Part shown: positions 1 to 64,000 of the stretch, piece by piece
Numbering within the stretch: position 1 is the stretch's first letter
Layout: every line of letters begins with the position of its first letter
Origin: Thermomicrobium sp. CFH 73360
Lineage (GTDB): Bacteria; Chloroflexota; Chloroflexia; Thermomicrobiales; Thermomicrobiaceae
Assembly (NCBI RefSeq): GCF_023806465.1
Contig: NZ_JAMSLS010000003.1
Coordinates: 248,001 to 312,000, forward strand
DNA: 64,000 bases
Direction: 5' to 3'
Position numbers and translations under genes: made by a program
Notes under the pieces: generated by a model
What the model saw: the letters and a program-made list of their open reading frames with translations, nothing else
Told to the model about the DNA's origin: nothing
Databases searched by the model: none

Positions 1-61
1 GGCCGTGGGCGAGCTTGGCCCCGCCGACGCCGCCGGCAAGAACAACAACGAAGGCGGTCAT
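1..61 (-). CDS. cofD: CofD-like 2-phospho-L-lactate transferase, N-terminal fragment
   Basis: Only the first 20 codons are inside the window; the gene runs off the left edge. The translation begins MTAFVVVLAGGVGGAKLAHG, and the hydrophobic strand followed by LAGGVGGAKLA is the hallmark N-terminus of CofD, which joins a phospholactate (or PEP-derived) moiety to the deazaflavin Fo during coenzyme F420 synthesis in the cytoplasm. The ATG at 61 has an AGGA element seven bases upstream. A TTG at 79 behind GGAGGAG, and an ATG at 94, are in-frame alternatives. The family call rests on one short motif, but it is very characteristic. F420 synthesis fits actinobacterial and thermomicrobial lineages. 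Confidence 0.75.
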   Translation of the reverse strand, partial: MTAFVVVLAGGVGGAKLAHG

Positions 62-94
62 CCCGGATTCCTGGGTCAAGAGGTGCTCCTCCAT

Positions 95-591
95 GTTTGT
101 GTCTTCGCCGTGTGCCTGCCTGGAACCGCACGTGTTTCTGCGGTTCTCGCGGGCGCTGTAACGGATGCTACCGGGTAACGAGGGTGGACGACAATGGGTG
201 CACGTGTTCGATGGTAGTGTGGCTCCAACAGAAGCGCAGCGATGTGCACGGGAGCACTGTCTTGCGCGACAGCTTGTGGGGACTGACGACGGCAGAGGAT
301 TGGTAGCTGCACTGCCCTCTCAAGACAACGCGGGTTGCTTCTCAGCGCGAGTTCTTTCCTCTTCCAATTCGAAATTGGGCTCTGGCAAAGAACGGATGAG
401 ACGGCAGATGACAAGAGAGCTCAGACGCGAACGAGGGTCTCTGAAAGAAGCTGAAGCGGCAGTCCGTGGTTGGGTGGGCGCGGCGGCGCGAGAAGATTGC
501 GACGGGAGCCTATCGGATCGCAGTTGACGGTGTGATGCAACACTGGGAAAATAGTGCTATATCCAAAATCCTCCACCGAGGAGGTACCACG
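95..591. other. Intergenic region between divergent cofD and a small Cys-rich gene
   Basis: About 500 bases without a convincing gene. It must hold the promoters for the leftward cofD fragment and the rightward small gene at 592. Open frames exist on both strands but lack recognisable protein character and ribosome binding sites. No clear sigma70 boxes or hairpin terminator were recognised. Confidence 0.5.
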
Positions 592-849
592 ATGGACGCT
601 CGCCAGGTCGAGCGGGTGCTCGCCCATCTTTGCAGCAAGGGGCTTTTTGGCGACGTTCGGCAGTGGTGCGAATCGCGCTACGACTGCGTGTACGTCGTGA
701 CCTGTCCGGACTGTGGCTGCTGCTTCGTCTTGAGCGAGGCTGAGTTTCAGGAACTTGTGGAACGGAGCACCGCACTGCAGGTGTGCGGCGTTCCACCGGA
801 TCGGCTCGAGGTACGCGAGCCTTATCCGCTACCACCGTTTGCCCGCTGA
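592..849 (+). CDS. Small Cys-rich hypothetical protein (85 aa)
   Basis: This 85-residue protein starts at an ATG with an excellent ribosome binding site (GAGGAGGTACCACG before the ATG). It carries a CPDCGCC cluster near residues 44-50 plus two further cysteines, at about residues 26 and 32, which suggests a small metal-binding (zinc ribbon-like) or redox fold. An N-terminal helix (VERVLAHLCSKGLFGDVRQW) precedes it. It is convergent with the leftward gene at 822-1493 and overlaps its 3' end by 28 bp. No family was recognised and no function is assigned. The ribosome binding site is the main argument that it is real. Confidence 0.55.
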   Translation: MDARQVERVLAHLCSKGLFGDVRQWCESRYDCVYVVTCPDCGCCFVLSEAEFQELVERSTALQVCGVPPDRLEVREPYPLPPFAR

Positions 850-1493
850 GAGGGTGCTGGTCCGCTGCCGTTCTCCTCTGTCGATATTCCTTGGAGGCCC
901 TCGGCGGCCTGCAAAAGCGCAGCGATCGCGGCCTCGGCAATGGCGGCGGCAAGCCGTTCCGGAGGGCCATCAACCACAACGATACGGCGTGCCGAGGTCC
1001 GGCCGCGGTAGGTAGGGACGTTCATTGGGTGACAGATCACCGCAGTGAAGGGGGAAGGGTCGAGCCGGCGTCGGAGGGCCTCGAGTTCGGGAACGTTCGG
1101 GAGGAGATCGACGAGTATGGTGTGCAAGTGTGGACGTGTGAGCTGCCCGACCCAGTACGCGAGGTTTTCGTCGACGCCCAGCTCAACCAGCGCGAGGTCG
1201 GCGGTGGCGAGGGTGCGGCCGAGCCACTCGACGAGATCGGCGCCGATGCGATGCTCGACGGTGTGGTAGCGGAGCTCGGGCCAGGCAGTAGCCAGCTCGC
1301 GGAGGGCGGCTGCCCCGCGGCGACGCAGCGCCTGAACAGTCAGAGGATTCCCGCGTTCCTCCAGGAAGACAGCCTCCTGATCATGCAGGGCGAGAAAGCG
1401 GCCGAGGAGGCGGAAAACCTGAGCGGGTGGGTGTTCCTCAACGGCGACGAGTGAACGGACGAAGAGAACCCAGCGGAGACGGGGGAACGTCAC
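822..1493 (-). CDS. Hypothetical protein coupled to glycogen debranching enzyme
   Basis: A protein of about 223 residues lies directly behind the debranching enzyme on the same strand. The GTG at 1493 (TTG at 1496 also possible) sits six bases after the GGAGG that forms the last codons of the upstream gene, so translational coupling is likely. No signal peptide or membrane segment is visible. It is Leu/Ala/Arg-rich, with one conserved-looking stretch, TAVICHPMNVPTYRGR, near residue 150 and an alternating hydrophobic strand before it (LHTILVDLLPNVPELEALRR). I do not recognise the family. The tight coupling suggests a role in glycogen or trehalose metabolism, but that is inference only. Confidence 0.6.
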   Translation of the reverse strand: MTFPRLRWVLFVRSLVAVEEHPPAQVFRLLGRFLALHDQEAVFLEERGNPLTVQALRRRGAAALRELATAWPELRYHTVEHRIGADLVEWLGRTLATADLALVELGVDENLAYWVGQLTRPHLHTILVDLLPNVPELEALRRRLDPSPFTAVICHPMNVPTYRGRTSARRIVVVDGPPERLAAAIAEAAIAALLQAAEGLQGISTEENGSGPAPSQRANGGSG

Positions 1494-1496
1494 CAA

Positions 1497-3737
1497 TCAC
1501 CTCCGAGGTTCAGCGGATGCTGCTGCGAGGACGACGGTGATATCTGGGTCGCACTCGACCTCAAGCAGATAGCGTCCGTTGTGGCGGCGAACCGCAAGGT
1601 CGATTCGCGAGCCAGCGAATGACACGCCCTCCAACTCGACTTCGTTGAGCCATTGTGGGAAGGCAGGACGCAGGGTAAGCCGGCGGTCGGCAGCGCGGGC
1701 CTCTGCGCCAAGGACGATGCGGAGGAGGAAAGGTACGGTACCGGCTGCCCACGCCTGGGGACTACAGCTGACAGGATAGGAGATGGGCACCATACACTCG
1801 GCTTCATCACGACCGAAACCGCAGAACAATTCGGGGAGCCGATAGGAGGGGAAGCTCGTTGCCACCTCGAGCAGATCGCTGACCAGCTGAAGAGCCTGAC
1901 GGTCAAAGCCATAGCGGCGTAAACCGGCGACGATGAGTGCGTTGTCGTGGGGCCAGATGCTGCCATTGTGGTAGCTCATGGGATTGTAATGGGGCATCCC
2001 GCGCGCGAGGGTGCGGATACCCCAGCCCGCGTAGAGGTCGGGCTGGAATAGTCGTTCGACGAGTTGGGCGGCGCGAGCCGGACTGACGATCTCGCTCCAG
2101 AGGCAGTGGCCGGGATTCGAAGAGATAGCGGTGACCAAGCGACCACGCCCGTCGATCGCCTGCCCGTAGAAGTGCTCGGCATCGTTCCAGAAGAACCGTT
2201 CAAAACGCTCACGGAGCCGCTCCGCTTCAGCCCGCAGGCGGGCGACGAGCAGCTGGCGACTGTTCCCACCGAAGCGTTGAAGCACGGCGGCCAGCATGCG
2301 CTTGGCCTGGAAGACATAGCCCTGGACCTCAACTGCGGCGATGGGTGGGACAGGTTCGCTACCGTCGGGGAAAAGGAGCGAGTTATGGCTGTCCTTCCAG
2401 TTCTGGTGCTCGAGGCCGCGTGGAGAGACCTTCCCGTAGTCGACAAACCCGTCGCGGTTATGATCGGCAAAGTGGTCGAGCCAGCGAAGCGCCGCCTCGA
2501 CGGCCGGAAAGAGTTCCTCGAAAAGCGCAGAGGTTCCGACCCAGTCCATAAGTTCGCAGAAGGTGATGAGAAAGAGTGGTGTGGCGTCGACCGTCCCGTA
2601 GTAGGGACTGTGAGGAGCTTCACCGAGCCGAACCATTTCGCCGAAACGAAGTTCGTGGAGGATCTTCCCAGGTTCTTCTTCGGTCCAGGGGTCGACCTTC
2701 TTGCCCTGGTAGCGTGCCAGAAAGCGGAGTGTTTCGAGCGCGAGCTCAGGCGAGAACAGCATCATCTGCAAGCTGACAATGAGGCTGTCGCGGCCGAACG
2801 GGGCGACAAACCATGGGATCCCGGCGGCGACCAGACGACCACCCGGAAAGGGGGTGAGCAACGCACGTAAATCATCGAGACTCCGTTGCAGTACCCGATT
2901 GAGGAATTCGTGATCGGTGCGGACGCGGGCGAAAGAGATCGCGGCGCCCTCGGCTGGTTCAGTGAGCCGCGAGACATCGGGAATGCGTACGGCAATGCGG
3001 CGTTCCAGGAGTTCGCGTGGTACGGCACGGAAAGTGAGACGCTCGCCACCGTGGGCTGGGAGCGTGAACCGGAAGAGCGCAAATGCGCGTGGAGGGTGAG
3101 CAGCCCCGGAGGCACGGATCAACTGATCGTGGCCAGGGAGGAGCATGCGGGGAATGGCCAGATCAGCGAGGTGCGTGGTGCCGGCCTCGGTGGTCACGAT
3201 GTCTGGCGTGCGACTAAAAACGATTTCGGTCTCGAGCACAACATCGTCAGGGGCGCGGTAGGCGAGGCGAAGCTGTCGGTCATCATGGTACGGGAGTACC
3301 AGGTGCCCGCGCGGGCTTTGACGTGGGAAACCGCGTACCTCGAAGATGTCAAGAAAGTCGGCGGCGAAGACGAGTGCCAGTTCGAGCGAGACGGGGAAGG
3401 GGTTGTAGTTTTCGAGGACAAGTTCCTCCTCAAGTGTGCCGCGGCGAATGGTTCGGCAGCGCCGGAGGGCAATGGTGTGGGCGAGGACATCGCGGCCTGT
3501 GTGGTCGCGGAAAACGGTGTTGCCAAACTCGAAGACCGCGATATCAGTGCGCTCGGCTGACGAGTCGAAGAATTCTGGTTCCTCGCCGTTCAGGAGTAGC
3601 CAAAGCTCACTGAGGAATCGGGTATCACGCGCATAAACGCCCGCACCTGGGAAGGTACGGCGCAAGTCGCCCCGTTCGTCGCTGACGACGAAGAGTTCAC
3701 CATCCTTGAGAATACGTGCATCGCGTGCCAGCCCCAT
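1497..3737 (-). CDS. Amylo-alpha-1,6-glucosidase / glycogen debranching enzyme
   Basis: This 746-residue cytoplasmic enzyme is of the two-domain bacterial debranching type. The N-terminal beta domain (about residues 10-210: DGELFVVSDERGDL, GVYARDTRFLSELWLLLNG) matches the GDE_N_bis family. The C-terminal (alpha/alpha)6 barrel (about 300-720) has the catalytic-region motifs FGRDSLIVSLQMML and SYHNGSIWPHDNALI. It hydrolyses alpha-1,6 branches in glycogen-like polymers. Family members are often found near trehalose or glycogen genes. The start is the ATG at 3737, with a weak GGATGG element upstream. It lies 60 bp downstream of the glutamine-synthetase-like gene on the same strand and is coupled to the unknown gene after it. 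Confidence 0.9.
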   Translation of the reverse strand: MGLARDARILKDGELFVVSDERGDLRRTFPGAGVYARDTRFLSELWLLLNGEEPEFFDSSAERTDIAVFEFGNTVFRDHTGRDVLAHTIALRRCRTIRRGTLEEELVLENYNPFPVSLELALVFAADFLDIFEVRGFPRQSPRGHLVLPYHDDRQLRLAYRAPDDVVLETEIVFSRTPDIVTTEAGTTHLADLAIPRMLLPGHDQLIRASGAAHPPRAFALFRFTLPAHGGERLTFRAVPRELLERRIAVRIPDVSRLTEPAEGAAISFARVRTDHEFLNRVLQRSLDDLRALLTPFPGGRLVAAGIPWFVAPFGRDSLIVSLQMMLFSPELALETLRFLARYQGKKVDPWTEEEPGKILHELRFGEMVRLGEAPHSPYYGTVDATPLFLITFCELMDWVGTSALFEELFPAVEAALRWLDHFADHNRDGFVDYGKVSPRGLEHQNWKDSHNSLLFPDGSEPVPPIAAVEVQGYVFQAKRMLAAVLQRFGGNSRQLLVARLRAEAERLRERFERFFWNDAEHFYGQAIDGRGRLVTAISSNPGHCLWSEIVSPARAAQLVERLFQPDLYAGWGIRTLARGMPHYNPMSYHNGSIWPHDNALIVAGLRRYGFDRQALQLVSDLLEVATSFPSYRLPELFCGFGRDEAECMVPISYPVSCSPQAWAAGTVPFLLRIVLGAEARAADRRLTLRPAFPQWLNEVELEGVSFAGSRIDLAVRRHNGRYLLEVECDPDITVVLAAASAEPRR

Positions 3738-3797
3738 CGTGCCATCCGATCCAGGCAGGGCCGTCCGACTTGGAGCAAGTGTAGCGGGACGGCGAAG

Positions 3798-5147
3798 CTA
3801 GATGAGCTCGCCGTACTCTTCCCATTCATAGGGATCGATACGACGTTGCCACTCCGTTGTGCCGTAGTCCGGGCAGCGGCGACGACACTTCTCTGCATCC
3901 CAACGCTTGACCGCAATGTAGGTCTCAATCAAGGGCCGTCCGAGGAGCTCGCAGAGAACGGTATCGGATTCAAGCGCGTTGAGCGCTTCCTCGAGCGACC
4001 GAGGGAGGGGAGGAAGCCCCTCAAGCCAGCCAACGTCCTTCTGGATCGGTGCAGGTGGCTGGAGGCGACGCTGGATACCGTCCCAGCCGGCGGCGAGCGA
4101 AGCAGCTAAAGCGATATAGGGATTCGCGGCTGCACCGCCCAGTCGGTTTTCGATTCGGGCTTTTGCCCCCTGTGCGTCAGCTGGAATTCGGAAGGCAGCG
4201 GAGCGATTGTCGTATCCCCAGCAGATGCAGGTCGGGGCGAAGAGGCCAGGTTGATAGCGTTTATAGTCGTTGGGGGTTGGAGAGAACAACGCGATGAGCG
4301 CATGGGCATGGTGGAAGAGGCCACCGAGGAAATGCCACGCGAGCTCCGAGAGACCAAAGCGACCATCTGGGTCAGCGAACAAATTATCACCGGTGTGTGA
4401 ATCGATCAGGCTGTGGTGCAAGTGGGTTCCGGAAGCTGCTTGGTCAATGAATGGCTTGGTCATGAACGGGGCGAGATAGCCGTGTTTCCGTGAGACCTCC
4501 TTGACGGCGGTGCGAAAGGAGAAGGCCTGGTCAGCAGCGGTCAGCCCGTCGGCAGGACTGAAGGTGATCTCGAATTGCCCAGGAGCGTTCTCAACACTGA
4601 GGGTCGAGACCTCGATGCCGTGAGCCTCGAGCGCGGTGAGAAGTTCGTCGCGCCAAGCCGGATCGAAATTGTTCCGGACGGTGGAACAGATCTGCTTATC
4701 GCGAAAGACAGGCTCGCGAGTCTCGGCGTGTAAGAGGTAAAACTCGTATTCAAAGCCGCTGCGAGGGATCCAGCCATGGGAGCGGTAGAGTTCGACGATG
4801 CGGCGACAGACAACGCGGGGATCTTCGGGAGCCGGGGCGTCGTCGCGATAGAGATCACCGAGGACGCGGGCTTCGCCGGGCGCATAGGGTAGGACGACGA
4901 GCGTGTCGAGATCGGGCCGGAGCAGGTAGTCGGGGGGTGGCAGGCGTTCTTGGAGTGGGATGTCCCAGCCGGAGGCGTCCTGAAGCAGCATGCCGCCGTA
5001 GAAGTTGAGCCCTTTCTTTGCGTACAACGGGAACTTGGCGAGGGGTACGCTCTTGGAACGAGCGATGCCATGGGTATCAGCCATCTCGAAGCGGACCCAA
5101 CGTACCCTAGCCGCTCGCAACAGACGCGTCACGGTCGCGATATCCAT
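3798..5147 (-). CDS. Glutamine synthetase family protein (GS-I type, possibly gamma-glutamylpolyamine synthetase)
   Basis: The protein has 449 residues with a short N-terminal beta-grasp domain and a full catalytic domain. Visible active-site motifs are SGFEYEFYL, SVENAPGQFEITF, the ATP/metal HLHHS loop, the glutamate-flap region SPTPNDYKRYQPG, and NRSAAFRIP. It forms a gamma-glutamyl amide from glutamate, ATP and an amine. The C-terminus ends near DPYEWEEYGEL and lacks the classical adenylylation tyrosine segment of GlnA, so regulation by adenylylation is unlikely. This type often acts on polyamines or other amines rather than ammonia, so 'glutamine synthetase' may be too specific. The ATG at 5147 follows GGGGAGG. 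Confidence 0.88.
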   Translation of the reverse strand: MDIATVTRLLRAARVRWVRFEMADTHGIARSKSVPLAKFPLYAKKGLNFYGGMLLQDASGWDIPLQERLPPPDYLLRPDLDTLVVLPYAPGEARVLGDLYRDDAPAPEDPRVVCRRIVELYRSHGWIPRSGFEYEFYLLHAETREPVFRDKQICSTVRNNFDPAWRDELLTALEAHGIEVSTLSVENAPGQFEITFSPADGLTAADQAFSFRTAVKEVSRKHGYLAPFMTKPFIDQAASGTHLHHSLIDSHTGDNLFADPDGRFGLSELAWHFLGGLFHHAHALIALFSPTPNDYKRYQPGLFAPTCICWGYDNRSAAFRIPADAQGAKARIENRLGGAAANPYIALAASLAAGWDGIQRRLQPPAPIQKDVGWLEGLPPLPRSLEEALNALESDTVLCELLGRPLIETYIAVKRWDAEKCRRRCPDYGTTEWQRRIDPYEWEEYGELI

Positions 5148-5315
5148 ATATCCTCCCCGAGTAAGCCGAAATAGTGAGGTTTTTTGGTGGGTTTGATCAC
5201 ACCACTCTGTGAAGACACCGCCAGAGCCGCGATGTCCTTGTGATCTCCCAGCCGACCCATACGGCGCGAGTATACCGAGAAGAGGGGCTGGTTCGGCAAG
5301 AGAGGCCGTATCGGC

Positions 5316-6011
5316 TCAAGTGATGCGGCGATCTCCAGATGCTGTCGGGTCAAGCGGCGCTCGGGGCATGTGACTATTGTGGCTCTCAGACTGCTTGATG
5401 AGACTGGCAGCGGAGCGGGCGGCTCGACGCTCTTGCCAAACGTGCAGAGCGGAGGGGGCGAGTGAAAGGAGGATAACTCCCACGATGATCGGAAGAAGAT
5501 AGCGATCGACTCCAGGAATGACACTGCCGAGCCAGCAGCCGGCGAGAGTGACGCCGACAGCCCAGAGTGCTGCGCCTGCGATATTGGCGAGTACGAAGTG
5601 GCGATAGCGCATGCGACCCATGCCAGCGACGATGGGTGTGCAGGTATGGACAATCGGCATGAAACGGGCAAGGGTCACCGCCTTCCCGCCGTGCCGCGCG
5701 AAGAACTGTTCTGCCCGGTAGAGGTAGCGCTTCTTGAAGAAGCGGGAATCCTCGCGCTGCAGGAGCGCACGCCCGACGCGGAAGCCGAAAGTATATCCAA
5801 CCTGGTCACCAGCAACAGCGGCGAGGAAGCAAGCGGCGACCAGCCGACGGATGTCGAGGTAACCCTGAGAAGCGAGAAACCCGGCGTTGAACAGGAGCGA
5901 ATCGCCGGGAAGAAAGAGACCGATGAGGAGACCACTCTCGGTGAAAACGATTGCGGCGACACCGAGGAGGCCGATAGTGCGGATGATCGTGACGAGGTCG
6001 AGGTTTGGCAC
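5316..6011 (-). CDS. DedA family (SNARE-associated/VTT domain) membrane protein
   Basis: This 231-residue integral membrane protein has the DedA signature: an N-terminal hydrophobic helix, the re-entrant motif FTESGLLIGLFLPGDSLLFNAGFLA, the GDQVGYTFGFRVGR segment, and the C-terminal FMPIVHTCTPIVAGMGRMRYRHFVLANIAGA motif with the conserved arginine/proline arrangement. DedA proteins act in lipid carrier or phospholipid flipping across the cytoplasmic membrane and in envelope homeostasis. The length matches the family. It appears to be a single-gene unit on the minus strand, divergent from the RidA-family gene. Confidence 0.9.
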   Translation of the reverse strand: MPNLDLVTIIRTIGLLGVAAIVFTESGLLIGLFLPGDSLLFNAGFLASQGYLDIRRLVAACFLAAVAGDQVGYTFGFRVGRALLQREDSRFFKKRYLYRAEQFFARHGGKAVTLARFMPIVHTCTPIVAGMGRMRYRHFVLANIAGAALWAVGVTLAGCWLGSVIPGVDRYLLPIIVGVILLSLAPSALHVWQERRAARSAASLIKQSESHNSHMPRAPLDPTASGDRRIT

Positions 6012-6398
6012 ACATCCTCCTTTCCTGCTGGGTGGAGTGTAGCGGATGCGTGGTGCAGAGCTGCGGACAGACAGTGGGATTGTAGGATCCCCATTCGCTT
6101 CAGGTCGGGTGGCCGACGCTCGCAGTGACTCGCTGAGAGGGTGCGCTGATCGCTTTTAAGGGGTTAGGTCACAAATGGGACGCCACCGGTGTGCTTGCGG
6201 AGTGTCACTGCGTGGCGAGGGTGTGGGCTGAATGTGATGGATCGGTATTGGAATTCAGCCGGTTCGACGAGCTGTGGCATCGAAGAGCCGCGTGAGTGCA
6301 TCGAAGTAACCAAGGCGTTGACAACGAGCCATCGTTCTGCCATTCCTCACTGCGTTGTTTGCTGGAGGACTGCAAGCCGGAGGCGCAAAGGGGGCGTG
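6012..6398. other. Divergent intergenic region (DedA / RidA)
   Basis: About 390 bases that should hold both divergent promoters. A TTGACA lies at 6318-6323, but no good -10 box was found at 16-18 bp spacing. No gene was recognised. Confidence 0.45.
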
Positions 6399-6857
6399 AT
6401 GGAGATCGAACGGAGGCTCACAGAGCTCGGGATTGAACTGCCACCAGTACCGGCGCCGGCGGGGAATTATGTGCATGCGGTGCGCACGGGGAATCTGCTG
6501 TTTCTCGCGGGAAAGGGGCCGTGGAATCCCGACGGGACGATGCCGACGGGGAAAGTAGGCCGCGACGTGACGGTGGAGGAGGCATACCAGCATGCGCGCT
6601 CGGTCGGGCTGGTACTCCTTGCGGTGCTCAAACAGGAACTTGGGGACCTGGACCGCGTGAAGCGGATCGTCAAAGTGTTGGGCATGGTCAACGCGGTGCC
6701 CGAGTTCGAGCAGCATCCGAGGGTCATCAACGGTTGCTCCGATCTGTTCGTCCAGGTCTTCGGTGAACGGGGACGCCACGCGCGATCGGCTGTGGGCATG
6801 GGATCCCTACCCCGAAACATTACCGTTGAAATTGAGGCGATTGTGGAGGTTGAGTAA
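6399..6857 (+). CDS. RidA/YjgF family protein (enamine/imine deaminase-like)
   Basis: This 152-residue protein of the YjgF/YER057c/UK114 superfamily shows LFLAGKGPWNPDG (residues about 33-45), the helix with ARSVGLVLLAVLKQELGDLDRVKRIVKVLGMVN, and the C-terminal RSAVGMGSLPRNITVEIEAI signature containing the conserved Arg used to bind carboxylates. RidA hydrolyses reactive 2-aminoacrylate and related enamines. This longer subtype (about 150 aa) is less well characterised. The ATG at 6399 was chosen because homology starts there; upstream in-frame codons do not look like protein. It is convergent with the 6865-7218 gene, with a 7-bp gap. Confidence 0.85.
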   Translation: MEIERRLTELGIELPPVPAPAGNYVHAVRTGNLLFLAGKGPWNPDGTMPTGKVGRDVTVEEAYQHARSVGLVLLAVLKQELGDLDRVKRIVKVLGMVNAVPEFEQHPRVINGCSDLFVQVFGERGRHARSAVGMGSLPRNITVEIEAIVEVE

Positions 6858-6864
6858 CTCCCAA

Positions 6865-7218
6865 TTATGACCCTGCTTGTGACGGGGTCGAGGGCTCCTC
6901 GGCCGGCGAGCTCTCGACCTCGTCCCGTGAGGCTTGCTCTTCCACTTCCTCGAGTGTTGTTGGCTCTTCCGGTCGTTCTGGGCTCAACATCTGGCGGACG
7001 AAGAGGAGCTCGCGGCGGCGGAGGTCCCACAGCCGCTCGAGTTCCACATTGATCTCCGCAACTCGCTGCAGAGCATGCTCCCGGTCAAAGAGCATCTCGG
7101 GCAGCGCCTGCAGGAGACGACGGCGCTCCTCGGCCAGTTCCTCGATGCGCGCCAGGACTGGCGAAGGAAGCCGTACACGTTCTAGTTCGAGCCACAAGAG
7201 TTCGTCGTCGTCAAACAT
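6865..7218 (-). CDS. Acidic coiled-coil hypothetical protein behind AOR
   Basis: The protein has 117 residues and starts 3 bp after the AOR stop codon, so it is almost certainly co-translated with it. Residues 1-80 are predicted to be mostly helical with heptad-like Leu/Arg/Glu pattern (LARIEELAEERRRLLQALPEML, VAEINVELERLWDLRRRELLFVRQML). The last 40 residues are acidic, Pro/Ser/Glu-rich and probably disordered. No Cys or metal motif is present, so it is not an electron-transfer subunit. No family was recognised. A structural or assembly partner of AOR is possible but unproven. Confidence 0.6.
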   Translation of the reverse strand: MFDDDELLWLELERVRLPSPVLARIEELAEERRRLLQALPEMLFDREHALQRVAEINVELERLWDLRRRELLFVRQMLSPERPEEPTTLEEVEEQASRDEVESSPAEEPSTPSQAGS

Positions 7219-7221
7219 CGC

Positions 7222-9030
7222 TCACGATCCGATTGGAGCGTACACGAGCAGGGAAGCAAGTCCGAGTTCGTGCAGCCGAGTGGCTGGCACCTGTCCATCC
7301 GGTGTCCAGCCCCGTATACGGTAGTATGCCGTGATCAGCGTCTCAAGTTCCGCTCGATCGATGCCTCCAGGACCGAGCAGCCGGTCAGGGAGTGTATCGT
7401 CGGCGCGTGTCCAACCCTGTCGAAGGTTGAAGAGCTTCTTGAGCGTGACGATCCGCTCACCGGCGCGTTGGAGTTTATCAGCGTCCACTGGTAGTCCGGT
7501 CACCAGCCGTACCAACTCGGCAGCCTCAGCGAAGAAGTCATCGAAGCAATGGCGGAGAAACTTGCAGATTGGTAGAGCATCAAGGACGGCCGAGCGGTCT
7601 TCACTTCGTGCGGTTGCACATGCTAGTTGCTCGACGGGGTCACCGGCATGCTCGGAGAAGTCGACCTCGTAGGCGGAGGTTCGGTTGTGGCAGGCGCCGC
7701 GCGGTGTGACAGCGAAGCCGAGTGCCATGGCACGGAGGTTCTTGGGGTGATAGCCGGGGAGTTCAAGGCCTTTGACATGCATGGCCCATTCGTGACTTCC
7801 CTGGCCAACAATCTCGGCGGCGCGACGCGAGCCCTCGGCGAGGAGTTCCCCAAGGGGGCCCCGCCGTTCACCGATCGACTCCAGCGTGCGGAGGAGGCTT
7901 GTACCGTCGCCGAAGCGCGGCCACTCCGCGGGATCACCAGGGAGTGGGACTCCACGCTCGACACATTCCATTGCCCAGGCGATCGTACCACCGGCACTGA
8001 TGGCATCCATCCCATAGTGATCGCAGAGTGCGGCCGCGCGGAGGACAACATTTGGGTCCTCAATGCCGCAGAGGGATCCGAGGGCGAAGAGCGTCTCGTA
8101 CTCGAGACGGACGGTGACTTCTGGCCCCGCGTCAGTGGTGCGGAAGTGATGCTCGCAGCCGACAGTGCAAGCGGCACAGGCCTGGCGGTCGGCGCGCTGG
8201 TGAAGGGCGAGGTGTTCACCTGCGAGCGCTTCGGCAGCGGGGAAACTGCCGGTTTGGAAGTTGCGTGTCGGCAGCACACCAAGCCGGCTGAAGAAGGCAA
8301 GGTTCGCAACCGTACCCAGTTCGCGGTACTTGGCGGTCTCCGGCCCGAGGCTCCGTGCGGCAAGCCGCCGGGCGGCGGCTGCCACACCGGCTGGATCGGC
8401 AACAGGCGGGAATCGTCCCGTGCCGCGCACCGCAATTGCTTTCAGGCGCTTTGCTCCGAGGACTGCACCAGGGCCGGTTCGACCGGCGAGCCGGCCATCG
8501 TTCACCACGGCAGCGTAACGGACAAGTCGCTCACCGGCGCGGCCGATTGCGGCAACGCGGGCATCTCGCCCAAGTTCGGCGCGGAGCGCGGCAGCGGTCG
8601 CTTCGGGGTCATGACCGAGAAGGTCATCGGCCGGGCGTAGGTATGCGCGATGGTTCTCGACGACCAGAACAGACCAGCGGGGGGCCTGCCCGAGGACAAC
8701 GAGCGCATCGAAGCCGGTGCGACGGAGGACGAGGGCGAGGTAGCTGGAGGTGAGGGAATCTGCGATGAAGCCGGTCTGAGGCGAGGTCGTGGCGATAGCG
8801 AGCTTGCAGGAGGTCGTGATGCCGGTGCCGATGAATGGGCCCGTGGCGATGACAAATGGGTTCTCCGGTGCCCAGGGATCAACCTGCGGAGGGGCGAAGT
8901 GAAGGAGAAGCCAGGTAGCAAGGCCGGCGCCGCCGAGAAGCAGTGAAGAGACTTCCTGCGGGATGGGAAATGGCTCCGCCTGCCCAGTTGAGAGATCGAT
9001 GACCAATGCTTTCCCGTGGACAGCGTGCAT
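7222..9030 (-). CDS. aor: Aldehyde:ferredoxin oxidoreductase (tungsten/pterin enzyme)
   Basis: About 602 residues from the ATG at 9030 (GGAGG eight bases upstream; an ATG at 9057 is less likely). The N-terminal AFOR domain has GKALVIDLSTG, LGGAGLATWLL and ATGPFIGTGITTSCKLAIAT. The [4Fe-4S] ligands CxxCxxxC appear as CAACTVGC (about residues 285-292), and the fourth Cys in LPICKFLRH (about 489). It oxidises aldehydes to acids with ferredoxin as electron acceptor, in the cytoplasm, using a W- or Mo-bispterin cofactor. It sits between a MoaD-like gene (4-bp gap) and a coiled-coil gene (3-bp gap). The physiological aldehyde cannot be read from sequence. Confidence 0.93.
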   Translation of the reverse strand: MHAVHGKALVIDLSTGQAEPFPIPQEVSSLLLGGAGLATWLLLHFAPPQVDPWAPENPFVIATGPFIGTGITTSCKLAIATTSPQTGFIADSLTSSYLALVLRRTGFDALVVLGQAPRWSVLVVENHRAYLRPADDLLGHDPEATAAALRAELGRDARVAAIGRAGERLVRYAAVVNDGRLAGRTGPGAVLGAKRLKAIAVRGTGRFPPVADPAGVAAAARRLAARSLGPETAKYRELGTVANLAFFSRLGVLPTRNFQTGSFPAAEALAGEHLALHQRADRQACAACTVGCEHHFRTTDAGPEVTVRLEYETLFALGSLCGIEDPNVVLRAAALCDHYGMDAISAGGTIAWAMECVERGVPLPGDPAEWPRFGDGTSLLRTLESIGERRGPLGELLAEGSRRAAEIVGQGSHEWAMHVKGLELPGYHPKNLRAMALGFAVTPRGACHNRTSAYEVDFSEHAGDPVEQLACATARSEDRSAVLDALPICKFLRHCFDDFFAEAAELVRLVTGLPVDADKLQRAGERIVTLKKLFNLRQGWTRADDTLPDRLLGPGGIDRAELETLITAYYRIRGWTPDGQVPATRLHELGLASLLVYAPIGS

Positions 9031-9034
9031 GCGT

Positions 9035-9322
9035 TCAGCCTCCAGCTTGGGCGGCAACGAGGAGTACCTCGCTGCCGGGTGACAGCGGTGTGGTCGGTTC
9101 GCGAGTGAAACGGGCGTTCACGACGAAGACATACCCCCGTTGGAGCCATCCCAATTCGGGATCAATAACAGGGCCCGCGAGCTCTGGGCAGGCTTGGAGC
9201 AGGGCGCGCGCCAGATCACCGAGTGTCTCCACGGCAGCATCAATCTCAATGCGTCGCTTCCCTGCCAGCAGGGCAGGGAGCCCATATAGTTCGACCGCAT
9301 AGCGTGTCGCTTCAACCGTCAT
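9035..9322 (-). CDS. MoaD/ThiS-family sulfur carrier, AOR-associated
   Basis: A ubiquitin-fold protein of about 95 residues. It shows the MoaD-like beginning (VELYGLPALLAGKRRIEIDAAVETLGDL) and the essential C-terminal Gly-Gly (LLVAAQAGG) that is adenylated and thiocarboxylated to donate sulfur for the pterin dithiolene. It lies four bases upstream of the AOR gene, the usual place for a dedicated tungstopterin sulfur carrier. The frame is open upstream to an ATG at 9433 (132 aa). The internal ATG at 9322 fits the fold better, but neither has a strong ribosome binding site. It is slightly longer than MoaD (about 80 aa), with an insertion around PVIDPELGWLQRG. Confidence 0.8.
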   Translation of the reverse strand: MTVEATRYAVELYGLPALLAGKRRIEIDAAVETLGDLARALLQACPELAGPVIDPELGWLQRGYVFVVNARFTREPTTPLSPGSEVLLVAAQAGG

Positions 9323-9434
9323 GGGTGGAAGCCATTCAATCCGTCGAGGTAACTCCTCGCGCAAGTATGGACGACCAAGAAGCCCCTCGCAAGTCGCCTG
9401 AGTGGAGGGATGGAGACAGGCAAGATGGTTCACG

Positions 9435-9872
9435 CTAAAGGATTGGGTGAACGGGTTCCTTCAGTAACACGACTTCGAGCTGCGGAGAGACGCCCAGCTG
9501 TCCCTGGCAGGTGTAAGTGACTCGCACTTCCGGTTCAGCCAGCCGAATTGCAGTGCTCGATCTTGTGACCTGTTGACCGAAATCTTTGCTTTGCGATAGG
9601 GGTGTGAAGAGGGATAGGGCGGGACTCTTGCATCCTAGGGGAGACAGAGCGCCTTCGACAGGCAGGAAATGTAAGCCTGGTGGACACTGCGTTCTGAGTG
9701 CGCGGGTTTGGCAGCTTCTTTGCCAGTCGTCCTGCCAGGTTGGCCGCGGCGATGCTACCTCTGCGGGTAGCGATGGCTGTGGAGCATCGAGTGCCGTACC
9801 TTTCGATGCGACCGGGGACACACGCATTGTGCTGGGGGACTCACCGCTGGCTACTTCTGCCGGGCGCTTCAT
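9435..9872 (-). CDS. Possible hypothetical protein upstream of MoaD-like gene (weak)
   Basis: A 145-codon open frame on the same strand as the AOR operon, ending 112 bp before the MoaD-like start. The last 30 residues (VRVTYTCQGQLGVSPQLEVVLLKEP) look strand-forming and protein-like; the first 100 are low complexity and Ser/Pro-rich. The ATG at 9872 has no good ribosome binding site, and an in-frame stop lies about 63 bases upstream of it. It could be a real lineage-specific gene, a decayed gene, or chance. No family is recognised. Confidence 0.25.
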   Translation of the reverse strand: MKRPAEVASGESPSTMRVSPVASKGTALDAPQPSLPAEVASPRPTWQDDWQRSCQTRALRTQCPPGLHFLPVEGALSPLGCKSPALSLFTPLSQSKDFGQQVTRSSTAIRLAEPEVRVTYTCQGQLGVSPQLEVVLLKEPVHPIL

Positions 9873-10121
9873 TGCCTCGGGACTGAATTTGGTTGCCCAC
9901 CCGCAACACGGCCACGAGTAATGGCCCCACGCGAAGAAGCAGCGTGGTCACCGGAGCGCTTCGGCGGGAGGACGGGGAGAAAGGACGACCAGGTTGACGG
10001 ACTCGTCAGGACAGTTCACTCGTCAAGCGAAGGCGGTCGCGCGAGAATGCGTGGGGAGACGGTGGCCGTACCACATCGATATGGCACGTTGGGAAGCGAG
10101 TGATGAAAAAGGAGCATGGTT

Positions 10122-11066
10122 ATGGCGGGTCAATCAGGGCACGGGGGCTGGCGGCAGTGGATCGACGGCGAGGCGTTTCTGGCCGTGCTCATTTGGGGTG
10201 CATCGTTTCCGATCGTGAAGCACGGCGTGGACTCGTTCGGGCCACTGTCGTTTGCGGTGTGGCGTCTGATGGTGGCGATCGGCTGCCTCCTGGTGTGGCT
10301 GCGCCTGCGTGGCGAGTCGTTGCGGGTGAGGCGACAGGATCTTCCGCGACTAGCGATGGCGGGTTTTGGGGCGATGGGAATCTTCCAGATCGTGTTTCTT
10401 GTTGGCATGCGGCATACCACCTCGACGCACAGTGCGCTCTTTTTGAACACGAGTCCGTTATGGGCGCTACCGATCTCGTGGTTGATCGAGCGGCAACGGC
10501 CGCGGACCGGGGGGATGATTGGGGCGCTGCTCGGGTTTATTGGTGTGGTGCTCATGGTTGGTCAGCCGGACGCGACGGCCCGTACGACGTTACTCGGAGA
10601 TCTCTTGACGCTGGGCGCGGCGATCTGTTGGGTCGGGGTGACGCTGATCCCACGGCCGCTGGTCGCGCGATACGGAGCAGTGCCAGTCACGACGTGGATG
10701 CTGATGGGGAGCCTGGTCGTGGTTGGGCTCGTCGGCGCTCGGGACGCGGTGCAGAGCGTGGGAGATCCACCAGGGTGGGGCGCGTGGGGAGCGCTGCTGT
10801 ACACGGGGGTCCTGGCAATGGTGGGTGCCAACGTATTCTGGCAGCGAGCGGTGCAGCGGTTGGGAGCAGCAACAACCTTGGTCTACTACTACCTACAGCC
10901 GGGGATCGCCATGATGCTGGGCGTCGTGTTCCTCGATGAGAGCGTGCGACTCACCCAGGTAGTGGGCTTGTTGGCTGTGTTCGCTGGTGTGCTGGTCGCG
11001 CAGCGAGCGGCTATCACGCAGCCGGCGGTTCGGGTGGCGGATCCGGCGGGTCAGCGGGCGGACTGA
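10122..11066 (+). CDS. EamA-domain DMT-superfamily transporter
   Basis: About 314 residues with ten hydrophobic helices in two EamA repeats, the standard drug/metabolite transporter architecture. Visible motifs are VLIWGASFPIVKHG and VWRLMVAIGCLLVWL in repeat 1 and LGDLLTLGAAICWVGVTLIPRPL and ATTLVYYYLQPGIAMMLGVVFLDE in repeat 2. It probably exports a small metabolite or amino acid; the substrate is unknown. The ATG at 10122 has GGAG seven bases upstream; the ATG at 10116 is too close to that site. Its last 53 bases overlap the out-of-frame flotillin tail on the other strand. Confidence 0.9.
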   Translation: MAGQSGHGGWRQWIDGEAFLAVLIWGASFPIVKHGVDSFGPLSFAVWRLMVAIGCLLVWLRLRGESLRVRRQDLPRLAMAGFGAMGIFQIVFLVGMRHTTSTHSALFLNTSPLWALPISWLIERQRPRTGGMIGALLGFIGVVLMVGQPDATARTTLLGDLLTLGAAICWVGVTLIPRPLVARYGAVPVTTWMLMGSLVVVGLVGARDAVQSVGDPPGWGAWGALLYTGVLAMVGANVFWQRAVQRLGAATTLVYYYLQPGIAMMLGVVFLDESVRLTQVVGLLAVFAGVLVAQRAAITQPAVRVADPAGQRAD

Positions 11067-11400
11067 CGGTCGCTGCACCATCCGGGGTGGCGTGGCCGAG
11101 GCGTTCACGGACGGCGGTGGTGAGGTCGATGCCAGTCATGGCACTGAAGCTCTCGATAAGCTGCTGGACGATGATGGGGAGTTGGGTGGCATAGCGGCCG
11201 AGACCACTCGCGCCGTCGGGGCCGGTACCGGAGTCGAAGACAACGACGCGCTCAACCTGCGTGAGCGGGCGTGCGGCAGCTTCGACGACCTTGGGCAGTT
11301 GCTCGACGAAGGCTTGGTACATAAGGAGTTGCATTGCCACGGGGCCGTAGGCGTTGAGTGCCTCAGCAAGGGCACGCTTGCCATCTGCTTCCGCGAGCAT
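11014..11400 (-). pseudogene. Flotillin C-terminal part, displaced into another frame
   Basis: This segment encodes the typical flotillin C-terminus (LAEADGKRALAEALNAYGPVAMQLL, then a Pro-rich tail) but is one base out of frame with the upstream flotillin reading frame. Fusing the two across 11400-11401 (AA on the minus strand; removing one A) gives continuous homology ...QRAAMLAEADGKRALAEALN. Reinitiation at the ATG at 11400 is possible but its GGAGGG is 14 bases away. The fused protein would be about 538 residues. It is either a true frameshift mutation or a sequencing/assembly error. Confidence 0.75.
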
Positions 11401-12631
11401 TAGCGGCACGTTGTCCCTCCGCTTGTGCGACGAGCTCGGCCTGGAGTGCCTCGGCGAGGGCTTTCTTGGCGTCGGCTTCCGCTTGTCCAACTTGGCGGAT
11501 ACGGGCGGCCTCGCCGGCGCCGAGGAGTTCGCGCTCACGCGAGGCAGCTTCGGCACGGACAATCGTGGCTTGGCGATCACCTTCGGCACGCAATATAGCC
11601 GCTTGCTTTTCCCACTCCGCCCGAATAACCGTTGCCTCACGCTCGGCCTGAGCACCTTTGAGGACGGTGGCCTCAAGCTCCTTCTCGCGACGGCGTGCCT
11701 CCATCTCCTGGACAGCGATGGCTGCCTCCGTCCGAGCGAGCTCCACCTGTTGCTCGGCGACCACAACTTGACGGCGAGCCTCGGCTTCAGCGAGGGGTCC
11801 GGCCTGGGTGGCGCGGGCGCGTTCGGCTTCGATTTCGGCGGCATAGCGGGCCTTGCGGACCTCGGCTTCCTTTTGGGCCGCGGCGGTTTCTGCGTCGGCC
11901 ATGGCCTCGGCAACGGCAGCTTGCTGCATCGCCTGAGCACGGCGGACGCGGGCATCCCGCTCGGCTTCAGCTCTGCCGACCTCGGCATCTCGCTTGACTT
12001 CGGCGGTTCGCCGCTGGCCAAGCGCGTCGAGGTAGCCCTGCGGGTCGCTAATTTGCTGGATGGTGAGCACGTCGATCTCGATCCCCATGCGAGAGAGGTC
12101 GGCGGCCGACTCGGCTGCCAGTCGCTGAGCGAAGGCTTGCCGATCGGCATTGATCTGCTCGACTGTCAGCGTGCCGAGTATGGAGCGGAGGTGCCCCTCA
12201 AGGGTCTGGAAGATGACGCTCCGGATTTGGTCTTGTGACATACCGAGAAAGCGTTCGATGGCGTTCATCAACATAATGTCATCGGAGCCGACCTTGACGT
12301 TGGCGACTGCGTCGACTGAAACAGGCACGCCTTCCTTGGTGTAGGCCGAGGTGATCTTCAGGGGGATGGTCATGACGTTGAGGGAAAGAAAGTCGACGCG
12401 CTCGATGATCGGGATACGGACGCTGGAGCCGCCTTTGACGAGACGATACCCGACGGTTCGCCGTTGGCCAGTCTCGGGATCGATGATGGAGCGCTTGCGT
12501 CCGGAGAAAACGGCGACCATGTTAGGTGGGACCTTAACGATATTGCGACTGACAATAGCTAAGAGCGCAGCGAGGGCGAGGAGGATGAAGAGGACAGCAG
12601 CGAGAGCAAAGAGCACCTCGAGGATGGTCAT
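11363..12631 (-). CDS. Flotillin-like SPFH/band 7 protein, truncated by frameshift
   Basis: The protein has 422 residues as read: an N-terminal membrane helix (residues 4-27), an SPFH domain (about 30-220: NIVKVPPNMVAVFSGRKR, IPIIERVDFLSLNVMTI, VSVDAVANVKVG), and a long Ala/Glu/Arg coiled coil (about 225-410). Flotillins organise bacterial membrane microdomains. The frame ends in a non-homologous tail (NARGSRWQACPC) because of an apparent one-base insertion near 11400; the normal C-terminus continues in the next frame to 11014. The start overlaps the stop of the NfeD-like gene by 4 bp (ATGA), so the two form an operon like Bacillus yuaF-floT. Confidence 0.85.
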   Translation of the reverse strand: MTILEVLFALAAVLFILLALAALLAIVSRNIVKVPPNMVAVFSGRKRSIIDPETGQRRTVGYRLVKGGSSVRIPIIERVDFLSLNVMTIPLKITSAYTKEGVPVSVDAVANVKVGSDDIMLMNAIERFLGMSQDQIRSVIFQTLEGHLRSILGTLTVEQINADRQAFAQRLAAESAADLSRMGIEIDVLTIQQISDPQGYLDALGQRRTAEVKRDAEVGRAEAERDARVRRAQAMQQAAVAEAMADAETAAAQKEAEVRKARYAAEIEAERARATQAGPLAEAEARRQVVVAEQQVELARTEAAIAVQEMEARRREKELEATVLKGAQAEREATVIRAEWEKQAAILRAEGDRQATIVRAEAASRERELLGAGEAARIRQVGQAEADAKKALAEALQAELVAQAEGQRAANARGSRWQACPC

Positions 12632-13176
12632 GGAATGCCTCCCTCGTGCTTGACCTCGTGAGCCGCGACTTCGGTCGGTTCGACGACGACGGTGGTTCCA
12701 ACGATGTCCGTAATGCGGACAAGATGCCCGGTCGGGATAGGCGTGCTGTGGGTGCTACGGGCCAGTAGCTGGCGGCTGCCAGTGGCATCGCGGACGACGA
12801 CGTAACCAAGGCCGTCAGCTGGAATGGCAACGCTGACCTCAGCCAATCGCCCACGGAGCTGCTGGAGCGAGAAGGAAGTGGTCGCCTGCTGGCGATAGAA
12901 GAAGGCGACGAGCCACCAGGCGGCGGCACCGAAGAGAAGCGCACTTGCTGCCGCGATCAGCGCGCTCGTGAGCGGTGCAGCATTGAGGTAGGTTGCGATG
13001 AGGCCAGTGGCACCAAAGGCGGTCAGCGCGACGGCGATGACCTTGCCATTGAAGGGCCCGATTCCCTCGCCTGAGTCGACGTCGAAGGCGTCAGCGATCT
13101 CCCCGACGAGGAAGGTGACGGCGAGAAAAAGGAGACCAAGGAGAGCGATAGCCAGGTAAAGGAAATAGATCAGCAT
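12628..13176 (-). CDS. NfeD-like membrane protein, flotillin partner
   Basis: This 182-residue protein has an N-terminal membrane helix (LIYFLYLAIALLGLLFLAVTFL), further hydrophobic segments around residues 45-95, and a C-terminal OB-fold region (RGRLAEVSVAIPADGLGYVVVRDATG to VVVEP) as in NfeD/YuaF proteins. Such proteins are encoded with flotillins and are thought to organise microdomains with them. The ATG at 13176 has GGAGAG just upstream. The 4-bp overlap with the flotillin gene supports joint function. The 260 bp upstream separate it from the sugar dehydrogenase gene and probably hold its promoter. Confidence 0.8.
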   Translation of the reverse strand: MLIYFLYLAIALLGLLFLAVTFLVGEIADAFDVDSGEGIGPFNGKVIAVALTAFGATGLIATYLNAAPLTSALIAAASALLFGAAAWWLVAFFYRQQATTSFSLQQLRGRLAEVSVAIPADGLGYVVVRDATGSRQLLARSTHSTPIPTGHLVRITDIVGTTVVVEPTEVAAHEVKHEGGIP

Positions 13177-13437
13177 GGCTCTCTCCAGAAAAGCAGCCCT
13201 GCTCCCGCCAGGCGAGCCGTCGGGCAGTACTACATCGCGTTCGGTTCGCTGACGGATGTTGCTTCGAGAGCAGTATACAGTCTCAGCGAGCGCGTTGGCT
13301 CGCGATTGTGGACAAGATTCCAGGGAATATTTGGTTCGATGAGGCGAGGCGCCCGCGGGAGGTGGCCAACTCTTCGGGCGTTACCGTGATTGCTGCGTCA
13401 AGCTGGTCTCCGCTCCGTGTCCCGCTAGACGGAGGCC

Positions 13438-14760
13438 TCACCCGGGAACAAGGCGGAGCAGACGATCATCACCACGCTGTGGGCTACCGCGGCCATCGCG
13501 GTTGCTGGTCAAGACGTACAGCGCGCCATCTGGACCTTCGACGACGGTGCGGAGACGACCGAACTCGCCCCGATAGAGGGGCTCAAGCTGTGTAACTGTC
13601 TGGCCGTCTGGTGCCAGGACAACTCGCCAGAGTGCCTGGCTTCGCAGTCCGGCGAAGAGCAGGTTCCCTTGCCACTGCGGGATGCGCCCAGCAGTGACAA
13701 ATGTGGCACCGCTGGGTGCCCAGGTGTCGTTTCCGCTCTCGATGAGAGGTGGGACAGCATCAGGGAGCTCCTGACGCACAAGAGTGCCCACAACGAAGGG
13801 CCAGCCGTAGTTGCGGCCGGGCTCGATCAGGTTGACTTCATCGTGTGCAGCAAGGCCCAGATCGCCGGTGGGACCATGCTCAGTGGCATAGAGGCGCCCA
13901 TCGGGTGACCAAGCGAGCCCCTGTGGATTTCGGTGGCCATAACTCCATACGAGTGAGCCGGGGAACGGGTTATCAGGAGGAATTGAACCGTCGGGTTCGA
14001 CACGAAGGATCTTGCCAGAGAGCGACGTCCGGTCCTGAGCAGCTGGCGGATTCCGCGCGTCACCAGTCGTGATGTACAGTCTCCCATCCGGGCCAAAGGC
14101 GATACGACCGCCGTCATGGATGGAGGCGCCAGGGATGCGATCGATGATGACCTGAGGTTCGACCAGCCGCCCATTGGACTCCGTGTAGCGAACGACGCGG
14201 TTCCACAGTTGATTTCCCTCGCTGTAGGTGTAATAGAGGTAAACCCAGTGCGTCTCGGCAAAGTTTGGGTGGAGTGCCAGGCCCAGCAAGCCGCCCTCAC
14301 CAACAGCGGCAACCGGAAGCGTGAGCGCTGGTTCCGCACGAAGTTCACCGTTTACTACCAGGCGCACTCGTCCAGGTCGCTCCGTCAGGAAGAGGCGGCC
14401 GTCAGGGGCAAAGGCCACCTCCCACGGTGCCTCCAGGCCGGTAAGTACCGTTTCGACTCGAATGGCAACAGGGCCGGAGGTTGGCACGGTCGGCGTTGGC
14501 ACAGGGGTAGCCGGGCTGGAAGCGACAGTGGGGCTCGGTCCTGCAGTGGCAGCAGGTGTCGGTGTGATGACGGGGGCCGTCACCGTAGCTGCTGGCGATG
14601 GGCTGGGAGGTCGAGGAGGGGTTGGTGGGCCACTTTCCTGGCGGCGAATACCAATGGCACACCCTGGTAAGGCAAGTGTTGCGAGCAGGAATGAGCGGCG
14701 TGTGAGTCGCTGCTTCTTCGGCTGGCGGAGGCTTGAGGCTCGCTGCGGTCCTAAATGCAT
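13438..14760 (-). CDS. PQQ-type soluble aldose sugar dehydrogenase, Tat lipoprotein
   Basis: The protein has 440 residues. The N-terminus has a twin-arginine motif (LTRRSFLLATLA) immediately followed by a lipobox (LPGC), then a Pro/Thr/Ser-rich linker of about 70 residues. The beta-propeller begins near residue 100 (LTGLEAPWEVAFAPDGRLFLTERPGRVRLV) and includes GEGGLLGLALHPNF, SIHDGGRIAFGPDGRLYITTGD and SYGHRNPQGLAWSPDGRLYATEHGP, the signature of the glucose/sorbosone dehydrogenase family. It is predicted to be folded with cofactor before Tat export and anchored outside the membrane, oxidising sugars into the respiratory chain. The substrate is not known. It lies 16 bp downstream of the M20 peptidase gene. 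Confidence 0.9.
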   Translation of the reverse strand: MHLGPQRASSLRQPKKQRLTRRSFLLATLALPGCAIGIRRQESGPPTPPRPPSPSPAATVTAPVITPTPAATAGPSPTVASSPATPVPTPTVPTSGPVAIRVETVLTGLEAPWEVAFAPDGRLFLTERPGRVRLVVNGELRAEPALTLPVAAVGEGGLLGLALHPNFAETHWVYLYYTYSEGNQLWNRVVRYTESNGRLVEPQVIIDRIPGASIHDGGRIAFGPDGRLYITTGDARNPPAAQDRTSLSGKILRVEPDGSIPPDNPFPGSLVWSYGHRNPQGLAWSPDGRLYATEHGPTGDLGLAAHDEVNLIEPGRNYGWPFVVGTLVRQELPDAVPPLIESGNDTWAPSGATFVTAGRIPQWQGNLLFAGLRSQALWRVVLAPDGQTVTQLEPLYRGEFGRLRTVVEGPDGALYVLTSNRDGRGSPQRGDDRLLRLVPG

Positions 14761-14776
14761 TGCTGCCGTCCCTTCG

Positions 14777-16039
14777 TCACGCAGCGCCGAGATAGCGCAG
14801 GGCGATTGCAGTCATGAGCCGGACGCCAACTGCTAACGCATCCTCATCAAGGTCGAAACGTGGGTGATGCGGTGGATAGATAATGCCGCGCTCCGGATTC
14901 GCCACTCCAAGACTGATCATGCAGACGGGCACACGTTGAGCCACAAAAGCGAAGTCCTCCCCTGCCATGAGCGGCTCGCGGTCATAGACGCGCTCTGGCC
15001 CCAGGAGTTCTGTTGCCACTTGGCGTGCTAAGGTCGTGAGCGTGGGATCGTTGTGCATCGCCGGATAACCACGGAGGTAGACCGTTTCGGCCTCAGCACG
15101 CATGGCTCGGGCAATGCCGGACGCCAGCTCGCCGATGCGCTGCTCGAGGTGATCACGAACGGCGGGTGAGTATGTCCGCACAGTGCCTTCCAGGATAGCG
15201 TGGTCGGGAATGATGTTGGTTGCCGTTCCGGCGTGGAGCTTGCCAACGGTGATGACTGCTGAGTCAAGCGGGTTGGTTTCTCGACTCACGAGTGTCTGGA
15301 GCGCGATGACAATCTGCGCGGCAACGACGATCGGGTCGACCGCGGTTTGGGGCTTGGCAGCGTGGCCACCGATGCCGCGCACGACGATGCGGAAGGTATC
15401 GGCCGCGGCCGTCGCGGGACCGGGTGAGATGGCGACCTCGCCGGCCCGGTGGGTACTGTCGACGTGAAGGGCGAAGGCAGCATCAACTGGAGGATCGTCG
15501 AGAATACCGTCGGCAACCATAGCGGCGGCACCACCGGGTCCCTCCTCGGCGGGCTGGAACATGAGCTTGACAGTGCCAGCAAAACGATCACTCAAGGCAT
15601 GCAGGAGTTCGGCGACACCGAGCAGAATGGTGGTGTGGGCATCATGACCGCAGGCGTGCATGATGCCGGGACGGGTCGATCGATAGGGGACATCGTTCTG
15701 CTCGTCGATCGGAAGCGCGTCCATGTCAGCGCGGAGGAGAACGGTACGGCCTGGGCCTCGCTCGCCGCGGATCACGGCGAGAATCCCGTTTCCTCCCGTT
15801 GTCGGCCCCGGTTGAATCCCGGCAGCGCGGAGTGCCTCCGGGGACATAAACAATGGGCGCCCGTCACCACCGAGGCCCGTCCGGTGCTCGATCCCAAGTT
15901 CGCGCAGATGTCCGGCGACGAGGCGCGCTGTGTTGACTTCTTGTAAGGAGAGCTCCGGGTTCATGTGGAGATAGCGGCGCGTCTCGCGCAACCAGGCGTC
16001 GAGCTCCGGTGTGACTCGCACCAGTTCGTCCCACTGCAT
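14777..16039 (-). CDS. M20-family amidohydrolase (amino-acid N-acyl hydrolase)
   Basis: About 420 residues of the M20D/IAA-amino-acid hydrolase/carboxypeptidase type. Motifs include RADMDALPIDEQNDVPYRS, the metal-binding MHACGHDAHTTILLG, and FQPAEEGPGGAAAM; a lid/dimerisation domain lies around residues 190-300. Family members cleave N-acyl amino acids, hippurate-like amides or N-acetyl amino acids using two metal ions. The ATG at 16039 was chosen because GGAGGGAG lies just upstream; an in-frame ATG at 16060 precedes the ribosome binding site. It is probably co-transcribed with the sugar dehydrogenase gene. Confidence 0.88.
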   Translation of the reverse strand: MQWDELVRVTPELDAWLRETRRYLHMNPELSLQEVNTARLVAGHLRELGIEHRTGLGGDGRPLFMSPEALRAAGIQPGPTTGGNGILAVIRGERGPGRTVLLRADMDALPIDEQNDVPYRSTRPGIMHACGHDAHTTILLGVAELLHALSDRFAGTVKLMFQPAEEGPGGAAAMVADGILDDPPVDAAFALHVDSTHRAGEVAISPGPATAAADTFRIVVRGIGGHAAKPQTAVDPIVVAAQIVIALQTLVSRETNPLDSAVITVGKLHAGTATNIIPDHAILEGTVRTYSPAVRDHLEQRIGELASGIARAMRAEAETVYLRGYPAMHNDPTLTTLARQVATELLGPERVYDREPLMAGEDFAFVAQRVPVCMISLGVANPERGIIYPPHHPRFDLDEDALAVGVRLMTAIALRYLGAA

Positions 16040-16807
16040 CACGCTCTCCCTCCGTCGCATGTCCCGGCTGATCGTACCATCCGAGACGGTTGATCGGGCG
16101 AATGGTCGAGGAGGCGCAAAGGGGCGTGTGGAGTCTGGACTTTCGGATCACCAAGGTGCGGCTTGGAGCACAGCATGGTGTCAAGAAGAGAGGGAAAAGC
16201 GACGCGATTGTTCGGTAGCGTGGGACAGGGGGGAGCGTGTACTCCAGTGGCCGGGGCAGGAGCGTCCGGAGGAGTCGTGACGGTATGCCATCACGAGGGG
16301 TTTGGGGGATTGGATCGCCGCTTCGTAGGGGAGCGATGCATCACGCCTGCCCGCGCGGAGGGCCGGGTTGGTGTGACACTTACCGAATGCCGCAGGTGTG
16401 CAAAAGGCCGCCGTTGACCGTTGGCCAGCCCTCGCTGCCCTCACTCCGGTGCAACCCTCACCCAGTCTCCCGGAGTCGCTCCCCTCACCCCCTGACCCCC
16501 TCTCCCGCGCGTGGCGGGAGAGGGGGAACGCTTGGGGAGCGGTGCTTACCGGAAAACAGTGGCGGTGGTGCTCGTCACGGAGCTCTGCGATCATTCTGTC
16601 AGGCACGGGAAGGCGAGTCAGAAGTTGGAGGGAGGCGGGTGATTGGCAACGGTTCCGAGCAGGGCTGTGCGGGGTGGGATGCGCCTCGGAGTATTCCGGT
16701 AGCCCAGGCGTTGGATTGGGGGCGCATGAAGGGCCATGCGACGCCTTCCCGGGTAATTGGTGATGATCGAGGGGGTTGACGCAGTGGGTACAGATGGGGG
16801 AAACGGC
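16040..16807. other. Long intergenic region with a palindromic repeat
   Basis: About 770 bases with no convincing gene on either strand. It separates a leftward operon from a small rightward gene and must hold the promoter of the M20 peptidase gene. A GC-rich palindrome is located at 16496-16526 within a CCCTCACCCCCTGACCCCC-type context. Nothing else was recognised. Confidence 0.5.
16496..16526. repeat. Perfect 13-bp inverted repeat (intergenic palindrome)
   Basis: Arms CCCCCTCTCCCGC (16496-16508) and GCGGGAGAGGGGG (16514-16526) flank a 5-base loop. The core and flanks resemble the widespread intergenic palindromes of the 'CCCTCTCCC...GGGAGAGGG' type seen in many bacterial genomes, often in multiple copies. 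It has no U-tract on either side, so it is not a standard terminator. Copy number elsewhere in this genome is unknown; only one copy was noticed here. Confidence 0.7.
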
Positions 16808-17113
16808 ATGTATATCGGGCGCTTTCCGTACGGCCGATATGCGCGAGCTCCCCAGCCGGACCTCACGGTAGAGGATCTACGGCGCGTCTATGTGCTGGTA
16901 CCGCGGGAGGATGGTCGCGGCGATGAGAACATCACAGTGGCCGAAATGACTGACCGGCAATTCCGGGAATGGATTGTCGCGAAGGCGGCGCTGCATGGGG
17001 TGCCGCTCATCCCGCCGTTGGGACGGATTGGTCTGGAGACCCGCGTCCACCTCTTGAACTACCTCATTCACCAAGGTGTGCGGATCTATCTCGTACCGAA
17101 GCCGGAGGCGTGA
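16808..17113 (+). CDS. Hypothetical protein (101 aa)
   Basis: A small basic-to-neutral protein beginning MYIGRFPYGRYARAPQPDLTVEDLRRVYVLVP. The ATG at 16808 has GGGGGA six bases upstream; an in-frame GTG/ATG near 16757 has no such site. The pattern of alternating strand and helix (VEDLRRVYVLVPRED, ITVAEMTDRQFREWIVAKAALHGVPLIPP, VHLLNYLIHQGVRIYLVPKP) suggests a compact alpha/beta fold. No family was recognised. It stands alone between two long gaps. Confidence 0.55.
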   Translation: MYIGRFPYGRYARAPQPDLTVEDLRRVYVLVPREDGRGDENITVAEMTDRQFREWIVAKAALHGVPLIPPLGRIGLETRVHLLNYLIHQGVRIYLVPKPEA

Positions 17114-18299
17114 GCGGAATCGAACCGAGATGTTGGTTGTCAGCAGAGAAGCCGTGGTCATGCTCTTCCTGTAGCAGACGGGGTAACGAATTCACGGATA
17201 CAGTACAGTGCTGAAATTGGGTTGCTCCCCGTTCCGGCGTCATGCGCGGGAGACGCAACAGGAAGGAGGCCGGTGAAGGTCATCATGTCGAGCACCGTCT
17301 AGCCAGGCGCTGAAGACCGTCCTCTGCTTCGAATTCTTGACTGGGCAGGGCGGGGGTGAGTGACCGTAGTTTCCACAGGAGGGCGCTCATCCTGTCACTC
17401 AGGTGGTGTGGATGTCCTGCGAGCTGTTCGAGCTGTGGTTCTGGGGGCAGGGTCAGTAGTGCTCGATCCTGCGGAATCTTGCTGTTAGCGGCAATCTCTC
17501 CGCTGGAGGCGAGGCAGACCATCTCCTTGCGTCACCGAGAGAGGATCTCTGTAGGCTGGAGGAAGACTGCGGTGTGCGCCCCCCGAGGCGGCGCCAGTTT
17601 CTGTGGTGATCGGTCGGTCTGAAACAAGCATTGCAGACCCGCGCCGGTTGGCCTGGTATCTTCTCCGACACGATAGAAAGGCCGTTTCCATCATACAGAC
17701 GGGGCGAGACCGTATTTCCCGCTCTTACGCGGAAGGCGAGCAGTGTGCCAAAGGGGATCAATGGGGCTGTGCTCACGGGCGAAAGGCATGCGCAGGGTCA
17801 GCCCCTTCATTGGGGAGCGCCGAAGGCAGCGCGTGGTCCTCGGCTAGAAGGGGTCGAGGGATGGTTTTGTTGAGCAGAGTGTGAAGCAAGTCGGGACAGA
17901 CCTGCTCCTCTCGTATCCTCCTCCTCGTGCTTTCCCTGTCAGATCCTCGGGGTGATGCCCCTCCCTCCGCAACAGGAGCAGCATATTGGGCGTTTCGCAG
18001 GCAGATTGTCCTGTTGCCAACCGAGCCGAGACGCACCATCGTCGATTGAGCCTATGTCCATAGGCAGGGGGCTTTGCCGCTGCGGTGCCGTGTTCCTTAG
18101 AAGGACAGCGGCCTGAGGGTCCGAGCGGTTGGGATGGAGATTGAACGTCCATGCGTGCGCGGCTCGCCACTCGGTACTGGGGCAGTGTGGACTTCCGTCC
18201 CTCCCCTGCTTCCGACCGTCAGGATATCGGCAAGTTGCCGGCTGATGCGTAGTGTTGGTCATGCAAACGAAGGGCAGGGAAGCAGGAGGGCAGGTGCCG
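17114..18299. other. Long intergenic region upstream of the flagellar operon
   Basis: Almost 1.2 kb without a convincing gene. Short open frames occur on both strands but have no ribosome binding sites and no protein-like composition. It should contain the promoter of the flagellar operon. No sigma28-like or clear sigma70 promoter was identified by eye. Confidence 0.5.
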
Positions 18300-18755
18300 A
18301 TGGGGATCTTGGGGACGATGCGAGTCAGCCTATCGGCTCTAACGGCACAGCGAGTGCGGATGGATGTGACGGCGTCGAATTTGGCGAATGTCGACACGAC
18401 GCGGACGCCGCAGGGGGGACCGTACCTGCGACGACAGGTCATCTTTGCTACAGAGCAGCCGAGTCCGTTTGCTCGTCTTCTGCAGACACGGACGGGGATC
18501 GTGCAGACACCGCCGAGTATTGCGCGCGGCGTTCACGTCGCTGGCATCGTCGTCGACCAGCGGGCAGTGCGCGAGGTTTACGATCCGAGTCATCCGGATG
18601 CTGATGCGAACGGGATTGTCCGCTACCCGGACATTGATGTGGTGAGCGAGATGACGAATCTCATCGCTGCAACCCGGGCGTATGAGGCGAACGTGACGGT
18701 ATTGGAGTCATTGAAGGCGATGGCGATGCGGGCATTGAGCATCGGCCGAGCGTGA
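18300..18755 (+). CDS. flgC: Flagellar basal-body rod protein FlgC
   Basis: About 151 residues. The N-terminus (MRVSLSALTAQRVRMDVTASNLANVDTTRTPQGGPYLRR) and the C-terminus (YPDIDVVSEMTNLIAATRAYEANVTVLESLKAMAMRALSIG) are diagnostic for FlgC of the proximal rod. It is exported by the flagellar type III system and polymerises between the MS ring and distal rod. AGGAGG lies ten bases before the ATG at 18300; a GTG at 18294 is also possible. It heads the flagellar operon without flgB in front, which is unusual. fliE follows after 31 bp. Confidence 0.95.
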   Translation: MGILGTMRVSLSALTAQRVRMDVTASNLANVDTTRTPQGGPYLRRQVIFATEQPSPFARLLQTRTGIVQTPPSIARGVHVAGIVVDQRAVREVYDPSHPDADANGIVRYPDIDVVSEMTNLIAATRAYEANVTVLESLKAMAMRALSIGRA

Positions 18756-18786
18756 GCCTTTGTCGCACGGTGGAGAGGGGGACAAG

Positions 18787-19092
18787 GTGAGCATCGCGCC
18801 GGTTCTTCCGATCACGGGAGAGATTGCGCCGGTCAGCAGTGAGGCAGCATCGTCAGCGTCGCGAGCCGGTGGCCCGTCCTTCGGTGAGGTGTTAGAGAAG
18901 GCTTTTGGAGTGCTAAACGAGCAGTTGAACGAGGCTGATCGGCTGGCCCTCGCACTGGCAGCCGGAAAAGATGTTGACCTGCACCAGGTCATGGTGGCCT
19001 TGGAGACAGCGTCGATTGGGTTGCAGGCAGCACTGCAGATCCGTAACCGAGCGCTCGAGGCCTACCGTGAAGTCATGTCGATGCCGATCTAG
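18787..19092 (+). CDS. fliE: Flagellar hook-basal body protein FliE
   Basis: The protein has 101 residues from a GTG at 18787, with GGAGAGGGG upstream; a TTG at 18760 is less likely. The C-terminal half (DRLALALAAGKDVDLHQVMVALETASIGLQAALQIRNRALEAYREVMSM) is the conserved FliE region that links the MS ring to the rod. The N-terminal 40 residues are Ser/Ala-rich and variable, as usual. It is located between flgC and fliF, its canonical position. Confidence 0.95.
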   Translation: MSIAPVLPITGEIAPVSSEAASSASRAGGPSFGEVLEKAFGVLNEQLNEADRLALALAAGKDVDLHQVMVALETASIGLQAALQIRNRALEAYREVMSMPI

Positions 19093-19117
19093 TTGGTGAA
19101 CAGGACGAGCGAGCACC

Positions 19118-20698
19118 ATGCTGCGACGGTTTGCACCATACTGGGAGCTTCTCCGAGAGCGCTGGGACGGGCTCAGCCAGAACCGGCGGGTGGCGATTGT
19201 CGCCGTTGGTCTGACGGCAATCTTTGCCGTCGCGCTTCTGCTCCTCATTCAGCCGCCGCAGCAGTATGCGCCGCTCTACTCAGGACTTTCGGCGGACGAC
19301 GCAGCAGCGATTATCGAGCAGCTCCGGCAGCAGGGAGTGCCGTACAAGCTCTCGAATGATGGGACTGCCATCAGTGTGCCGGTCGATCAGGTTGCCAAGT
19401 TGCGACTGGCCCTGGCAGCGCAGGGGTTACCAAAAAGCGGGACACTCGGCTTTGAGCTTTTCGACCGGTCCTCGTTCGGAGTGACCGACTTCCAGCAGCG
19501 GGTGAACTACCAACGGGCGTTGGAAGGGGAGTTGGCGCGGACGATCAGCCAACTCGACGGGGTGCGGTCGGCACGTGTACACCTAGTCATTCCCGAGCAG
19601 TCGCTGTTCACCGAGCAGCAGCAGCCGACGACGGCAGCAGTGGTCCTGCAGTTGAAACCGGGGAGTCGGCTCACGGACGAGCAGGTGCGCGGTGTCGTGC
19701 ACCTGGTCTCGGCCGCTGTCCCGGGGCTACAGCCAGAGCACGTCACGGTGGTGGATGAGAGCGGGAATGCGCTCTGGTCAGGGGGTGGGGTAGCGGCGGC
19801 TGGTGGGATGAGCGATCACCTCAAGGCACAGCGAGCGTTCGAGACGGCGATGGCGACGCAGCTCCAGACGATCGTCGCACGAGTGGTTGGGAACAATAAC
19901 GCGGCTGTGCAAGTCAGTGCGAGCTTTGACTGGGACCAGCGGCAGGTGGACAGCGAGATTTACAGTCCAAACGGTGCCCAGCCGCAGGTGCGCAGCCAAC
20001 AGGAACGTGTGCAGACGACGGAAGGGACGGCGACGGGCCCGATTGGTGTGCCGGGGGTAGACAGCAACGTAGACACCTATCAAGAAGGGGCGGCTGGGCA
20101 GAACCAGCAGCGCAGCGAGCTGCGGGAGAGCACGGTGAACTTCGAACTCTCCCGACAGGTGGAGCGTGTCGTCCAAGCACCGGGGAAGATTCAGAGGCTT
20201 TCCGTGGCGGTCGTGCTGAACAGCGCGGCGGTAGATCCTGCCGTAGCCGAGCAGGTACGGGATCTAGTGGCGGCGGCTGCTGGGATCGTACCGGAGCGTG
20301 GTGATCAAGTCACGGTGAGCGTCGTCCCGTTCACAACGGCGACGGCAGAGGAAGCGGTGGCTGGCCCAGCGCTGATGGATCGCGTTCTGGAAGCGGCACG
20401 GATCGGCGCGATGGTGCTGATTCCGTTGCTCGCGCTGCTCTTTGCCTGGCGTGTGCTTGCCGCGCAGCGTGCCGCGCTGCCTCCAACGCTACGCTACGAG
20501 GTGGCCACCGAGGTGCTACCAGGGCCTGTGGCCGCTGCTGGGGCAGCTGGGGTGTCGGCCGGCCTGCCGGGGCAAGCAGAGGCGGCGCTCAAGGCACCGA
20601 GTGGGCCGCCGCCAACATTGCGAGAACTACAGGAGCTCGCGAAAAAGGATCCCGCCACAGTGGCACATGTCGTGCGAGCCTGGCTGAACGAGGAGTAG
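19118..20698 (+). CDS. fliF: Flagellar MS-ring protein FliF
   Basis: The protein has 526 residues, with an N-terminal transmembrane helix (about 28-50: VAIVAVGLTAIFAVALLLLI), the RBM domains (YAPLYSGLSADDAAAIIEQL, VNYQRALEGELARTISQLDGVRSARVHLVIPE), and a second helix near 428-450. The C-terminal tail (ELQELAKKDPATVAHVVRAWLNEE) is the FliG-binding segment. FliF forms the MS ring that anchors the motor and houses the export gate. Length and domain order are standard. It is followed by fliG after 7 bp. Confidence 0.96.
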   Translation: MLRRFAPYWELLRERWDGLSQNRRVAIVAVGLTAIFAVALLLLIQPPQQYAPLYSGLSADDAAAIIEQLRQQGVPYKLSNDGTAISVPVDQVAKLRLALAAQGLPKSGTLGFELFDRSSFGVTDFQQRVNYQRALEGELARTISQLDGVRSARVHLVIPEQSLFTEQQQPTTAAVVLQLKPGSRLTDEQVRGVVHLVSAAVPGLQPEHVTVVDESGNALWSGGGVAAAGGMSDHLKAQRAFETAMATQLQTIVARVVGNNNAAVQVSASFDWDQRQVDSEIYSPNGAQPQVRSQQERVQTTEGTATGPIGVPGVDSNVDTYQEGAAGQNQQRSELRESTVNFELSRQVERVVQAPGKIQRLSVAVVLNSAAVDPAVAEQVRDLVAAAAGIVPERGDQVTVSVVPFTTATAEEAVAGPALMDRVLEAARIGAMVLIPLLALLFAWRVLAAQRAALPPTLRYEVATEVLPGPVAAAGAAGVSAGLPGQAEAALKAPSGPPPTLRELQELAKKDPATVAHVVRAWLNEE

Positions 20699-20705
20699 CG
20701 GCGAA

Positions 20706-21740
20706 ATGACGGCGCAGATGTCGCTGAGGCAGGGGAACCAGCCCCAACCGCTCAAGGGGGCAGCGAAGGCGGCTGCGCTGTTGATGGCACTGGGGCCGGA
20801 TTATTCGGCAAAGGTGCTCCAGCATCTGCAAGAACACGAGATTGAGGCGATCACGGTGAAGGTCGCGACGATGCCGCGTCTCAACGAGGATGAGGTGCGG
20901 CAAGTGCTCGACGAGGCCCATGAGATGGCGGTTGTGCACCGATATCTCGCGGTCGGTGGCATCGAGTACGCGCGTGAGATGCTGGCACGGGCGATGGGGC
21001 TGGAACGAGCGAATGCGTTGATAGATCGCGTCGTCACGATGAACCCCCCCGCGCCGTTCGAGTTCCTGCGCAAGTCCGATCCTCGACAGATGGCGATGTT
21101 TTTGCAGAACGAGCATCCGCAGACGATTGCCCTCATCCTCTCGCATCTGCCGCCAGTACAGGCAGCGGCAGTGATCAGTCATCTGAATGAGGATCTCCAA
21201 GCGGAGGTGGCGCGGCGCATCGCAACGATTGATCGGACACCGTCGGAGATCATCAAGCGGGTCGAGGAGATTATGCGGCGTCGCATGTCGTCGCTGTTGA
21301 CCCAGGACTCGCGCACCGTTGGCGGTGTGCCGCATTTGGTTGCCATTCTGAGCAAGGTGGATCGAAGTACTGAAAAGCACATTCTGGAGCGTCTCACTGA
21401 GGTTGACCCGATGCTTGCGGAGGAAGTCCGTAAGCTGATGTTCACGTTCGACGACCTGATCCTGCTCGATGACCGGTCGCTGCAGCGGGTGCTGCGCGAG
21501 GTGGATATGCGCGACTTGGCATTGGCGCTGAAGGCGGCGCGAGACGAACTGAAGGAGAAGATCTTCCGGAACATGTCGCAGCGAGCAGCGGAGCTCCTGA
21601 GGGAAGAGATCAGTTACCTGGGACCGGTGCGGATTCGGGCGGTGGAAGAAGCACAGCAGCGAATTGTGGCGGTCGTTCGGCGACTGGAAGAGGCCGAGGA
21701 GATTGTGATCTCGCGTGGCGAGGAGGCGATCCTTGGCTAG
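20706..21740 (+). CDS. fliG: Flagellar motor switch protein FliG
   Basis: The protein has 344 residues covering the full three-domain FliG. The N-terminal FliF-binding part contains KAAALLMALGPDYSAKVLQHL; the middle domain has EHPQTIALILSHLPPVQAAAVISHL (with the EHPQ motif); the C-terminal torque domain has TFDDLILLDDRSLQRVLREVDMRDLALALKAA. FliG transmits torque from the stator to the rotor. GAGGAG ten bases upstream supports the ATG at 20706. The 3' end overlaps fliH by 8 bp. Confidence 0.96.
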   Translation: MTAQMSLRQGNQPQPLKGAAKAAALLMALGPDYSAKVLQHLQEHEIEAITVKVATMPRLNEDEVRQVLDEAHEMAVVHRYLAVGGIEYAREMLARAMGLERANALIDRVVTMNPPAPFEFLRKSDPRQMAMFLQNEHPQTIALILSHLPPVQAAAVISHLNEDLQAEVARRIATIDRTPSEIIKRVEEIMRRRMSSLLTQDSRTVGGVPHLVAILSKVDRSTEKHILERLTEVDPMLAEEVRKLMFTFDDLILLDDRSLQRVLREVDMRDLALALKAARDELKEKIFRNMSQRAAELLREEISYLGPVRIRAVEEAQQRIVAVVRRLEEAEEIVISRGEEAILG

Positions 21741-22428
21741 TGCGCGCGTGGTCAAGCGGGAGGCAGCAGTGCGGGTCGGAAGCGCGGTGGTGGCCCCGCA
21801 GCCTTCCCCACACGACCGAATGGTGGCGTTGCAGCTCCTCGCAGAGGCGGAAGAGCGGGCTTCGGCAATCATCGCCGGAGCGGAGGCGGAAGCAGTGGCG
21901 ATCGTGGAGGCTGCGCAGCGGGAGGTCGAGACGCTCCGGCAGCAGCTGTGGGAGGCGGCGCTGGTCGAGGCCCGGGCGCAGCTTGAGCAGGGGTTGGCGG
22001 CTGAACAGCGGGAGCTCCTGACGAGGTTACGGGAACTGCTTGAGCGGGCAGTGCTGCGCGAGGAGGACGTGCGACAGGCGTACGTGCGGCTCGTTGTCGA
22101 GTTGGCAGTACTCGTCGCAGAGGCAGTGCTGCGTCGGGAGGTTGCTCGCGATGAAGCGCTGCTCGGGCGCCTCGTACAAGTGGCGCTGGAGCAGGCACCG
22201 AGTGCGCCGGTGACGCACTTGATCGTGCATCCAGAGGACGTCGAGCGGGCGCGGGAATGGGTGCGGCTGAGTTGGAACGGCCGGCCATCGGTGGAAGTGG
22301 TGGGCGACCCACACGTAGATCGCGGAAGTTGTGTTCTGGGAACCCCCGTCGGATTCGTCGACGCGCGGCTCTCGACACAACTTGCTGAACTCCGCCTCGC
22401 ACTCCTGGAGGTGGCGGATGAGTCCTGA
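21733..22428 (+). CDS. fliH: Flagellar assembly protein FliH
   Basis: About 231 residues from a TTG at 21733 that overlaps the end of fliG; GAGGAGG lies six bases upstream of it. A central helical stretch rich in Ala/Glu (LLAEAEERASAIIAGAEAEAVAIVEAAQREVETL) precedes the conserved C-terminal domain (VRQAYVRLVVELAVLVAEAVLRREV to GTPVGFVDARLSTQLAELR). FliH binds and restrains the FliI ATPase and docks it at the C ring. A GTG at 21715 is an alternative but lacks a separate site. The stop overlaps the fliI start by 11 bp. Confidence 0.9.
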   Translation: MASARVVKREAAVRVGSAVVAPQPSPHDRMVALQLLAEAEERASAIIAGAEAEAVAIVEAAQREVETLRQQLWEAALVEARAQLEQGLAAEQRELLTRLRELLERAVLREEDVRQAYVRLVVELAVLVAEAVLRREVARDEALLGRLVQVALEQAPSAPVTHLIVHPEDVERAREWVRLSWNGRPSVEVVGDPHVDRGSCVLGTPVGFVDARLSTQLAELRLALLEVADES

Positions 22429-23782
22429 GGCGCTCCTCGAACGCTTCCGGCAACGGGTGCGAACGGTGCAGCCGATCCGGCGCGAAGGGCGCGTGGTGCG
22501 CGGCATCGGGCTGACGGTGGAGGCGATCGGGCTCGACCTCGAGATTGGTGATTTGTGTCACATCTTTCCGACCTTCGCAGAGGAGGGGCGGCTGGCAGCT
22601 GAGGTGGTGGGATTTCATGACGAACGGCTGGTGCTGGTGCCGCTGGCCGAACTGCGCGGTGTCCGACATGGGAGCCGAGTGGTGCCGGCACCAGAGGCGC
22701 TGCACATACCGGTTGGGCCGGAGCTTTTGGGGCGCGTGGTCGACGGTCTGGGGCGGCCGATCGACGGGAAGGGGCCCTTACGCAGCCGGCGACGTGTGCG
22801 GCTGGGTGGCGCGCCACCGAGTCCGCTGCAACGGATGCCGATCCAGGAGATCCTGCCGACTGGCGTTCGGGCGATTGACGCCGCTCTGACCTGTGGCCGC
22901 GGGCAGCGGCTGGGAATCTTCGCTGGCTCGGGAGTAGGGAAGAGCACGTTGCTCGGAATGATTAGCCGCAAGGCCGTCTGCGATGTTCGGGTGATCGCGC
23001 TGATTGGTGAGCGTGGGCGCGAGGTTCAGGAATTCATTGAACGCGATCTCGGGCCGGAAGGGCTGCAGCGAGCAGTCGTCGTGGTCTCGACATCGGACCA
23101 ACCGGCGTTGCTCCGGATCAAGGCGGCCTGGACGGCAACCCTGCTTGCAGAGTACTTCCGCGACCGTGGGGCGAGCGTCGTGCTCATGATGGATTCGGTA
23201 ACACGCTTGGCGATGGCGCAGCGTGAAGTGGGGCTGGCGGCGGGGGAGCCGCCAGCGACCCGTGGGTATCCGCCATCGGTCTTTGCTTTGCTGCCACGGT
23301 TGCTCGAGCGAGCAGGGAACTCCGAGCGCGGAAGCATCACTGCGTTCTACACCGTGCTGGTGGAAGGGGACGATCTGAATGAGCCGATTGCCGACACGGT
23401 GCGCGGCATTCTGGACGGGCATATCGTGCTCTCGCGGGCATTGGCTGATCGGGGTCATTTCCCAGCAATCGATATCTTGGCGAGTGTGAGTCGGTTAATG
23501 CCCAACCTGGTGTCGGAGCGGCACCGGGCGCTGGCGGCGGAGGTACGCGAGCTACTGGCTGCGTACGAGAGCGCACGAGATCTCGTGGATATCGGTGCTT
23601 ACGTAAGCGGAACGAATCCCGCGGTCGACCGAGCGTTGGCGCTGTTACCGGAACTCCGACGGTTTCTGCAGCAGCGGCCGGAAGAGTGCACCACGTTTGA
23701 GGAGACGCTGGCCTGGCTTGAGAAGCTCCTCACCGGCAAGCCTATGGACAGCATCCGGTCGGTGGACATGCAGGTGGCATAG
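22418..23782 (+). CDS. fliI: Flagellum-specific ATP synthase FliI
   Basis: The protein has 454 residues from the ATG at 22418 (GGAGG upstream). It has the F1-beta-like fold with Walker A GIFAGSGVGKSTLLGMI, RGREVQEFIERDLG, the Walker B segment VVLMMDSVTRLAMAQREVGLAAGEPPATRGYPPS, and the FliI-type C-terminal helix bundle. It is the hexameric ATPase that energises and orders flagellar type III export. Length is normal. The start overlaps fliH and the stop is 13 bp before fliJ. Confidence 0.96.
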   Translation: MSPEALLERFRQRVRTVQPIRREGRVVRGIGLTVEAIGLDLEIGDLCHIFPTFAEEGRLAAEVVGFHDERLVLVPLAELRGVRHGSRVVPAPEALHIPVGPELLGRVVDGLGRPIDGKGPLRSRRRVRLGGAPPSPLQRMPIQEILPTGVRAIDAALTCGRGQRLGIFAGSGVGKSTLLGMISRKAVCDVRVIALIGERGREVQEFIERDLGPEGLQRAVVVVSTSDQPALLRIKAAWTATLLAEYFRDRGASVVLMMDSVTRLAMAQREVGLAAGEPPATRGYPPSVFALLPRLLERAGNSERGSITAFYTVLVEGDDLNEPIADTVRGILDGHIVLSRALADRGHFPAIDILASVSRLMPNLVSERHRALAAEVRELLAAYESARDLVDIGAYVSGTNPAVDRALALLPELRRFLQQRPEECTTFEETLAWLEKLLTGKPMDSIRSVDMQVA

Positions 23783-23795
23783 GGGGTCGGCGCGT

Positions 23796-24272
23796 ATGGT
23801 GCGGACCTTACGACAGCGGGCAGCACGGATGCAGCGGTTGCTGGAGTACCGCGAGCAGCTGGTTGAGGAGGCGCAGCGCCGCTTCGCAGAAGAGCAACGC
23901 TTCGTTGTGGCGTGCGAGACAGCGTTGGCTCAGCTCGAGGCGTCGCAGCGTGCATTAGCGGTGAGCCTCGCGACCCTGGCAGGAAAATCGGTGGATGCGA
24001 CGTTGCTGAGCGGTGCTGAGGCGTACCAGGCGTGGTTGTCGCAACGGCGAGACGAGCGTGAGGCCGCGCTTGCGGAGGCGAAGCGCCGGGCGGAGGTTGC
24101 ACGTGCGGCACTGGTGGCACAGCGTCGCGAGGCGAAGAAGGTGGAGCTCGTGCGGGCCCGCTGGCTGGGCGAGGTGCGGCGAGCCGAACGTGCGGCCGAG
24201 GCGAAGCTTCTTGACGAGATCGCGAACGGGCAAGCGGCACGGCGAACGCTTGGTGCGGAGCGGCTCGGATAG
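23796..24272 (+). CDS. fliJ: Flagellar export protein FliJ
   Basis: The protein has 158 residues, starting MVRTLRQRAARMQRLLEYREQLVEEAQRRFAEEQ and almost entirely alpha-helical coiled coil with high Arg/Glu/Ala content. This matches FliJ, the central stalk of the export ATPase. Sequence conservation in this family is low, so the call rests on position right after fliI and on the N-terminal RLLEYRE pattern. It is followed 8 bp later by the peptidase/transglycosylase fusion. Confidence 0.85.
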   Translation: MVRTLRQRAARMQRLLEYREQLVEEAQRRFAEEQRFVVACETALAQLEASQRALAVSLATLAGKSVDATLLSGAEAYQAWLSQRRDEREAALAEAKRRAEVARAALVAQRREAKKVELVRARWLGEVRRAERAAEAKLLDEIANGQAARRTLGAERLG

Positions 24273-24280
24273 GGGGCTGT

Positions 24281-25264
24281 ATGGCGGGGATCACAATCCC
24301 TTCAGAGATCTTGGCGACGATGCCGGCCCGGTTTGGCATCCGCTCACCACAGCTTGGAGGACCGACTGCGAACAACACCGAGTTCTGGGCGCTCTTGGCG
24401 CAGCGCGGCGTTGTAACGGATTCGCCGACGTCTGCTGGTCGCGATCCCTTGACCGATCTACGCGGTGTATGGCCCGTTCATGGGCCAGTGACATCGACCT
24501 TCGGGCCGCGATCGCTGCTCCCTGGCGAGCAGCTCCACACCGGCATTGACATTGGAGTTCCGGAGGGGACGCCGGTACGGGCGACGGCGAGCGGTGTCGT
24601 GCGGTTCGTCGGGAATACAGACGGGTATGGGCTGCGAGTTGAGATCGATCACGGGAACGGAGTAACCACGCTCTACGCGCACCTCAGCGAGGCGAGTGTG
24701 GTTCCCGGACAGCGGGTCGAGCGTGGCCAGACGATCGGTAAGTCGGGGAATACCGGAGCATCGACAGGGCCGCACCTCCACTATGAGATCCGGCAAAACG
24801 GACGGCCGATCGATCCGTGGTTGTCGCTGCAGGCGAGTGGACCGGCTGGTCGTGGTGGGCAGAGCGTGCTGAGTTTGCCGTTCGGGAACCTGATCGTTAC
24901 GACTGCGCAGCGCTACGGGCTCGATGCAGCGCTCTTGGCTGCAATGGTGAAGGTGGAGAGTGGTTTCGATCCCCGTGCGGTGTCACCGGCAGGGGCCAAG
25001 GGGCTGCTGCAGCTGATGGATGGGACAGCAGCAGCGCTCGGGGTGCGAGATCCGTTCGACCCGGCGCAGAACCTGGATGGTGGAGCGCGCTACTTCCGGG
25101 ATCTCCTGCAGCGGTTCGGCGGTGATGTGCGACTCGCGTTAGCTGCCTACAACGCAGGGCCGAATGCGGTGCGGGAGGCCGGCGGGATTCCGCCGTATCC
25201 AGAAACGCAGCGGTATGTGGAAGCGGTGATGGCGACCTGGCAGATGCTGAGCCGGGGGAGCTGA
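24281..25264 (+). CDS. M23 endopeptidase-lytic transglycosylase fusion in flagellar operon
   Basis: The 327-residue protein carries two peptidoglycan-cleaving domains. Residues about 65-185 form an M23/LytM peptidase with zinc ligands in HTGIDIGVPEGTPV (H86, D90) and GPHLHYEI (H165/H167). Residues about 200-325 form an SLT/Slt70-type transglycosylase with catalytic Glu226 in VKVESGFDP, then AGAKGLLQLM and AYNAGPNAV. No signal peptide or membrane helix is visible, as in FlgJ, so export through the flagellar type III system is likely. It would open the wall for the rod. All catalytic residues of both domains appear intact. Confidence 0.9.
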   Translation: MAGITIPSEILATMPARFGIRSPQLGGPTANNTEFWALLAQRGVVTDSPTSAGRDPLTDLRGVWPVHGPVTSTFGPRSLLPGEQLHTGIDIGVPEGTPVRATASGVVRFVGNTDGYGLRVEIDHGNGVTTLYAHLSEASVVPGQRVERGQTIGKSGNTGASTGPHLHYEIRQNGRPIDPWLSLQASGPAGRGGQSVLSLPFGNLIVTTAQRYGLDAALLAAMVKVESGFDPRAVSPAGAKGLLQLMDGTAAALGVRDPFDPAQNLDGGARYFRDLLQRFGGDVRLALAAYNAGPNAVREAGGIPPYPETQRYVEAVMATWQMLSRGS

Positions 25265-25274
25265 GGGGTGCGAC

Positions 25275-25691
25275 ATGGTGGGGACGGTCGATCCAATCGG
25301 CGTGCTCACGCGGGCACTTGACGCACTCGCGTTGCGGCAACAGGTGACAGCAAGCAACGTGGCTAATGCCGAAACACCGGGCTTCCGGGCACAGGCAGTG
25401 CGTTTCGAGGAGTTGCTTGAGTCGATGTTGACTGGCCGCTTCGCTCCGTTGCCGCTGGTACGGACAGACCCGCGACACATTGCGACGATGCCGGTTTCCG
25501 CAAGTGCGGTGCAGCCGCAAGTCGTCGAATTGACGGGAACGCGGTACCGCAACGACGGTAACAATGTGGATATCGAGCGGGAGATGGGGTTGCTCGCAGA
25601 GACAACGCTACGTTACAGCGCGCTGAGTGAAGTGCTGGCGCGGCGATTGGCGATGCTGCGTGCGATGGCGAGCGGTGGGCAAGGCGGCTGA
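25275..25691 (+). CDS. flgB: Flagellar basal-body rod protein FlgB
   Basis: The protein has 138 residues. The N-terminus (LTRALDALALRQQVTASNVANAETPGFRAQAVRFEELL) and the motif NDGNNVDIEREMGLLAETTLRYSALSEVLARRLAMLR are diagnostic for FlgB, a proximal rod subunit. GAGGGG precedes the ATG. It lies 7 kb downstream of flgC instead of directly in front of it as in most bacteria, next to the putative rod-penetration enzyme. Confidence 0.95.
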   Translation: MVGTVDPIGVLTRALDALALRQQVTASNVANAETPGFRAQAVRFEELLESMLTGRFAPLPLVRTDPRHIATMPVSASAVQPQVVELTGTRYRNDGNNVDIEREMGLLAETTLRYSALSEVLARRLAMLRAMASGGQGG

Positions 25692-25713
25692 CGCGGGATG
25701 AGGAGGTGCGCCG

Positions 25714-27120
25714 GTGGTCTTTCCAGTGGTCGGCCAGGGAACCGGAGGACAGGGGGTTGCCGGCCCTCCTGGATTGCTGAGAGCAGAGGGTGCTGTAGAT
25801 GCCTTCTTTGCACTGTTGGCTGCCCTTTTAAGCGAAAGTCAGTGGCCAAGTGGCGTACAGCAGGTGGTTGGCAACGAGGACTCAGCGTCCGTGCGAGCAC
25901 CAGTGCAGGACAAACGTGAAGTGGAGGGGGAAACGCCCGCATTGGCAGAGGCGCTCGCGATGCTGGGGGCTGGCCAAGGATGGCCGGCTGCCGTGCCCGG
26001 GCAACACGTGGAGCCGGGAGCGGCCGTGCCTCATGATGCAGAGGGTGAAGTGGCACGCGGGGTTCCGGTCGTCGAACAAGTGACCGCTCACCAAGGTGTG
26101 ATGCTGTCGGTGCCCAAGCGTGCCGATCAGCTGTCCAAGACGAGCTTGCCGGAGCCAGCAGGTGAGCAACTCCTCTCTGGGGCGTCGACTGCTGGTCATG
26201 CGGTGGTGGGCCGAGGGCAACCTCAAATGCAGGCTCAGCGAAGCCAGGCAAGTGCTCACGAGGGTCTGCTGATCAGTGACCTGACAGCGGTGCAGAGCAC
26301 GCTCGCGCCTGATGCTCCAGACGCTGGCGCAGGTGTTTCGGCGGCACAGCTTGATCACGGAGGACAGGTCGGGAGCAGGGCTCCTGCCACTCGTTTCCAG
26401 GGAGTCGTACCGCGGGAAATCGATGGAGGGGTGCAAGGGGTAGCGGTTGGGCAGCAGGTTCCAACAAAAGGATTGCCATCCGCATCAGTGCGTGGTGTCG
26501 CCAACGGTGAGAGCGTGACCACAACCGAGCATGCAGGGATCGCCGTGAAGAGCACTGCACACAGGGATTACGGGCATGGCGCGGCGGAAGGGGCCGAACT
26601 CGTCGGCTCTTTGTTGCCAATGAGAGGGGGCGTGGACCAAGCGACGGTGGAGCCTGGAGGTTGGGTTGAGCCGATAGCGCAGCTCGAAGAGCAGGTGCTG
26701 CAGGCACTGGAGCGGGGCGTGCGGCAGGTACGAGTGCGCTTGGAGCCACCGGAGCTCGGCGTGGTGGATGTGCGAGTGCGCGAAATCGGCGGGCGACTGG
26801 AGGTGACACTCGCCGCGGAGCACCCGGAGGTGCGGCAGGCGCTCGAACATGGACGCAACGGACTGCGCATGGCCTTGGCGGCGGGCGGGTTCAACGTGCA
26901 GCGGCTCGAGATTCAGTCGCTCACGGGGAGCAGTAGACAAGACCTGCTCGGTGGGGCGCCAGGTGGAAACGGGTGGGGCGGGGGTCAGCAGGGGACGGCT
27001 GGTGACCCTGGTTGGGCGCGGGACAACGCGATGGCCTCCCACCTGCCACCAAGGGAGGTTGCAGAGCAGGAGCGCCGTCGGAGTTTTCAGCCGGCCAGCC
27101 TTGTTGATACCTGGGCGTGA
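25714..27120 (+). CDS. fliK: Flagellar hook-length control protein FliK
   Basis: The protein has 468 residues, starting at a GTG behind GAGGAGGTGCGCCG. The first 300 residues are a variable, Gly/Ala/Gln-rich ruler segment. The C-terminal domain (about 315-395) has the FliK/Flg_hook signature: QVRVRLEPPELGVVDVRVREIGGRLEVTLAAEHPEVRQAL and NGLRMALAAGGFNVQRLEI. FliK measures hook length and switches export specificity through FlhB. It is located just before flgD and flgE, as in Bacillus. Confidence 0.92.
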   Translation: MVFPVVGQGTGGQGVAGPPGLLRAEGAVDAFFALLAALLSESQWPSGVQQVVGNEDSASVRAPVQDKREVEGETPALAEALAMLGAGQGWPAAVPGQHVEPGAAVPHDAEGEVARGVPVVEQVTAHQGVMLSVPKRADQLSKTSLPEPAGEQLLSGASTAGHAVVGRGQPQMQAQRSQASAHEGLLISDLTAVQSTLAPDAPDAGAGVSAAQLDHGGQVGSRAPATRFQGVVPREIDGGVQGVAVGQQVPTKGLPSASVRGVANGESVTTTEHAGIAVKSTAHRDYGHGAAEGAELVGSLLPMRGGVDQATVEPGGWVEPIAQLEEQVLQALERGVRQVRVRLEPPELGVVDVRVREIGGRLEVTLAAEHPEVRQALEHGRNGLRMALAAGGFNVQRLEIQSLTGSSRQDLLGGAPGGNGWGGGQQGTAGDPGWARDNAMASHLPPREVAEQERRRSFQPASLVDTWA

Positions 27121-27135
27121 GTGTGAGGTGCAGCG

Positions 27136-27579
27136 ATGAGTGTCAGCGGCATTGGTGGGAGCAGCGCAGGGAGTGGGATACCGGGGCAGGCAACTGGGGT
27201 CGGGAGCACTCCGGGAGGACGGCTCGACAAGCAAGCGTTTCTGATGCTGCTGGTGGCGCAGCTGAAGAACCAAGATCCGCTCAATCCGATGCAAGACCGT
27301 GAGTTCATCGCCCAGCTGGCCCAGCTGAACGCGCTCGAGCAGTTGCAACAACTGAACGAGACAGTGGCAGCACTGGCGCAGCATGCGGCACTGGGGCAGG
27401 TGGCGGGATACCTTGGAAAAGTCGTGAGCGGTCTTGAGCGGACGAGCCGTGAGCTGGTGAGCGGCACGGTGGTGCGGGCAACGATCCTGGACGGCGCGGC
27501 GGTGCTGGAACTGGAGCGTGGAGAGCGAGTGGATGTCCGGGATGTCGTGAGTATTGCCGTGGCAGAGGAGGAGCGGTGA
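27136..27579 (+). CDS. flgD: Flagellar hook-capping protein FlgD (short form)
   Basis: The protein has 147 residues. The conserved N-terminal half is clear: LDKQAFLMLLVAQLKNQDPLNPMQDREFIAQLAQLNALEQLQQLNETV. After it only a compact strand-rich tail of about 50 residues remains (SGTVVRATILDGAAVLELERGERVDVRDVVSI). The roughly 80-residue FlgD Ig-like domain found in longer FlgD proteins (about 220-230 aa) is absent. FlgD caps the growing hook and promotes FlgE assembly. Short FlgD forms are known in some lineages. Confidence 0.92.
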   Translation: MSVSGIGGSSAGSGIPGQATGVGSTPGGRLDKQAFLMLLVAQLKNQDPLNPMQDREFIAQLAQLNALEQLQQLNETVAALAQHAALGQVAGYLGKVVSGLERTSRELVSGTVVRATILDGAAVLELERGERVDVRDVVSIAVAEEER

Positions 27580-27700
27580 GGAACCAAGGATGGTGCGGAT
27601 GGTGTGCTGGGGGTCACGAAGAATCTGCGCCGCCGTCCCTGCCTGGCGAAATGTGAGAGGGCGTGATGACGGGTGATAAACCGACGAAGGGGGACGAACG

Positions 27701-28972
27701 ATGATGCGGTCGATGTTCTCAGCGATCTCGGGGTTGCGGGCTCACCAGACCTGGATGGATGTCATTGGCAACAACATCGCTAATGTGAACACGACCGGGT
27801 TCAAGGTTGGGCGAGTGCGCTTCACGGACATTCTCAGTCAGTTGGTGCGTGGGGCGAGTGGGCCAACTGAGCAGCGGGGCGGCATTAACCCGCTTCAGAT
27901 CGGGCTGGGTGCAGTGGTGGGAGCTGTCGACACGATCCACACGCAGGGAGCATTGCAACTGACGGGGAAGCCGAGCGACCTTGCGATCCAGGGAGACGGG
28001 TTTTTCGTGGTGAGTGACGGGTCACAGACGCTCTACACCCGGGACGGCGCTTTTGATATCGGGTCGGACCTGCGGCTCGTGAATCCTTCGAACGGGTTCT
28101 ATGTGCTGGGTTGGCCGGCGGATGCGAACGGGAATGTTGACACAGCGGGACCGGTGGGTCCGATCACCATCCCGATTGGCCAGCAGCTCGATGCCGTGCC
28201 ATCGACGCAGATCACCGTGCAGGGGAACTTGGACGCCAATCAGGATACGACAGCAACGCCACCGCATTATGTAACCAAGGTGAGCATTATTGACTCGCAG
28301 GGGAAGCGACACGAGTTTTACATCCTGTTTGAAAAGACCGGGCCGAATACGTGGGATTACACCATGCAGGAGGATGATCCACGCACCGCTGCTACGGAGG
28401 ACGACCCTGAATTTGCGCTGGGCGGGACGACGAGCGGAACGCTGGTCTTTGATGCAGACGGGAACCTCGATGCGGCTGCGTCCTCGATCGCGGCGGTTGA
28501 CTTGGATTCCAGTGGTGGCGGGGCAAGTGTGGTCAGCGTGACCCCGGACTTCAGTCGGCTGACGCAGCTTGCTGCTGCGTCCACGGCCAATGCGGCAGCG
28601 AATGGAGCTCCGGCTGGTTCGCTGACCACGTTCACTGTGAGCCAGTCGGGTGAGGTGCTGGGAATCTACTCCAATGGGGTCACCAAGGTGATTGGTCAGG
28701 TGGCGTTGGCGCTTTTTACCAATCCCGGTGGCCTGATGAAGGTGGGCGGAAATGCCTACTCGCCTACGGTCAACTCGGGTGAACCGATTATCGGCCCGGC
28801 TGACTCCGGTGGGCGCGGGAAGATTGCGAGCGGGTACTTGGAGATGTCCAACGTGGACCTGGCCCAAGAGTTTACCAGCATGATCATGGCACAGCGCGGC
28901 TTCCAGGCGAATTCGCGGGTCATCACAGCGAGCGACGAGGTTCTCCAAGAACTGGTCAATCTGCGACGGTAA
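27701..28972 (+). CDS. flgE: Flagellar hook protein FlgE
   Basis: The protein has 423 residues, with the axial-protein N-terminus (MFSAISGLRAHQTWMDVIGNNIANVNTTGFKVGRVRFTDIL), the SDLAIQGDGFFVVSDGSQTLYTRDGAF motif and the FlgE-type C-terminus (GYLEMSNVDLAQEFTSMIMAQRGFQANSRVITASDEVLQELVNLRR). The middle D1/D2 region is about 250 residues. Two consecutive ATG codons (27701, 27704) follow GGGGGA. It is the last flagellar gene in the window; 31 bp later a surface-protein gene starts, with no fliL, motA/B, fliM/N or export-gate genes in between. Confidence 0.95.
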   Translation: MMRSMFSAISGLRAHQTWMDVIGNNIANVNTTGFKVGRVRFTDILSQLVRGASGPTEQRGGINPLQIGLGAVVGAVDTIHTQGALQLTGKPSDLAIQGDGFFVVSDGSQTLYTRDGAFDIGSDLRLVNPSNGFYVLGWPADANGNVDTAGPVGPITIPIGQQLDAVPSTQITVQGNLDANQDTTATPPHYVTKVSIIDSQGKRHEFYILFEKTGPNTWDYTMQEDDPRTAATEDDPEFALGGTTSGTLVFDADGNLDAAASSIAAVDLDSSGGGASVVSVTPDFSRLTQLAAASTANAAANGAPAGSLTTFTVSQSGEVLGIYSNGVTKVIGQVALALFTNPGGLMKVGGNAYSPTVNSGEPIIGPADSGGRGKIASGYLEMSNVDLAQEFTSMIMAQRGFQANSRVITASDEVLQELVNLRR

Positions 28973-29003
28973 GAAGGTCGAACGAAGGATTGAGGAACCA
29001 ATT

Positions 29004-31730
29004 TTGAGGAAAAGGACCGGAAGACGGTACGCCGCGCGCGGGGGAAGGGTGAGTGTGGTGCGGTGGCCAGGGTGGCAAGTCATCCTCCTCGTGAGTTCGC
29101 TGGCGATGGCAGCGGGCGGGGGTGCGCTGTTGTTTGCGCCAGCAACTGGGGCCGCGGAAGTGGTGATCACCGTGACCAGCTCCGCAGATGGTACCGGGTC
29201 GTGTACAGGCTCGGGCACGAGCCGCACCTGTCCGACGCTGCGGGCGGCGGTGATCGAGGCAAACGGCCTTACCGACCCGGTGACCATTCAGCTCGGAACA
29301 GGGACATACCAGCTCTCCATTCCGCCAGCACCCGACGATACCACAGAGACAGGAGATCTCGACGTGACAAAGCGGGGCGGTGTTCTGCGAGTGCACGGAG
29401 AGGGGAGCAATCAGACGATCATTGCGGGTGCCTGGCCAGGAGAAGAGTCTGACCGACTCATCGACATCGGCAGTGGAGCGACGGTGGTTCTGGAGGGGCT
29501 CACGCTCATGGGGGGAGAAGCGAGTCACGAAGACACGCGCAACTTTGACGGTGGAGCAGTATGGGTCGGTGGGGTGTTGCAGTTGAGTGATGTGCAGTTT
29601 GTGAGCAACAGTGCACAAAAGCATGGTGGGGCCGTCTTTGTGGCGCCGAGTGGGACGATCGTCCTCGCGCCGGACGCAGGGCAGATCGTTTTTCTGGGGA
29701 ATCACACGGGAGCGAGTGGGGAGACGGCGGGGAACGGCGGGGCGCTGGCTGTGGCGGGGACGGTGATTCTCGACGGGACAGTGCGTCTCGTTGGGAATCA
29801 GGCCAGCGGTGTGGGCGGGGCGATCTGGGTGAAGGATGGGCGATTGGTGTTGGGGAGCCGAGTGAGCATCGGTGGTACAGGAGCAAGCGACCTCAACCAG
29901 GCAGGAGTCGATGGCGGTGGGGTGGCGGTCGAGGGTGGGCAGGTGGACCTGCAAGGGACACTGGTACAGGGGAACATCGTGGCAGGCCGTGAGGGGCGGG
30001 GCGGTGGTCTGTGGGTTGCGAAGGGACAGGTGACGCTCCGTACCGCGAGAGTGGTCGGTAACCGGGCGGGTTTGGGTGGTGGAATTGCAACTGATGAAGG
30101 GATTCTGACTCTGTTGGACACGGAAGTGCGCGAGAACGAAGCAATTCGGGATGGAGGAGGCTTGGTCATCCTCAGCCGAGGAAGCGGGCAGATTATCGGG
30201 GGGACGATTGCACGGAATACTGCGGTGGAAGGTGGTGGTGGCGGACTCTTCAATGCGGGGACGCTTGCTCTCTCGCGGACGGTAATCGAAGGGAATACCG
30301 CCGAGGCAGGGTCAGGCGGAGGGATTCTCAACAGTGGGACGCTTGACCTCAGTTCTCCGGAGACGGTGATTATCCGTGGCAACCGCGCTCGACTGGGGGG
30401 AGGCGTGGCAAGCGGTGGGACTGCGCGGTTACGGAGTCTCAGCGTGCAGAACAACGAAGCAACTCAGGATGGGGGAGGGGTCTGGAACAGCGGTGAGATG
30501 CTGTTGGATGGCGCAAGCATCGAAGGAAATCAGACCGGGAGCACTGGAGGCGGAATTTACCATACCGGAAATAAGACGTTGACGGTGCAAGGGAACAGTG
30601 TGGTGCGTGGCAATCAGGCCCCACTCGACGGTGGGGGGATTGCTGCATTTGGCAAGGTGGTCTTCACTGGTGCAACGATCGAGGGGAATCGGACAGGTGG
30701 TTCTGGTGGTGGTGTCCTCGCTGCGAATCAGGCGGAGTTCCGCAGTGTCCAGCTGATCGACAACCAGGCGGCGAACGACGGCGGCGGCATGCTCGTCGCG
30801 GAAGCCGGAAAGGTCACACTGGGCGATACGGCGATCCGTCGGAGCACGGCTGGCCAACTCGGTGGCGGGATCGCTGTGCGCAATGGGGGACAACTGGTGG
30901 CACAGGCGAGTTCGGTGACGGAGAACCAGGCGCTGTCGTACGGAGGTGGGATCGCCTCGCTCGGGTCGGTCGGCTTGACCAACGTGACGGTGAGCACCAA
31001 CGTGAGCCAGCAGCGGGGCGGTGGGCTCTGGATTGGGCCGCAGGGCAGCGTGACTCTGCAGTTCGTAACGATGGCCTCCAACGCTGCAGCAGCTGGTGGT
31101 GCACTCTACAACGACGGCGGCACTGTGACGTTGCGCGGTACGTTGATCGCGGCGAGCCCCGGCGGGGGGAACTGCGGGGGGATCGCGCCGAGCTCGCAGG
31201 GCAGCAACCTGGAAGACCGTGACAGCTGTCTTCTGCGGGGAAGCGGTGACCTGGTGAATGCTGCGCCGAATCTCCAGTCATTGCAGGTGGACTCGACCTA
31301 CGGCACGCTGTTCCATGCGCTTGGTTTGGGGAGTCCCGCGATCGATGCTGCGGGGACGCAGAATTGCCCAGCAGACGACCAATTGCACACGAAGCGTCCG
31401 CAGGGGACGGCCTGTGACATCGGTGCCTACGAGTACCCGGTACCCGAAGTCACTCCCGTGCCGTCAGCGGTCCCAACAGGCACACCGGGAACGACGCCGG
31501 TCGCGACGCCGCGCACAACCCCGACGGTAGGAGGGTCGCTTACCGGCCCGGCAACACCGGTTGTCGGTCGTGGTCCGACACCAACGCCGACCATCGGTTT
31601 ACCGAATACCGGTACAGCGGATCGTGGCAATAGTGTTCGATTGCTTGGACTCGGCCTGATCATGCTTGGCCTTACAGGAACGCTTGCCGGCGGTGTGGGG
31701 CTTCTCCGCCCCGGTCGGCGGGAGCAGTAA
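29004..31730 (+). CDS. Large beta-helix surface protein with LPXTG sorting signal
   Basis: About 908 residues from a TTG at 29004 (GAGGA upstream); a GTG at 29049 would also keep the signal peptide (ILLVSSLAMAAGGGALLFA). The first mature part has a CSLREA-like segment (CPTLRAAVIEANG). Residues about 150-760 are a long right-handed beta-helix of repeats with GGG-I/V turns and N-x-A pairs (for example EGNTAEAGSGGGILNSGTL), as in Pmp-like polymorphic proteins. A Thr/Pro-rich stalk follows, then LPNTG at about 866-870, a hydrophobic helix and a basic RPGRREQ tail: a complete sortase signal. The sortase gene is 15 bp downstream. Confidence 0.9.
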   Translation: MRKRTGRRYAARGGRVSVVRWPGWQVILLVSSLAMAAGGGALLFAPATGAAEVVITVTSSADGTGSCTGSGTSRTCPTLRAAVIEANGLTDPVTIQLGTGTYQLSIPPAPDDTTETGDLDVTKRGGVLRVHGEGSNQTIIAGAWPGEESDRLIDIGSGATVVLEGLTLMGGEASHEDTRNFDGGAVWVGGVLQLSDVQFVSNSAQKHGGAVFVAPSGTIVLAPDAGQIVFLGNHTGASGETAGNGGALAVAGTVILDGTVRLVGNQASGVGGAIWVKDGRLVLGSRVSIGGTGASDLNQAGVDGGGVAVEGGQVDLQGTLVQGNIVAGREGRGGGLWVAKGQVTLRTARVVGNRAGLGGGIATDEGILTLLDTEVRENEAIRDGGGLVILSRGSGQIIGGTIARNTAVEGGGGGLFNAGTLALSRTVIEGNTAEAGSGGGILNSGTLDLSSPETVIIRGNRARLGGGVASGGTARLRSLSVQNNEATQDGGGVWNSGEMLLDGASIEGNQTGSTGGGIYHTGNKTLTVQGNSVVRGNQAPLDGGGIAAFGKVVFTGATIEGNRTGGSGGGVLAANQAEFRSVQLIDNQAANDGGGMLVAEAGKVTLGDTAIRRSTAGQLGGGIAVRNGGQLVAQASSVTENQALSYGGGIASLGSVGLTNVTVSTNVSQQRGGGLWIGPQGSVTLQFVTMASNAAAAGGALYNDGGTVTLRGTLIAASPGGGNCGGIAPSSQGSNLEDRDSCLLRGSGDLVNAAPNLQSLQVDSTYGTLFHALGLGSPAIDAAGTQNCPADDQLHTKRPQGTACDIGAYEYPVPEVTPVPSAVPTGTPGTTPVATPRTTPTVGGSLTGPATPVVGRGPTPTPTIGLPNTGTADRGNSVRLLGLGLIMLGLTGTLAGGVGLLRPGRREQ

Positions 31731-31745
31731 GGTGTGGCGGAGTGA

Positions 31746-32435
31746 GTGGTGCGCTACGGGGCAAGCGTGGCGGTCCTGGTCTTGGCAGCATGGGTGCTCG
31801 GTGTGGGTGCAGGGTTTCTCGGAGCGCTCACGCTTGGTGACGACCGCGTGGTCCATCAGACGCCGTCGGTCCGTTCCGTAGAGCGCATTGCTCCAACCGT
31901 TGCACTGCCGATGGTAAGTCCGACGGCGGGACGCGAACCAACGCCTCTTCCCACACCAACGACGGTCCTCGCCTCGATCGCGCGGATTCGGATCCCGGCG
32001 ATCGGGGTCGATGCGTCTGTGGTCGTCAAAGGCCTCGATGCAGCGCGACGCATGGTGGCGCCTGACTCGCCGGAAGAGGTGGCCTGGTACGACTTCACGG
32101 CGTTGCCAGGGCAGGGGAGCAACATCGTCCTGGCGGGGCACGTTGACTTTGTGGGTGTTGGCCCGGCGGTGTTCTGGGATCTCTGGCGGCTACGCGTTGG
32201 AGATGTGGTGGAACTGGAGTTAGCGGACGGGAGTGTGGCTCGTTACCGGGTGGCCGGGCTGGAGACGGTGGAAGAGGTACGAGCCCCGGTCGAGCGCATC
32301 GTGGGGCCGACTCCGGAAGAGCGGCTCACCCTGATAACGTGTGCTGGCAACTACAACCCAGCAACGGGACGGTATGACCAGCGGCTAATTGTCACGGCGG
32401 TACCCATCGGCAGACTGGGATCGACGAGAGGGTGA
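31746..32435 (+). CDS. Sortase (class E/F-like)
   Basis: The protein has 229 residues from a GTG start. An N-terminal membrane helix (residues 7-30) and a Pro/Thr-rich linker (about 50-75) lead into the sortase domain. All three catalytic residues are present: His132 in VLAGHVDF, Cys199 in TLITCAGNY and Arg213 in YDQRLIV. It is predicted to sit extracellularly at the membrane, cleave LPXTG proteins between Thr and Gly and transfer them to an amine nucleophile. The adjacent LPNTG protein is the obvious substrate. The class assignment is by overall resemblance only. Confidence 0.93.
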   Translation: MVRYGASVAVLVLAAWVLGVGAGFLGALTLGDDRVVHQTPSVRSVERIAPTVALPMVSPTAGREPTPLPTPTTVLASIARIRIPAIGVDASVVVKGLDAARRMVAPDSPEEVAWYDFTALPGQGSNIVLAGHVDFVGVGPAVFWDLWRLRVGDVVELELADGSVARYRVAGLETVEEVRAPVERIVGPTPEERLTLITCAGNYNPATGRYDQRLIVTAVPIGRLGSTRG

Positions 32436-33967
32436 AGCGGCGCGTGGCAGATCATCGAACGCCGCTGTGGTCGTGGAGCGCTTGGGTGTGCGCAGCGTGA
32501 GGCGTTGTGCAGCACTGTGGCCAGGTTGGGAGAAGAAGGGGCCGGTGGATTCAGGAGCGAAGCGGTCCGCTGGTGTTGGGTGAATACCATTGCAGTAACC
32601 GAGTTCCGATGGAAACCGTGCTCGATCGAGTGACAGGGACCCGGAAGCTTTGCGGTTCGCCGCCGTGTCGAGCGGTGATGTGCGAGTGGCTGCTATTCCA
32701 GAGCGGTGTCCTGCTGTTCTACTGCGACGTGAGGAGCATCTCACGGGGTTGCGTTGCTGCCGTTGCAGGTGCAGGCGATTTCTCGGGCGGTACTATCCAC
32801 GCTCCTGACAAAGCAGGTGTGGAGTGTTCCATCAGGCGGCGACGTGAGCGCTATTCGCCGTACGCACCAGTGCCGTGATCGTCCACGGTGGTGTTTGACC
32901 CCCTGGTGGTGAAGTCTGGCTGCGAGGGCTGGAGCGGAAGCGCATGCCGGTCGGAAGAGTAGGTGGCGCTTGTTGGAAGGCCAGCTGACGGCACGTGAAA
33001 GAGCAATCCGCGCATTTCGTGGTCGTACTGACTCGAGCGCACAATACCTTGTAGCATGAGCGAACTACCACAAGGAAGAGGCGGTCTCCCCCCTTATCGA
33101 TATGACGACTGAGGGATGGTGAGCGTGCTCGGGTGGGGAGTACTCCGCGTCTCTCGAGGGAATATCGTTGCTGCAGACCTGGAGGAGCACCTCTGAGTCG
33201 TGTGGTGAGCGCGACGAGTTCTCCCTTGCGGGCGCCACAATCACCGCGAGCTCGAACGAGGCCACTGGTGGACACTGCACGGCTCGGGTGCGATTCACTC
33301 GTGACGTTCTACCAGTTGTGAGTCGCGGGGGCTACTTTCCCGCTTGGGTAGTACTGCGGTGCCCCTGCGAGGTATCGGAGCACTGATTGCTGGTGATGGT
33401 TCTTCAGGCGAAGTAGATGGGGTGTGTTGCGTTGTCCGCGTGGAAGTGCAGTTGGAGGATGATTGGAGTGTCACTCATCCTGCTGAGGTAGCCGTGCGAC
33501 GTCGGTCGTGAAGACCCTGTACCGTGACACACAACTGGCTCCGACAAGGTACGCCTTGGCTCCGTTGCTCACGAACGTTGGTCAGGGATGTCGCGAGCCG
33601 GAGACGGATCATCGACTCCAGCGTCTGACTACTAGGCTGAGGTGGATTGCGGGGGCCTGTCGGCGCGCGACACACGCGTCTGTCGAGAGGGTGAGAGGAA
33701 ACGTCGATGCTCTCATGCGTGGACCGGTGACACCTCGCTGGCGCGCAATTCGTTGGCAATCTGTCTTGGAACCGATGAAGGGATGGTGGCGCGTGAATGA
33801 GAGTGTTCCAGAGGAGAGGAGTCGGATACCCACTGGTCGGTCGCGCGACGGTCGGGGGAGTGGCAACTGCGCGGGTGGTCGCAGAGGCGAAGACTTGCAG
33901 GGGCGCTCAATGGTCCGGCATGATGAGCGGTGCACGGGGTGGAAGCGGTGAGAGGACTGGTGGAACC
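32436..33967. other. 1.5-kb gap downstream of the sortase
   Basis: The longest stretch in the window without a convincing gene. Open frames up to about 147 codons exist on both strands but overlap one another, lack ribosome binding sites and have implausible composition. No tRNA, hairpin terminator or mobile-element end was recognised. Confidence 0.5.
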
Positions 33968-34897
33968 GTGGGAGAACTGCCGACACTTGGATTCGTTGGG
34001 CTTGGGAACATGGGGCGCCCAATGGTGCTGCGCTTGTTGGAGGCCGGGTACCGGGTGCTGGTCAGTGACCGGCGATGGGACGTTGCGCAGGCACTGGAGC
34101 TCCACGGGGCGGAAGCGGTGCCGACGCCGCTGATAGTGGCGGATGAAGCGGATGTGTTTCTGACTTGTCTTCCAGGGGATGATGAGCTACTGGAGGTCTA
34201 CCTTGGCCCGGAGGGAGCGCTGGAGCATTTACGTCCCGGCGCGATGGTGATTGAACTGAGCACTGCTTCGCCCATGATGGTCCAGCGTATTGCCCAGGAG
34301 GGACGTTTACGGCAGATTGACGTAGTTGACGCCCCAGTCGGTGGTGGACCTCAAGAAGCGGCGACTGGAGCGCTGACAGTGATGGTTGGTGCCGATGCGG
34401 CAGTCTTCGAGCGCTCCTTGCCTATTCTGCAGGTTCTGGGAAGCGACATCTATCTTGTTGGTGATCCCGGTATGGGGAAAGTGGTGAAGCTTGTTAGCAA
34501 TCTTCTTACTGGGGTGAGTCTAGTGCTCATTGGGGAGGCGTTGGCACTAGCGGCGAATGCCGGTGCTGACCTGGCGCGAGTCTACGAGGTGATACGGTCC
34601 AGTAGTGGGGGCTGGAAACTCTGGAGTGAAGTCGTGCCTGAGCTACTGCGTGGTCCTCAGGAAGGGTTGTTTCGACTCGAGCTCATGAAGCGAGACATGG
34701 AATTGGCCATGCGACTGGGGAACGATGTTGGGTCCCCCGTGCCTCTCGCGGCGCTGGCACACCAGTTCTACGTCGCCGCGAGGGCGCGGGGATGGGGAGG
34801 GCTCGGCGCGCATGAGGTGGCACGCCTGGTCGGGCGGTTAGCGAACGTGCAGTTCAGCGTGAGTACCGGCGGTGGGGAACTCTTGGCGGCTGAGTGA
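33968..34897 (+). CDS. 3-hydroxyisobutyrate dehydrogenase-like NAD(P)-dependent oxidoreductase
   Basis: About 309 residues of the beta-hydroxyacid dehydrogenase family. The Rossmann motif LGFVGLGNMGRPMVLRLLEAGY lies at the N-terminus, followed by DVFLTCLPGDDELLEV, the substrate-site segment DAPVGGGPQEAATGALTVMVG, and the catalytic-lysine helix GMGKVVKLVSNLLTGVSLVLIGEAL. The family reduces or oxidises small 3-hydroxyacids or semialdehydes. The GTG at 33968 is where homology begins; upstream codons in the same frame do not look like protein. It is convergent with livF (3-bp gap). A link to branched-chain amino acid breakdown would fit the neighbouring liv operon but is inference. Confidence 0.88.
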   Translation: MGELPTLGFVGLGNMGRPMVLRLLEAGYRVLVSDRRWDVAQALELHGAEAVPTPLIVADEADVFLTCLPGDDELLEVYLGPEGALEHLRPGAMVIELSTASPMMVQRIAQEGRLRQIDVVDAPVGGGPQEAATGALTVMVGADAAVFERSLPILQVLGSDIYLVGDPGMGKVVKLVSNLLTGVSLVLIGEALALAANAGADLARVYEVIRSSSGGWKLWSEVVPELLRGPQEGLFRLELMKRDMELAMRLGNDVGSPVPLAALAHQFYVAARARGWGGLGAHEVARLVGRLANVQFSVSTGGGELLAAE

Positions 34898-34900
34898 CGC

Positions 34901-35614
34901 TCAGGCTGCACCAAGATACGCGGCCTGAACGCGCGGATCGCGGGCGAGCTCGGCGGCTGAGCCGGCAAGGACGATCTCGCCAGTCTCCAGGACGTAGCCT
35001 CGGTGGGCAATCTCGAGCGCCATACGAGCGTTCTGCTCGACAAGCAAGATGGTGGTTCCATCGCGGTTCAGGCGCTGGATGACTTCGAAGATGCTCTCGA
35101 CCAGGACGGGCGCCAGGCCCATTGAGGGCTCGTCGAGGAGGAGGATGCGGGGCTGCATCATCAGGGCGCGTCCGATGGCGAGCATCTGCTGCTCGCCGCC
35201 GGAAAGTGTGCCACCCGGTTGCTTACGACGCTCGGCGAGGCGTGGAAAGAGCGTGAAGACGTACTCTTGGCGCCGGGCGATTTCAGTGCGGTCATGGACC
35301 GTAAAGGCACCCAACCGGAGATTGTCTTCGACGCTGAGACGCGGGAAAATGCGTCGCCCCTCTGGGACGTGCCCAACCCCGAGTTCGACGATCTCGTGGG
35401 GTTTGCGATGGGTGAGGTCAGTACCCTCGAGGAGGATGCGACCGGCCGACGGTCGAACGAGACCCGAGATGGCGCGAAGTGTGGAGGTCTTGCCGGCACC
35501 GTTTGCACCGAGAAGCGTGACGATCTCGCCTCGCTCGACTGTCAGGGAGATTCCCTTGAGCGCTTGGATGAGGCCGTAGTGAACATGGACACGTTGGAGT
35601 TCGAGGAGCGACAT
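34901..35614 (-). CDS. livF: Branched-chain amino acid ABC transporter ATP-binding protein LivF
   Basis: The protein has 237 residues, an ABC ATPase with Walker A (GANGAGKTSTLRAI), the GHVPEGRRIFPRLSVEDNLRLGAF stretch typical of LivF, the signature LSGGEQQMLAIGRALMMQPRILLLDEP, and a C-terminal H-loop region (LVEQNARMALEIAHRGYVLETG). With LivG it powers import by LivHM of amino acids bound by LivK. It is the last gene of the leftward liv operon and starts 3 bp after livG. Confidence 0.95.
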   Translation of the reverse strand: MSLLELQRVHVHYGLIQALKGISLTVERGEIVTLLGANGAGKTSTLRAISGLVRPSAGRILLEGTDLTHRKPHEIVELGVGHVPEGRRIFPRLSVEDNLRLGAFTVHDRTEIARRQEYVFTLFPRLAERRKQPGGTLSGGEQQMLAIGRALMMQPRILLLDEPSMGLAPVLVESIFEVIQRLNRDGTTILLVEQNARMALEIAHRGYVLETGEIVLAGSAAELARDPRVQAAYLGAA

Positions 35615-35617
35615 GCG

Positions 35618-36427
35618 TTATGCCTCCCCCGGAAGCGGTAGCGTGGAGGGGCCGAGGCCACTCGCGGCGCCACGCCCGAGATAGGCCTCGATAACCCGTG
35701 GATTGCGTCGAACTTCTTCGGGTGTTCCCTCGGCGATCTTCTCACCGAAGTCGAGAACAGTGACGACGTCGCTGATGTTCATGACGACCTTCATGTCGTG
35801 CTCGATCAACAAGATGGTGATGCCGCGCTCGTCGCGCAGTCGACGGATGAGACGGATCATCTCCTCTGTCTCGTGGGGGTTCATTCCAGCGGTCGGTTCA
35901 TCGAGAAGAAGCAGCTTGGGCCGAAGGGCGAGAGCGCGTGCGATCTCGAGGCGGCGTTGATCGCCATAAGGGAGATTGACCGCTGTGAAGAATTCCTTGC
36001 CGGTGAGCCCGACGAAGGCGAGAAGTTCTCGAGCCTCACGTTCGGCTGTGCGCTCGGCGCGGCGGTAGCGAGATGTTCTGAGGATTGCATCGAGCAGCGA
36101 ATAGTTGATATGCGGGTGGAGACCGATGAGAACGTTATCGAGGACGGAAAGGTGCCGGAAGAGTCGGATATTCTGGTAGGTACGAGCGATGCCGAGGCGT
36201 GCGACGAGATCCGGCCGGAGCCCGGTGATCGAGGTTCCGGAGAAGCGGATATCGCCCGCGTCGGGAACGAGGAAGCCGGTGATGCAGTTGAAGAGCGTCG
36301 TCTTCCCGGCACCGTTGGGGCCGATCACACTGTGAATGGCGCGCTCCTGCACAACGAGGTCAACGTCGCGGAGAGCGACGAGACCGCCGAAGCGCTTCGT
36401 AAGGTGGAATGTTTCCAGCAGGGCCAT
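35618..36427 (-). CDS. livG: Branched-chain amino acid ABC transporter ATP-binding protein LivG
   Basis: The protein has 269 residues, with Walker A (GPNGAGKTTLFNCITGF), the long LivG-type insertion between Walker A and the signature (NVLIGLHPHINYSLLDAILRTSRYRRAE), the sequence GDQRRLEIARALALRPKLLLLDEPTAGMN, and the C-terminal LLIEHDMKVVMNISDVVTVLDFG. Both LivG and LivF bind at the cytoplasmic face of the permease pair. It lies 12 bp downstream of livM. Confidence 0.95.
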   Translation of the reverse strand: MALLETFHLTKRFGGLVALRDVDLVVQERAIHSVIGPNGAGKTTLFNCITGFLVPDAGDIRFSGTSITGLRPDLVARLGIARTYQNIRLFRHLSVLDNVLIGLHPHINYSLLDAILRTSRYRRAERTAEREARELLAFVGLTGKEFFTAVNLPYGDQRRLEIARALALRPKLLLLDEPTAGMNPHETEEMIRLIRRLRDERGITILLIEHDMKVVMNISDVVTVLDFGEKIAEGTPEEVRRNPRVIEAYLGRGAASGLGPSTLPLPGEA

Positions 36428-36439
36428 CGGTGCGATCTC

Positions 36440-38113
36440 CTATCCGCGCCCGGTGGCGATTTCAGCGGGAGCAATCTCCCGTGCCTCCTCGACGGCCTCT
36501 TCGAGCTCGCGGCGATGGATGCGCTCCGGGAGGAGGCCAGCCGGACGGAAGAGCATCATAGCGATCAGGACGATGCCATAGACTAGGAGGCGGTACTCCT
36601 GGAATTCACGCAGGAGCTCCGGAAGGCCGACGAGGGCAAGAGCACCAACGACGACACCTGGCAAGCTCCCCATACCGCCGAGGACGAGAACCGCGACAAC
36701 GTTGATGCTCACGAGCAGTGAGAAGCTGGCCGGAACGACCGAGCCCACGAGGGAGGCAAAGAGAGCACCGGAGAGACCACCGAACGACGCGCCGATGGCA
36801 AACGCCGAGAGTTTTGCCGTGACACGGTTAATACCCATGGCCTGGGCGACATGCTCGTCTTCCCGAATGGCGAACCAGGAGCGTCCCAGACGGGAATCGC
36901 GGAGGCGGACTGAAAGGAACCAGGCGAAGAGACAAGAGAGAAGAACGAGAAGATAGAACTCTTGTGGGGAGTCGATACGCCAAGAGGCGATAGACGGTCG
37001 GCCGATGCGCGTAACACCCTGCGCACCACCCAGGTATGGCTTGAGCCAGTCGGAAAGGACAAGGAGCCGGACGATTTCGCCGAAGCCGAGTGTTGCGATA
37101 GCCAGGTAATCGCCACGCATGCGCAGGACAGGCAGTCCGACGAGGAGCCCTGCCAACACGGTAGTGACGATGGCGATGGGGAGTGCGATCCAGAAATCGA
37201 GCGTGAACCGCTGGCCGACTTCCGGTGACGTGAGGACGGCCATTGTGTAGGCGCCGACAGCAAAGAAGGCGACGTAGCCAAGGTCGAGAAGGCCAGCGAA
37301 ACCGAGAACGAGGTTTAGGCCGAGCCCCATCAGGATGTAAAAGCCGACGAAGTCGGCAACATTGCTCAAGAAGAGTCCTGCCCAGAGCGGGACACTGGCA
37401 AGGATCAGGAGCAGGAGTGCCTGAGTGACTGGTTGCCGGAGCGTGGCTGGGACCGCGGCCGTGGCGCGGGCAGTTACAGCTTTGGCGCGTAGGGACCAGC
37501 GCAAGGTGAACAGAACAGCAGCCAGGAGGAAAGTGACAAGAGCACCGGCGAGTGAGAGTCCAGCTGTTCCATACAGGAAGGATGTGACGACCTGCGGCAA
37601 GAGTGGACCAAGGACATCCCGCAGGAGGCCAAGGAGCAGCGTCATCAGAGCAGCTGAGACGATCACGCGTCCCCACGGGCGTGGGAGCGCACTCAGTCCA
37701 CCGGCGAAGAGGCCAGCGAGGAGACCGATGAGCAGAAGGCGTACAAGGCCTGCACCACTCGCACCGCCACCAAAGGTCAGGACACGAGCGAGTTCAGGGG
37801 TGGCGTTCAAGAGGATCTGGCGCAGATTAAGATGAGTGACCAAGAGGGCAAGCAGGAAGAGCATGAGACTTGAGAGGAGTGCACTAAGAATACCCCAGGG
37901 AATCCGTTGAACCGCTCCAGGATATCGTCGACCGGTGGCGTAGGCTGCCAGGGCGAGGAGCGCAACAAGCAGCGCGTAGCTAAAGGTCAGCGCGTCACCG
38001 ACCAGACGTCGCTGAGCGAAGGCGGGAATGAGTCCGACTAGGCTGAGGTGCCACCCGGCGATACCAGCGACAAGGCCGATGAAGATGGCACGACGCGCTG
38101 CGTGGACGATCAT
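36440..38113 (-). CDS. livM: Branched-chain amino acid ABC transporter permease LivM with long N-terminal extension
   Basis: The protein has 557 residues. The conserved LivM permease domain begins near residue 255 (FVGFYILMGLGLNLVLGFAGLLDLGYVAFFAVGAYTM) and includes LRMRGDYLAIATLGFGEIVRLL and the EAA-like GASFGGLSGALFASLVGSVVPASF region. The first 225 residues add about six hydrophobic helices not found in standard LivM proteins (about 320-420 aa). The gene overlaps livH by 4 bp (ATGA). The C-terminus after FRPAGLLPERIHRRE is a short charged tail. Confidence 0.93.
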   Translation of the reverse strand: MIVHAARRAIFIGLVAGIAGWHLSLVGLIPAFAQRRLVGDALTFSYALLVALLALAAYATGRRYPGAVQRIPWGILSALLSSLMLFLLALLVTHLNLRQILLNATPELARVLTFGGGASGAGLVRLLLIGLLAGLFAGGLSALPRPWGRVIVSAALMTLLLGLLRDVLGPLLPQVVTSFLYGTAGLSLAGALVTFLLAAVLFTLRWSLRAKAVTARATAAVPATLRQPVTQALLLLILASVPLWAGLFLSNVADFVGFYILMGLGLNLVLGFAGLLDLGYVAFFAVGAYTMAVLTSPEVGQRFTLDFWIALPIAIVTTVLAGLLVGLPVLRMRGDYLAIATLGFGEIVRLLVLSDWLKPYLGGAQGVTRIGRPSIASWRIDSPQEFYLLVLLSCLFAWFLSVRLRDSRLGRSWFAIREDEHVAQAMGINRVTAKLSAFAIGASFGGLSGALFASLVGSVVPASFSLLVSINVVAVLVLGGMGSLPGVVVGALALVGLPELLREFQEYRLLVYGIVLIAMMLFRPAGLLPERIHRRELEEAVEEAREIAPAEIATGRG

Positions 38114-39180
38114 ACGCGTTCCTCTCCACCCAGCCGTTCGCCCAGAAGACCGGTTGGGCGAAAGATGAGGATGAGTACGAGGATCGTGAAGGCGATAACG
38201 TCCTTGAGCTGGTGCGCAGCACGAATCCCGTATCCATCGAAGAAGAGGCTTGGTCCAATCGACTCGATAACGCCAAGCACGAGGCCACCAACAGCGGCGC
38301 CGGGGAGATTGCCGATGCCGCCGAGTACCGCGGCGGTGAAGGCCTTGATTCCAGGGAGGAAGCCCATGAAGAACTGAACTTGGACGAAGACGAGCGCGTA
38401 GAGGACGCCAGCAATACCAGCCATAAAGCCGCCGACGGCGAAAGTCGTGACAATGGCGCGGTCCACGTCAACGCCCATCAGGGCTGCTGCTTCCCGATCC
38501 TCGGCGACGGCACGGATCGCGAGACCAGCACGCGTTCGCTGAAGGAAAAGCACAAGCAGAGCGAGAGTGATCAAGACGCCAACAAAGACAGCGATCTGTG
38601 TCTTTTGGAAGACCCAGAGCTTTCCCTGGAGGACAGGGATCGCCGGGTAGGCACGGACGCCCGAGCCGAAGAGGCCGCGGAAGGTGTACTGCAGGAAGAA
38701 TGAGGCTCCGACTGCAGTGATGAGGGGGACGAGGCGTGGTGCGCCGCGGAGCGGCCGGTAGGCGATCCGCTCGACAAGAACCGCCACGGTCATTGAGACC
38801 AAGCCACTGAAGAGAAGCATCGCGACAAGGCTGATCCAGGGATGGGCCTTAAGGAAGCCACTGCGGTTGAGATAGTCAGCGAGAAAAAACGTGGTCATAG
38901 CACCGCTCATGAAGACTTCGCCGTGGGCGAAGTTGATCATGCGGAGAACGCCATAGACCATTGTGTACCCGAGGGCGATGAGCGCATAGATGGCACCTTG
39001 AGCGATGCCGAAGACGACAAAATCACGCCACTGGGCGGCAGTATAGTGACCGGCGCGAAGGGTGAGGATGGAACCGAGAAGCACAATGGCAAGCAGGATC
39101 CCGCCGATCGTCCAGACGATCAACTGAGAGATATCGATCCGACGACCTCCAGTAAATCGATGCGGCGCAGCGATCGTCAC
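38110..39180 (-). CDS. livH: Branched-chain amino acid ABC transporter permease LivH
   Basis: The protein has 356 residues, with a short N-terminal extension and the LivH permease core beginning near residue 50 (FVVFGIAQGAIYALIALGYTMVYGVLRMINFAHGEVFMSGA). It contains LAIRAVAEDREAAALMGVDVDRAI and GIKAFTAAVLGGIGNLPGAAVGG, diagnostic of LivH. GAGGAG lies nine bases before the ATG. A strong stem-loop separates it from livK, which suggests lower expression of the permease genes than of the binding protein. Confidence 0.95.
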   Translation of the reverse strand: MTIAAPHRFTGGRRIDISQLIVWTIGGILLAIVLLGSILTLRAGHYTAAQWRDFVVFGIAQGAIYALIALGYTMVYGVLRMINFAHGEVFMSGAMTTFFLADYLNRSGFLKAHPWISLVAMLLFSGLVSMTVAVLVERIAYRPLRGAPRLVPLITAVGASFFLQYTFRGLFGSGVRAYPAIPVLQGKLWVFQKTQIAVFVGVLITLALLVLFLQRTRAGLAIRAVAEDREAAALMGVDVDRAIVTTFAVGGFMAGIAGVLYALVFVQVQFFMGFLPGIKAFTAAVLGGIGNLPGAAVGGLVLGVIESIGPSLFFDGYGIRAAHQLKDVIAFTILVLILIFRPTGLLGERLGGEERV

Positions 39181-39217
39181 TGCACGCTCCTCGTCATGAG
39201 ACCGTTCTCTTTAGGAA

Positions 39218-39252
39218 GACTGCCGGGTCGGGAGTCTCCCGACCCGGCAGTC
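39218..39252 (-). other. Perfect 16-bp stem-loop between livK and livH
   Basis: Arms GACTGCCGGGTCGGGA (39218-39233) and its exact complement (39237-39252) flank a 3-base loop. It lies 13 bp after the livK stop and 37 bp before the livH start on the minus strand. No U-tract follows it in the operon direction (next bases CTTCCTAAAG), so it is not a classical terminator. It probably protects the 3' end of livK mRNA or partly attenuates the downstream genes, the usual arrangement for a highly expressed binding protein. Confidence 0.85.
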
Positions 39253-39265
39253 GCGCGAAAACGGG

Positions 39266-40591
39266 TCATGGATAGATCTTGCGGATTGCACTGTCCGGCC
39301 AACCAGCGGTGTCCGTGCTGAAGACCTCATAGACCGCAATCTTCGGGTCGGCGCAGTCGCCATACTGGTCACAGGTGAGGTTCCCGGTCAGCCCAGAGAA
39401 GTTCTTCGTCTGGTAGAGCGCCTCACGCAATGCCTTGCGTGGGATATACAGCGTACCGTCTGGTGCTTGGACGGCGACCTTCTTGATGGCTTCCACAATC
39501 ATCATGGTCGCGTCATATGCGTGAGCGTGGAAGCCAGCGACCGGCTTGGTACCGTACTTCTGCTGGTACTTCTGGACGAACTCCTGATACTTGGGGCCGA
39601 GTACTGTGAGGTCCGGGCCGCTCAGATAGAGTCCCACAGCAGCCTGGCCAGCGTTCTGAACCGTCTGTGGCTCAAGGAGACCGTCGGCACTCATGAGTTT
39701 GACATTCTCAAGGCCGCTAATCTCCTTGGCCTGGAGTGTGATGTACGAGCCTGCGGGGTTGAAGATCGGGTAGTAGATGAGTTCAGGCTGCTGCGTCGCG
39801 ATGCGGGTAAGCACCGGGCGCATGTCGGTATCTTCCGGGCTCACCGCTTCCTGGGCGACCACAGTACCGCCGAGCTTCTGGACATTCTCGGCAAAGACAT
39901 TGGCCAGCTGCTCAGCGTAGAGGCTCCCATCGTGGATGGTGGCCACGCGCTTGAGCCCGAGCTTATTCACCACGAACTCAGCGGCGACGCGCCCCTGGAC
40001 CTTGTCATTGTGCGCGACGCGGAGGTACGCGTCGACGTGCTTTGCGGGATCGGTGAGGTCTGGAGCGGTGTTGGACGGTGAGACCATCACGAGGCCAGCC
40101 TGGTCAATGATCGGCGCACCAACGCGGGCCTCTGAGGAGCAGGACGAGCCGACGATCGCGACGATGCGTGGGTTTGCAGCCAGGCGGGTTGCCGCTGCCT
40201 GTCCGCCCTCGGGATTGCAGCCGGAGTCCTCGCCGACGAGTTCGATCTTGTGACCGAGGAGTTCACCACCAAGGTCTTCGATGGCGATCTCAATGCCCCT
40301 CTTTGAGTCCTCACCCAACTGGGCGGTGCCGCCGGACACTGTCAACATCCATGCCAGAACGATTGGTTCACCCGGCTTGATTTCGAGGACACCGATTGGG
40401 TCAGTTGGCTTTGTTACCTGGGCTTGCGGTGTCGGCTGTGCGGCCGGAGTAGGCGACGCCGCAGCTGCCGGGGTTGGACTAGGTTGTGCCGCTGGTGCCG
40501 GGGTCGGGGTCGGCTGGGCTCGCTGACAGGCGGCAAGCACGAAGGCCAACAGCAGCAGAAGCACTGTGAACGAGCGTATCGGACGTCGCAT
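39266..40591 (-). CDS. livK: Branched-chain amino acid ABC transporter substrate-binding lipoprotein LivK
   Basis: The protein has 441 residues. A lipoprotein signal (VLLLLLAFVLAAC) is followed by a Pro/Thr/Ala-rich linker of about 40 residues, then the periplasmic-binding fold of the Leu/Ile/Val type: PIVLAWMLTVSGGTAQLGEDSKRGIEIAIEDLGG, AIVGSSCSSEARVGAPIIDQAGLVMVSPSN and AYDATMMIVEAIKK. It captures branched-chain or related amino acids outside the membrane and delivers them to LivHM. GGAGGAGG precedes the ATG. The first gene of the operon. Confidence 0.93.
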   Translation of the reverse strand: MRRPIRSFTVLLLLLAFVLAACQRAQPTPTPAPAAQPSPTPAAAASPTPAAQPTPQAQVTKPTDPIGVLEIKPGEPIVLAWMLTVSGGTAQLGEDSKRGIEIAIEDLGGELLGHKIELVGEDSGCNPEGGQAAATRLAANPRIVAIVGSSCSSEARVGAPIIDQAGLVMVSPSNTAPDLTDPAKHVDAYLRVAHNDKVQGRVAAEFVVNKLGLKRVATIHDGSLYAEQLANVFAENVQKLGGTVVAQEAVSPEDTDMRPVLTRIATQQPELIYYPIFNPAGSYITLQAKEISGLENVKLMSADGLLEPQTVQNAGQAAVGLYLSGPDLTVLGPKYQEFVQKYQQKYGTKPVAGFHAHAYDATMMIVEAIKKVAVQAPDGTLYIPRKALREALYQTKNFSGLTGNLTCDQYGDCADPKIAVYEVFSTDTAGWPDSAIRKIYP

Positions 40592-41334
40592 CGGTCCTCC
40601 TCCTCAAGCTGACCGAAACAACAGAAACCCGGACATGCCGGACCGGCGTCCGTGTGAGGTCATTCTCGCACAAGATCGGCGGAGCAGTCAAGACACCCCC
40701 TTGTGCACGGTGCTGTCCTGGGAGTGAGCTCTCTGGCGTACCTCGGCTGGTCGTGCTGCGCGTGGCGCGTGATGGGATTCGACTGGTCGGAGGGTAAGGC
40801 AGCGCCTCGCTTTGCAGCGTGAGGAAAGGCGCGTCCAAATCTCCTGTGACTATCGTCGTAGGAGGGAGGAGCCTGAGCCGGTCTGGTGCGCTCCCTTTGG
40901 ACGAGCCTTCGGCAGGTCATCCTTGTCTCTGTCCACGTGCTCTGAGTTTGGCAGGACTCGCTTGTGCTGGGTGTGTCTTGAACTTTGAACTGCCGCCGAG
41001 CCCAAGAAATGCGGGAGCATTTTGCCTGGGAAGAGGGCCAGGCGAGAACTTGATCATCTCCAGTGTGCAAAAACCTGAGTACGGCGGCTGGTGCGCTGGA
41101 GCAGGTGGCCCGCCATGTCAGGGAGGCTCTGCAGGCAACTCGAGCGCCGGGAATACCAAATGGTAGCCATCAGCGGGGGTTCAGGTGCCACACAGATCGG
41201 ACAGGTCTCCCATGGACAAGAGCCTAGACGGGCTCGCTCGAGCCTGGTGTGCGAGACGTGTTGTGGAAGCTCAGCCAGACCAGGTGGGAAGGTCGTTGAG
41301 CAGGAAAGGCTTGCTTTCCCGCAACGATGGGGGA
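40592..41334. other. Intergenic region between divergent livK and the CsoR/CstR-like gene
   Basis: About 740 bases with no convincing gene. It should contain the livK promoter. A short hairpin (GGAAAG at 41303-41308, CTTTCC at 41314-41319) lies just upstream of the regulator promoter. Open frames on the plus strand (about 115 codons at 40819) have no plausible protein character. Confidence 0.5.
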
Positions 41335-41386
41335 TTGACTTGGTGGCCAGGACGCAGTACAGTGTAGCTGTACCCCGGTAGAGTAC
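41335..41386 (+). promoter_or_regulatory. Sigma70-like promoter with overlapping CsoR/CstR-type operator
   Basis: A -35 box TTGACT (41335-41340) and a -10 box TACAGT (41358-41363) are separated by exactly 17 bases. Immediately after, over the expected start of transcription, lies GTACCCCGGTAGAGTAC (41370-41386), containing TACCCCGGTA. CsoR-family operators are G/C-tract palindromes flanked by TA, so this position suits autoregulation by the downstream regulator. The regulator's ATG is 22 bp further on. Confidence 0.65.
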
Positions 41387-41407
41387 GGCGCAGGGTGAGG
41401 TGCGAAG

Positions 41408-41686
41408 ATGACTTCGGTCGCGCAGCTGGACGAAGTGACGCGGACGGAGCTGATCGAGCGCTTACGGCGGATCGAAGGGCAGGCTCGTGGAATTGCCCGG
41501 ATGATTGAAGAAGGGCGAGAGTGTCTTGACGTTGTCCAGCAGCTCACGGCGATGCGGGCGGCAGCTGACAGCTTATGTGTGGAGCTCGTGCAGGCGATGC
41601 TCGAGCGATGCTTCCTAGACGGGTCGCCCCCATCACCACAACAGCTGGCTCGGGTGCTGAAGGCGGTCGTGCGCGGTGGACGGTGA
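41408..41686 (+). CDS. CsoR/FrmR-family transcriptional repressor (CstR-like ligand set)
   Basis: This 92-residue all-helical repressor has the family hallmark LIERLRRIEGQARGIARMIEEGRECLDVVQQLTAMRAAADSL. Copper CsoR uses Cys-His-Cys; here the equivalent positions are Cys39, Met64 and Cys68, with an extra Cys57. The missing His argues against copper or RcnR-type nickel sensing and resembles CstR, the persulfide/polysulfide sensor that uses two cysteines. It ends 15 bp before a FeS/NrfD gene and a molybdoenzyme gene, so it is likely to control them. The actual ligand is inferred, not shown. Confidence 0.88.
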   Translation: MTSVAQLDEVTRTELIERLRRIEGQARGIARMIEEGRECLDVVQQLTAMRAAADSLCVELVQAMLERCFLDGSPPSPQQLARVLKAVVRGGR

Positions 41687-41701
41687 AGAGGGGGTGCCGC
41701 G

Positions 41702-43237
41702 GTGCGGTACGGATTCCTGATTGACCAACGCAAGTGCATCGGTTGTCATGCCTGCACCGTGGCCTGTAAGTCGGAGAACTTGGTGCCGCTCGGAGTCTAC
41801 CGCACGTGGGTGAAGTATGTCGAAAAAGGGACGTTCCCGTACACGCGACGGTCCTTCACGGTGCTGCGCTGCAATCACTGTGATGATGCCCCCTGCATCA
41901 CCATTTGTCCGACGAAGGCACTCTTCCGTCGTCCGGATGGAATTGTGGACTTCGACCAGTCGCGCTGTATTGGCTGCAAATCCTGCATGCAGGCGTGCCC
42001 GTACGATGCGATCTACATTGATCCAATTACCCATACGGCGGCGAAGTGCAACTACTGCAGCCATCGAGTCGATCAAGGGCTGCTGCCGGCATGTGTCGTT
42101 GTGTGCCCGGAGAAGGCGATTATCGCAGGTGATCTCGATGACCCCACAAGTGAGATCCACCAGCTGGTGGCGCGGGAGCCCGTGAGTGTGCGGAAACCCG
42201 AACAAGGGACGCGACCCAAACTGTTCTATCTGGGTGCTGACGAGGGGAACCTCACGCCAGAGGTCCAAACACGGGAGAACGGGTACTTGTGGGCGGAGGT
42301 GCGCCCCGATGGCCGTCCTGGTGAGGCAGTGCGGGGAACGGAGTTCCTCCCGGGGCCTGCCGATGCGCGGGTGGCCTACGATGTGTGGCATCCCAAGCCG
42401 TGGGGGTGGAAGGTCGCGAGCTATCTCTGGACGAAGTCGGTGGCGAGCGGAGCTCTTGCAGTGGCTGGTCCACTGCTCGCTCTGGGTGCGCTCAACGAAC
42501 GGCCGGTCTTCCAGCTTGGTGCACCGTTGGTCGGACTCATTTTCGTGACGCTCACAGCGCTGCTCCTGATCTGGGATCTGAAGCGACCGGAACGCTTCTG
42601 GTACCTGCTGGTGAAGCCGAACCCAACTTCATGGTTGGTCTGGGGTGGGTACATCCTGCTGTTGTTTGGAGTGCTGGCCTTTGGGTGGGCTGTAACGGCT
42701 TTGCTGGGAATGAGCACCTTTGAGAGTTTGCTACGCTGGTTTGGACTTCCAGTCGGGATCGCAGCGGCGGGTTACACTGCGTTCCTTTTTGGGCAAGCGG
42801 AGGGACGGGACTTCTGGCAGAGTCCGCTTTTGCTTCCGGTGCTCTTGGCGCAAGCGGCAGTGGCAGGTGCAGCGAGCTTGTTGTTGCTGGGTGCGTTGGG
42901 CGGTGCGTCGTTCGGGGAAGCCGGCTGGCTGGCGATCGTGCTGGTCGGAGGGATGGTGGTGCTGGTGGTATTGGTGACCAGCGAGCTACTCTCCCCACAT
43001 CCCAACTTGCATGTGGCGAAGACGGTGGAACTGTTGACGCACGGACCGTACCGTCGGGAACTCCTGCTGGTTGGGTTGGGCATCGGGGTGGCGGTACCGC
43101 TGGTGGCGCTGGCGGTCGGCTGGGTGAGCGGGGCGCTTGCAGAGTGGAGCGTCCTTGCAGCAATAGCAGCGTTGATCGGGCTCTGGAGTTACGAGCGGGT
43201 TTGGGTGAGCGCTGGGCAGGACGTCCCGCTCAGTTAG
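41702..43237 (+). CDS. Fused 4Fe-4S ferredoxin/NrfD membrane subunit (PsrB-PsrC-like)
   Basis: The protein has 511 residues from a GTG. Residues 1-190 are an NrfC/PsrB/DmsB-like electron-transfer subunit with four Cys clusters (CIGCHACTVAC, CNHCDDAPCITICP, CIGCKSCMQACP, CNYCSHRVDQGLLPACVVVCP) for four [4Fe-4S] centres. Residues about 235-510 form a polytopic NrfD/PsrC-like quinone-binding domain with about eight helices. The two functions are normally on separate proteins. No Tat or Sec signal is present on the FeS domain, so it probably faces the cytoplasm. It links the catalytic subunit downstream to the quinone pool. Confidence 0.92.
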   Translation: MRYGFLIDQRKCIGCHACTVACKSENLVPLGVYRTWVKYVEKGTFPYTRRSFTVLRCNHCDDAPCITICPTKALFRRPDGIVDFDQSRCIGCKSCMQACPYDAIYIDPITHTAAKCNYCSHRVDQGLLPACVVVCPEKAIIAGDLDDPTSEIHQLVAREPVSVRKPEQGTRPKLFYLGADEGNLTPEVQTRENGYLWAEVRPDGRPGEAVRGTEFLPGPADARVAYDVWHPKPWGWKVASYLWTKSVASGALAVAGPLLALGALNERPVFQLGAPLVGLIFVTLTALLLIWDLKRPERFWYLLVKPNPTSWLVWGGYILLLFGVLAFGWAVTALLGMSTFESLLRWFGLPVGIAAAGYTAFLFGQAEGRDFWQSPLLLPVLLAQAAVAGAASLLLLGALGGASFGEAGWLAIVLVGGMVVLVVLVTSELLSPHPNLHVAKTVELLTHGPYRRELLLVGLGIGVAVPLVALAVGWVSGALAEWSVLAAIAALIGLWSYERVWVSAGQDVPLS

Positions 43238-43249
43238 GGGGTGACGGCG

Positions 43250-46174
43250 ATGCAGCAGAAGGCGAGTGGGACGACGGTGGTGCGACCGCAGGCACGGACG
43301 GTGCGTGAGCCGTTTGTACCGGAGCGGACGAGCGGACTCGCGAGTTACCCACCACCGGAGCGTTGGGACGATTGGGAAGAACGCGGACCGGATGGCCGAA
43401 CACGGCGGTACTTTCTGATTCCTACCGTCTGTTTCAACTGTGAAGCAGCCTGTGGACTTTTGGCGTACGTCGATAAAGAGACGTTGGACATCCGGAAGCT
43501 GGAGGGGCACCCCTTGCATCCGGGGAGCCGCGGGCGGAACTGTGCCAAAGGGCCGGCGACGATCAACCAAGTGAAGGATCCGGAGCGGATCCTCTATCCA
43601 CTCCGCCGTGTCGGGCCGCGCGGTTCCGGGAAGTGGGAGCGAGTGAGCTGGGACGTAGTGTTGGACGACATCGCCGGGCGGATGCGCCAGGCGTTCCTGG
43701 AAGGTCGGCACAATGAGGTGATGTACCACGTGGGACGGCCTGGCGAGGATGGCTTCATGGAGCGGGTGCTGTGGTCGTGGGGAGTGGACGGGCACAACTC
43801 GCATACCAATGTCTGTTCCTCGGGTGGGCGATTCGGCTACGCGGTCTGGATGGGCGCTGACCGGCCGTCGCCGGATCATGCGAACGCGCGGTTCATCTTC
43901 CTAGTGAGCTCCCATCTCGAGAGCGGACACTACTTCAATCCCCATGCCCAGCGGATCATGGAGGGGAAGCAACGCGGGGCGAAGCTGGCGGTGATGGATC
44001 CGCGCCTCTCGAACACGGCAGCGATGGCTGACTACTGGCTGCCGGCAGCGCCGGGTACCGAGGCGTTTGTGCTGTTGGCGATCGCCAACGTGCTCATCCA
44101 GGAGGATTGGTTCGATCGGGAGTTTGTGCGGCGCTGGACAAACTGGGATGAGTATCTGCGTGTGGTACATCCAGGGTGCCCGGTGACATTTGATGAGTTT
44201 GTCGCGCGGCTTAAGGACATCTACGCGCGGTATACTCCGGAGGCCGCAGAGCAAGTCAGCGGGCTCCCGGCGGCTACCATTGTGGAGCTCGCGCGGGAGC
44301 TGGCGCGGGCAGCACCGGCGATCTCCACGCATAACTGGCGGGCGGCGGCGGCCGCACATCTCGGCGGTTGGACGGTTCCGCGGGCGCTTTTCTTTCTGAA
44401 CGTGCTTACCGGGAGTGTGGGAACACCTGGTGGGACACAACCAAACATCTGGGACAAGTTTGTACCGAGACCATTCAAAGAACCGCCGCGTCAGAAGGTC
44501 TGGAACGAGTTGACATGGCCGAAAGAGTATCCGCTCGCTCATCATGAGATGAGCTTTCTGCTGCCGCACTTCCTTAAGGAGGGGCGCGGGAAGCTGGCTG
44601 TCTACTTCACGCGGGTTTACAACCCGGTCTGGACGAACCCAGACGGATTCACCTGGATCGAAGTGCTTCAGGACGAGACTTTGATCGAGCTGCATGCTGC
44701 ACTGACGCCAACGTGGAGCGAGACAGCGTGGTACGCCGACTACGTGCTGCCGATGGGACACGGACCGGAACGGCACGATACGCACTCCTATGAGACGCAT
44801 ACGGCGTGCTGGATCGGTTTTCGTCAGCCGGTAGTACGGGTGGCTCGCGAGAAGCTTGGGCAACCGGTACAGTTCACGTATGAGGCGAACCCTGGTGAAG
44901 TCTGGGAAGAGAACGAGTTCTGGATGGAGCTCTCCTGGCGGGTCGACCCGGATGGTTCGCTGGGAATCCGGCAGTTTTATGAGTCGCCCTATCGGCCGGG
45001 GCAGAAGATCACGGTTGACGAGTACTACCAGTGGATGTTCGAGCACTCGATCCCTGGGTTACCGGAGGCGGCTGCGGCGGAGGGGTTGACGCCGATGCAG
45101 TACATGCGACGGTACGGGGCATTCGAGCTCTGGAAGCAACCCTTCCGGCAGTATGAGGATCCGGTTCCGGAGGAGGAGCTTGCGCAGTCTTGGGTCGATC
45201 CCGAGACGGGACGGATCTGGACGACCGCACCGGTACCACACAACCCGAACATGGTGCCAGTCCCAGCGGAGCCCCCTGGACCACACGGGCGCTGGGCAGG
45301 TGTGATGGTGGACGGTGAGCCGAAGCGGGGATTCCCAACGCCGTCCGGGAAGCTCGAGTTCTTCTCACGGACACTCTATGAGTGGGGCTGGCCGGAGTAT
45401 GCGATTCCCTGCACGATTGAGAGTCATGTCGCTCCCTCGCAGATCGATCGATCCAAGGGGGAGATGGTTCTTCTCCCAAATTTCCGCGTGCCGACGCTCA
45501 TCCATACGCGCTCAGGGAATGCAAAGTGGCTGAACGAGCTCACTCATTCTAATCCGCTTTGGCTCCATCCCAGTGATGCCGAGCGGATTGGTGTGCGAAC
45601 GGGCGATCTGGTGCGCGTGGAGACGGAGATCGGTTACTTTGTCGACCGTGTCTGGGTGACTGAGGCGATTCGTCCCGGAGTTGCAGCCTGCTCCCATCAT
45701 TTGGGGCGGTGGCGGCTGGCTGAGGGAACGGGGGGTGAGCGCTGGACCACGGCACTCGTGAGCATCGAGCGGCTTCCGGACGGAAGGTATCGGTTGCGAC
45801 AGCAACATGGGGTGCGGCCGTTTGCGAGCGAGGATCCGGATTCGCAGCTGGTGTTCTGGAGCGATGCTGGTGTGCACCAGAATCTCACGTTCCCGGTGCA
45901 GCCAGATCCAATAAGCGGGCAGCACTGCTGGCATCAGAAGGTGCGGATTGTGAGGGCCGGGCCGGATGACCGGTATGGCGATGTGGTCGTCGACACCAGG
46001 AAGTCGATGGCAGTGTATCGGCGGTGGCTGGCGATGACACGCCCAGCTCCGGGCCCCGGGGGGCTCAGGCGCCCGCTTTGGATGCTGCGGCCGTACAAGC
46101 CGGATCCGAGTGCCTATCGGATCGATAGCCCAACCGGGCGAGGCGATGCGTCACGGGGCGCCGGTTCCAGCTGA
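43250..46174 (+). CDS. Molybdopterin oxidoreductase catalytic subunit (polysulfide/thiosulfate reductase-like)
   Basis: About 974 residues of the DMSO-reductase superfamily. The N-terminal [4Fe-4S] site is CFNCEAAC plus NCAKG (Cys at about 61, 64, 68, 98). The likely metal ligand is Cys189 in NVCSSGGR, as in polysulfide, thiosulfate and related reductases. A C-terminal molybdopterin-dinucleotide domain spans about 735-870 (NPLWLHPSDAERIGVRTGDLVRVET). No twin-arginine signal precedes the FeS motif, so the enzyme looks cytoplasmic. The ATG at 43250 was chosen (GGGGG eight bases upstream) over the GTG at 43241. The substrate cannot be fixed from sequence. The 3' end overlaps a convergent gene by 24 bp. 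Confidence 0.92.
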   Translation: MQQKASGTTVVRPQARTVREPFVPERTSGLASYPPPERWDDWEERGPDGRTRRYFLIPTVCFNCEAACGLLAYVDKETLDIRKLEGHPLHPGSRGRNCAKGPATINQVKDPERILYPLRRVGPRGSGKWERVSWDVVLDDIAGRMRQAFLEGRHNEVMYHVGRPGEDGFMERVLWSWGVDGHNSHTNVCSSGGRFGYAVWMGADRPSPDHANARFIFLVSSHLESGHYFNPHAQRIMEGKQRGAKLAVMDPRLSNTAAMADYWLPAAPGTEAFVLLAIANVLIQEDWFDREFVRRWTNWDEYLRVVHPGCPVTFDEFVARLKDIYARYTPEAAEQVSGLPAATIVELARELARAAPAISTHNWRAAAAAHLGGWTVPRALFFLNVLTGSVGTPGGTQPNIWDKFVPRPFKEPPRQKVWNELTWPKEYPLAHHEMSFLLPHFLKEGRGKLAVYFTRVYNPVWTNPDGFTWIEVLQDETLIELHAALTPTWSETAWYADYVLPMGHGPERHDTHSYETHTACWIGFRQPVVRVAREKLGQPVQFTYEANPGEVWEENEFWMELSWRVDPDGSLGIRQFYESPYRPGQKITVDEYYQWMFEHSIPGLPEAAAAEGLTPMQYMRRYGAFELWKQPFRQYEDPVPEEELAQSWVDPETGRIWTTAPVPHNPNMVPVPAEPPGPHGRWAGVMVDGEPKRGFPTPSGKLEFFSRTLYEWGWPEYAIPCTIESHVAPSQIDRSKGEMVLLPNFRVPTLIHTRSGNAKWLNELTHSNPLWLHPSDAERIGVRTGDLVRVETEIGYFVDRVWVTEAIRPGVAACSHHLGRWRLAEGTGGERWTTALVSIERLPDGRYRLRQQHGVRPFASEDPDSQLVFWSDAGVHQNLTFPVQPDPISGQHCWHQKVRIVRAGPDDRYGDVVVDTRKSMAVYRRWLAMTRPAPGPGGLRRPLWMLRPYKPDPSAYRIDSPTGRGDASRGAGSS

Positions 46175-47737
46175 GGGCGGGCTAGGAGCTGCGACGTACG
46201 GAACAAGCTGGCGATCGATAAGCCGGTAGATTCGGCGGTCCGGAAAGGCAGCCGCGAGTTCCGCGTTGCGCGGGCCGAGGTCGTGGGCGTAGAGGACCGG
46301 CGAGTCGAGGAGTGGGCTATTGCGGACAAAGAATGGGGCGTATTGGGTCCAGTGAGTGACTGGGAGCAGGACGAGCGCTCGGGAGGACACCTGCGCTGCG
46401 ACACTCCGAGCGGGTTCAGCGTGGATGTCATACCAACCGCGATAGCTCTGCCACCAGGGGAGAGCAGTCCCGAAGATGCTCCACAGCATGAGCCCAACAA
46501 AGGCGAGGACTCCCAGGACTTCGACGGCCGCGGGGAGCTCAGACCGTAGCGTGAGGAAGCGCCAGACCCAGTGCGCCGCGGTGACAATCTGGGAGAGTCC
46601 ACGAGCAGACAGCAGGACGATCGCCCCAAGTGCCTCGTAGTAGTACCGCGGGCCATACATCTGTCCAGCAGTCCAGTAGGCGATGTGAACGCTGATCAAC
46701 GAGCAGACCTGAGCGGTGAGTAGCAGGTCCCAGACCGTCTCACCGAGACGGACTCGGCGTATGGGCACGAGGTGCAGCCGGTACGCGGTGAGCCGGAGGA
46801 GGGCGACGGCGATGGCAAGCAAAGCCGGGAAAAAATCGAATCGACCTGGCCACCCGAAAAGGACCTCCTCCAACAGCCGGAGGTTAAAGCGGGTGTTCAG
46901 TATGCCGCTATCGAGCGTGTGTCCTTGGCCGGGACCGGTGCCAGGACCAAAACCGACCTTGTCAAAGGGCCACCAAAGTTCGTATCCGAAGGTCAGGGAA
47001 TTGCCAGTTGTGTACTGATTGTAGGCAAGCAGTGCAGCCGAGCCGAGAAGTCCACCAGCGGCAAAGAAGAGACCGACCGGGCGCCACGCTGGAACCCGCC
47101 AGAAGCGCCATGCGGCCCACAAGATAAAGGGAACGGTCACGCCGAGCGCAGTGAGTGGACGGGCCAGGACGAGCAGGCCGAGGGCGAGTGCCCCAGGGAG
47201 GGCCCGCAGTATGGTCGGTCGCTCAAGGGAGATGGCGAAGGAAAAGACAAAGAGGAGCGTCAAGGCCAGGCACACCGTGTGCGCCATGAAGGACGCTGCC
47301 TGGAGCAGGAAGAAGGGGGACACCACGAGAAGCGTCCCAGCAAGGAGACCGGTGGTTTGATCGTAGATCCGATGTGCTAGTGCGACGATGAGCAAAACGG
47401 AGAACGCCGCGGCGAGTGCGTTCACGAGCGGTGGGTAACCCACGAGCACACCAAGAGCAAGCACAAGCGGATAGCCGGGTGGGTATTTCCCGAACCACAT
47501 TCCATCGCGGACGAGGACAAACGGAATCCAGAAAGCTTCTGGCAGGGGTGGTGCGGGAGCGACCAGGTAGCCACGAGCGAGTGTTGCGGCCTGGAAAAGG
47601 AAAGCGACCTCGTCCTCGGTATGTGGGAGACCTTCGAAGACAACTCGATTGAGGGTCAGCGTCACGGCAACAGCTGTGCCGGAGAGGAGAAACACCACAG
47701 GGGAAAGGGTGCCTCTAAGCGTTCCAATAAGGCGCAT
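46151..47737 (-). CDS. GT39/ArnT-like membrane glycosyltransferase
   Basis: About 528 residues with an estimated ten to twelve membrane helices. The first external loop carries the acidic motif HTEDEVAFLFQAATLARGYL, corresponding to the catalytic D/E region of GT-C enzymes that use lipid-phosphate sugars; GKYPPGYPLVLALG follows it. A C-terminal soluble portion (about 440-528) completes the architecture. It would transfer a sugar to a lipid or protein acceptor outside the membrane. The ATG at 47737 follows GGAGG; the frame continues open upstream but with non-protein composition. Acceptor and sugar are unknown. Confidence 0.85.
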   Translation of the reverse strand: MRLIGTLRGTLSPVVFLLSGTAVAVTLTLNRVVFEGLPHTEDEVAFLFQAATLARGYLVAPAPPLPEAFWIPFVLVRDGMWFGKYPPGYPLVLALGVLVGYPPLVNALAAAFSVLLIVALAHRIYDQTTGLLAGTLLVVSPFFLLQAASFMAHTVCLALTLLFVFSFAISLERPTILRALPGALALGLLVLARPLTALGVTVPFILWAAWRFWRVPAWRPVGLFFAAGGLLGSAALLAYNQYTTGNSLTFGYELWWPFDKVGFGPGTGPGQGHTLDSGILNTRFNLRLLEEVLFGWPGRFDFFPALLAIAVALLRLTAYRLHLVPIRRVRLGETVWDLLLTAQVCSLISVHIAYWTAGQMYGPRYYYEALGAIVLLSARGLSQIVTAAHWVWRFLTLRSELPAAVEVLGVLAFVGLMLWSIFGTALPWWQSYRGWYDIHAEPARSVAAQVSSRALVLLPVTHWTQYAPFFVRNSPLLDSPVLYAHDLGPRNAELAAAFPDRRIYRLIDRQLVPYVAAPSPPSAGTGAP

Positions 47738-48102
47738 CGCGATCACCCCTCCCACCCGGGGACAGACGGGTGCGTTTTGGGCGAGCGCAAGTATAGTGCA
47801 TGGGGTGTGCGGTCTGCGCACGGTGTCGCGGTGGTCCGGCTGAGGGGGCTGCGGGGTGTAGCAGCCTGGTCGCCCCACGGGTGCCAGGAGGCACGACTGC
47901 GGCGGGGTGGATGCACGGGAATCACATGCTGGACCGTAGAACCACCATGTGAAGGGATGAGTCATTGACGAGGCGTTTGCTTGACAGGAATGCAAGGGGC
48001 GTATACCCTGAGCCTGTCGGTGTATGGTGGGAGACCGATGCGCAGAATGCGGCGGGGGCTCAGCACCCTCGATGACTGTGGCTCGGAGTACGGGGGAGTA
48101 GG
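47738..48102. other. Divergent intergenic region (glycosyltransferase / archease)
   Basis: About 365 bases holding both promoters. A candidate rightward promoter is annotated at 47981-48009. No gene was recognised. Confidence 0.45.
47981..48009 (+). promoter_or_regulatory. Candidate promoter of archease-rtcB-HAD operon
   Basis: A perfect -35 box TTGACA (47981-47986) is followed by TATACC at 15-bp spacing (48002-48007) or TACCCT at 17-bp spacing (48004-48009). It lies about 95 bases before the archease ATG. The -10 match is only moderate. Confidence 0.4.
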
Positions 48103-48528
48103 ATGCCGTACGTCTATCTGGATCATGAAGCCGATATCGGGCTTGAAGCAACCGGGGAACGTTTGGAGGAGGCTCTTCGTGACGGGGTGCAAGGACTCCT
48201 CGCTCTCCTTGTCGATCCTGAGACGGTGGAGCCGCGAGAGGCGGTGCCGGTGCAGGCGAGTGGCGACGACCCTGGGGCTCTCTATGTCGCACTTCTGAAC
48301 GCCGTGCTGGCCGCGGTCGACCTCCATGGGATGTTCTTCCGTGATTTCGAGCTGACTCGGCTCGACCGTGTCGATGATCACTGGGTGGCCGAAGGTACGC
48401 TCTACGGCGAGCCGATTGACCTAGAACGCCATGCGGTCGAGATCGAGGTCAAGGCAGCGACCTACGGTGGACTCCTCGCTGAGCAGACTGATACGGGCTG
48501 GCGACTCCGCTGTGTCCTGGATCTGTGA
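48103..48528 (+). CDS. Archease, RtcB activator
   Basis: The protein has 141 residues, beginning MPYVYLDHEADIGLEATGERLEEALRDGVQGLLALLVDPE, the typical archease N-terminus with the conserved H-x-A-D metal site. It ends with KAATYGGLLAEQTDTGWRLRCVLDL, including the essential C-terminal hydrophobic-Asp-Leu region. Archease accelerates RtcB guanylylation and lets it turn over many times. It directly precedes rtcB, 38 bp apart, so the two are co-expressed. Confidence 0.93.
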   Translation: MPYVYLDHEADIGLEATGERLEEALRDGVQGLLALLVDPETVEPREAVPVQASGDDPGALYVALLNAVLAAVDLHGMFFRDFELTRLDRVDDHWVAEGTLYGEPIDLERHAVEIEVKAATYGGLLAEQTDTGWRLRCVLDL

Positions 48529-48566
48529 CTGCGGATCGCTGGCAGCGAATACAGGGAGGGATAACA

Positions 48567-50027
48567 ATGAGCACAGCCTTGAATGTGCGGAAGATTCACG
48601 AGTATCTCTTTGAAATTCCGCCGCACGGGAAGATGCGGGTACCAGCTCGTCTTTATCTTGACGAGCGTTCATTACGCGAGCTTCTGGAGAACCAGAGCTC
48701 CGAAGAATGGAACGCGATCCGACAACTGGAGAATGTCGCCTGCCTTCCGGGGATCGTGAAGGCAGCCCTCGCGATGGCCGATGTCCATCCCGGCTACGGG
48801 TTCCCGATTGGTGGAGTGGCGGCGTTCGATCCCAAAGCAGGTGGAGTGATCAGCGTCGCCGGCGTCGGCTTTGACATCAACTGCGGTGTGCGTTGCCTGC
48901 GGACGCATCTGACACGGAGCGACCTGGCTGGGAAAGAAGAGAAGCTGGCCGACACAATGTACGAGGTGATCCCGGCAGGGCTGGGGAGTACAGGGGAATT
49001 GAAGCTGTCCGCGAAGGAGATTGACCGAGTGCTGCGTGAAGGGGCGCGCTATGCGGTGCATCTTGGTTACGGTCGAGAAGAGGATCTCGAGTACATTGAA
49101 GAGCATGGGCAGCTGAGCGATGCCGATCCTTCGGTGGTGAGCCATACGGCAAAGCAGCGACAGATGGCACAGGTCGGGACGCTCGGTTCTGGGAACCACT
49201 ATGTTGAGGTGCAAGTTGTCGACCAGATCTACAATGCACGGGCAGCTGAAGCGTTCGGGCTGGAACTTGGGCAGATCGTGATCATGCTCCATACAGGGAG
49301 CCGGGCACTTGGGCACCAGATAGGGACGGACTATTTGCCGTTCTTAGAGAAGGCGACACGGAAGTACGGGATCGAGGTGCCCGATCGCGAGCTCGTCTGC
49401 GCGCCGATCGAGAGTCCGGAGGGGCAGCAGTACTTTCGAGCCGTCATGGCTGGGGCCAACTGCGCGTTCGCTAACCGGCAGGTACTGACACACCTGGTAC
49501 GCCAAGCGTTCTGGAAGGCGTTGCGGGTCGCGGAGACCGCGATCGAGACACTCTACGAGGTGGCGCACAACACGGTGAAGTGGGAAGTGCACGAGGTTGA
49601 TGGGGAGCGACGTCGCCTCCTTGTGCACCGCAAGGGATCAACGCGCGCGTTCGGCCCGGGACGGCCAGAACTCCCAGAACGGTACCGGGCGGTGGGGCAG
49701 CCGGTGCTGGTTGGGGGGACAATGGGGACGGCGAGCTATATCCTGGTGGGAACCGATCAGGGAATGCGGGAGACGTTTGGGACGGCACTCCACGGGGCAG
49801 GACGCGCCAAGTCTCGTCGGCAGGCAAAGCGCCAGTACCCGGCCGAACGGATCGTGGAGCAGCTGCGCAAGCAAGGGATCATCGTGCGGGCGCACGGCAA
49901 GGCATCGATCAGCGAGGAGGCTCCCGGCGCTTATAAGGATGTGGAGCATGTGGTCGACGTGATGTGCAACGCCGGGATTGTGGCGCGTGTCGCCCGACTA
50001 CGCCCGATTATCTGTTTGAAGGGGTGA
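48567..50027 (+). CDS. rtcB: RNA 3'-phosphate/cyclic phosphate ligase RtcB
   Basis: The protein has 486 residues from the ATG at 48567 (GGAGGG six bases upstream). Metal and catalytic motifs are all visible: ADVHPGYGFPIGG, GVGFDINCGVRC (Cys106), GSGNHYVEVQ, LHTGSRALGHQIG, and the guanylylation site ALHGAGRAKSR (His about 409). It joins RNA 3'-phosphate or 2',3'-cyclic phosphate ends to 5'-OH ends using GTP and Mn2+, in tRNA or rRNA repair. It is preceded by archease and followed 5 bp later by a HAD phosphatase. Confidence 0.97.
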   Translation: MSTALNVRKIHEYLFEIPPHGKMRVPARLYLDERSLRELLENQSSEEWNAIRQLENVACLPGIVKAALAMADVHPGYGFPIGGVAAFDPKAGGVISVAGVGFDINCGVRCLRTHLTRSDLAGKEEKLADTMYEVIPAGLGSTGELKLSAKEIDRVLREGARYAVHLGYGREEDLEYIEEHGQLSDADPSVVSHTAKQRQMAQVGTLGSGNHYVEVQVVDQIYNARAAEAFGLELGQIVIMLHTGSRALGHQIGTDYLPFLEKATRKYGIEVPDRELVCAPIESPEGQQYFRAVMAGANCAFANRQVLTHLVRQAFWKALRVAETAIETLYEVAHNTVKWEVHEVDGERRRLLVHRKGSTRAFGPGRPELPERYRAVGQPVLVGGTMGTASYILVGTDQGMRETFGTALHGAGRAKSRRQAKRQYPAERIVEQLRKQGIIVRAHGKASISEEAPGAYKDVEHVVDVMCNAGIVARVARLRPIICLKG

Positions 50028-50032
50028 GTAGG

Positions 50033-50761
50033 ATGACGGGCGACCGCCGAATGGCGTTCCTCTTTGATCTTGATGGGACGCTGGTCGATTCGGTCTATCA
50101 GCATGTCGTCGCCTGGCGAGAGGCGCTGGAAGCGATCGGGATTGAGCTTTCGATATGGCGGATTCACCGACGGATCGGGATGAGCGGTGGCCTCTTCCTG
50201 GCTGGCCTGTTGCGTGAGACTGGGCGAGCAGTGACCCCTGAGGAAATTCGTCGAGTGCAACAGGTGCATGCTGAGACCTACGCGAGGCTGCTCGGCCAGG
50301 TGCGACCGTTGCCAGGAGCGCGGGAGCTGCTCGAGGAATTGACGCGGATGGGTATTCCGTGGGCAATTGCGACGAGCGGTCGGCTCGAGAGTGCGCGCAA
50401 GACGGTGGCGGTGCTTGGGCTCGACGCAGAGCGGATCCCCCTGGTAACGCGTGATCACGTGCGGCATGCCAAGCCGGATCCGGATCTTTTCTTGGCTGCA
50501 GCGGAGCTCCTGCGTGTTGACATTGCTGAGGCGGTGGTGGTGGGCGACAGCGTGTGGGACATGCTGGCTGCGCGCCGGGCGCGGGCGCTGAGTGTCGGCT
50601 TACTGTCCGGAGGGTACGGAGCTGGGGAGCTGCTTGAGTCGGGAGCGTATCGGGTGTATGACGATCCGGCTGACCTCTTGCGGCACTTGGATGAGGTAGG
50701 TGTGCGGGCTGGGGACTCTGACTGGACGGTAGAAGTTGAAGGGTCTCTGCCTGGGGAGTAG
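50033..50761 (+). CDS. HAD-superfamily hydrolase (beta-phosphoglucomutase/phosphatase-like)
   Basis: About 242 residues with the HAD motifs in order: FLFDLDGTLVDS (motif I nucleophile Asp), IATSGR (motif II), KPDPDLFLAAAELL (motif III Lys) and VVVGDSVWDMLAA (motif IV). The helical cap lies between motifs I and II (C1 type). It hydrolyses a small phosphate ester; the substrate is unknown. The ATG at 50033 is 5 bp after the rtcB stop, so it belongs to the RNA-repair operon, though a functional link is unproven. Confidence 0.9.
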   Translation: MTGDRRMAFLFDLDGTLVDSVYQHVVAWREALEAIGIELSIWRIHRRIGMSGGLFLAGLLRETGRAVTPEEIRRVQQVHAETYARLLGQVRPLPGARELLEELTRMGIPWAIATSGRLESARKTVAVLGLDAERIPLVTRDHVRHAKPDPDLFLAAAELLRVDIAEAVVVGDSVWDMLAARRARALSVGLLSGGYGAGELLESGAYRVYDDPADLLRHLDEVGVRAGDSDWTVEVEGSLPGE

Positions 50762-50834
50762 GTATCCTTGCGGCCTCAGAGCACGCCGGCACGTGCTTTG
50801 GCTCGCTGTGGCTCTGAAGATACCGTATCGTTTT
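50761..50834 (+). terminator. Possible imperfect terminator hairpin after the HAD gene
   Basis: Starting at the stop codon, GGTATC (50761-50766) and TCAGAGC (50776-50782) are matched by GCTCTGA (50811-50817) and GATACC (50819-50824), forming two stacked stems with a 9-base bulge and a 28-base apical region. GTATCGTTTT follows. The long loop and short U-tract make this a weak terminator call. Confidence 0.3.
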
Positions 50835-51443
50835 CACGAAAAGTCCTCTGAACGGCTGCGGGTGCGTGGTACCCTCAGTGTCCGCAAAATCTGTTGTTTC
50901 TCAACAGGGTGGTCGCCCGACGGTCAGCGGAGCCAGGGAGAGGCTCGGTGCGCTGCGGGCGCTTGTACCCTGCGTGGTTTGCGCGGGCAGTGCACCTGGA
51001 GCACGCTGGAGCAAGACGGGGGCAGAGCGTGATGGCGGAGCGCAGAACGGGGTGGAAGGCGCGCACTAGGATGATAGGGATGGTGGCAGTGAGAGGGCGC
51101 TGCCGGTAAGGTGACAGTGGTGGACAGGTGTGTGGTGCATGAGCGAGTCCTGACTGCGGGGTGCGCTGGTGCATCATCTTGCGTCGACGAGAGCGATCCA
51201 GTGGTTGAGAGAACACCTGATCGACTCGATGCCCTCCGATGGTCCGGTGTTGGGTCGGCAGCGGCTGATGCAGGCAACGGAGCGAAGGGGATCCGCTGGT
51301 AGGGGGCGTGGTGATCTTTTTCATCGCCCAAGCAGCTGTGGCAGTTGCACAGCGCTCGGCACGAGTGGCATACCGCTTGCTCCAGGTGCCAGTAGCCAGC
51401 GTTAGCTCCGCGGCGATGCCCCACCGGAGCGTCGGACAAGCCT
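50835..51443. other. Intergenic region between HAD gene and hypothetical protein
   Basis: About 600 bases between two converging genes. No convincing gene, RNA or repeat was seen; the open frames present look like chance. Confidence 0.45.
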
Positions 51444-51875
51444 TCAAGTGGTACCAGAGGGATAAAGGAGTTCATACTCGCGCGTCCGCCGAGGGAAGGA
51501 CAACGTGAGCCGAGGTGCTTCAGACCGCCAGTGAAGTTCGACTGGTACGGGCACCGAACGAACGACGCGTGGCTGCTGTGGCCCCTCCAGTTCCAGGTAA
51601 AGGGTCTTCGTGTCAAGGAGCGGTGCGAGCAGCGTGCGCAGGTCGGTTGGGAGCCGATCGAGTGGGAGTTCGAGTCCGAGGATGTGCCCTTCGTCAGCGA
51701 CATCGAGGATGCCGCTGAGCACAGTGACGAGTGGACTGCTCGAGGAGCAAGACGACGGTGCATCGGGAACGTCAAGAGCAAGGACGAGGCGGTCACTGAG
51801 CGGGTCGTGGCAGAGATGCACGTGCTGTCTCCCTTTTCCGAGCAGCATTGTGCCCGGTCGCAAGGGTAGCATCAT
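51444..51875 (-). CDS. Hypothetical protein, possibly two DUF2283-like repeats
   Basis: About 143 residues, divergent from pyrD and separated from it by 33 bp. The segment SGILDVADEGHILGLELPLDRLP resembles the DUF2283 pattern (short strand, then D-x-D/E-G-x-hydrophobic-x-G-hydrophobic-E), preceded by strands DRLVLALDVPD. A second strand-rich unit follows (KTLYLELEGPQQPRVVRSVPVPVELHW). There is no signal peptide. No strong ribosome binding site is visible; ATG at 51875, 51872 or 51848 are all possible starts. The family link is tentative. Confidence 0.5.
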   Translation of the reverse strand: MMLPLRPGTMLLGKGRQHVHLCHDPLSDRLVLALDVPDAPSSCSSSSPLVTVLSGILDVADEGHILGLELPLDRLPTDLRTLLAPLLDTKTLYLELEGPQQPRVVRSVPVPVELHWRSEAPRLTLSFPRRTREYELLYPSGTT

Positions 51876-51908
51876 GCGAGTGGGAAGCAGGAGTGGAGAG
51901 GGGCTGTT

Positions 51909-52997
51909 GTGAGCTGGTACGAGCGGGCAATCCGACCGCTCCTGTTTCGGTTGGATCCCGAGTTTGCGCACGGTTTGGCGATTGAAGGGCTCGGAGTCGT
52001 CGGGCGACTTCCTGGGGGACCGGGGTTACTTCGTCGGCTGGCTGGTGCACCGGTGGATGAGCGGCTGCGGGTCGACTTTGGGCCGCTCTCGTTCCCAAAC
52101 CCGCTAGGGCTAGCGGCGGGGCTGGACAAGAACGGGGTAGCGGTGGCGGGGTGGTTTGCCCTCGGATTTGGGACAGTCGAAGTGGGTACGGTGACGCCAT
52201 GCCCGCAGCCCGGAAACCCGCGGCCGCGGCTCTGGCGGTTTCCTGAGCAGGAGGCGCTGGTCAATGCGTTGGGCTTTCCGAGTGCTGGAGCAGCGGCCGT
52301 GCGCGAGCGACTTCCCAGTCGACGGTTTCCCGGACCAGTCGGAATCAACGTGGGGAAGAACGCTGCAACGCCTCTGGAGCGAGCAACGGAGGACTACTGT
52401 GCAGTGCTGGCCACGCTGTGGGACGTGGCGGACTATGTGACCGTGAATGTCAGCTCGCCGAATACGCCGGGATTGCGGACATTGCAAGAGGTTGAGCGTT
52501 TGGAACCGGTGTTGGAGGCGGTTCAGGCGACAAACCGCCAGCTCGCGTCATTGCGTAGAGCGATGCTACGTCCGGTCCTGGTCAAGGTCTCGCTTGACCT
52601 CGAGCCTGCGGCACTGGTCGACCTCATCGCGCTGCTTGAGGCGTGTGGCGTGACGGGACTCATACTGGGAAATACGAGTACCGACCCATTGCTCCGTCCT
52701 CCCGGCGCGGAGCGCCTGCCTGGAGGGCTAAGCGGGAAGCCGCTGCGTCGGCGGGCGGCGGAGCTCCTGACGCGGGCGGCTGAGATCGCTGGGGAGCGCC
52801 TGTTGCTCGTGAGCGTGGGCGGAGTGATGACCGTAGAGGATGCGATCGAGCGTCTGCGGCTTGGGGCGCATCTGGTACAAGTGTGTACAGGATTGGTGTA
52901 CCGTGGACCGGGGTTTCCGGGCGCCATCCTCCGTGCTTTACTGGCTTCTCTGGACGAGGACGGTCTTCCCTCGGTCAAATTCCTCCGGGGACGGTGA
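51909..52997 (+). CDS. pyrD: Dihydroorotate dehydrogenase, class 2 (quinone)
   Basis: The protein has 362 residues from a GTG with GAGAGGGG upstream. The N-terminal helical segment (MSWYERAIRPLLFRLDPEFAHGLAIEGL) is the membrane-association region specific to class 2 enzymes. FMN and substrate motifs include NPLGLAAGLDKNG, GFGTVEVGTVTP, the catalytic-Ser loop NVSSPNTPGLR, and GLSGKPLRRRAAELL. It oxidises dihydroorotate to orotate with quinone in pyrimidine synthesis, at the inner face of the membrane. It is convergent with the MFS gene, 12 bp apart. Confidence 0.95.
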   Translation: MSWYERAIRPLLFRLDPEFAHGLAIEGLGVVGRLPGGPGLLRRLAGAPVDERLRVDFGPLSFPNPLGLAAGLDKNGVAVAGWFALGFGTVEVGTVTPCPQPGNPRPRLWRFPEQEALVNALGFPSAGAAAVRERLPSRRFPGPVGINVGKNAATPLERATEDYCAVLATLWDVADYVTVNVSSPNTPGLRTLQEVERLEPVLEAVQATNRQLASLRRAMLRPVLVKVSLDLEPAALVDLIALLEACGVTGLILGNTSTDPLLRPPGAERLPGGLSGKPLRRRAAELLTRAAEIAGERLLLVSVGGVMTVEDAIERLRLGAHLVQVCTGLVYRGPGFPGAILRALLASLDEDGLPSVKFLRGR

Positions 52998-53009
52998 AGG
53001 TGCGCGCAA

Positions 53010-54368
53010 TTATGTTCGGGTTGGGGCGGTAGTGGGGGAGAGGTGTTCCAGTGGGCGTCCACGCGTCTCTTCGCCGAGGAGCAGGACATTCCCCGCGATG
53101 ACGAAGAATACTGCCATGAAGAGCGCGAACACTGCGGGTTGGGAGAGTCCACCGTTGCTCAGGAGCCACGGAGTGAGGTAGGGAGCAATGATCCCAGCGA
53201 TACGACCAAAGCTCGCGGCTGCACCAGAACCAAAGCCGCGGAGCGTGGTTGGGTAGAGTTCCGGCGTATAGGTGTAGACGACCCCCCAAGCGCCGAGATT
53301 GAAAAACGAAAGGAGACAGCCCCAGAGAACGAGGATTGGGGCAGTACCGGCGTTGCCGAGCAACCAAGAGGCCAGCGCAGAACCGAGGAGATAGGCGACG
53401 AGCGTGGGCTTGCGTCCCCAGCGATCGACGAGGTAGGCGGCAGAAAAGTAGCCAGGGATCTGCGCGAGCGTGGTGATGAAGACGTAGGAGAAGCTCCGGG
53501 CCACCGTGAGACCGCGTTCGACGAGGAGCGAGGGGAGCCAAGTGAAGACGCCATAGTAGGCGAAGACGATGCCGAACCACAGGATCCAGAGCATGAGAGT
53601 CCGGCGCAGGAGCGGGCGGCTCCAGAGCAGACTGAATTGCTCCAGGAAAGAGGGGCGCTGCGGAACTGGTGTCGTGGCGACGGGGGCCGGAGTGACGCCG
53701 GCAGCGCGCTCAAACGCGCGCAGAACAGCAAGTGCCTCCTCATGACGTCCCACAATATCGAGGTACCGCGGTGACTCCGGGAGACGACGGCGGAGATACA
53801 CAGCGCTGAGTGCCGGTAAGGCGCCGATCAGAAAGGCGACACGCCAACCCCAGGAAGGGAGCTGCGGAGCGACAAGGAGCCCGACAATCGCGGCGAGAAT
53901 CCAACCGTAGGCCCAGAAACTCTCGAGAATGACCAGAAGACGACCACGGTGGCGGGCTGGAGCGAACTCGCTCACCAATGCCGCTGCAACCGGGAGCTCA
54001 CCGCCGAGGCCGATGCCGGTGAGGAAGCGGAAGAGGAGCAGTGAGGAGAAGTCCCAGGAGAGCGCGCTAAGGAAGGTGCCCAAGCTATAGAGTAGCAAGT
54101 TGGCGAGAAAGAGGGTGCGGCGACCGTAGCGATCCGCGAGGCGTCCGGCAAAGAGGGCGCCAAGGAACATACCCAGGAATCCGGCACTCGCAACGAGACC
54201 AAGCTGGGGGCGTGAAAGATCCCAGTCCCGTCCGAGGCTCACCAGGACGAAGGCGACCAGCCCCACGTCCATCGCATCGAACATCCAACCAAGCCCACTC
54301 AGCAGGACGATCCGCCAATGTTCCCGGCTCAGCGGGAGTTCATCGAGTCGTTGGCTTAGCGTCAGCAT
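53010..54368 (-). CDS. MFS transporter (metabolite/aromatic acid:H+ symporter type)
   Basis: About 452 residues with twelve membrane helices. The N-terminus (LTLSQRLDELPLSREHWRIVLLSGLGWMFDAMDVGLVAFVL) and loop 2-3 (GRLADRYGRRTLFLANLL) are typical of the NiaP/AAHS branch of the major facilitator superfamily. FLTGIGLGGELPVAAALVSEF and RRRLPESPRYL follow. It takes up a small organic acid or vitamin; the substrate is unknown. The ATG at 54368 starts the conserved region; longer versions of the frame upstream have no protein character. Confidence 0.9.
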   Translation of the reverse strand: MLTLSQRLDELPLSREHWRIVLLSGLGWMFDAMDVGLVAFVLVSLGRDWDLSRPQLGLVASAGFLGMFLGALFAGRLADRYGRRTLFLANLLLYSLGTFLSALSWDFSSLLLFRFLTGIGLGGELPVAAALVSEFAPARHRGRLLVILESFWAYGWILAAIVGLLVAPQLPSWGWRVAFLIGALPALSAVYLRRRLPESPRYLDIVGRHEEALAVLRAFERAAGVTPAPVATTPVPQRPSFLEQFSLLWSRPLLRRTLMLWILWFGIVFAYYGVFTWLPSLLVERGLTVARSFSYVFITTLAQIPGYFSAAYLVDRWGRKPTLVAYLLGSALASWLLGNAGTAPILVLWGCLLSFFNLGAWGVVYTYTPELYPTTLRGFGSGAAASFGRIAGIIAPYLTPWLLSNGGLSQPAVFALFMAVFFVIAGNVLLLGEETRGRPLEHLSPTTAPTRT

Positions 54369-54913
54369 TCGCCTGCATCCTCTACGGCCAGTAGCCTGCC
54401 TCCCGGTACCAGGGTACTCGGCAGAGGGGTCGACCGAAAGAGGCATTTGCCACCATGGTGAACAGAGGCGAACCGTTCTTTGGGGAAGCACTCGTTCGAT
54501 CGGGTTGGGTGTTGTTTGCGAGTCCAAAGCGACTGTGCCGCACAGCAGTGTCGAGCGATTATGCTGGTGCCAGATGGTGGTGCGGCTAACCGCAAAGCCC
54601 TTGCCTCTCCTGCGGTCAGGCGGCTGGAGAGCGCTCTATGAACCGTGGAGGTTTCGCTCAACGAACATACCAGAGATCTGGATGTATGCAGAGCGCAATC
54701 ACTGCTGGAGGAGCAGGAGTACCTTCGGAGGAGCAGGTGGTGTCCTGCGCCGCGCCGGCTGGCATGACCTATCCACCGCTGAAAGACGTTCTTGCCTCGT
54801 GTGAGGCGAGCCGGCCACTCGAGGCGTTGTGTGGTAGGGCTCGCACCATTGCGCGACGTGCGGTATGATGAGGTTGCTTTCCATCGGGGACGTGTGACTG
54901 CCAGGATAATGGG
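54369..54913. other. Divergent intergenic region (MFS / methyltransferase)
   Basis: About 545 bases with no convincing gene. Both divergent promoters must be here but no clear boxes were identified. Confidence 0.45.
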
Positions 54914-55474
54914 ATGGGGAGTGCGAGGCAACAGGAGCTCGGGCAACTCGCTCGGGAGGCGGGGGATGGTTGGTTGCTGCTTGCGCAGCTCGCACGGGTG
55001 ATTGTGCTCGCGGTGCGTGCGCAGCTCGTGCTGGAGGTCGGGATCGGGCCTGGCGTGGTCACGGCATGGATTGCCGATGCACTGGAGCGCACCGGAGGCC
55101 GCTTGGTGGCGCTCGAGTGGAAAAGTGAGACAATTGAGCGTGTCATGGAACGACTGGACGCACTCGGGCTGGCGGAGCGCGTGCAAATCCTGGAGGGGGA
55201 CGCGCACCAGACGATCCGCACGGTGGCGGGTCCGATCGACGTCATGTGGTTGGCGGCGGAACGCTCTGGGTACGCGGACTACCTCAGGGCAGTGAAGGGA
55301 AAGTTGCGGCCAGGCGCAGCGGTGATCGCAGAAGGGATGGCGAGTGAGGGTACGCGTGCGTTGCGTGAAGAGCTCTGGAGGGAGGGGGAGTTTGTGACCG
55401 TCGAACTTCCGGTGCGCGGCAGCGCTTTGATTGGGATCTACTGGCCGGAACGTGTGCGGGCGCTAAGCTCGTGA
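54914..55474 (+). CDS. Class I SAM-dependent methyltransferase (O-methyltransferase-like)
   Basis: The protein has 186 residues. The SAM-binding motif I is LVLEVGIGPGVVTAWIADAL (about residues 38-57), followed by the acidic strand GGRLVALEWKSETIERVMERL and AERVQILEGDAHQTIRTVAGPIDVMWLAAE. This resembles the small O-methyltransferase family 3 or PCMT-like fold. Family members methylate catechols or other hydroxyls, but nothing here fixes the substrate. It is probably co-transcribed with the GYD gene 16 bp downstream. The start has no strong ribosome binding site. Confidence 0.75.
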   Translation: MGSARQQELGQLAREAGDGWLLLAQLARVIVLAVRAQLVLEVGIGPGVVTAWIADALERTGGRLVALEWKSETIERVMERLDALGLAERVQILEGDAHQTIRTVAGPIDVMWLAAERSGYADYLRAVKGKLRPGAAVIAEGMASEGTRALREELWREGEFVTVELPVRGSALIGIYWPERVRALSS

Positions 55475-55490
55475 AGGGAGGGTACTGCGG

Positions 55491-55811
55491 ATGCCAATCT
55501 ATGTGATGTTGAGCAGTCTGACCGACGACGGGATGGAGACGTTGCACAAGCACCCTGAACGGATCAAGGAAGTGAATGCGGAGGTTGAACGGTTCGGGGT
55601 GAAAGTGTTGCACCAGTGGGCCGTGCTCGGGCCGTACGACTTCGTCAACATTGTGGAAGCGCCGGACAACGAGACCATCGCGCGGGTCTCAGTGGAGCTC
55701 GGTGCACGGGGAACCGTCAAGCTGATGACAATGCCAGCCATCCCAATCGATGACTTCATCGCGCGATTGAGAGAGGGGCAAGAAGAAAAAGAGGAGGACG
55801 AGGAGGACTAG
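55491..55811 (+). CDS. GYD domain protein
   Basis: This 106-residue protein matches the GYD family: MPIYVMLSSLTDDGMETLHKHPERI, then VKVLHQWAVLGPYDFVNIVEAPDNETIARVSVELGARGTVKLMTMPAIP, which contains the G-x-Y-D signature. It has a ferredoxin-like alpha/beta fold related to dimeric alpha-beta barrel proteins. Function is not known. The last 15 residues are a highly acidic tail (EEKEEDEED). AGGGAGG lies close before the ATG. Confidence 0.88.
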   Translation: MPIYVMLSSLTDDGMETLHKHPERIKEVNAEVERFGVKVLHQWAVLGPYDFVNIVEAPDNETIARVSVELGARGTVKLMTMPAIPIDDFIARLREGQEEKEEDEED

Positions 55812-55853
55812 GTCCCTGTGTCCGCAGAATGCTGAGGGGTGACGTAGACCGGC

Positions 55854-55894
55854 AAAAGAAAAAGCGGACGGAGCAAGATTCGTGCTCGCTCCGT
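55854..55894 (-). terminator. Rho-independent terminator of the Tad-like operon
   Basis: On the minus strand a 7-bp stem ACGGAGC/GCTCCGT (arms at 55888-55894 and 55868-55874) is followed by CCGCTTTTTCTTTTG. It lies 110 bp after the last TadG-like gene. In the plus direction only TTTCGTGTT follows, so termination there would be weaker. Confidence 0.55.
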
Positions 55895-56005
55895 TTCGTG
55901 TTCTGGAAGGAACAACTGATCTGGCTCGGACGGTTGAGCCCGCGTAAGTCCGTGTGGCGCTGAGAATACTTTGGGGACGATGCATTGCACTCAGCCGAAT
56001 TGTCC

Positions 56006-57337
56006 TCACTCGGAGTCTGGGGCGTTCGGCACAAGGACAACGGTGTTCCGGAAGGTATCGGTGACCTTTTGGTAGTCCACGATGAAGTTTGCTGTGCCCC
56101 TGACGATGAGATCTTTGACGATCACCTGACCTTGAACGGCGGTTCCATACGGATTGCCGTGCATGGTAACCCGAGAGCATGGAGCATAGAAAAGACCGCG
56201 GACGAAAAACTCGCCGTTGCCCTGGCTATCGAAGATCGAGCAATTAGCGATCCACACGGCAAGACCGGCGAGCCCCCCGGCGTACGGTGCGTTTTCGGGC
56301 GCTTTGAGGTGTAGCTCGCCGTTTTTCGGATCGATGATGCCGCCGGAACCAGTCACGTAGAGCATAACGCCTTGGCTTTCGAGTCGCGTATTGGTATTCC
56401 CGAGCTCGAGCCGCGTCCCATCCAGGAGTGCGACTGGGGCCGATCCCGTTGGGGTGCTCTCGCGAACAAAGCGGATAATGCGGGCTTGTGTACAAGGCCC
56501 ACCACCCTGTCCGCGAGGAAGATCCCGCGGTAACTCCAAGTTGCGGTAGAGCCCGGGACCAAGCACCACGGTCTCTGCGCACAGCGGGAGTGGTCGACAG
56601 ACAAGGGGTCCGGCGTAGTTCTCGCATGTTCGGCGGTACTCATAGTGGACGTCGTTCAGCGAGGGTGGACGAACGCGTCCGGCGAGGGGATCGGGGACGT
56701 AATCACCAAGTTCGGCGTTCAGACAGTCGTATTGCCAGGTGCCGTTTTGGTTGATCGTCCCTGCTGCATCGATGCAACCATCGACAATGAAGGTGACTGT
56801 ACCGCGGGTGTCGATTGCCGCATTCGAGCGGACGCTGGCACCGCGACCGCTGGGACCGCGCCCCCGGACAGAGATGTCAGTGGTGCCGTTGGCATAGATG
56901 CCAGGATCGGTGATGAGATCCTCGAGTGCAAGGAGCGCGTATTCCCCGGGCGCCTGGGTGATGCGTGCGGTGGCACGAGCGCTGACACGCAAGGTATCGG
57001 TGCCAAGCACCGGGAGGAAGAAAAGCGGGACACTGCGGTCAAGACGAACGCGGACTGTGTCGGGTCGCTGGACGGATATTGCGTCCGGAGGGATCGGCCC
57101 GGGGAAGCCGTTGGCTGTTGCGTAGGTCGTAGCGACCTGTGTCACCTGGGGATCAGTTGCAGTGCGTTTTAGGAGCTCGCGGGCGCCGGCGAGTGCGGCG
57201 GCATCCACGGCGTTCTGTGTGAGGCGGCGTTGGCTATAGAGGTACGCTGCATCAGTGCCGAGCGCAGCGAAACCAAGGAGAGGGACGAGCAGGAGCGCGA
57301 GGAGTGGTAGCACTTGTGCCGGCAGCTGATGGCGCAT
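56006..57337 (-). CDS. TadG-like protein with C-terminal beta-rich domain
   Basis: The protein has 443 residues. The N-terminus (LPLLALLLVPLLGFAALGTDAAYLYSQRRLTQNAVDAAALAGARELL) is the Tad/TadG pseudopilin-like membrane segment. Behind it is a long extracellular region with Gly/Asn-rich strands (GIYANGTTDISVRGRG, GVMLYVTGSGGIIDPKNGELHLKAPE, GNGEFFVRGLFYAPCSRVTMHGNPYGTAVQGQVIV) that looks like a short beta-helix, plus several cysteines. It is related in layout to the 58304-59935 protein. TadG proteins sit in the envelope in tight-adherence pilus systems. The last gene of the leftward set. Confidence 0.82.
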   Translation of the reverse strand: MRHQLPAQVLPLLALLLVPLLGFAALGTDAAYLYSQRRLTQNAVDAAALAGARELLKRTATDPQVTQVATTYATANGFPGPIPPDAISVQRPDTVRVRLDRSVPLFFLPVLGTDTLRVSARATARITQAPGEYALLALEDLITDPGIYANGTTDISVRGRGPSGRGASVRSNAAIDTRGTVTFIVDGCIDAAGTINQNGTWQYDCLNAELGDYVPDPLAGRVRPPSLNDVHYEYRRTCENYAGPLVCRPLPLCAETVVLGPGLYRNLELPRDLPRGQGGGPCTQARIIRFVRESTPTGSAPVALLDGTRLELGNTNTRLESQGVMLYVTGSGGIIDPKNGELHLKAPENAPYAGGLAGLAVWIANCSIFDSQGNGEFFVRGLFYAPCSRVTMHGNPYGTAVQGQVIVKDLIVRGTANFIVDYQKVTDTFRNTVVLVPNAPDSE

Positions 57338-57347
57338 CGGTGGCCCC

Positions 57348-57761
57348 CTAGTAATGGACGATCATCGTGCTGCTTGCGCGCAGAGTGATACTTCCTGCGG
57401 GGAATGCGAAGCCGACCAGGGGTCGGAAGGGATAACTGAGTTCCACTGTAACCCGCTCACCAGGTGCCAGTGAGCCCTGGAGCGTTATGGTGACACGCTC
57501 GGCGTTTGGGATAGAGAGTCGTCGCATGACGTGACCACGAACGCTGCTCGTTGTCGCCATCTGGCACGGCGGGTGTTGGGCACAAAGTTGGCCGTGGACA
57601 GCGGCGTAGCGTGCTCCTTCGCGAGCGGCATTGGTGAGTTCGCTATATACATAGAAGGCCCAGCCGGACTCCATCATGCCGAAGATGAACAAGAAGAGCA
57701 CCGGCGCAACGATTGCGAACTCGACGAGATTTTGACCGGTTCGAACAACGCGGCGCATCAT
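57348..57761 (-). CDS. TadE-like pseudopilin
   Basis: The protein has 137 residues. A short basic N-terminus leads into the TadE signature GQNLVEFAIVAPVLFLFIFGMMESGWAFYVYSELTNAAREGARYAAVHG, with the conserved Glu in the hydrophobic helix. The remainder is a small beta domain. TadE-type minor pseudopilins are processed by TadV-like prepilin peptidases and function in Flp/tad pilus assembly. It overlaps the preceding TadE gene by 4 bp and is 10 bp before the TadG-like gene. Confidence 0.9.
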   Translation of the reverse strand: MMRRVVRTGQNLVEFAIVAPVLFLFIFGMMESGWAFYVYSELTNAAREGARYAAVHGQLCAQHPPCQMATTSSVRGHVMRRLSIPNAERVTITLQGSLAPGERVTVELSYPFRPLVGFAFPAGSITLRASSTMIVHY

Positions 57762-58219
57762 GGGAGTACCCTCATCTCGGCGGTTCGGCGAATGACGAGT
57801 TGGTCGGCAAGTCGTTCGCCAGTCAGTGGGAGTGGTACTGGAAGGAGCGTCCGGGTGGACAGGCTGGCGGTGACCCGGACGGCCTCTGGCTTTCCGTTCT
57901 GGTAGATCACGCTTGAGGTCACCACGGGCTGGCTACCGAAGAGGAGCGGAAGTCCGGTCGCCTGGTACTCGGCTAGGGCGGCGACCTGGATACCGGCGGT
58001 ATCGGTGGCATTGGCCGTGGAGAGCGAGCCATAGTGGGCCCCCTCACGTGCCACATTCGTCAGGGCGATGCCGGCGTAGAGCAGACGCCCATAGTCAATG
58101 ACTGCAGCGAGGACGAGCAACAACACCAGAAGGCCGAGGGTGAACTCGACCAGTGATTGGCCAGCTTGCCCTGGGGCGCGGTCTCGTGCCACAGCGGAAG
58201 CCCTCTCGCGCATGCCCAT
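57758..58219 (-). CDS. TadE-like pseudopilin
   Basis: The protein has 153 residues with the same architecture as its neighbour: AGQSLVEFTLGLLVLLLVLAAVIDYGRLLYAGIALTNVAREGAHYGSL, then a beta-rich tail. The conserved Gln-Ser-Leu-Val-Glu-Phe sequence marks the TadE family. It overlaps the next tadE-like gene by 4 bp, so the two are translationally coupled and probably assemble together. Confidence 0.9.
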   Translation of the reverse strand: MGMRERASAVARDRAPGQAGQSLVEFTLGLLVLLLVLAAVIDYGRLLYAGIALTNVAREGAHYGSLSTANATDTAGIQVAALAEYQATGLPLLFGSQPVVTSSVIYQNGKPEAVRVTASLSTRTLLPVPLPLTGERLADQLVIRRTAEMRVLP

Positions 58220-58303
58220 GCAGAGAAAAGGATCGGCTGCGTGGCGTGCGGTGGGTAGAGTCGTTCGTACCCACGTAGGTGGCCTAAGACCAGGAGCAAG
58301 AGG

Positions 58304-59935
58304 CTATTCGATGAGCCAGACGGCTGGGCGAGTGATCATGACATGCTCCACTCGTTCCACGCGGATGTTTGTATTCCCGTTCGTCGCAAAGCGATAGACG
58401 ATCAGCTGTCCCCGAGCCCAGGTACCAGACGCGTTGCCGCTGAGTTCGAGTGTTCCGTTGGGGAGGTAAAGGATGCCGTTGACTTGTGCTCCGCTATTCC
58501 CGACCATGCGTAAGGTGTGAGAATTGCCACGGGCTTGGAAGATGACAAGGCCGGGTTGCATATTGGGATAGGGAAGTTTCGCAGGATCAGTGACGCCGCT
58601 GAGAACATATCGAGTATTTCCAACCACGTTGAAGGCTGAACCGGGACCGAAGAAGAACAGAACGTCTTGGCCGGTCACCGTCTGGTTGCCTTGGAGGCGC
58701 AAGGTTCCACCGTCAAAGTAGTAGAGGCCGGGCGGGATGACCGAATCGGTGTTGCCCGTCAGGGCGAAGTCCGAGTTGTCCAAATAGACGAGGACATCAC
58801 ATGGGAGGACATTCTGGAGGCCAAAGTTCCCCTGGACGGCAAAGGAACTATTCCGGAAGAGAAGACGGAACTCTTGCCCAGAGCCAGAACAGCTGGTTGG
58901 TTGTCCTTGCAAGACGAGCCGAACATTTCCGCCGATGGCGAACGAGCTACTTTCGAAGACATAGGTTCCGGGTGCCAGTGTGACTGTCGCGTTGCCACCG
59001 ACCGAGAAGCCGTTGCGGAAGTAATAGAAACCAGGACCGAGTGAGACGGAGCCGTTGCCAGTGTACAAGACCTGTCGGTCGAACTGATAGGTTCCGCCGG
59101 GGAAGATGAGCGACCCGTTGCCGCTGTAGCTCACGGTGTTGCTGTAGCGTCCCGGTGGGCAGGTCATCATGTTGCCGGAGGTCGTGCAATTCGCTGCCGC
59201 CCCACCAGGAGCTGAGGGGACGGTCGGCCGCGGAGGCTCGGGCATCGTCGCGAGCGGGTCGTCGACTGGTGTAAGGCCGGAACGCACGCCCTGTCCGGCC
59301 AGGAAACGGCAGTTGCCGGTCTGTGAGAATGAAAGTGCGGCGTCGACGGTGCCATCGGCTTGGAAGGTTCCATTGCCGACACAGCGCATACCACCGTTCG
59401 ACATCGCGCTTCCGCCTACGATCCGTACCCCCACGTTCCCGATGAGGTTCACCGCGTTCGGGTTGTCGTGTTCAAGGACGAGGAATGCATAGTCGGTCGG
59501 CTGTTGACCAACGCGAGCAGCGGCCTGGACAGTGGTACTCCAGGGGTTGGAGGAGAAGGCACTGAGGAAGAAGCGCTCGATATTGGCACGTGCGGTGACC
59601 CGCACCGAACGGGTCGCGGTATTCACCTCAACGCGGAATTCCGTCGGTGTGAGTCCCTCGTCTGGATCGTGATTGGCGAGGAGATTCTGTTCGAAGGCGC
59701 CTTGTGCCGCAGCGACGGCTTGGCCGTCAGTTTGGCCAGCGTAGAGTGCGCGAGCGCCGGCAAGAGCAGCCGCGTCGACGGCATTTTGGAGCAGGCGTCG
59801 CTCGGCATAGGCAAAGGCGACGTCGACTGCCAGGGCACTGAAGCCGAGCAGCACAAAGAGGGTGAGCGCCAAGAGGACAAGTGCTTGCCCAGCGCGAGCG
59901 TGTTGGCTTGGAGGTTGACGGTGATTGCACAGCAT
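58304..59935 (-). CDS. TadG-like protein fused to a long beta-helix-like repeat domain
   Basis: About 543 residues from the ATG at 59935 (GGAGAG upstream). Residues about 15-60 carry the Tad/TadG segment (GQALVLLALTLFVLLGFSALAVDVAFAYAERRLLQNAVDAAALAGARAL). The rest is built of roughly 20-residue Gly/Asn repeats (GNGSVSLGPGFYYFRNGFSVGGN, GNVRLVLQG, GNSGAQVNGILYLPNGTLELSGN), like a parallel beta-helix. No TadA ATPase, TadB/C or secretin is nearby. It is the first gene of the leftward pseudopilin set; the frame is open further upstream without protein character. Confidence 0.82.
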   Translation of the reverse strand: MLCNHRQPPSQHARAGQALVLLALTLFVLLGFSALAVDVAFAYAERRLLQNAVDAAALAGARALYAGQTDGQAVAAAQGAFEQNLLANHDPDEGLTPTEFRVEVNTATRSVRVTARANIERFFLSAFSSNPWSTTVQAAARVGQQPTDYAFLVLEHDNPNAVNLIGNVGVRIVGGSAMSNGGMRCVGNGTFQADGTVDAALSFSQTGNCRFLAGQGVRSGLTPVDDPLATMPEPPRPTVPSAPGGAAANCTTSGNMMTCPPGRYSNTVSYSGNGSLIFPGGTYQFDRQVLYTGNGSVSLGPGFYYFRNGFSVGGNATVTLAPGTYVFESSSFAIGGNVRLVLQGQPTSCSGSGQEFRLLFRNSSFAVQGNFGLQNVLPCDVLVYLDNSDFALTGNTDSVIPPGLYYFDGGTLRLQGNQTVTGQDVLFFFGPGSAFNVVGNTRYVLSGVTDPAKLPYPNMQPGLVIFQARGNSHTLRMVGNSGAQVNGILYLPNGTLELSGNASGTWARGQLIVYRFATNGNTNIRVERVEHVMITRPAVWLIE

Positions 59936-60101
59936 CGGGAATGCTCTCCAACGGGCCGCAATCCTCCAAGTGCACTCTACGGTTGTCACCTGCGGTGCGA
60001 TAGGGTAAGAAGTACCGATTCGGCCATCAATATGCGAAGACAGGTGACGGAGGAGCGGACAGGGCGTGGATCCGGGTAGTAAGATGCAGGGCGGTGAGCG
60101 A

Positions 60102-61217
60102 ATGGAGTGGGACATGACTGATCCGCGAATCACACAATGGGCAAAGGTGTTAGTTGACTATTCCCTTGCCGTTCAGCCAGAGCAGTTGGTGGTCATCAGT
60201 GGGACACCGTTGGCAGCGCCGCTGATCCGTGAGGTCTTTCGGCTCGTGCTGGAACGTGGTGCCTATCCAGTTGTACAAGTGACGTTGCCGGGATTGGCAG
60301 AAATTTTGTTCAAGGAAGGGAGTGACCGTCAGCTTCGCTTCATTTCTCCAGACGAGCGACTGGGGCCGGAGCAGGCGGATGCGTTGCTGCGGATCCTGAG
60401 TGAGAGCAACACCAAAGCGCTCACGGGTGTCGATCCAAGTCGGCAACAGCTGCACCAGCGAGCGCGTACGGAGCTCCGGCAAACGTATCTCGAGCGGGCA
60501 GCTGCGGGTGCGCTCAACTGGTGCGTCACGCTCTATCCCACGGAAGCCTACGCGCAGGATGCTGAGATGTCGCTGGCCGAGTATGAGGGGTTTGTGTTGC
60601 GGGCTGGTTTTCTCGATCAGGAGGATCCCGTTGCGGCCTGGCAGGAGCAGGCACGGGAACAGGCGCGGATTATCGAGTGGCTGTCGGACAAGCGGGAGGT
60701 GCACATCCGGGCGCCGGATACGGACCTACGCCTCTCCATCGCGGGGCGGCGGTTTGTGAATGCAGACGGGCGGAAGAACTTTCCCGATGGGGAGATTTTC
60801 ACCGGTCCAGTCGAAGACTCGGTGGAAGGAACGATTCGCTTCACTTATCCCTCCATGGTGCAAGGTCGGCAAGTTGAGGATATCCGCTTACGCTTCGAAG
60901 GGGGACGGGTCGTTGAGGCGAGTGCAGCGCGGAACGAAGCGTTCCTTCACCGCATGCTGGAAACGGATGAGGGGGCACGCTACGTTGGCGAGTTTGCCTT
61001 CGGGCTGAACCGAGCGATCACCCGGTTTACTGGGAATATCCTCTTCGACGAGAAGATTGGCGGGACGCTCCATTTGGCGATTGGTGCGGGGTATCCCGAG
61101 ACGGGGAGCCGTAACCGCTCAGCGGTGCACTGGGACATGATCTGTGACCTCCGCCGGGACAGCGAGGTGTGGATCGACGGCCAATTGTTCATGAAGGACG
61201 GGGAAGTTCTGATTTAG
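60102..61217 (+). CDS. M29-family aminopeptidase (aminopeptidase T-like)
   Basis: About 371 residues. The N-terminal domain begins MTDPRITQWAKVLVDYSLAVQPEQLVVISGTPLAAPLIREVF. The C-terminal metal-binding region has EGTIRFTYPSM, ASAARNEAFLHRMLETDEGARYVGEFAFGLN and HLAIGAGYPETGSRNRSAVHWDMICDLR, carrying the Glu/His/Tyr/Asp cobalt or zinc ligands of thermophilic aminopeptidase T. It releases N-terminal residues in the cytoplasm. ATG codons at 60084, 60102 and 60114 and a GTG at 60066 are all possible starts. It overlaps the convergent anti-sigma gene by 4 bp. Confidence 0.9.
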   Translation: MEWDMTDPRITQWAKVLVDYSLAVQPEQLVVISGTPLAAPLIREVFRLVLERGAYPVVQVTLPGLAEILFKEGSDRQLRFISPDERLGPEQADALLRILSESNTKALTGVDPSRQQLHQRARTELRQTYLERAAAGALNWCVTLYPTEAYAQDAEMSLAEYEGFVLRAGFLDQEDPVAAWQEQAREQARIIEWLSDKREVHIRAPDTDLRLSIAGRRFVNADGRKNFPDGEIFTGPVEDSVEGTIRFTYPSMVQGRQVEDIRLRFEGGRVVEASAARNEAFLHRMLETDEGARYVGEFAFGLNRAITRFTGNILFDEKIGGTLHLAIGAGYPETGSRNRSAVHWDMICDLRRDSEVWIDGQLFMKDGEVLI

Positions 61218-61969
61218 TCGAGTGAGGCAAGTGCGACGGGAAGGCCATTGGGGCTACTGACCTGGGGACTGTTCTCAAGGGTTATGGCGAGTGCGTCGAA
61301 CGTTCGTAGCGACTCGCGGGGGGAGAGGAACAGCTCGGCGTGACCGCGCTCGTCAACCGGCAGAATGCCAGCCTGTTGGTACTCCTGGCCCCGGACTAGC
61401 CAGACAATGTAGGACTGGCCAGTGGCCGGGCGCGGAAGTCCCTCGACCGCAATCAGGGCGGTGTTGCTTGAAGGATCAAGGATGATCGCTCCATGGGCAT
61501 TCCGTGCAGCTCCGTTGCCCTGGAGGCGGATCAGGAGGCCATCTCGCTGCGCAAGGAGCTGAACGACCGCACGGCGCTGAGAATCCGCCTGGAGTGCCTG
61601 CTGCGTCTGTTGGTCGGCAGTGCGGTCGCGTTCAGCAAGTTGCCAGCCGAAGAGGAGGGCAAGGATGCTTGCCGCAATGGTGAGTATCCAGGCAGGACGT
61701 CGCAACCACGCAACGAGGCTGGGGGAGCTCGTCGGGCGGATGCGCAGCAGGAGTGTGCGGCGGGTGCGAGCCGGAACGGGCTGTGGAGGAGGGAAGAAGG
61801 CAAGGAGCTGCGCCGTGCGGCGCACTTCCGTCGCGGCGGCGCGACAGCGAGCGCAGAGGACGAGGTGGCGTTCAACGAACTCGAGTTCGTCCGAGTCAAG
61901 TGCACCAATGACGTAGCCGGGTAGGAGATCTTCTGGACATTCGTCGAGCGGACGTTGGTGCTCAGCCAT
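61214..61969 (-). CDS. RskA-like anti-sigma factor
   Basis: The protein has 251 residues. The N-terminal anti-sigma zinc domain has HLVLCARC (His35, Cys39, Cys42). A single transmembrane helix lies at about 88-107 (AWILTIAASILALLFGWQL). The C-terminal RskA extracytoplasmic domain includes IILDPSSNTALIAVEGLP, SYIVWLVRGQEYQQAGILPVDERGHAELFL and LAITLENS. It would hold the ECF sigma factor at the membrane until regulated proteolysis. The ATG at 61969 overlaps the end of the sigma gene by 8 bp. Confidence 0.93.
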   Translation of the reverse strand: MAEHQRPLDECPEDLLPGYVIGALDSDELEFVERHLVLCARCRAAATEVRRTAQLLAFFPPPQPVPARTRRTLLLRIRPTSSPSLVAWLRRPAWILTIAASILALLFGWQLAERDRTADQQTQQALQADSQRRAVVQLLAQRDGLLIRLQGNGAARNAHGAIILDPSSNTALIAVEGLPRPATGQSYIVWLVRGQEYQQAGILPVDERGHAELFLSPRESLRTFDALAITLENSPQVSSPNGLPVALASLD

Positions 61970-62621
61970 GGCTTGGGAACTCCGGTGCGTGATCACGGAG
62001 CAGCAGGTGAAGCTTCTGCATGCCGAGCCGTAAACGAGTCTTGATCGTGCCAATCGGCTCGCCGAGTACGGCCGCGATCTCACTGTGCGTGAGGCCAGCA
62101 AAGTAGGCGAGTTCGATTGCCTGCCGCTGTGGCTCGGGGAGCTGTGCCATCGCTTGCCGGACGCGGTCGCGGAGTTCGCTGACCTCGGCTGCTTCGTGGG
62201 CGATTGCTGCCTCGTCGGTCTCGGTCGACGGCAGGTAACCGAGTTCGACGAAGTCGGCACGCTGGGGCCGTCGGCTTCGTGACCGGAGTGCATCGACGGC
62301 AAGGTTGTGGGCGATACTCATCAGCCAGCTCCCAAACGAGCCGCGTCGTGCGTCGTACCGAGCTGCCTGCTGCCAGAGGCGTAGGAATGTTTCCTGCAGC
62401 AATTCCTCGGCTTCGGCGGGATCACCGAGCATGCGAAGCGCAAGCGAGAAAACGGGACGAGCGTAGCGATCGTAGAGCTGTTCGAGCGCTCGGGCATCGC
62501 CATCAGCGACGCGCTGGACGAGCACGTCGTCGCTGAGGAACTCCGCCTCCACGGACCCGCTCGCGCGCCGAGCGAACCCGCTGCACTGCAATATACGGCG
62601 ATACGTCTGGCTTAGATGCAT
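61962..62621 (-). CDS. ECF RNA polymerase sigma factor
   Basis: The protein has 219 residues. Region 2 is ARALEQLYDRYARPVFSLALRMLGDPAEAEELLQETFLRLWQQA, including the -10-binding helix followed by GSFGSWLMSIAHNLAVDALRSRSRR. Region 4 is LPEPQRQAIELAYFAGLTHSEIAAVLGEPIGTIKTRLRLGMQKLHLLL with the helix-turn-helix. It resembles the SigK/SigL type paired with RskA. AGGAG lies ten bases before the ATG at 62621. Its targets are unknown; the hydrolase and YceI genes upstream in the same direction are likely members of its operon. Confidence 0.95.
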   Translation of the reverse strand: MHLSQTYRRILQCSGFARRASGSVEAEFLSDDVLVQRVADGDARALEQLYDRYARPVFSLALRMLGDPAEAEELLQETFLRLWQQAARYDARRGSFGSWLMSIAHNLAVDALRSRSRRPQRADFVELGYLPSTETDEAAIAHEAAEVSELRDRVRQAMAQLPEPQRQAIELAYFAGLTHSEIAAVLGEPIGTIKTRLRLGMQKLHLLLRDHAPEFPSHG

Positions 62622-62665
62622 CGGCGTCCGCTCCTTGGTGACACTGCCAGTATACCGAAGGCGCG

Positions 62666-63778
62666 TCAGTCTGAGCGGAGGGTGCGGTCGTAGAATGCGG
62701 TCACGCGGTCCATGAAGAGTCGCCAGGCGGGGGGAGAGAAGGCATGTCCCTCGCCGGGATACTCGAAGTACTCGACCGACTTTCCCGCAAGTTGGAGGCT
62801 ATCACGGATCGTGCGTGACCATTCTGGTGGCGTCACGGTGTCAGCAGTGCCAATGTGGATTTGGACAGGACAGGAAACGAAGTGAAAGTGGAAGAGCGGT
62901 GACGTGGCGCGAAGAAAGGTTTCATCCTCGGCGACCGCTTGGTAAAGCGAGTGAAGGGGGTCATTGGGCTGCACACCGGCACCCCACTTGCGTATGTTAT
63001 CGAGATCCCAGCCGGAGACTGGAGCGTAGAGGACAGCAGCGCGGATCCGCTGGTCAATGCAAACTGCCTTGGCTACCAAGCCACCACCCATACTGTGCCC
63101 CCACAGACCAATCCGTGCGGGGTCGGCTTGTGGCAGCGAGGGGAGCGAGCTGATGAGATTCAGGGTGTCGATGACGATACCCGTCCGAAAGTAATTTGGG
63201 CCAGGATCGGACGCGCCCCAGCCACGGAGGTCGGGGGCGAGACAGAGGAACCCTCGACGGGCGAGATGGTCAGCTGCAACGATGGTGTCGGCGCCGGTCC
63301 AGTACTGCTCAGGAGGAATATAGCCATGGCAGAGGATAACAACGGGAAACGGACCGTCGCCGCGGGGGAGGTGGAGTCCACCACTGATGCGCAGCCCGTC
63401 GCTTAGATAGCGAATATAGGCAAAGGTGTAGGCCTCGGTTTCAGCGACGATGCGGATGATCTCAAGAGGGCCGCCAGGATAAGACCGGGCACGTAACCCT
63501 TCGATCGTATAGGCGGCGAGCGGATGCGGGGTTGGAGTCGGGGCCAAGGTTGGGGTGGGCGAGGAGACTGGTGTTGGGGTGGGACGAGAAGGAGTTGGCG
63601 AAGCAGTTGGAGAGGGCCGGGGTTCGGCTGTTCCCGTAGACCCCGGCCCGAGAGAGGAGGTGGGAGAGGGCAGGCTGGACGTTTGCGGAGGACTGGCTCG
63701 GCTGCGGCACGCGACCGCGAGCCCGAGGCTGGTGAGGAGGAAGTGCCGTCTCGTGAGGTGGAAGCGGCCTCTCCTCAT
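62666..63778 (-). CDS. Alpha/beta hydrolase (S9/dienelactone-type), Tat lipoprotein
   Basis: The protein has 370 residues. A Tat motif (LTRRHFLLTSLGLAVAC) merges with a lipobox, followed by a Thr/Pro/Ser-rich linker of about 60 residues. The hydrolase domain (about 110-365) has the oxyanion and nucleophile motifs PVVILCHGYIPPEQYW, GLWGHSMGGG (Ser nucleophile), HIGTADTVTPPEWS (Asp) and GEGHAFSPP (His). It may cleave esters or peptides outside the cell. The ATG overlaps the preceding YceI-like gene by 4 bp. The substrate is unknown. Confidence 0.9.
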   Translation of the reverse strand: MRRGRFHLTRRHFLLTSLGLAVACRSRASPPQTSSLPSPTSSLGPGSTGTAEPRPSPTASPTPSRPTPTPVSSPTPTLAPTPTPHPLAAYTIEGLRARSYPGGPLEIIRIVAETEAYTFAYIRYLSDGLRISGGLHLPRGDGPFPVVILCHGYIPPEQYWTGADTIVAADHLARRGFLCLAPDLRGWGASDPGPNYFRTGIVIDTLNLISSLPSLPQADPARIGLWGHSMGGGLVAKAVCIDQRIRAAVLYAPVSGWDLDNIRKWGAGVQPNDPLHSLYQAVAEDETFLRATSPLFHFHFVSCPVQIHIGTADTVTPPEWSRTIRDSLQLAGKSVEYFEYPGEGHAFSPPAWRLFMDRVTAFYDRTLRSD

Positions 63779-64000
63779 GGCGCTGGCTCCAGAGTGAAGT
63801 CCAACTCCAGCGTGATGGTGTCTTCAAGACTCAGCACAATCGGCACGCGTGGTGGAGTCATCGCAAAGTCTTGGAAGGTCACCTGGGTTATCGCTGTCCC
63901 GGTAATGCGCGTGCCGTCAAACGATGCTTGGACGTTCCAGGTGACCGGCTTAGTCACGCCGTGGACTGTCAAATTTCCCACAAGTTGGAAGGATGCTTGG
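63775..64000 (-). CDS. YceI-like lipid-binding protein, C-terminal fragment
   Basis: Only the last 74 or so codons are visible; the 5' end lies beyond the right edge. The sequence QLVGNLTVHGVTKPVTWNVQASFDGTRITGTAITQVTFQDFAMTPPRVPIVLSLEDTITLELDFTLEP shows the YceI signature G-x-L-T-x-H-G-V-T-K-P-V. YceI proteins form lipocalin-like barrels that bind isoprenoid quinones or similar lipids and are usually secreted. The stop codon overlaps the start of the hydrolase gene by 4 bp. Confidence 0.85.
   Translation of the reverse strand, partial: QASFQLVGNLTVHGVTKPVTWNVQASFDGTRITGTAITQVTFQDFAMTPPRVPIVLSLEDTITLELDFTLEPAP

Follow-up and report, generated by a model that had tools for sequence, protein, structure and literature searches.

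The window analysed here, a 64,000-nucleotide stretch of the genome of the hot-spring bacterium Thermomicrobium sp. CFH 73360, carries a sortase gene and a gene for a large LPXTG protein directly behind flgE, the flagellar hook gene, raising the question of whether this enzyme and its candidate substrate serve the flagellum or only lie beside it. The established roles of sortases are in wall anchoring, pili, spores and haem uptake. In the open-access literature, no description was found of sortases linked to a flagellar operon, to fliD or to the basal body, or of such linkage in Thermomicrobia, and the novelty of the arrangement is provisional. The reading favored here, with a probability of about 0.6, is that the two genes encode a sortase and its LPXTG substrate, with a physical and probably also a functional tie to the flagellar genes.

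Organization of the locus

The pair follows a run of flagellar genes on the forward strand (fliI, fliJ, an M23/SLT wall hydrolase gene, flgB, fliK, flgD and flgE; 22331..28972, +), whose order is also found in the annotated Thermomicrobium roseum record. FliI, the M23+SLT protein, FliK, FlgD and FlgE were identified by Pfam/NCBIfam matches, and fliJ and flgB were assigned from their position and their similarity to annotated T. roseum genes. Directly 3' of flgE (27701-28972, +) and on the same strand lie the gene for the LPXTG beta-helix protein (29004..31730, +) and that for a class F-like sortase of 229 amino acids with an N-terminal membrane helix (31746..32435, +). The original prediction had placed the pair right behind flgE, with the sortase 15 bp downstream of its partner, and both statements are borne out: FlgE is verified, both open reading frames are present at these coordinates, and the sortase begins with a GTG at 31746, 15 bp past the beta-helix stop at 31730. 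The predicted gap of 31 bp to flgE depends on a start codon that is uncertain, as it holds for TTG at 29004 (908 amino acids) and becomes 85 bp if translation begins at GTG 29058 (890 amino acids), the position matching the annotated start of the T. roseum orthologue. No promoter-like or terminator-like sites were found between 27000 and 33737, and no tRNA in the 64,000-nt window. From this gene content and order, co-expression of the pair with the flagellar genes may be inferred. Farther downstream, an unrelated gene for a 3-hydroxyisobutyrate-dehydrogenase-like protein identified by Pfam (HIBADH; 33797..34897, +) lies outside the system and was used as a synteny control.

The beta-helix LPXTG protein

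Read from the GTG start, the protein begins with a predicted signal peptide (29058..29156, +) with a hydrophobic maximum of 2.16 at residue 26 and an N-terminus conserved among relatives. It continues with a right-handed beta-helix at residues about 50-780 (29151..31343, +), modelled by AlphaFold with pLDDT mostly >90 and containing the Chlam_PMP repeat (PF02415; 29.9 bits vs a cut-off of 20.6). A choice-of-anchor Q domain follows at residues 767-811 (31302..31436, +; NF041518, 60.6 bits, cut-off 25), and the LPXTG signal behind it gives the protein the succession of domain and anchor that marks members of this group. The domain leads into a Thr/Pro stalk, evident from the sequence and disordered in the model (residues 811-865; 31434..31598, +; pLDDT <50), and then into the LPNTG sorting motif at residues 866-870 (31599..31613, +), with LPXTG kept in the orthologues. 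The C-terminus consists of a hydrophobic helix (Kyte-Doolittle maximum 1.85) and the basic tail RPGRREQ (31638..31727, +), both of which are absent from two Sphaerobacter-type orthologues. Thus, every element that had been predicted for the 29004-31730 protein, from signal peptide to basic tail, can be recognized in the sequence, and the predicted beta-helix is supported by a confident model, in which it is longer than the roughly 600 residues first stated.

Among the 305 open reading frames of at least 100 amino acids in the six frames of the window, only this protein combines LPXTG, a hydrophobic helix and a basic tail. The Gram_pos_anchor model (PF00746) gave nothing over its cut-off in the whole genome and was judged insensitive as a genome-wide detector; this short model also misses the genome's second clear LPXTG protein, and pattern scans of individual loci were used in its place. 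A sequence search against solved structures gave no match for the beta-helix protein at E<=0.01, and structure comparison yielded matches to polysaccharide lyases, pertactin, Ag43 and tail proteins that were weak and partial (best E 1.2e-3), so that no function was drawn from them.

The matches to NF041518 and PF02415, both above cut-off, are shared with choice-of-anchor Q proteins and with the Pmp-repeat proteins of Chlamydia. Pmp proteins are autotransporters of cells with two membranes. Unlike them, the window protein has no autotransporter domain, a sorting signal standing where Pfam finds no C-terminal barrel, and its genome lacks Omp85. A further comparison is PfbA of Streptococcus pneumoniae, an LPXTG-anchored adhesin that is not known to have a flagellar context. 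PfbA resembles the window protein in having a beta-helix domain on a wall-attached surface protein (PMC3718772).

The sortase

The enzyme matches the PF04203 sortase domain with 82.6 bits (curated cut-off 26.6, E=2.5e-23), and its structural model matches solved sortases with E-values down to 6.7e-10. The catalytic residues had been described as intact, and His132 (codon 32139..32141, +), Cys199 in the motif TLITC (32340..32342, +) and Arg213 (32382..32384, +) are indeed invariant in 13 orthologues. These residues are common to the class F sortases of Actinobacteria, such as the housekeeping enzyme of Propionibacterium acnes and SrtF1-4 of Actinoplanes missouriensis. The best NCBIfam match is likewise the class F model NF033748 (E=6.7e-33), and the T. 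roseum orthologue is annotated as a class F sortase; with 113.5 bits against a cut-off of 166, however, the window enzyme is best called class F-like, and its position at a flagellar operon sets it apart from the actinobacterial enzymes. The class F genes of A. missouriensis occupy separate loci and have no known phenotype, and deletion of all four left sporangium formation and spore release unaffected (PMC13251363), an observation counted against the favored reading.

That the flgE-linked genes encode a sortase and its substrate is very likely. The original prediction had gone further and called the substrate dedicated. This is not shown, because the genome encodes two further sortases, for a total of three with two of them in flagellar clusters, and at least one further LPXTG protein.

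Conservation in Thermomicrobium and its relatives

The order flgE, beta-helix LPXTG gene, sortase is found in three further genomes of the genus (G001, G004, G006), in four of a second genus (G008, G013, G016, G018) and in one of a third (G009). In two others, G002 and G005, contig ends interrupt the locus, and every readable contiguous assembly of the genus keeps the order. It recurs on the megaplasmid of T. roseum DSM 5159 as TRD_RS12085-12080-12075, in which 12080 is the beta-helix orthologue. The substrate orthologues share 38-90 % identity with the window protein, and the sortase and substrate genes travel together as a pair. Across the family, the pair is present in the flagellated genera g1-g4, while g5 and g6, which have no flgE, also lack the linked protein, with a single distant beta-helix match in G014.

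Conserved order in relatives had been proposed as a check on the flagellar link. The order is conserved, but so is that of the genes past the pair: HIBADH and livFGMHK follow in a constant order in these genomes of the three genera. Within these genera, adjacency is therefore weak evidence of joint function, was rejected as proof of it, and could be inherited block synteny. In an alternative, bystander explanation, sortase and substrate work together in some general role at the surface and lie at the end of the flagellar operon only because rearrangement is slow; this is possible but appears the less probable explanation. In its favor, besides the shared downstream order, the flagellar cluster that contains flgE in Sphaerobacter-type genomes has this gene as its last.

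The Sphaerobacter-type genomes also provide evidence against it. In the REARRANGEMENT test, the pair of G007 lay 37 kb from flgE, and it was at first taken to be unlinked from the flagellar genes. This was wrong, as flgE marks the start of one contiguous flagellar island (flgE, fliF, fliE, flgC, fliD, fliC, flgK, flgF/G, flhF, flhA, flhB, fliR, fliP, motA, motB, fliL, fliM and fliN, several of them named from sequence without a family search), and the pair stands at the opposite edge of this island, convergent to fliM-fliN. The pair thus borders flagellar genes in both known arrangements, and its presence tracks flagella within the family. The flagellated Sphaerobacter-type genome G015 keeps the sortase at the island edge without a beta-helix gene, which was counted against the favored reading.

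Sortases in flagellar clusters across Chloroflexota

The bystander explanation is also opposed by the rest of the phylum, where sortases cluster with flagellar genes far above chance. FlgE was present in 41 of 400 sampled Chloroflexota genomes, and sortases, FliD and FlhA were mapped in flagellated genomes, covering 97 sortases in 35 genomes. Under an expectation from genome size that assumes uniform placement, with families that are not fully independent, 17 of the 97 sortases lie within 5 kb of flgE, fliD or flhA vs 0.67 expected; outside this family the count is 14 vs 0.60, and 8 of the 16 other families contain such a sortase vs 0.58. The recurrent arrangements place the sortase behind fliD or near flgE, and inside the operon in G073. 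The T. roseum megaplasmid provides an example of the first, with fliD-fliS-fliT followed by a sortase after a 3-bp gap.

Many fliD-type sortases have lipobox-like N-termini, and in a tree of 132 sequences they form one clade (support 0.994) that also includes this genome's third sortase, which is not a flagellar one. The window sortase belongs to another clade, a placement counted against the favored reading.

A second LPXTG family encoded between fliA and flgF

Scans of the flagellar loci for sorting signals brought out a second LPXTG family, whose gene lies between fliA and flgF. Its members have about 200-270 amino acids and contain an RskA_C-like domain (Pfam E down to 5e-10). This gene order occurs in nine families (f1, f20, f36, f49, f50, f62, f63, f68, f72). 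In this genome the gene (G000:C23) overlaps flgF by 4 bp, and the T. roseum homologue, TRD_RS09470, is annotated 'hypothetical protein'. LPXTG is present in 23 of 23 complete homologues, whose mean pairwise identity is 36 %; as the alignment extends only up to the motif, the invariance of the motif rests on this count. In f45 and f60, a beta-propeller LPXTG protein is found near the flgE-linked sortase instead. At the family level, eight families combine a cluster LPXTG gene with a sortase near flgE or fliD, three have the LPXTG gene alone, three have neither and none has the sortase alone, a borderline association (Fisher p = 0.055) in a count that covers the families with a region read, f23 excepted. 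The three flagellated families with neither gene in the flagellar regions read (f16, f30, f48) were counted against the favored reading.

The existence of at least two LPXTG proteins and three sortases in one genome raises the tentative alternative that the window enzyme is a shared or housekeeping sortase with several clients, including the fliA-flgF protein, and that the beta-helix protein is merely one of them. This would agree with f20 and f62, in which the fliA-flgF LPXTG gene occurs without a sortase beside the tested flagellar markers. The close spacing of the two window genes and their continued pairing after rearrangement argue against it, and this too appears a less probable explanation.

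Taken with the phylum-wide data, a flagellar role of the sortase-substrate pair is likely from the genomic evidence. The original idea of a flagellar link is therefore supported in part: the pairing, the gene order and the phylum-wide presence of both sortase and LPXTG genes within flagellar clusters uphold it, whereas local linkage, which extends past the pair, does not serve as proof. That enzyme and target genes recur in the flagellar clusters of related bacteria points to a connection, so far undescribed, between flagella and proteins anchored in the wall.

Cell envelope and proposed mechanism

The absence of both Omp85 and FlgI from the genome fits a one-membrane cell without a P-ring. 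LPXTG sorting had been called a Gram-positive trait, a view that is too narrow given this lack of Omp85 and the sortase homologues in 58 of 61 genomes searched across genus, family and order. The acceptor for sorting, which had been regarded as open, is now less so. The peptidoglycan pathway of T. roseum is standard and the organism is sensitive to penicillin, its peptidoglycan being little but essential (PMC2615216), and Sphaerobacter has an A3beta murein containing ornithine and beta-alanine (PMC3035262). Another member of the Chloroflexota, Tepidiforma, is described as having peptidoglycan, an S-layer and flagellar motility in a paper that makes no mention of sortases (PMC10284905). T. roseum and Sphaerobacter are both reported to be non-motile (PMC2615216; PMC3035262), and these reports were counted against the favored reading.

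Under the favored reading of a flagellum-tied pair, the proposed steps of export, retention, cleavage of LPNT/G and transfer to the wall are those of established sortase biology. The beta-helix protein would be exported by Sec and retained by its C-terminal helix, after which the sortase would cut between Thr869 and Gly870 and link the protein to peptidoglycan or lipid II, the attachment point probably being an ornithine/beta-alanine bridge as known from Sphaerobacter. The product, displayed on a flexible stalk, would be a rigid rod with about 30 turns of beta-helix, estimated at roughly 14 nm. Most likely, it is a surface component fixed to the wall and produced along with the flagellum, which the rod may serve as a collar or as a co-deployed adhesin, two roles that are not separated here.

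Under this reading the pair also represents one branch of a wider Chloroflexota arrangement, with flagellar clusters that contain a sortase, either behind fliD-fliS-fliT or near flgE, as well as an LPXTG protein, commonly one encoded between fliA and flgF. In its strongest and more speculative form, this reading holds that Chloroflexota possess flagellum-dedicated sortases that covalently fix flagellum-associated proteins to the wall, namely the RskA_C-like fliA-flgF protein and lineage-specific beta-helix or beta-propeller proteins. For a one-membrane flagellum that lacks P- and L-rings, such wall-fixed proteins could act as a collar or anchor. The bushings of those rings, FlgI and FlgH, offer an analogy only: they are fixed in the envelope and encoded next to genes for rod and hook, with no homology to the window pair. 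Should the link prove real, a large phylum would have part of its flagellum, or of what surrounds it, covalently tied to the wall. That would bear on the way in which a rotating motor is held by one-membrane cells whose walls are thin or unusual, and class F-like sortases would gain a first physiological role.

Wall attachment would fail if the protein were released or loosely attached and its sorting signal dispensable. This is suggested by the beta-helix proteins of G007 and G012, two Sphaerobacter-type species, which end at LPNTGG plus one residue without a hydrophobic helix or basic tail, but is improbable, as the orthologues of three genera and that of T. roseum keep a complete sorting signal. 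Finally, the dominant 75-kDa wall protein of T. roseum, which is rich in Gly, Pro, Glu and Ala and was not matched to a gene in the genome paper (PMC2615216), is most unlikely to be the beta-helix protein and was rejected as its identity, since a predicted mature mass of about 80 kDa, 19.7 % Gly and 9.9 % Ala would agree, but 3.9 % Pro and 8.1 % Glu+Gln do not fit that composition.

Flagellar-linked LPXTG proteins and additional sortases

In Thermomicrobium sp. CFH 73360, the flagellar operon holds, in the interval from fliA to flgF, a gene for an LPXTG protein with an RskA_C-like domain (contig G000:C23, stretch L181:13984-14679, minus strand). This gene overlaps flgF by 4 bp, and the protein is kept in that interval across nine Chloroflexota families. 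In the flgE-linked sortase setting of families f60 (L167, L169, L170, L171) and f45 (L172), substrate architecture differs, with beta-propeller (YncE-like) LPXTG proteins encoded close to the sortases. Sphaerobacter-type beta-helix orthologues from two species (L044:10432-12945 and L045:10755, both minus strand) share a C-terminus of LPNTGG plus one residue, lacking the hydrophobic helix and basic tail.

The second sortase of this genome (G000:C34, L052:9340-10014, minus strand) immediately follows fliD-fliS-fliT and adjoins chemotaxis genes. Its N-terminus is lipobox-like, and sortases of lipoprotein type look unusual. The third (G000:C23, L051:8889-10106, plus strand) falls within the fliD-type clade of the sortase tree, though its gene lies away from flagellar genes.

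Inside the flagellar operon, an M23 peptidase-SLT transglycosylase fusion (window 24281-25264, plus strand) probably acts in wall penetration. At the flgE position, two compared genomes, G009 (L136:11160-11950) and G025 (L135:11107-11916), encode very short FlgE-like proteins of about 267-269 aa, from which the middle hook domain is apparently missing.

Follow-up and report, generated by a model that had tools for sequence, protein, structure and literature searches.

Two operons of Thermomicrobium sp. CFH 73360 probably form a single sulfur-oxidation regulon in which a CsoR/CstR-like switch would co-induce the sHdr pathway and a cytoplasmic sulfite:quinone oxidoreductase. On sequence comparisons, we give this reading a probability of roughly two in three. 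The candidate switch and oxidoreductase are encoded in the 64,000-nucleotide stretch of DNA analysed here (hereafter the window), where the ORF list places three reading frames on one strand (+): a CsoR/CstR-family repressor (csoR, 41408..41686, 92 aa), a fused iron-sulfur-NrfD membrane subunit (FeS-NrfD, 41702..43237, 511 aa) and a molybdopterin catalytic subunit (mopB, 43241..46174, 977 aa), separated by 15 and 3 bases, respectively. These genes share a single promoter and constitute one operon. The same order recurs in T. roseum, where the operon is TRD_RS12040-12030, and in Thermomicrobium genomes G126, G174 and G303 (the contig of G182 begins within csoR); the unit is conserved, and chance reading frames are excluded.

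The two operons are connected by a shared putative operator. A sigma-70-like promoter (TTGACT-17 nt-TACAGT, 41335..41363, + strand) precedes csoR, as indicated by a consensus scan (2 found versus 0.8 expected in the region) and by a TTGACx box at a similar place before csoR in G126, G174, T. roseum and G303. The putative repressor operator CTGTACCCCGGTAGAGTA (41368..41385, no strand assigned) starts 4 bp past the -10 box and ends 22 bp ahead of the csoR start codon; it is kept in five of five Thermomicrobium csoR promoters with diverging flanks, and recurs with one mismatch at a further Thermomicrobiaceae locus (L132). Its pattern is the pseudo-palindrome CYGTACCCNNGTWGRGTR, and the genome holds a second, equally good site 22 bp ahead of tusA, the first gene of an operon outside the window. 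The first version of the pattern, derived from csoR promoters only, gave 14 matches in G000, the tusA promoter among them, and the chance of a match in a given 100-bp stretch is about 14x100/3.06 Mb = 5e-4. With the refined pattern, G000, G126, G174 and G303 each contain exactly two sites without mismatch, at csoR and tusA, so that the pair recurs in 4/4 genomes having both promoters, and the four tusA promoters share 22 identical consecutive bases. G182 was left out of this tally because both promoters seem to lie beyond its contig ends (csoR start missing, sHdr contig beginning too near hdrB1); G301 (62% complete) has only a tusA-type site with one mismatch and G302 (54% complete) only a single site with two. 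A regulon wider than the csoR and tusA operons is ruled out by the lack of any other site with at most one mismatch in G000, G126, G174 and G303, and the total of matches at two to three mismatches lies near that of the reversed-pattern control in most genomes.

The tusA operon encodes TusA, two DsrE proteins, a GcvH-like LbpA, HdrC/B/A, HdrC2B2 and EtfBA, followed, as read by eye, by a long HdrC-like protein, a second LbpA-like protein and a ligase-like protein. HdrC1-B1-A, C2B2, LbpA and TusA/DsrE thus occur together, and by this gene content the operon is an sHdr sulfur-oxidation operon. PMC6776052 describes the homologous 19-gene cluster of T. roseum, trd_0160-0142, as up about 45-fold on average under nutrient limitation, the greatest expression change. 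Neither SoxZ, for which the search matched no control either, nor the PF04143 sulfur importer was found in six Thermomicrobium assemblies, and both results count against the proposal.

Within the single chain of the membrane subunit, Fer4_11 (83.3) and NrfD (75.6) are both matched in Pfam, with 16 cysteines in four clusters in an iron-sulfur domain N-terminal to the predicted NrfD helices; no signal peptide was seen, and the hydropathy of the NrfD part fits a cytoplasmic iron-sulfur domain. The catalytic subunit matches Molydop_binding, Molybdopterin and Molybdop_Fe4S4 above cut-off, carries the [4Fe-4S] motif C64-C67-C71-C101, and has its molybdenum ligand at Cys192 (codon 43814-43816), invariant in 7/7 and 15/15 aligned relatives. 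The original prediction of a coherent three-gene unit, with a fused PsrB-PsrC-like partner and a cysteine metal ligand in the enzyme, is therefore borne out. It had also cast the enzyme as a PsrA/PhsA-type respiratory reductase, which the evidence does not support. A check of the N-terminus and of RR motifs gave no Tat signal in the catalytic subunit, and none was present in the 13 family members checked, in contrast to the PhsA reference. The subunit scores 206.4 bits against the NCBIfam PhsA model, whose cut-off is 694, and the best E-value among 15 family members is 2e-65. In a tree of 339 columns and 20 sequences, including PhsA, PsrA and ArrA, PhsA and PsrA pair at 92 to the exclusion of the catalytic subunit, which also falls outside ArrA. 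Membership in PsrA, PhsA, ArrA or DmsA is ruled out by model cut-offs and tree together. That the complex nonetheless reduces polysulfide, thiosulfate or tetrathionate in respiration, with its substrate also acting as inducer, would accord with its NrfD partner and with best profile matches that are PsrA/PhsA-like (PDB 2vpw, 185.6 bits; NCBIfam PhsA, 206 bits). We regard this as unlikely given the missing Tat signal, the score far under the PhsA cut-off, the position in the tree, and neighbours and co-regulon that are oxidative and sulfite-related (PDO-like, sHdr and TauE).

A closer counterpart is polysulfide-reductase-like complex 3 (PSRLC3) of green sulfur bacteria, which consists of two genes (PMC5473276) and has been called an alternative sulfite-oxidizing system (PMC6338057), a function that is itself a proposal. 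Like the window complex, it comprises a fused FeS-NrfD subunit and a Tat-less molybdenum subunit. Our identification with PSRLC3 runs through the gene number and dsr context of a Chlorobium sp. N1 locus rather than through a published PSRLC3 sequence. The gene order there is fused FeS-NrfD, molybdenum subunit, TauE, DsrE, TusA, DsrC, DsrA and DsrB, and aligned identity to the window proteins is 62% for the catalytic and 46% for the fused subunit. By contrast, the window complex belongs to an aerobic thermophile, has no adjoining dsr genes, and lies behind a CsoR-like repressor, apparently co-controlled with sHdr. The SoeABC enzymes of Allochromatium vinosum and Aquifex aeolicus are described, in PMC8076601 and PMC10100899, as having a cytoplasm-facing, Cys-ligated Mo-bisPGD subunit, a four-cluster iron-sulfur subunit and an NrfD-like quinone subunit. 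The window catalytic subunit resembles theirs in its cysteine ligand and lack of a Tat/Sec signal, but SoeB and SoeC are separate proteins, whereas the window has one fused 511-aa chain. The reaction is probably a cytoplasmic oxidation of sulfite rather than a reduction of polysulfide.

The fused two-gene family is widespread, spanning at least ten phyla and haloarchaea, and its neighbourhoods are rich in sulfur-oxidation genes (PDO-like, TusA/DsrE, sHdr/LbpA, TauE, FCSD, Dsr and sulfur transport were counted). Such a gene lies near 37 of the 80 named relatives, loci too short for neighbours being entered as misses; among loci of at least 15 kb the figure is 28/50, and the remaining 22/50, with none of the genes sought, count against the proposal. 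The enzyme is present in 15/18 genomes with sHdrB1 versus 35/283 others (Fisher p = 1.6e-10, kinship ignored), and in 9 of those 15 the two lie on one contig at most 20 kb apart. PDO-like proteins, found in 133/301 genomes, show a weaker association (enzyme in 33/133 versus 17/168, p = 6e-4), which rejects persulfide dioxygenase as a partner equal to sHdr. The 50 enzyme-bearing Chloroflexota genomes behind these counts were picked by hand (matches of at least 54% identity, those in G001 and G119 partial); 11 of them lack sHdrB1 and PDO-like proteins alike. Linkage of the enzyme to CsoR is rare (4/80 named loci, three of them Thermomicrobiaceae). Both observations likewise count against the proposal. 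In its favour, no AprA above cut-off was found in 12 genomes or records, including five labelled Chlorobi and five Thermomicrobium.

A PF03404 (SUOX/SorA-type) protein occurs in 5/5 Thermomicrobium genomes searched and could itself oxidize sulfite there, a further point against the proposal. It leaves room for the molybdoenzyme to oxidize another small reduced compound, such as an organic sulfinate, a thiol or arsenite, with sulfite oxidation falling to the PF03404 protein; in the tree, the outgroup closest to the molybdoenzyme is a plasmid protein of Azoarcus that bears a Tat signal and lies beside arsenic genes. We consider such a substrate quite improbable, as dsr, sHdr, PDO-like and TauE genes are linked to the enzyme across unrelated phyla, and a Pfam scan of ten neighbour proteins showed no arsenic protein.

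The repressor matches PF02583 at 76.8 bits (cut-off 22.8) and carries Cys39 (codon 41522-41524), Met64 (41597-41599) and Cys68 (41609-41611), exactly as originally reported; an extra Cys57 is not kept in L132. Met64 takes the place of the histidine in a canonical CsoR paralog of the same genome (...LLEDHIRGC...), whose ligand set is Cys-His-Cys and whose gene adjoins one read by eye as an apparent metal-transporting ATPase. Alignment shows the CstR-type trait of both cysteines retained and the histidine lost. Across homologues, Cys39 is kept throughout and position 64 varies (Met in Thermomicrobiaceae, Phe in L047, about Leu in L143); the metal site is therefore not conserved. A viral contig scan found no relatives. 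Among relatives of known structure the best match is 7mq3, which bears the name CsoR in its deposition and which we take to be the pneumococcal persulfide sensor CstR. That the repressor instead senses copper or nickel, its sulfur-gene link reflecting metal toxicity, is very unlikely: the CsoR fold and two of three copper ligands are retained and methionine can bind Cu(I), but another CsoR in the genome carries the Cys-His-Cys set, the metal site varies, 7mq3 is taken to be a CstR, and both operators stand ahead of sulfur genes. With its operator recurring before the sHdr operon and its enzyme's neighbourhoods rich in sulfur-oxidation genes, the predicted thiol-type regulator within a sulfur module stands.

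Switches of the CsoR family have so far been associated with copper, nickel/cobalt or formaldehyde, with the detoxification of sulfide, or with sox. The window repressor resembles CstR in its two cysteines at CsoR positions, absence of a histidine ligand and adjoining sulfur genes; it differs in its methionine, in an operator with a CCC core and no long G/C tract, and in that its apparent targets, sHdr and a sulfite oxidoreductase, serve sulfur oxidation in respiration rather than detoxification. TTHA1953 of Thermus thermophilus, a CsoR-like repressor of sulfur oxidation with the operator TAC..TAC-N4-GTA..GTA (PMC10318464), has Cys39 and Cys68 at identical numbers and a similar operator layout. 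However, its regulon comprises sox and a sulfite-oxidation cytochrome, is unlinked to its own gene, and is not reported to include sHdr or a PSRLC3 complex. Exposure to NaHS in vitro drew no response from TTHA1953 (PMC10318464), which counts against the proposal. The sulfane-sulfur-responsive sHdr repressors of Hyphomicrobium denitrificans, sHdrR and SoxR (PMC12423496), belong to the ArsR rather than the CsoR family.

Under the two-operon reading, the repressor would bind CYGTACCCNNGTWGRGTR at two places, one immediately after the -10 box of the csoR operon and the other ahead of tusA. By analogy with CstR and TTHA1953, sulfane sulfur (persulfide or polysulfide) may bridge Cys39 and Cys68 across adjacent protomers and free the DNA, inducing the tusA-dsrE-lbpA-sHdr-Etf operon and the FeS-NrfD/molybdenum complex together. 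In the cytoplasm, sHdr would oxidize carrier-bound sulfane sulfur to sulfite, and the complex, facing the same compartment, would act as a sulfite:quinone oxidoreductase of the two-gene PSRLC3/Soe type, converting sulfite to sulfate and delivering the electrons to the quinone pool; this substrate and direction are suggested by context, by localization signals and by the match to PSRLC3. If sulfite is oxidized in the cytoplasm, signal (sulfane sulfur) and substrate (sulfite) would therefore be different species, contrary to the original prediction of one compound serving as both.

The conversions of sulfur to sulfite and of sulfite to sulfate, known parts of sulfur oxidation, thus appear to be linked by a regulator with no known role in either. 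More tentatively, and at somewhat less than even odds, the CsoR-family thiol switch may be a dedicated coupler of sHdr to its sulfite partner, and fused two-gene PSRLC3-type complexes the missing cytoplasmic sulfite oxidoreductase of AprAB-less sHdr/PDO organisms. Sulfite, the product of sHdr, is a toxic compound that certain sHdr organisms release, among them H. denitrificans for want of efficient sulfite-oxidizing enzymes (PMC12423496); a co-regulated sulfite oxidoreductase would carry the oxidation through to sulfate while conserving energy. Having one operator at both promoters narrows a vague sulfur module to one protein and two 18-bp sites, and makes the repressor a candidate regulator of the T. 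roseum sHdr cluster that, according to PMC6776052, changes most under nutrient limitation. A widespread family annotated as 'molybdopterin-dependent oxidoreductase' would thereby gain a tie to sulfite.

Three genes of the window lie downstream of a single promoter-like match in the scanned stretch, TTGACT-17-TACAGT (41335-41363): 41408-41686 encodes a CsoR-family protein, 41702-43237 a fused iron-sulfur/NrfD protein and 43241-46174 a molybdopterin catalytic subunit. The region recurs on the megaplasmid of T. roseum DSM 5159, where the catalytic subunit is 92% identical and the genes on either side are the same, which places the window in Thermomicrobium. On the opposite strand of the window (34901-40591) lie all the genes of a branched-chain amino-acid-type ABC transporter, a set that also adjoins the operon in T. 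roseum. When the csoR promoters of the window, T. roseum and two further Thermomicrobium genomes (G126 and G174; G303 was added later) were aligned, the upstream region was mostly divergent and a block 3' of the -10 box was conserved. The first pattern drawn from this block, CYGTACCCSGGTWGAGTA, gave 14 matches with up to three mismatches in the assembly containing the window (G000), versus 12 with the reversed control. One of these places, G000:C12:272708-272725, lies 22 bp upstream of the tusA start and was matched on both strands because the site is pseudo-palindromic. The 22 consecutive bases preceding tusA are identical in G000, G126, G174 and G303, with divergent flanks. The refined pattern, CYGTACCCNNGTWGRGTR, yields exactly two sites without mismatch, and none with one mismatch, in each of these four genomes; the perfect matches follow from the way the pattern was built, but neither the location upstream of tusA nor the lack of near sites elsewhere does. 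In G000 the distance from putative operator to start codon is 22 bp in both cases, including the site in the window (41368-41385).

The tusA operon of G000 encodes, in order, TusA, DsrE2-like, DsrE-like, GcvH-like LbpA and thioredoxin-like proteins, HdrC1, HdrB1, HdrA, a YgaP-like membrane protein, an unassigned protein, fused HdrC2B2, EtfB and EtfA, after which, as read by eye, come genes for a long HdrC-like, another LbpA-like and a lipoate-ligase-like protein. The sHdr genes stand directly 3' of the molybdopterin subunit gene in G174 and G303 (SKW109), and a Thermomicrobiaceae locus (L132) has an HdrC2B2-Etf-LbpA stretch upstream of its own csoR, which is preceded by a site with one mismatch. 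The homologous 19-gene cluster of T. roseum is described as about 45-fold upregulated in nutrient limitation, the greatest change of all, and that paper's main text lacks the words CsoR, repressor, transcriptional regulator and molybdopterin (PMC6776052). There is a precedent in Sulfobacillus, which has Etf with its Hdr clusters and three-subunit enzymes, lacking a signal, that clustered with SoeA/SreA (PMC4378227).

Cys39, Met64 and Cys68, from which thiol or persulfide sensing had been proposed, are all present in the CsoR-family protein. A second CsoR of the same genome (G000:C1:432084) has the canonical Cys-His-Cys set and adjoins an apparent metal-transporting ATPase gene (read by eye). 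Among the operon-linked homologues aligned, those of Thermomicrobium, L132, L047 and L143 all retain Cys39, and all but that of L143, where the alignment shifts it by one residue, retain Cys68; position 64 is Met in Thermomicrobium and L132, Phe in L047 and approximately Leu in L143, and Cys57 is replaced by Gly in L132. Because Cys39 and Cys68 are largely kept while position 64 varies, residue conservation favours a two-thiol switch rather than a metal site. The nearest solved structures by sequence are CsoR-family entries (E ~1e-10); 7mq1-7mq3 are presumably the pneumococcal persulfide sensor. Thermus TTHA1953, a CsoR-like Sox pathway repressor, likewise carries Cys39 and Cys68, and its hold on DNA is weakened by disulfide formation (PMC10318464). 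In L143, which is a Bacteroidetes record (KatS3mg041), the same enzyme pair and genes for PDO-like (persulfide-dioxygenase-like), TusA and DsrE proteins lie close to an independent CsoR-like gene (4729-11763); no operator match was found there.

Close relatives of the catalytic subunit occur in 50 of 301 Chloroflexota genomes, and a scan of named records returned at least 579. The best 80 of these (58-95% identity), to which all named-loci counts refer, come from records, mostly metagenome-assembled genomes, that bear the labels Chloroflexota, Bacteroidota, Chlorobi, Rokubacteria, Planctomycetota, Acidobacteria, Gemmatimonadetes, Deltaproteobacteria, Nitrospinota, Bacillota, KSB1 and others; the fused FeS-NrfD gene was detected in 71 of the 80, several of the misses being short contigs. 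Plasmid pRHL3 of Rhodococcus RHA1 has a relative too, as do five plasmids of haloarchaea, three of which were inspected. No Tat signal was detected in 13 family members, six of them translated from the match start and possibly missing a few N-terminal residues, whereas PhsA, DmsA and an Azoarcus relative have one; the only RR of the window protein, at residue 54, is beside the cluster motif and outside any signal peptide. In a tree of 20 sequences and 339 columns, built without SoeA, TtrA and archaeal SreA, the family stands apart from PhsA+PsrA (92) and from ArrA, with the Azoarcus KH32C protein as nearest outgroup (split support 100). This Tat-bearing plasmid protein has separate FeS and NrfD genes (L041, 7245-12405) and neighbours including arsA/arsB, a PhnD-type binding protein, a histidine kinase and a sigma-54 regulator, a set that we regard as reminiscent of arx gene sets. 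On a Sulfurovum mangrovi plasmid (L040, 9001-12169), a relative split over two frames is unannotated as a gene, again with separate FeS and NrfD genes.

At least one PDO-like, TusA/DsrE, sHdr/LbpA, TauE, FCSD, Dsr or sulfur-transport gene accompanies the enzyme in 37 of the best 80 of at least 579 loci and in 28 of the 50 among them that reach 15 kb; the other 22 of these 50 have none of the sulfur genes looked for, which counts against a sulfur role. SulP permeases that carry a rhodanese domain, kept out of the 37, occur in 16 of the 80. In a clustering without preset families, only the fused subunit was a commoner neighbour than a metallo-beta-lactamase/rhodanese protein (20 loci) and the SulP protein (16 loci). 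PDO-like co-occurrence is weak evidence because such proteins are common; in G000, two PDO-like matches with identical scores (G000:C2:5460-6785 and G000:C35:85658-86983) possibly reflect a repeated contig end. The enzyme is present in 15 of 18 genomes with sHdrB1 versus 35 of 283 others (p = 1.6e-10, uncorrected for relatedness), and in nine of those 15 the two share a contig and are no more than 20 kb apart. Downstream of the enzyme pair in Chlorobium sp. N1 come TauE and, after it, DsrE, rhodanese-like, TusA, DsrC, DsrA and DsrB, an arrangement that we take, from gene number and dsr context, to be polysulfide-reductase-like complex 3 (PSRLC3). PSRLC3 is described as two genes (PMC5473276) and, in green sulfur bacteria, as an alternative sulfite-oxidizing system (PMC6338057). 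That function is itself inferred, which counts against a sulfite-oxidizing role here. AprA was not found over the cut-off in 12 genomes or records, five of them Chlorobi-labelled. A second candidate sulfite oxidase also counts against it: each of the five Thermomicrobium genomes searched encodes a PF03404 (SUOX/SorA-type) protein, in G000 at G000:C1:156831-157112 outside the window, which could act on sulfite as well.

A literature search joining sHdr with CsoR or CstR returned no sulfur-related mention of sHdr among the matches listed, and one joining Thermomicrobium, sulfite and molybdopterin found nothing beyond a Chloroflexus genome paper. The components are of known kinds; what appears to be new is the way they are combined, with one CsoR-type switch whose putative operator is shared by sHdr and a fused PSRLC3-type complex.
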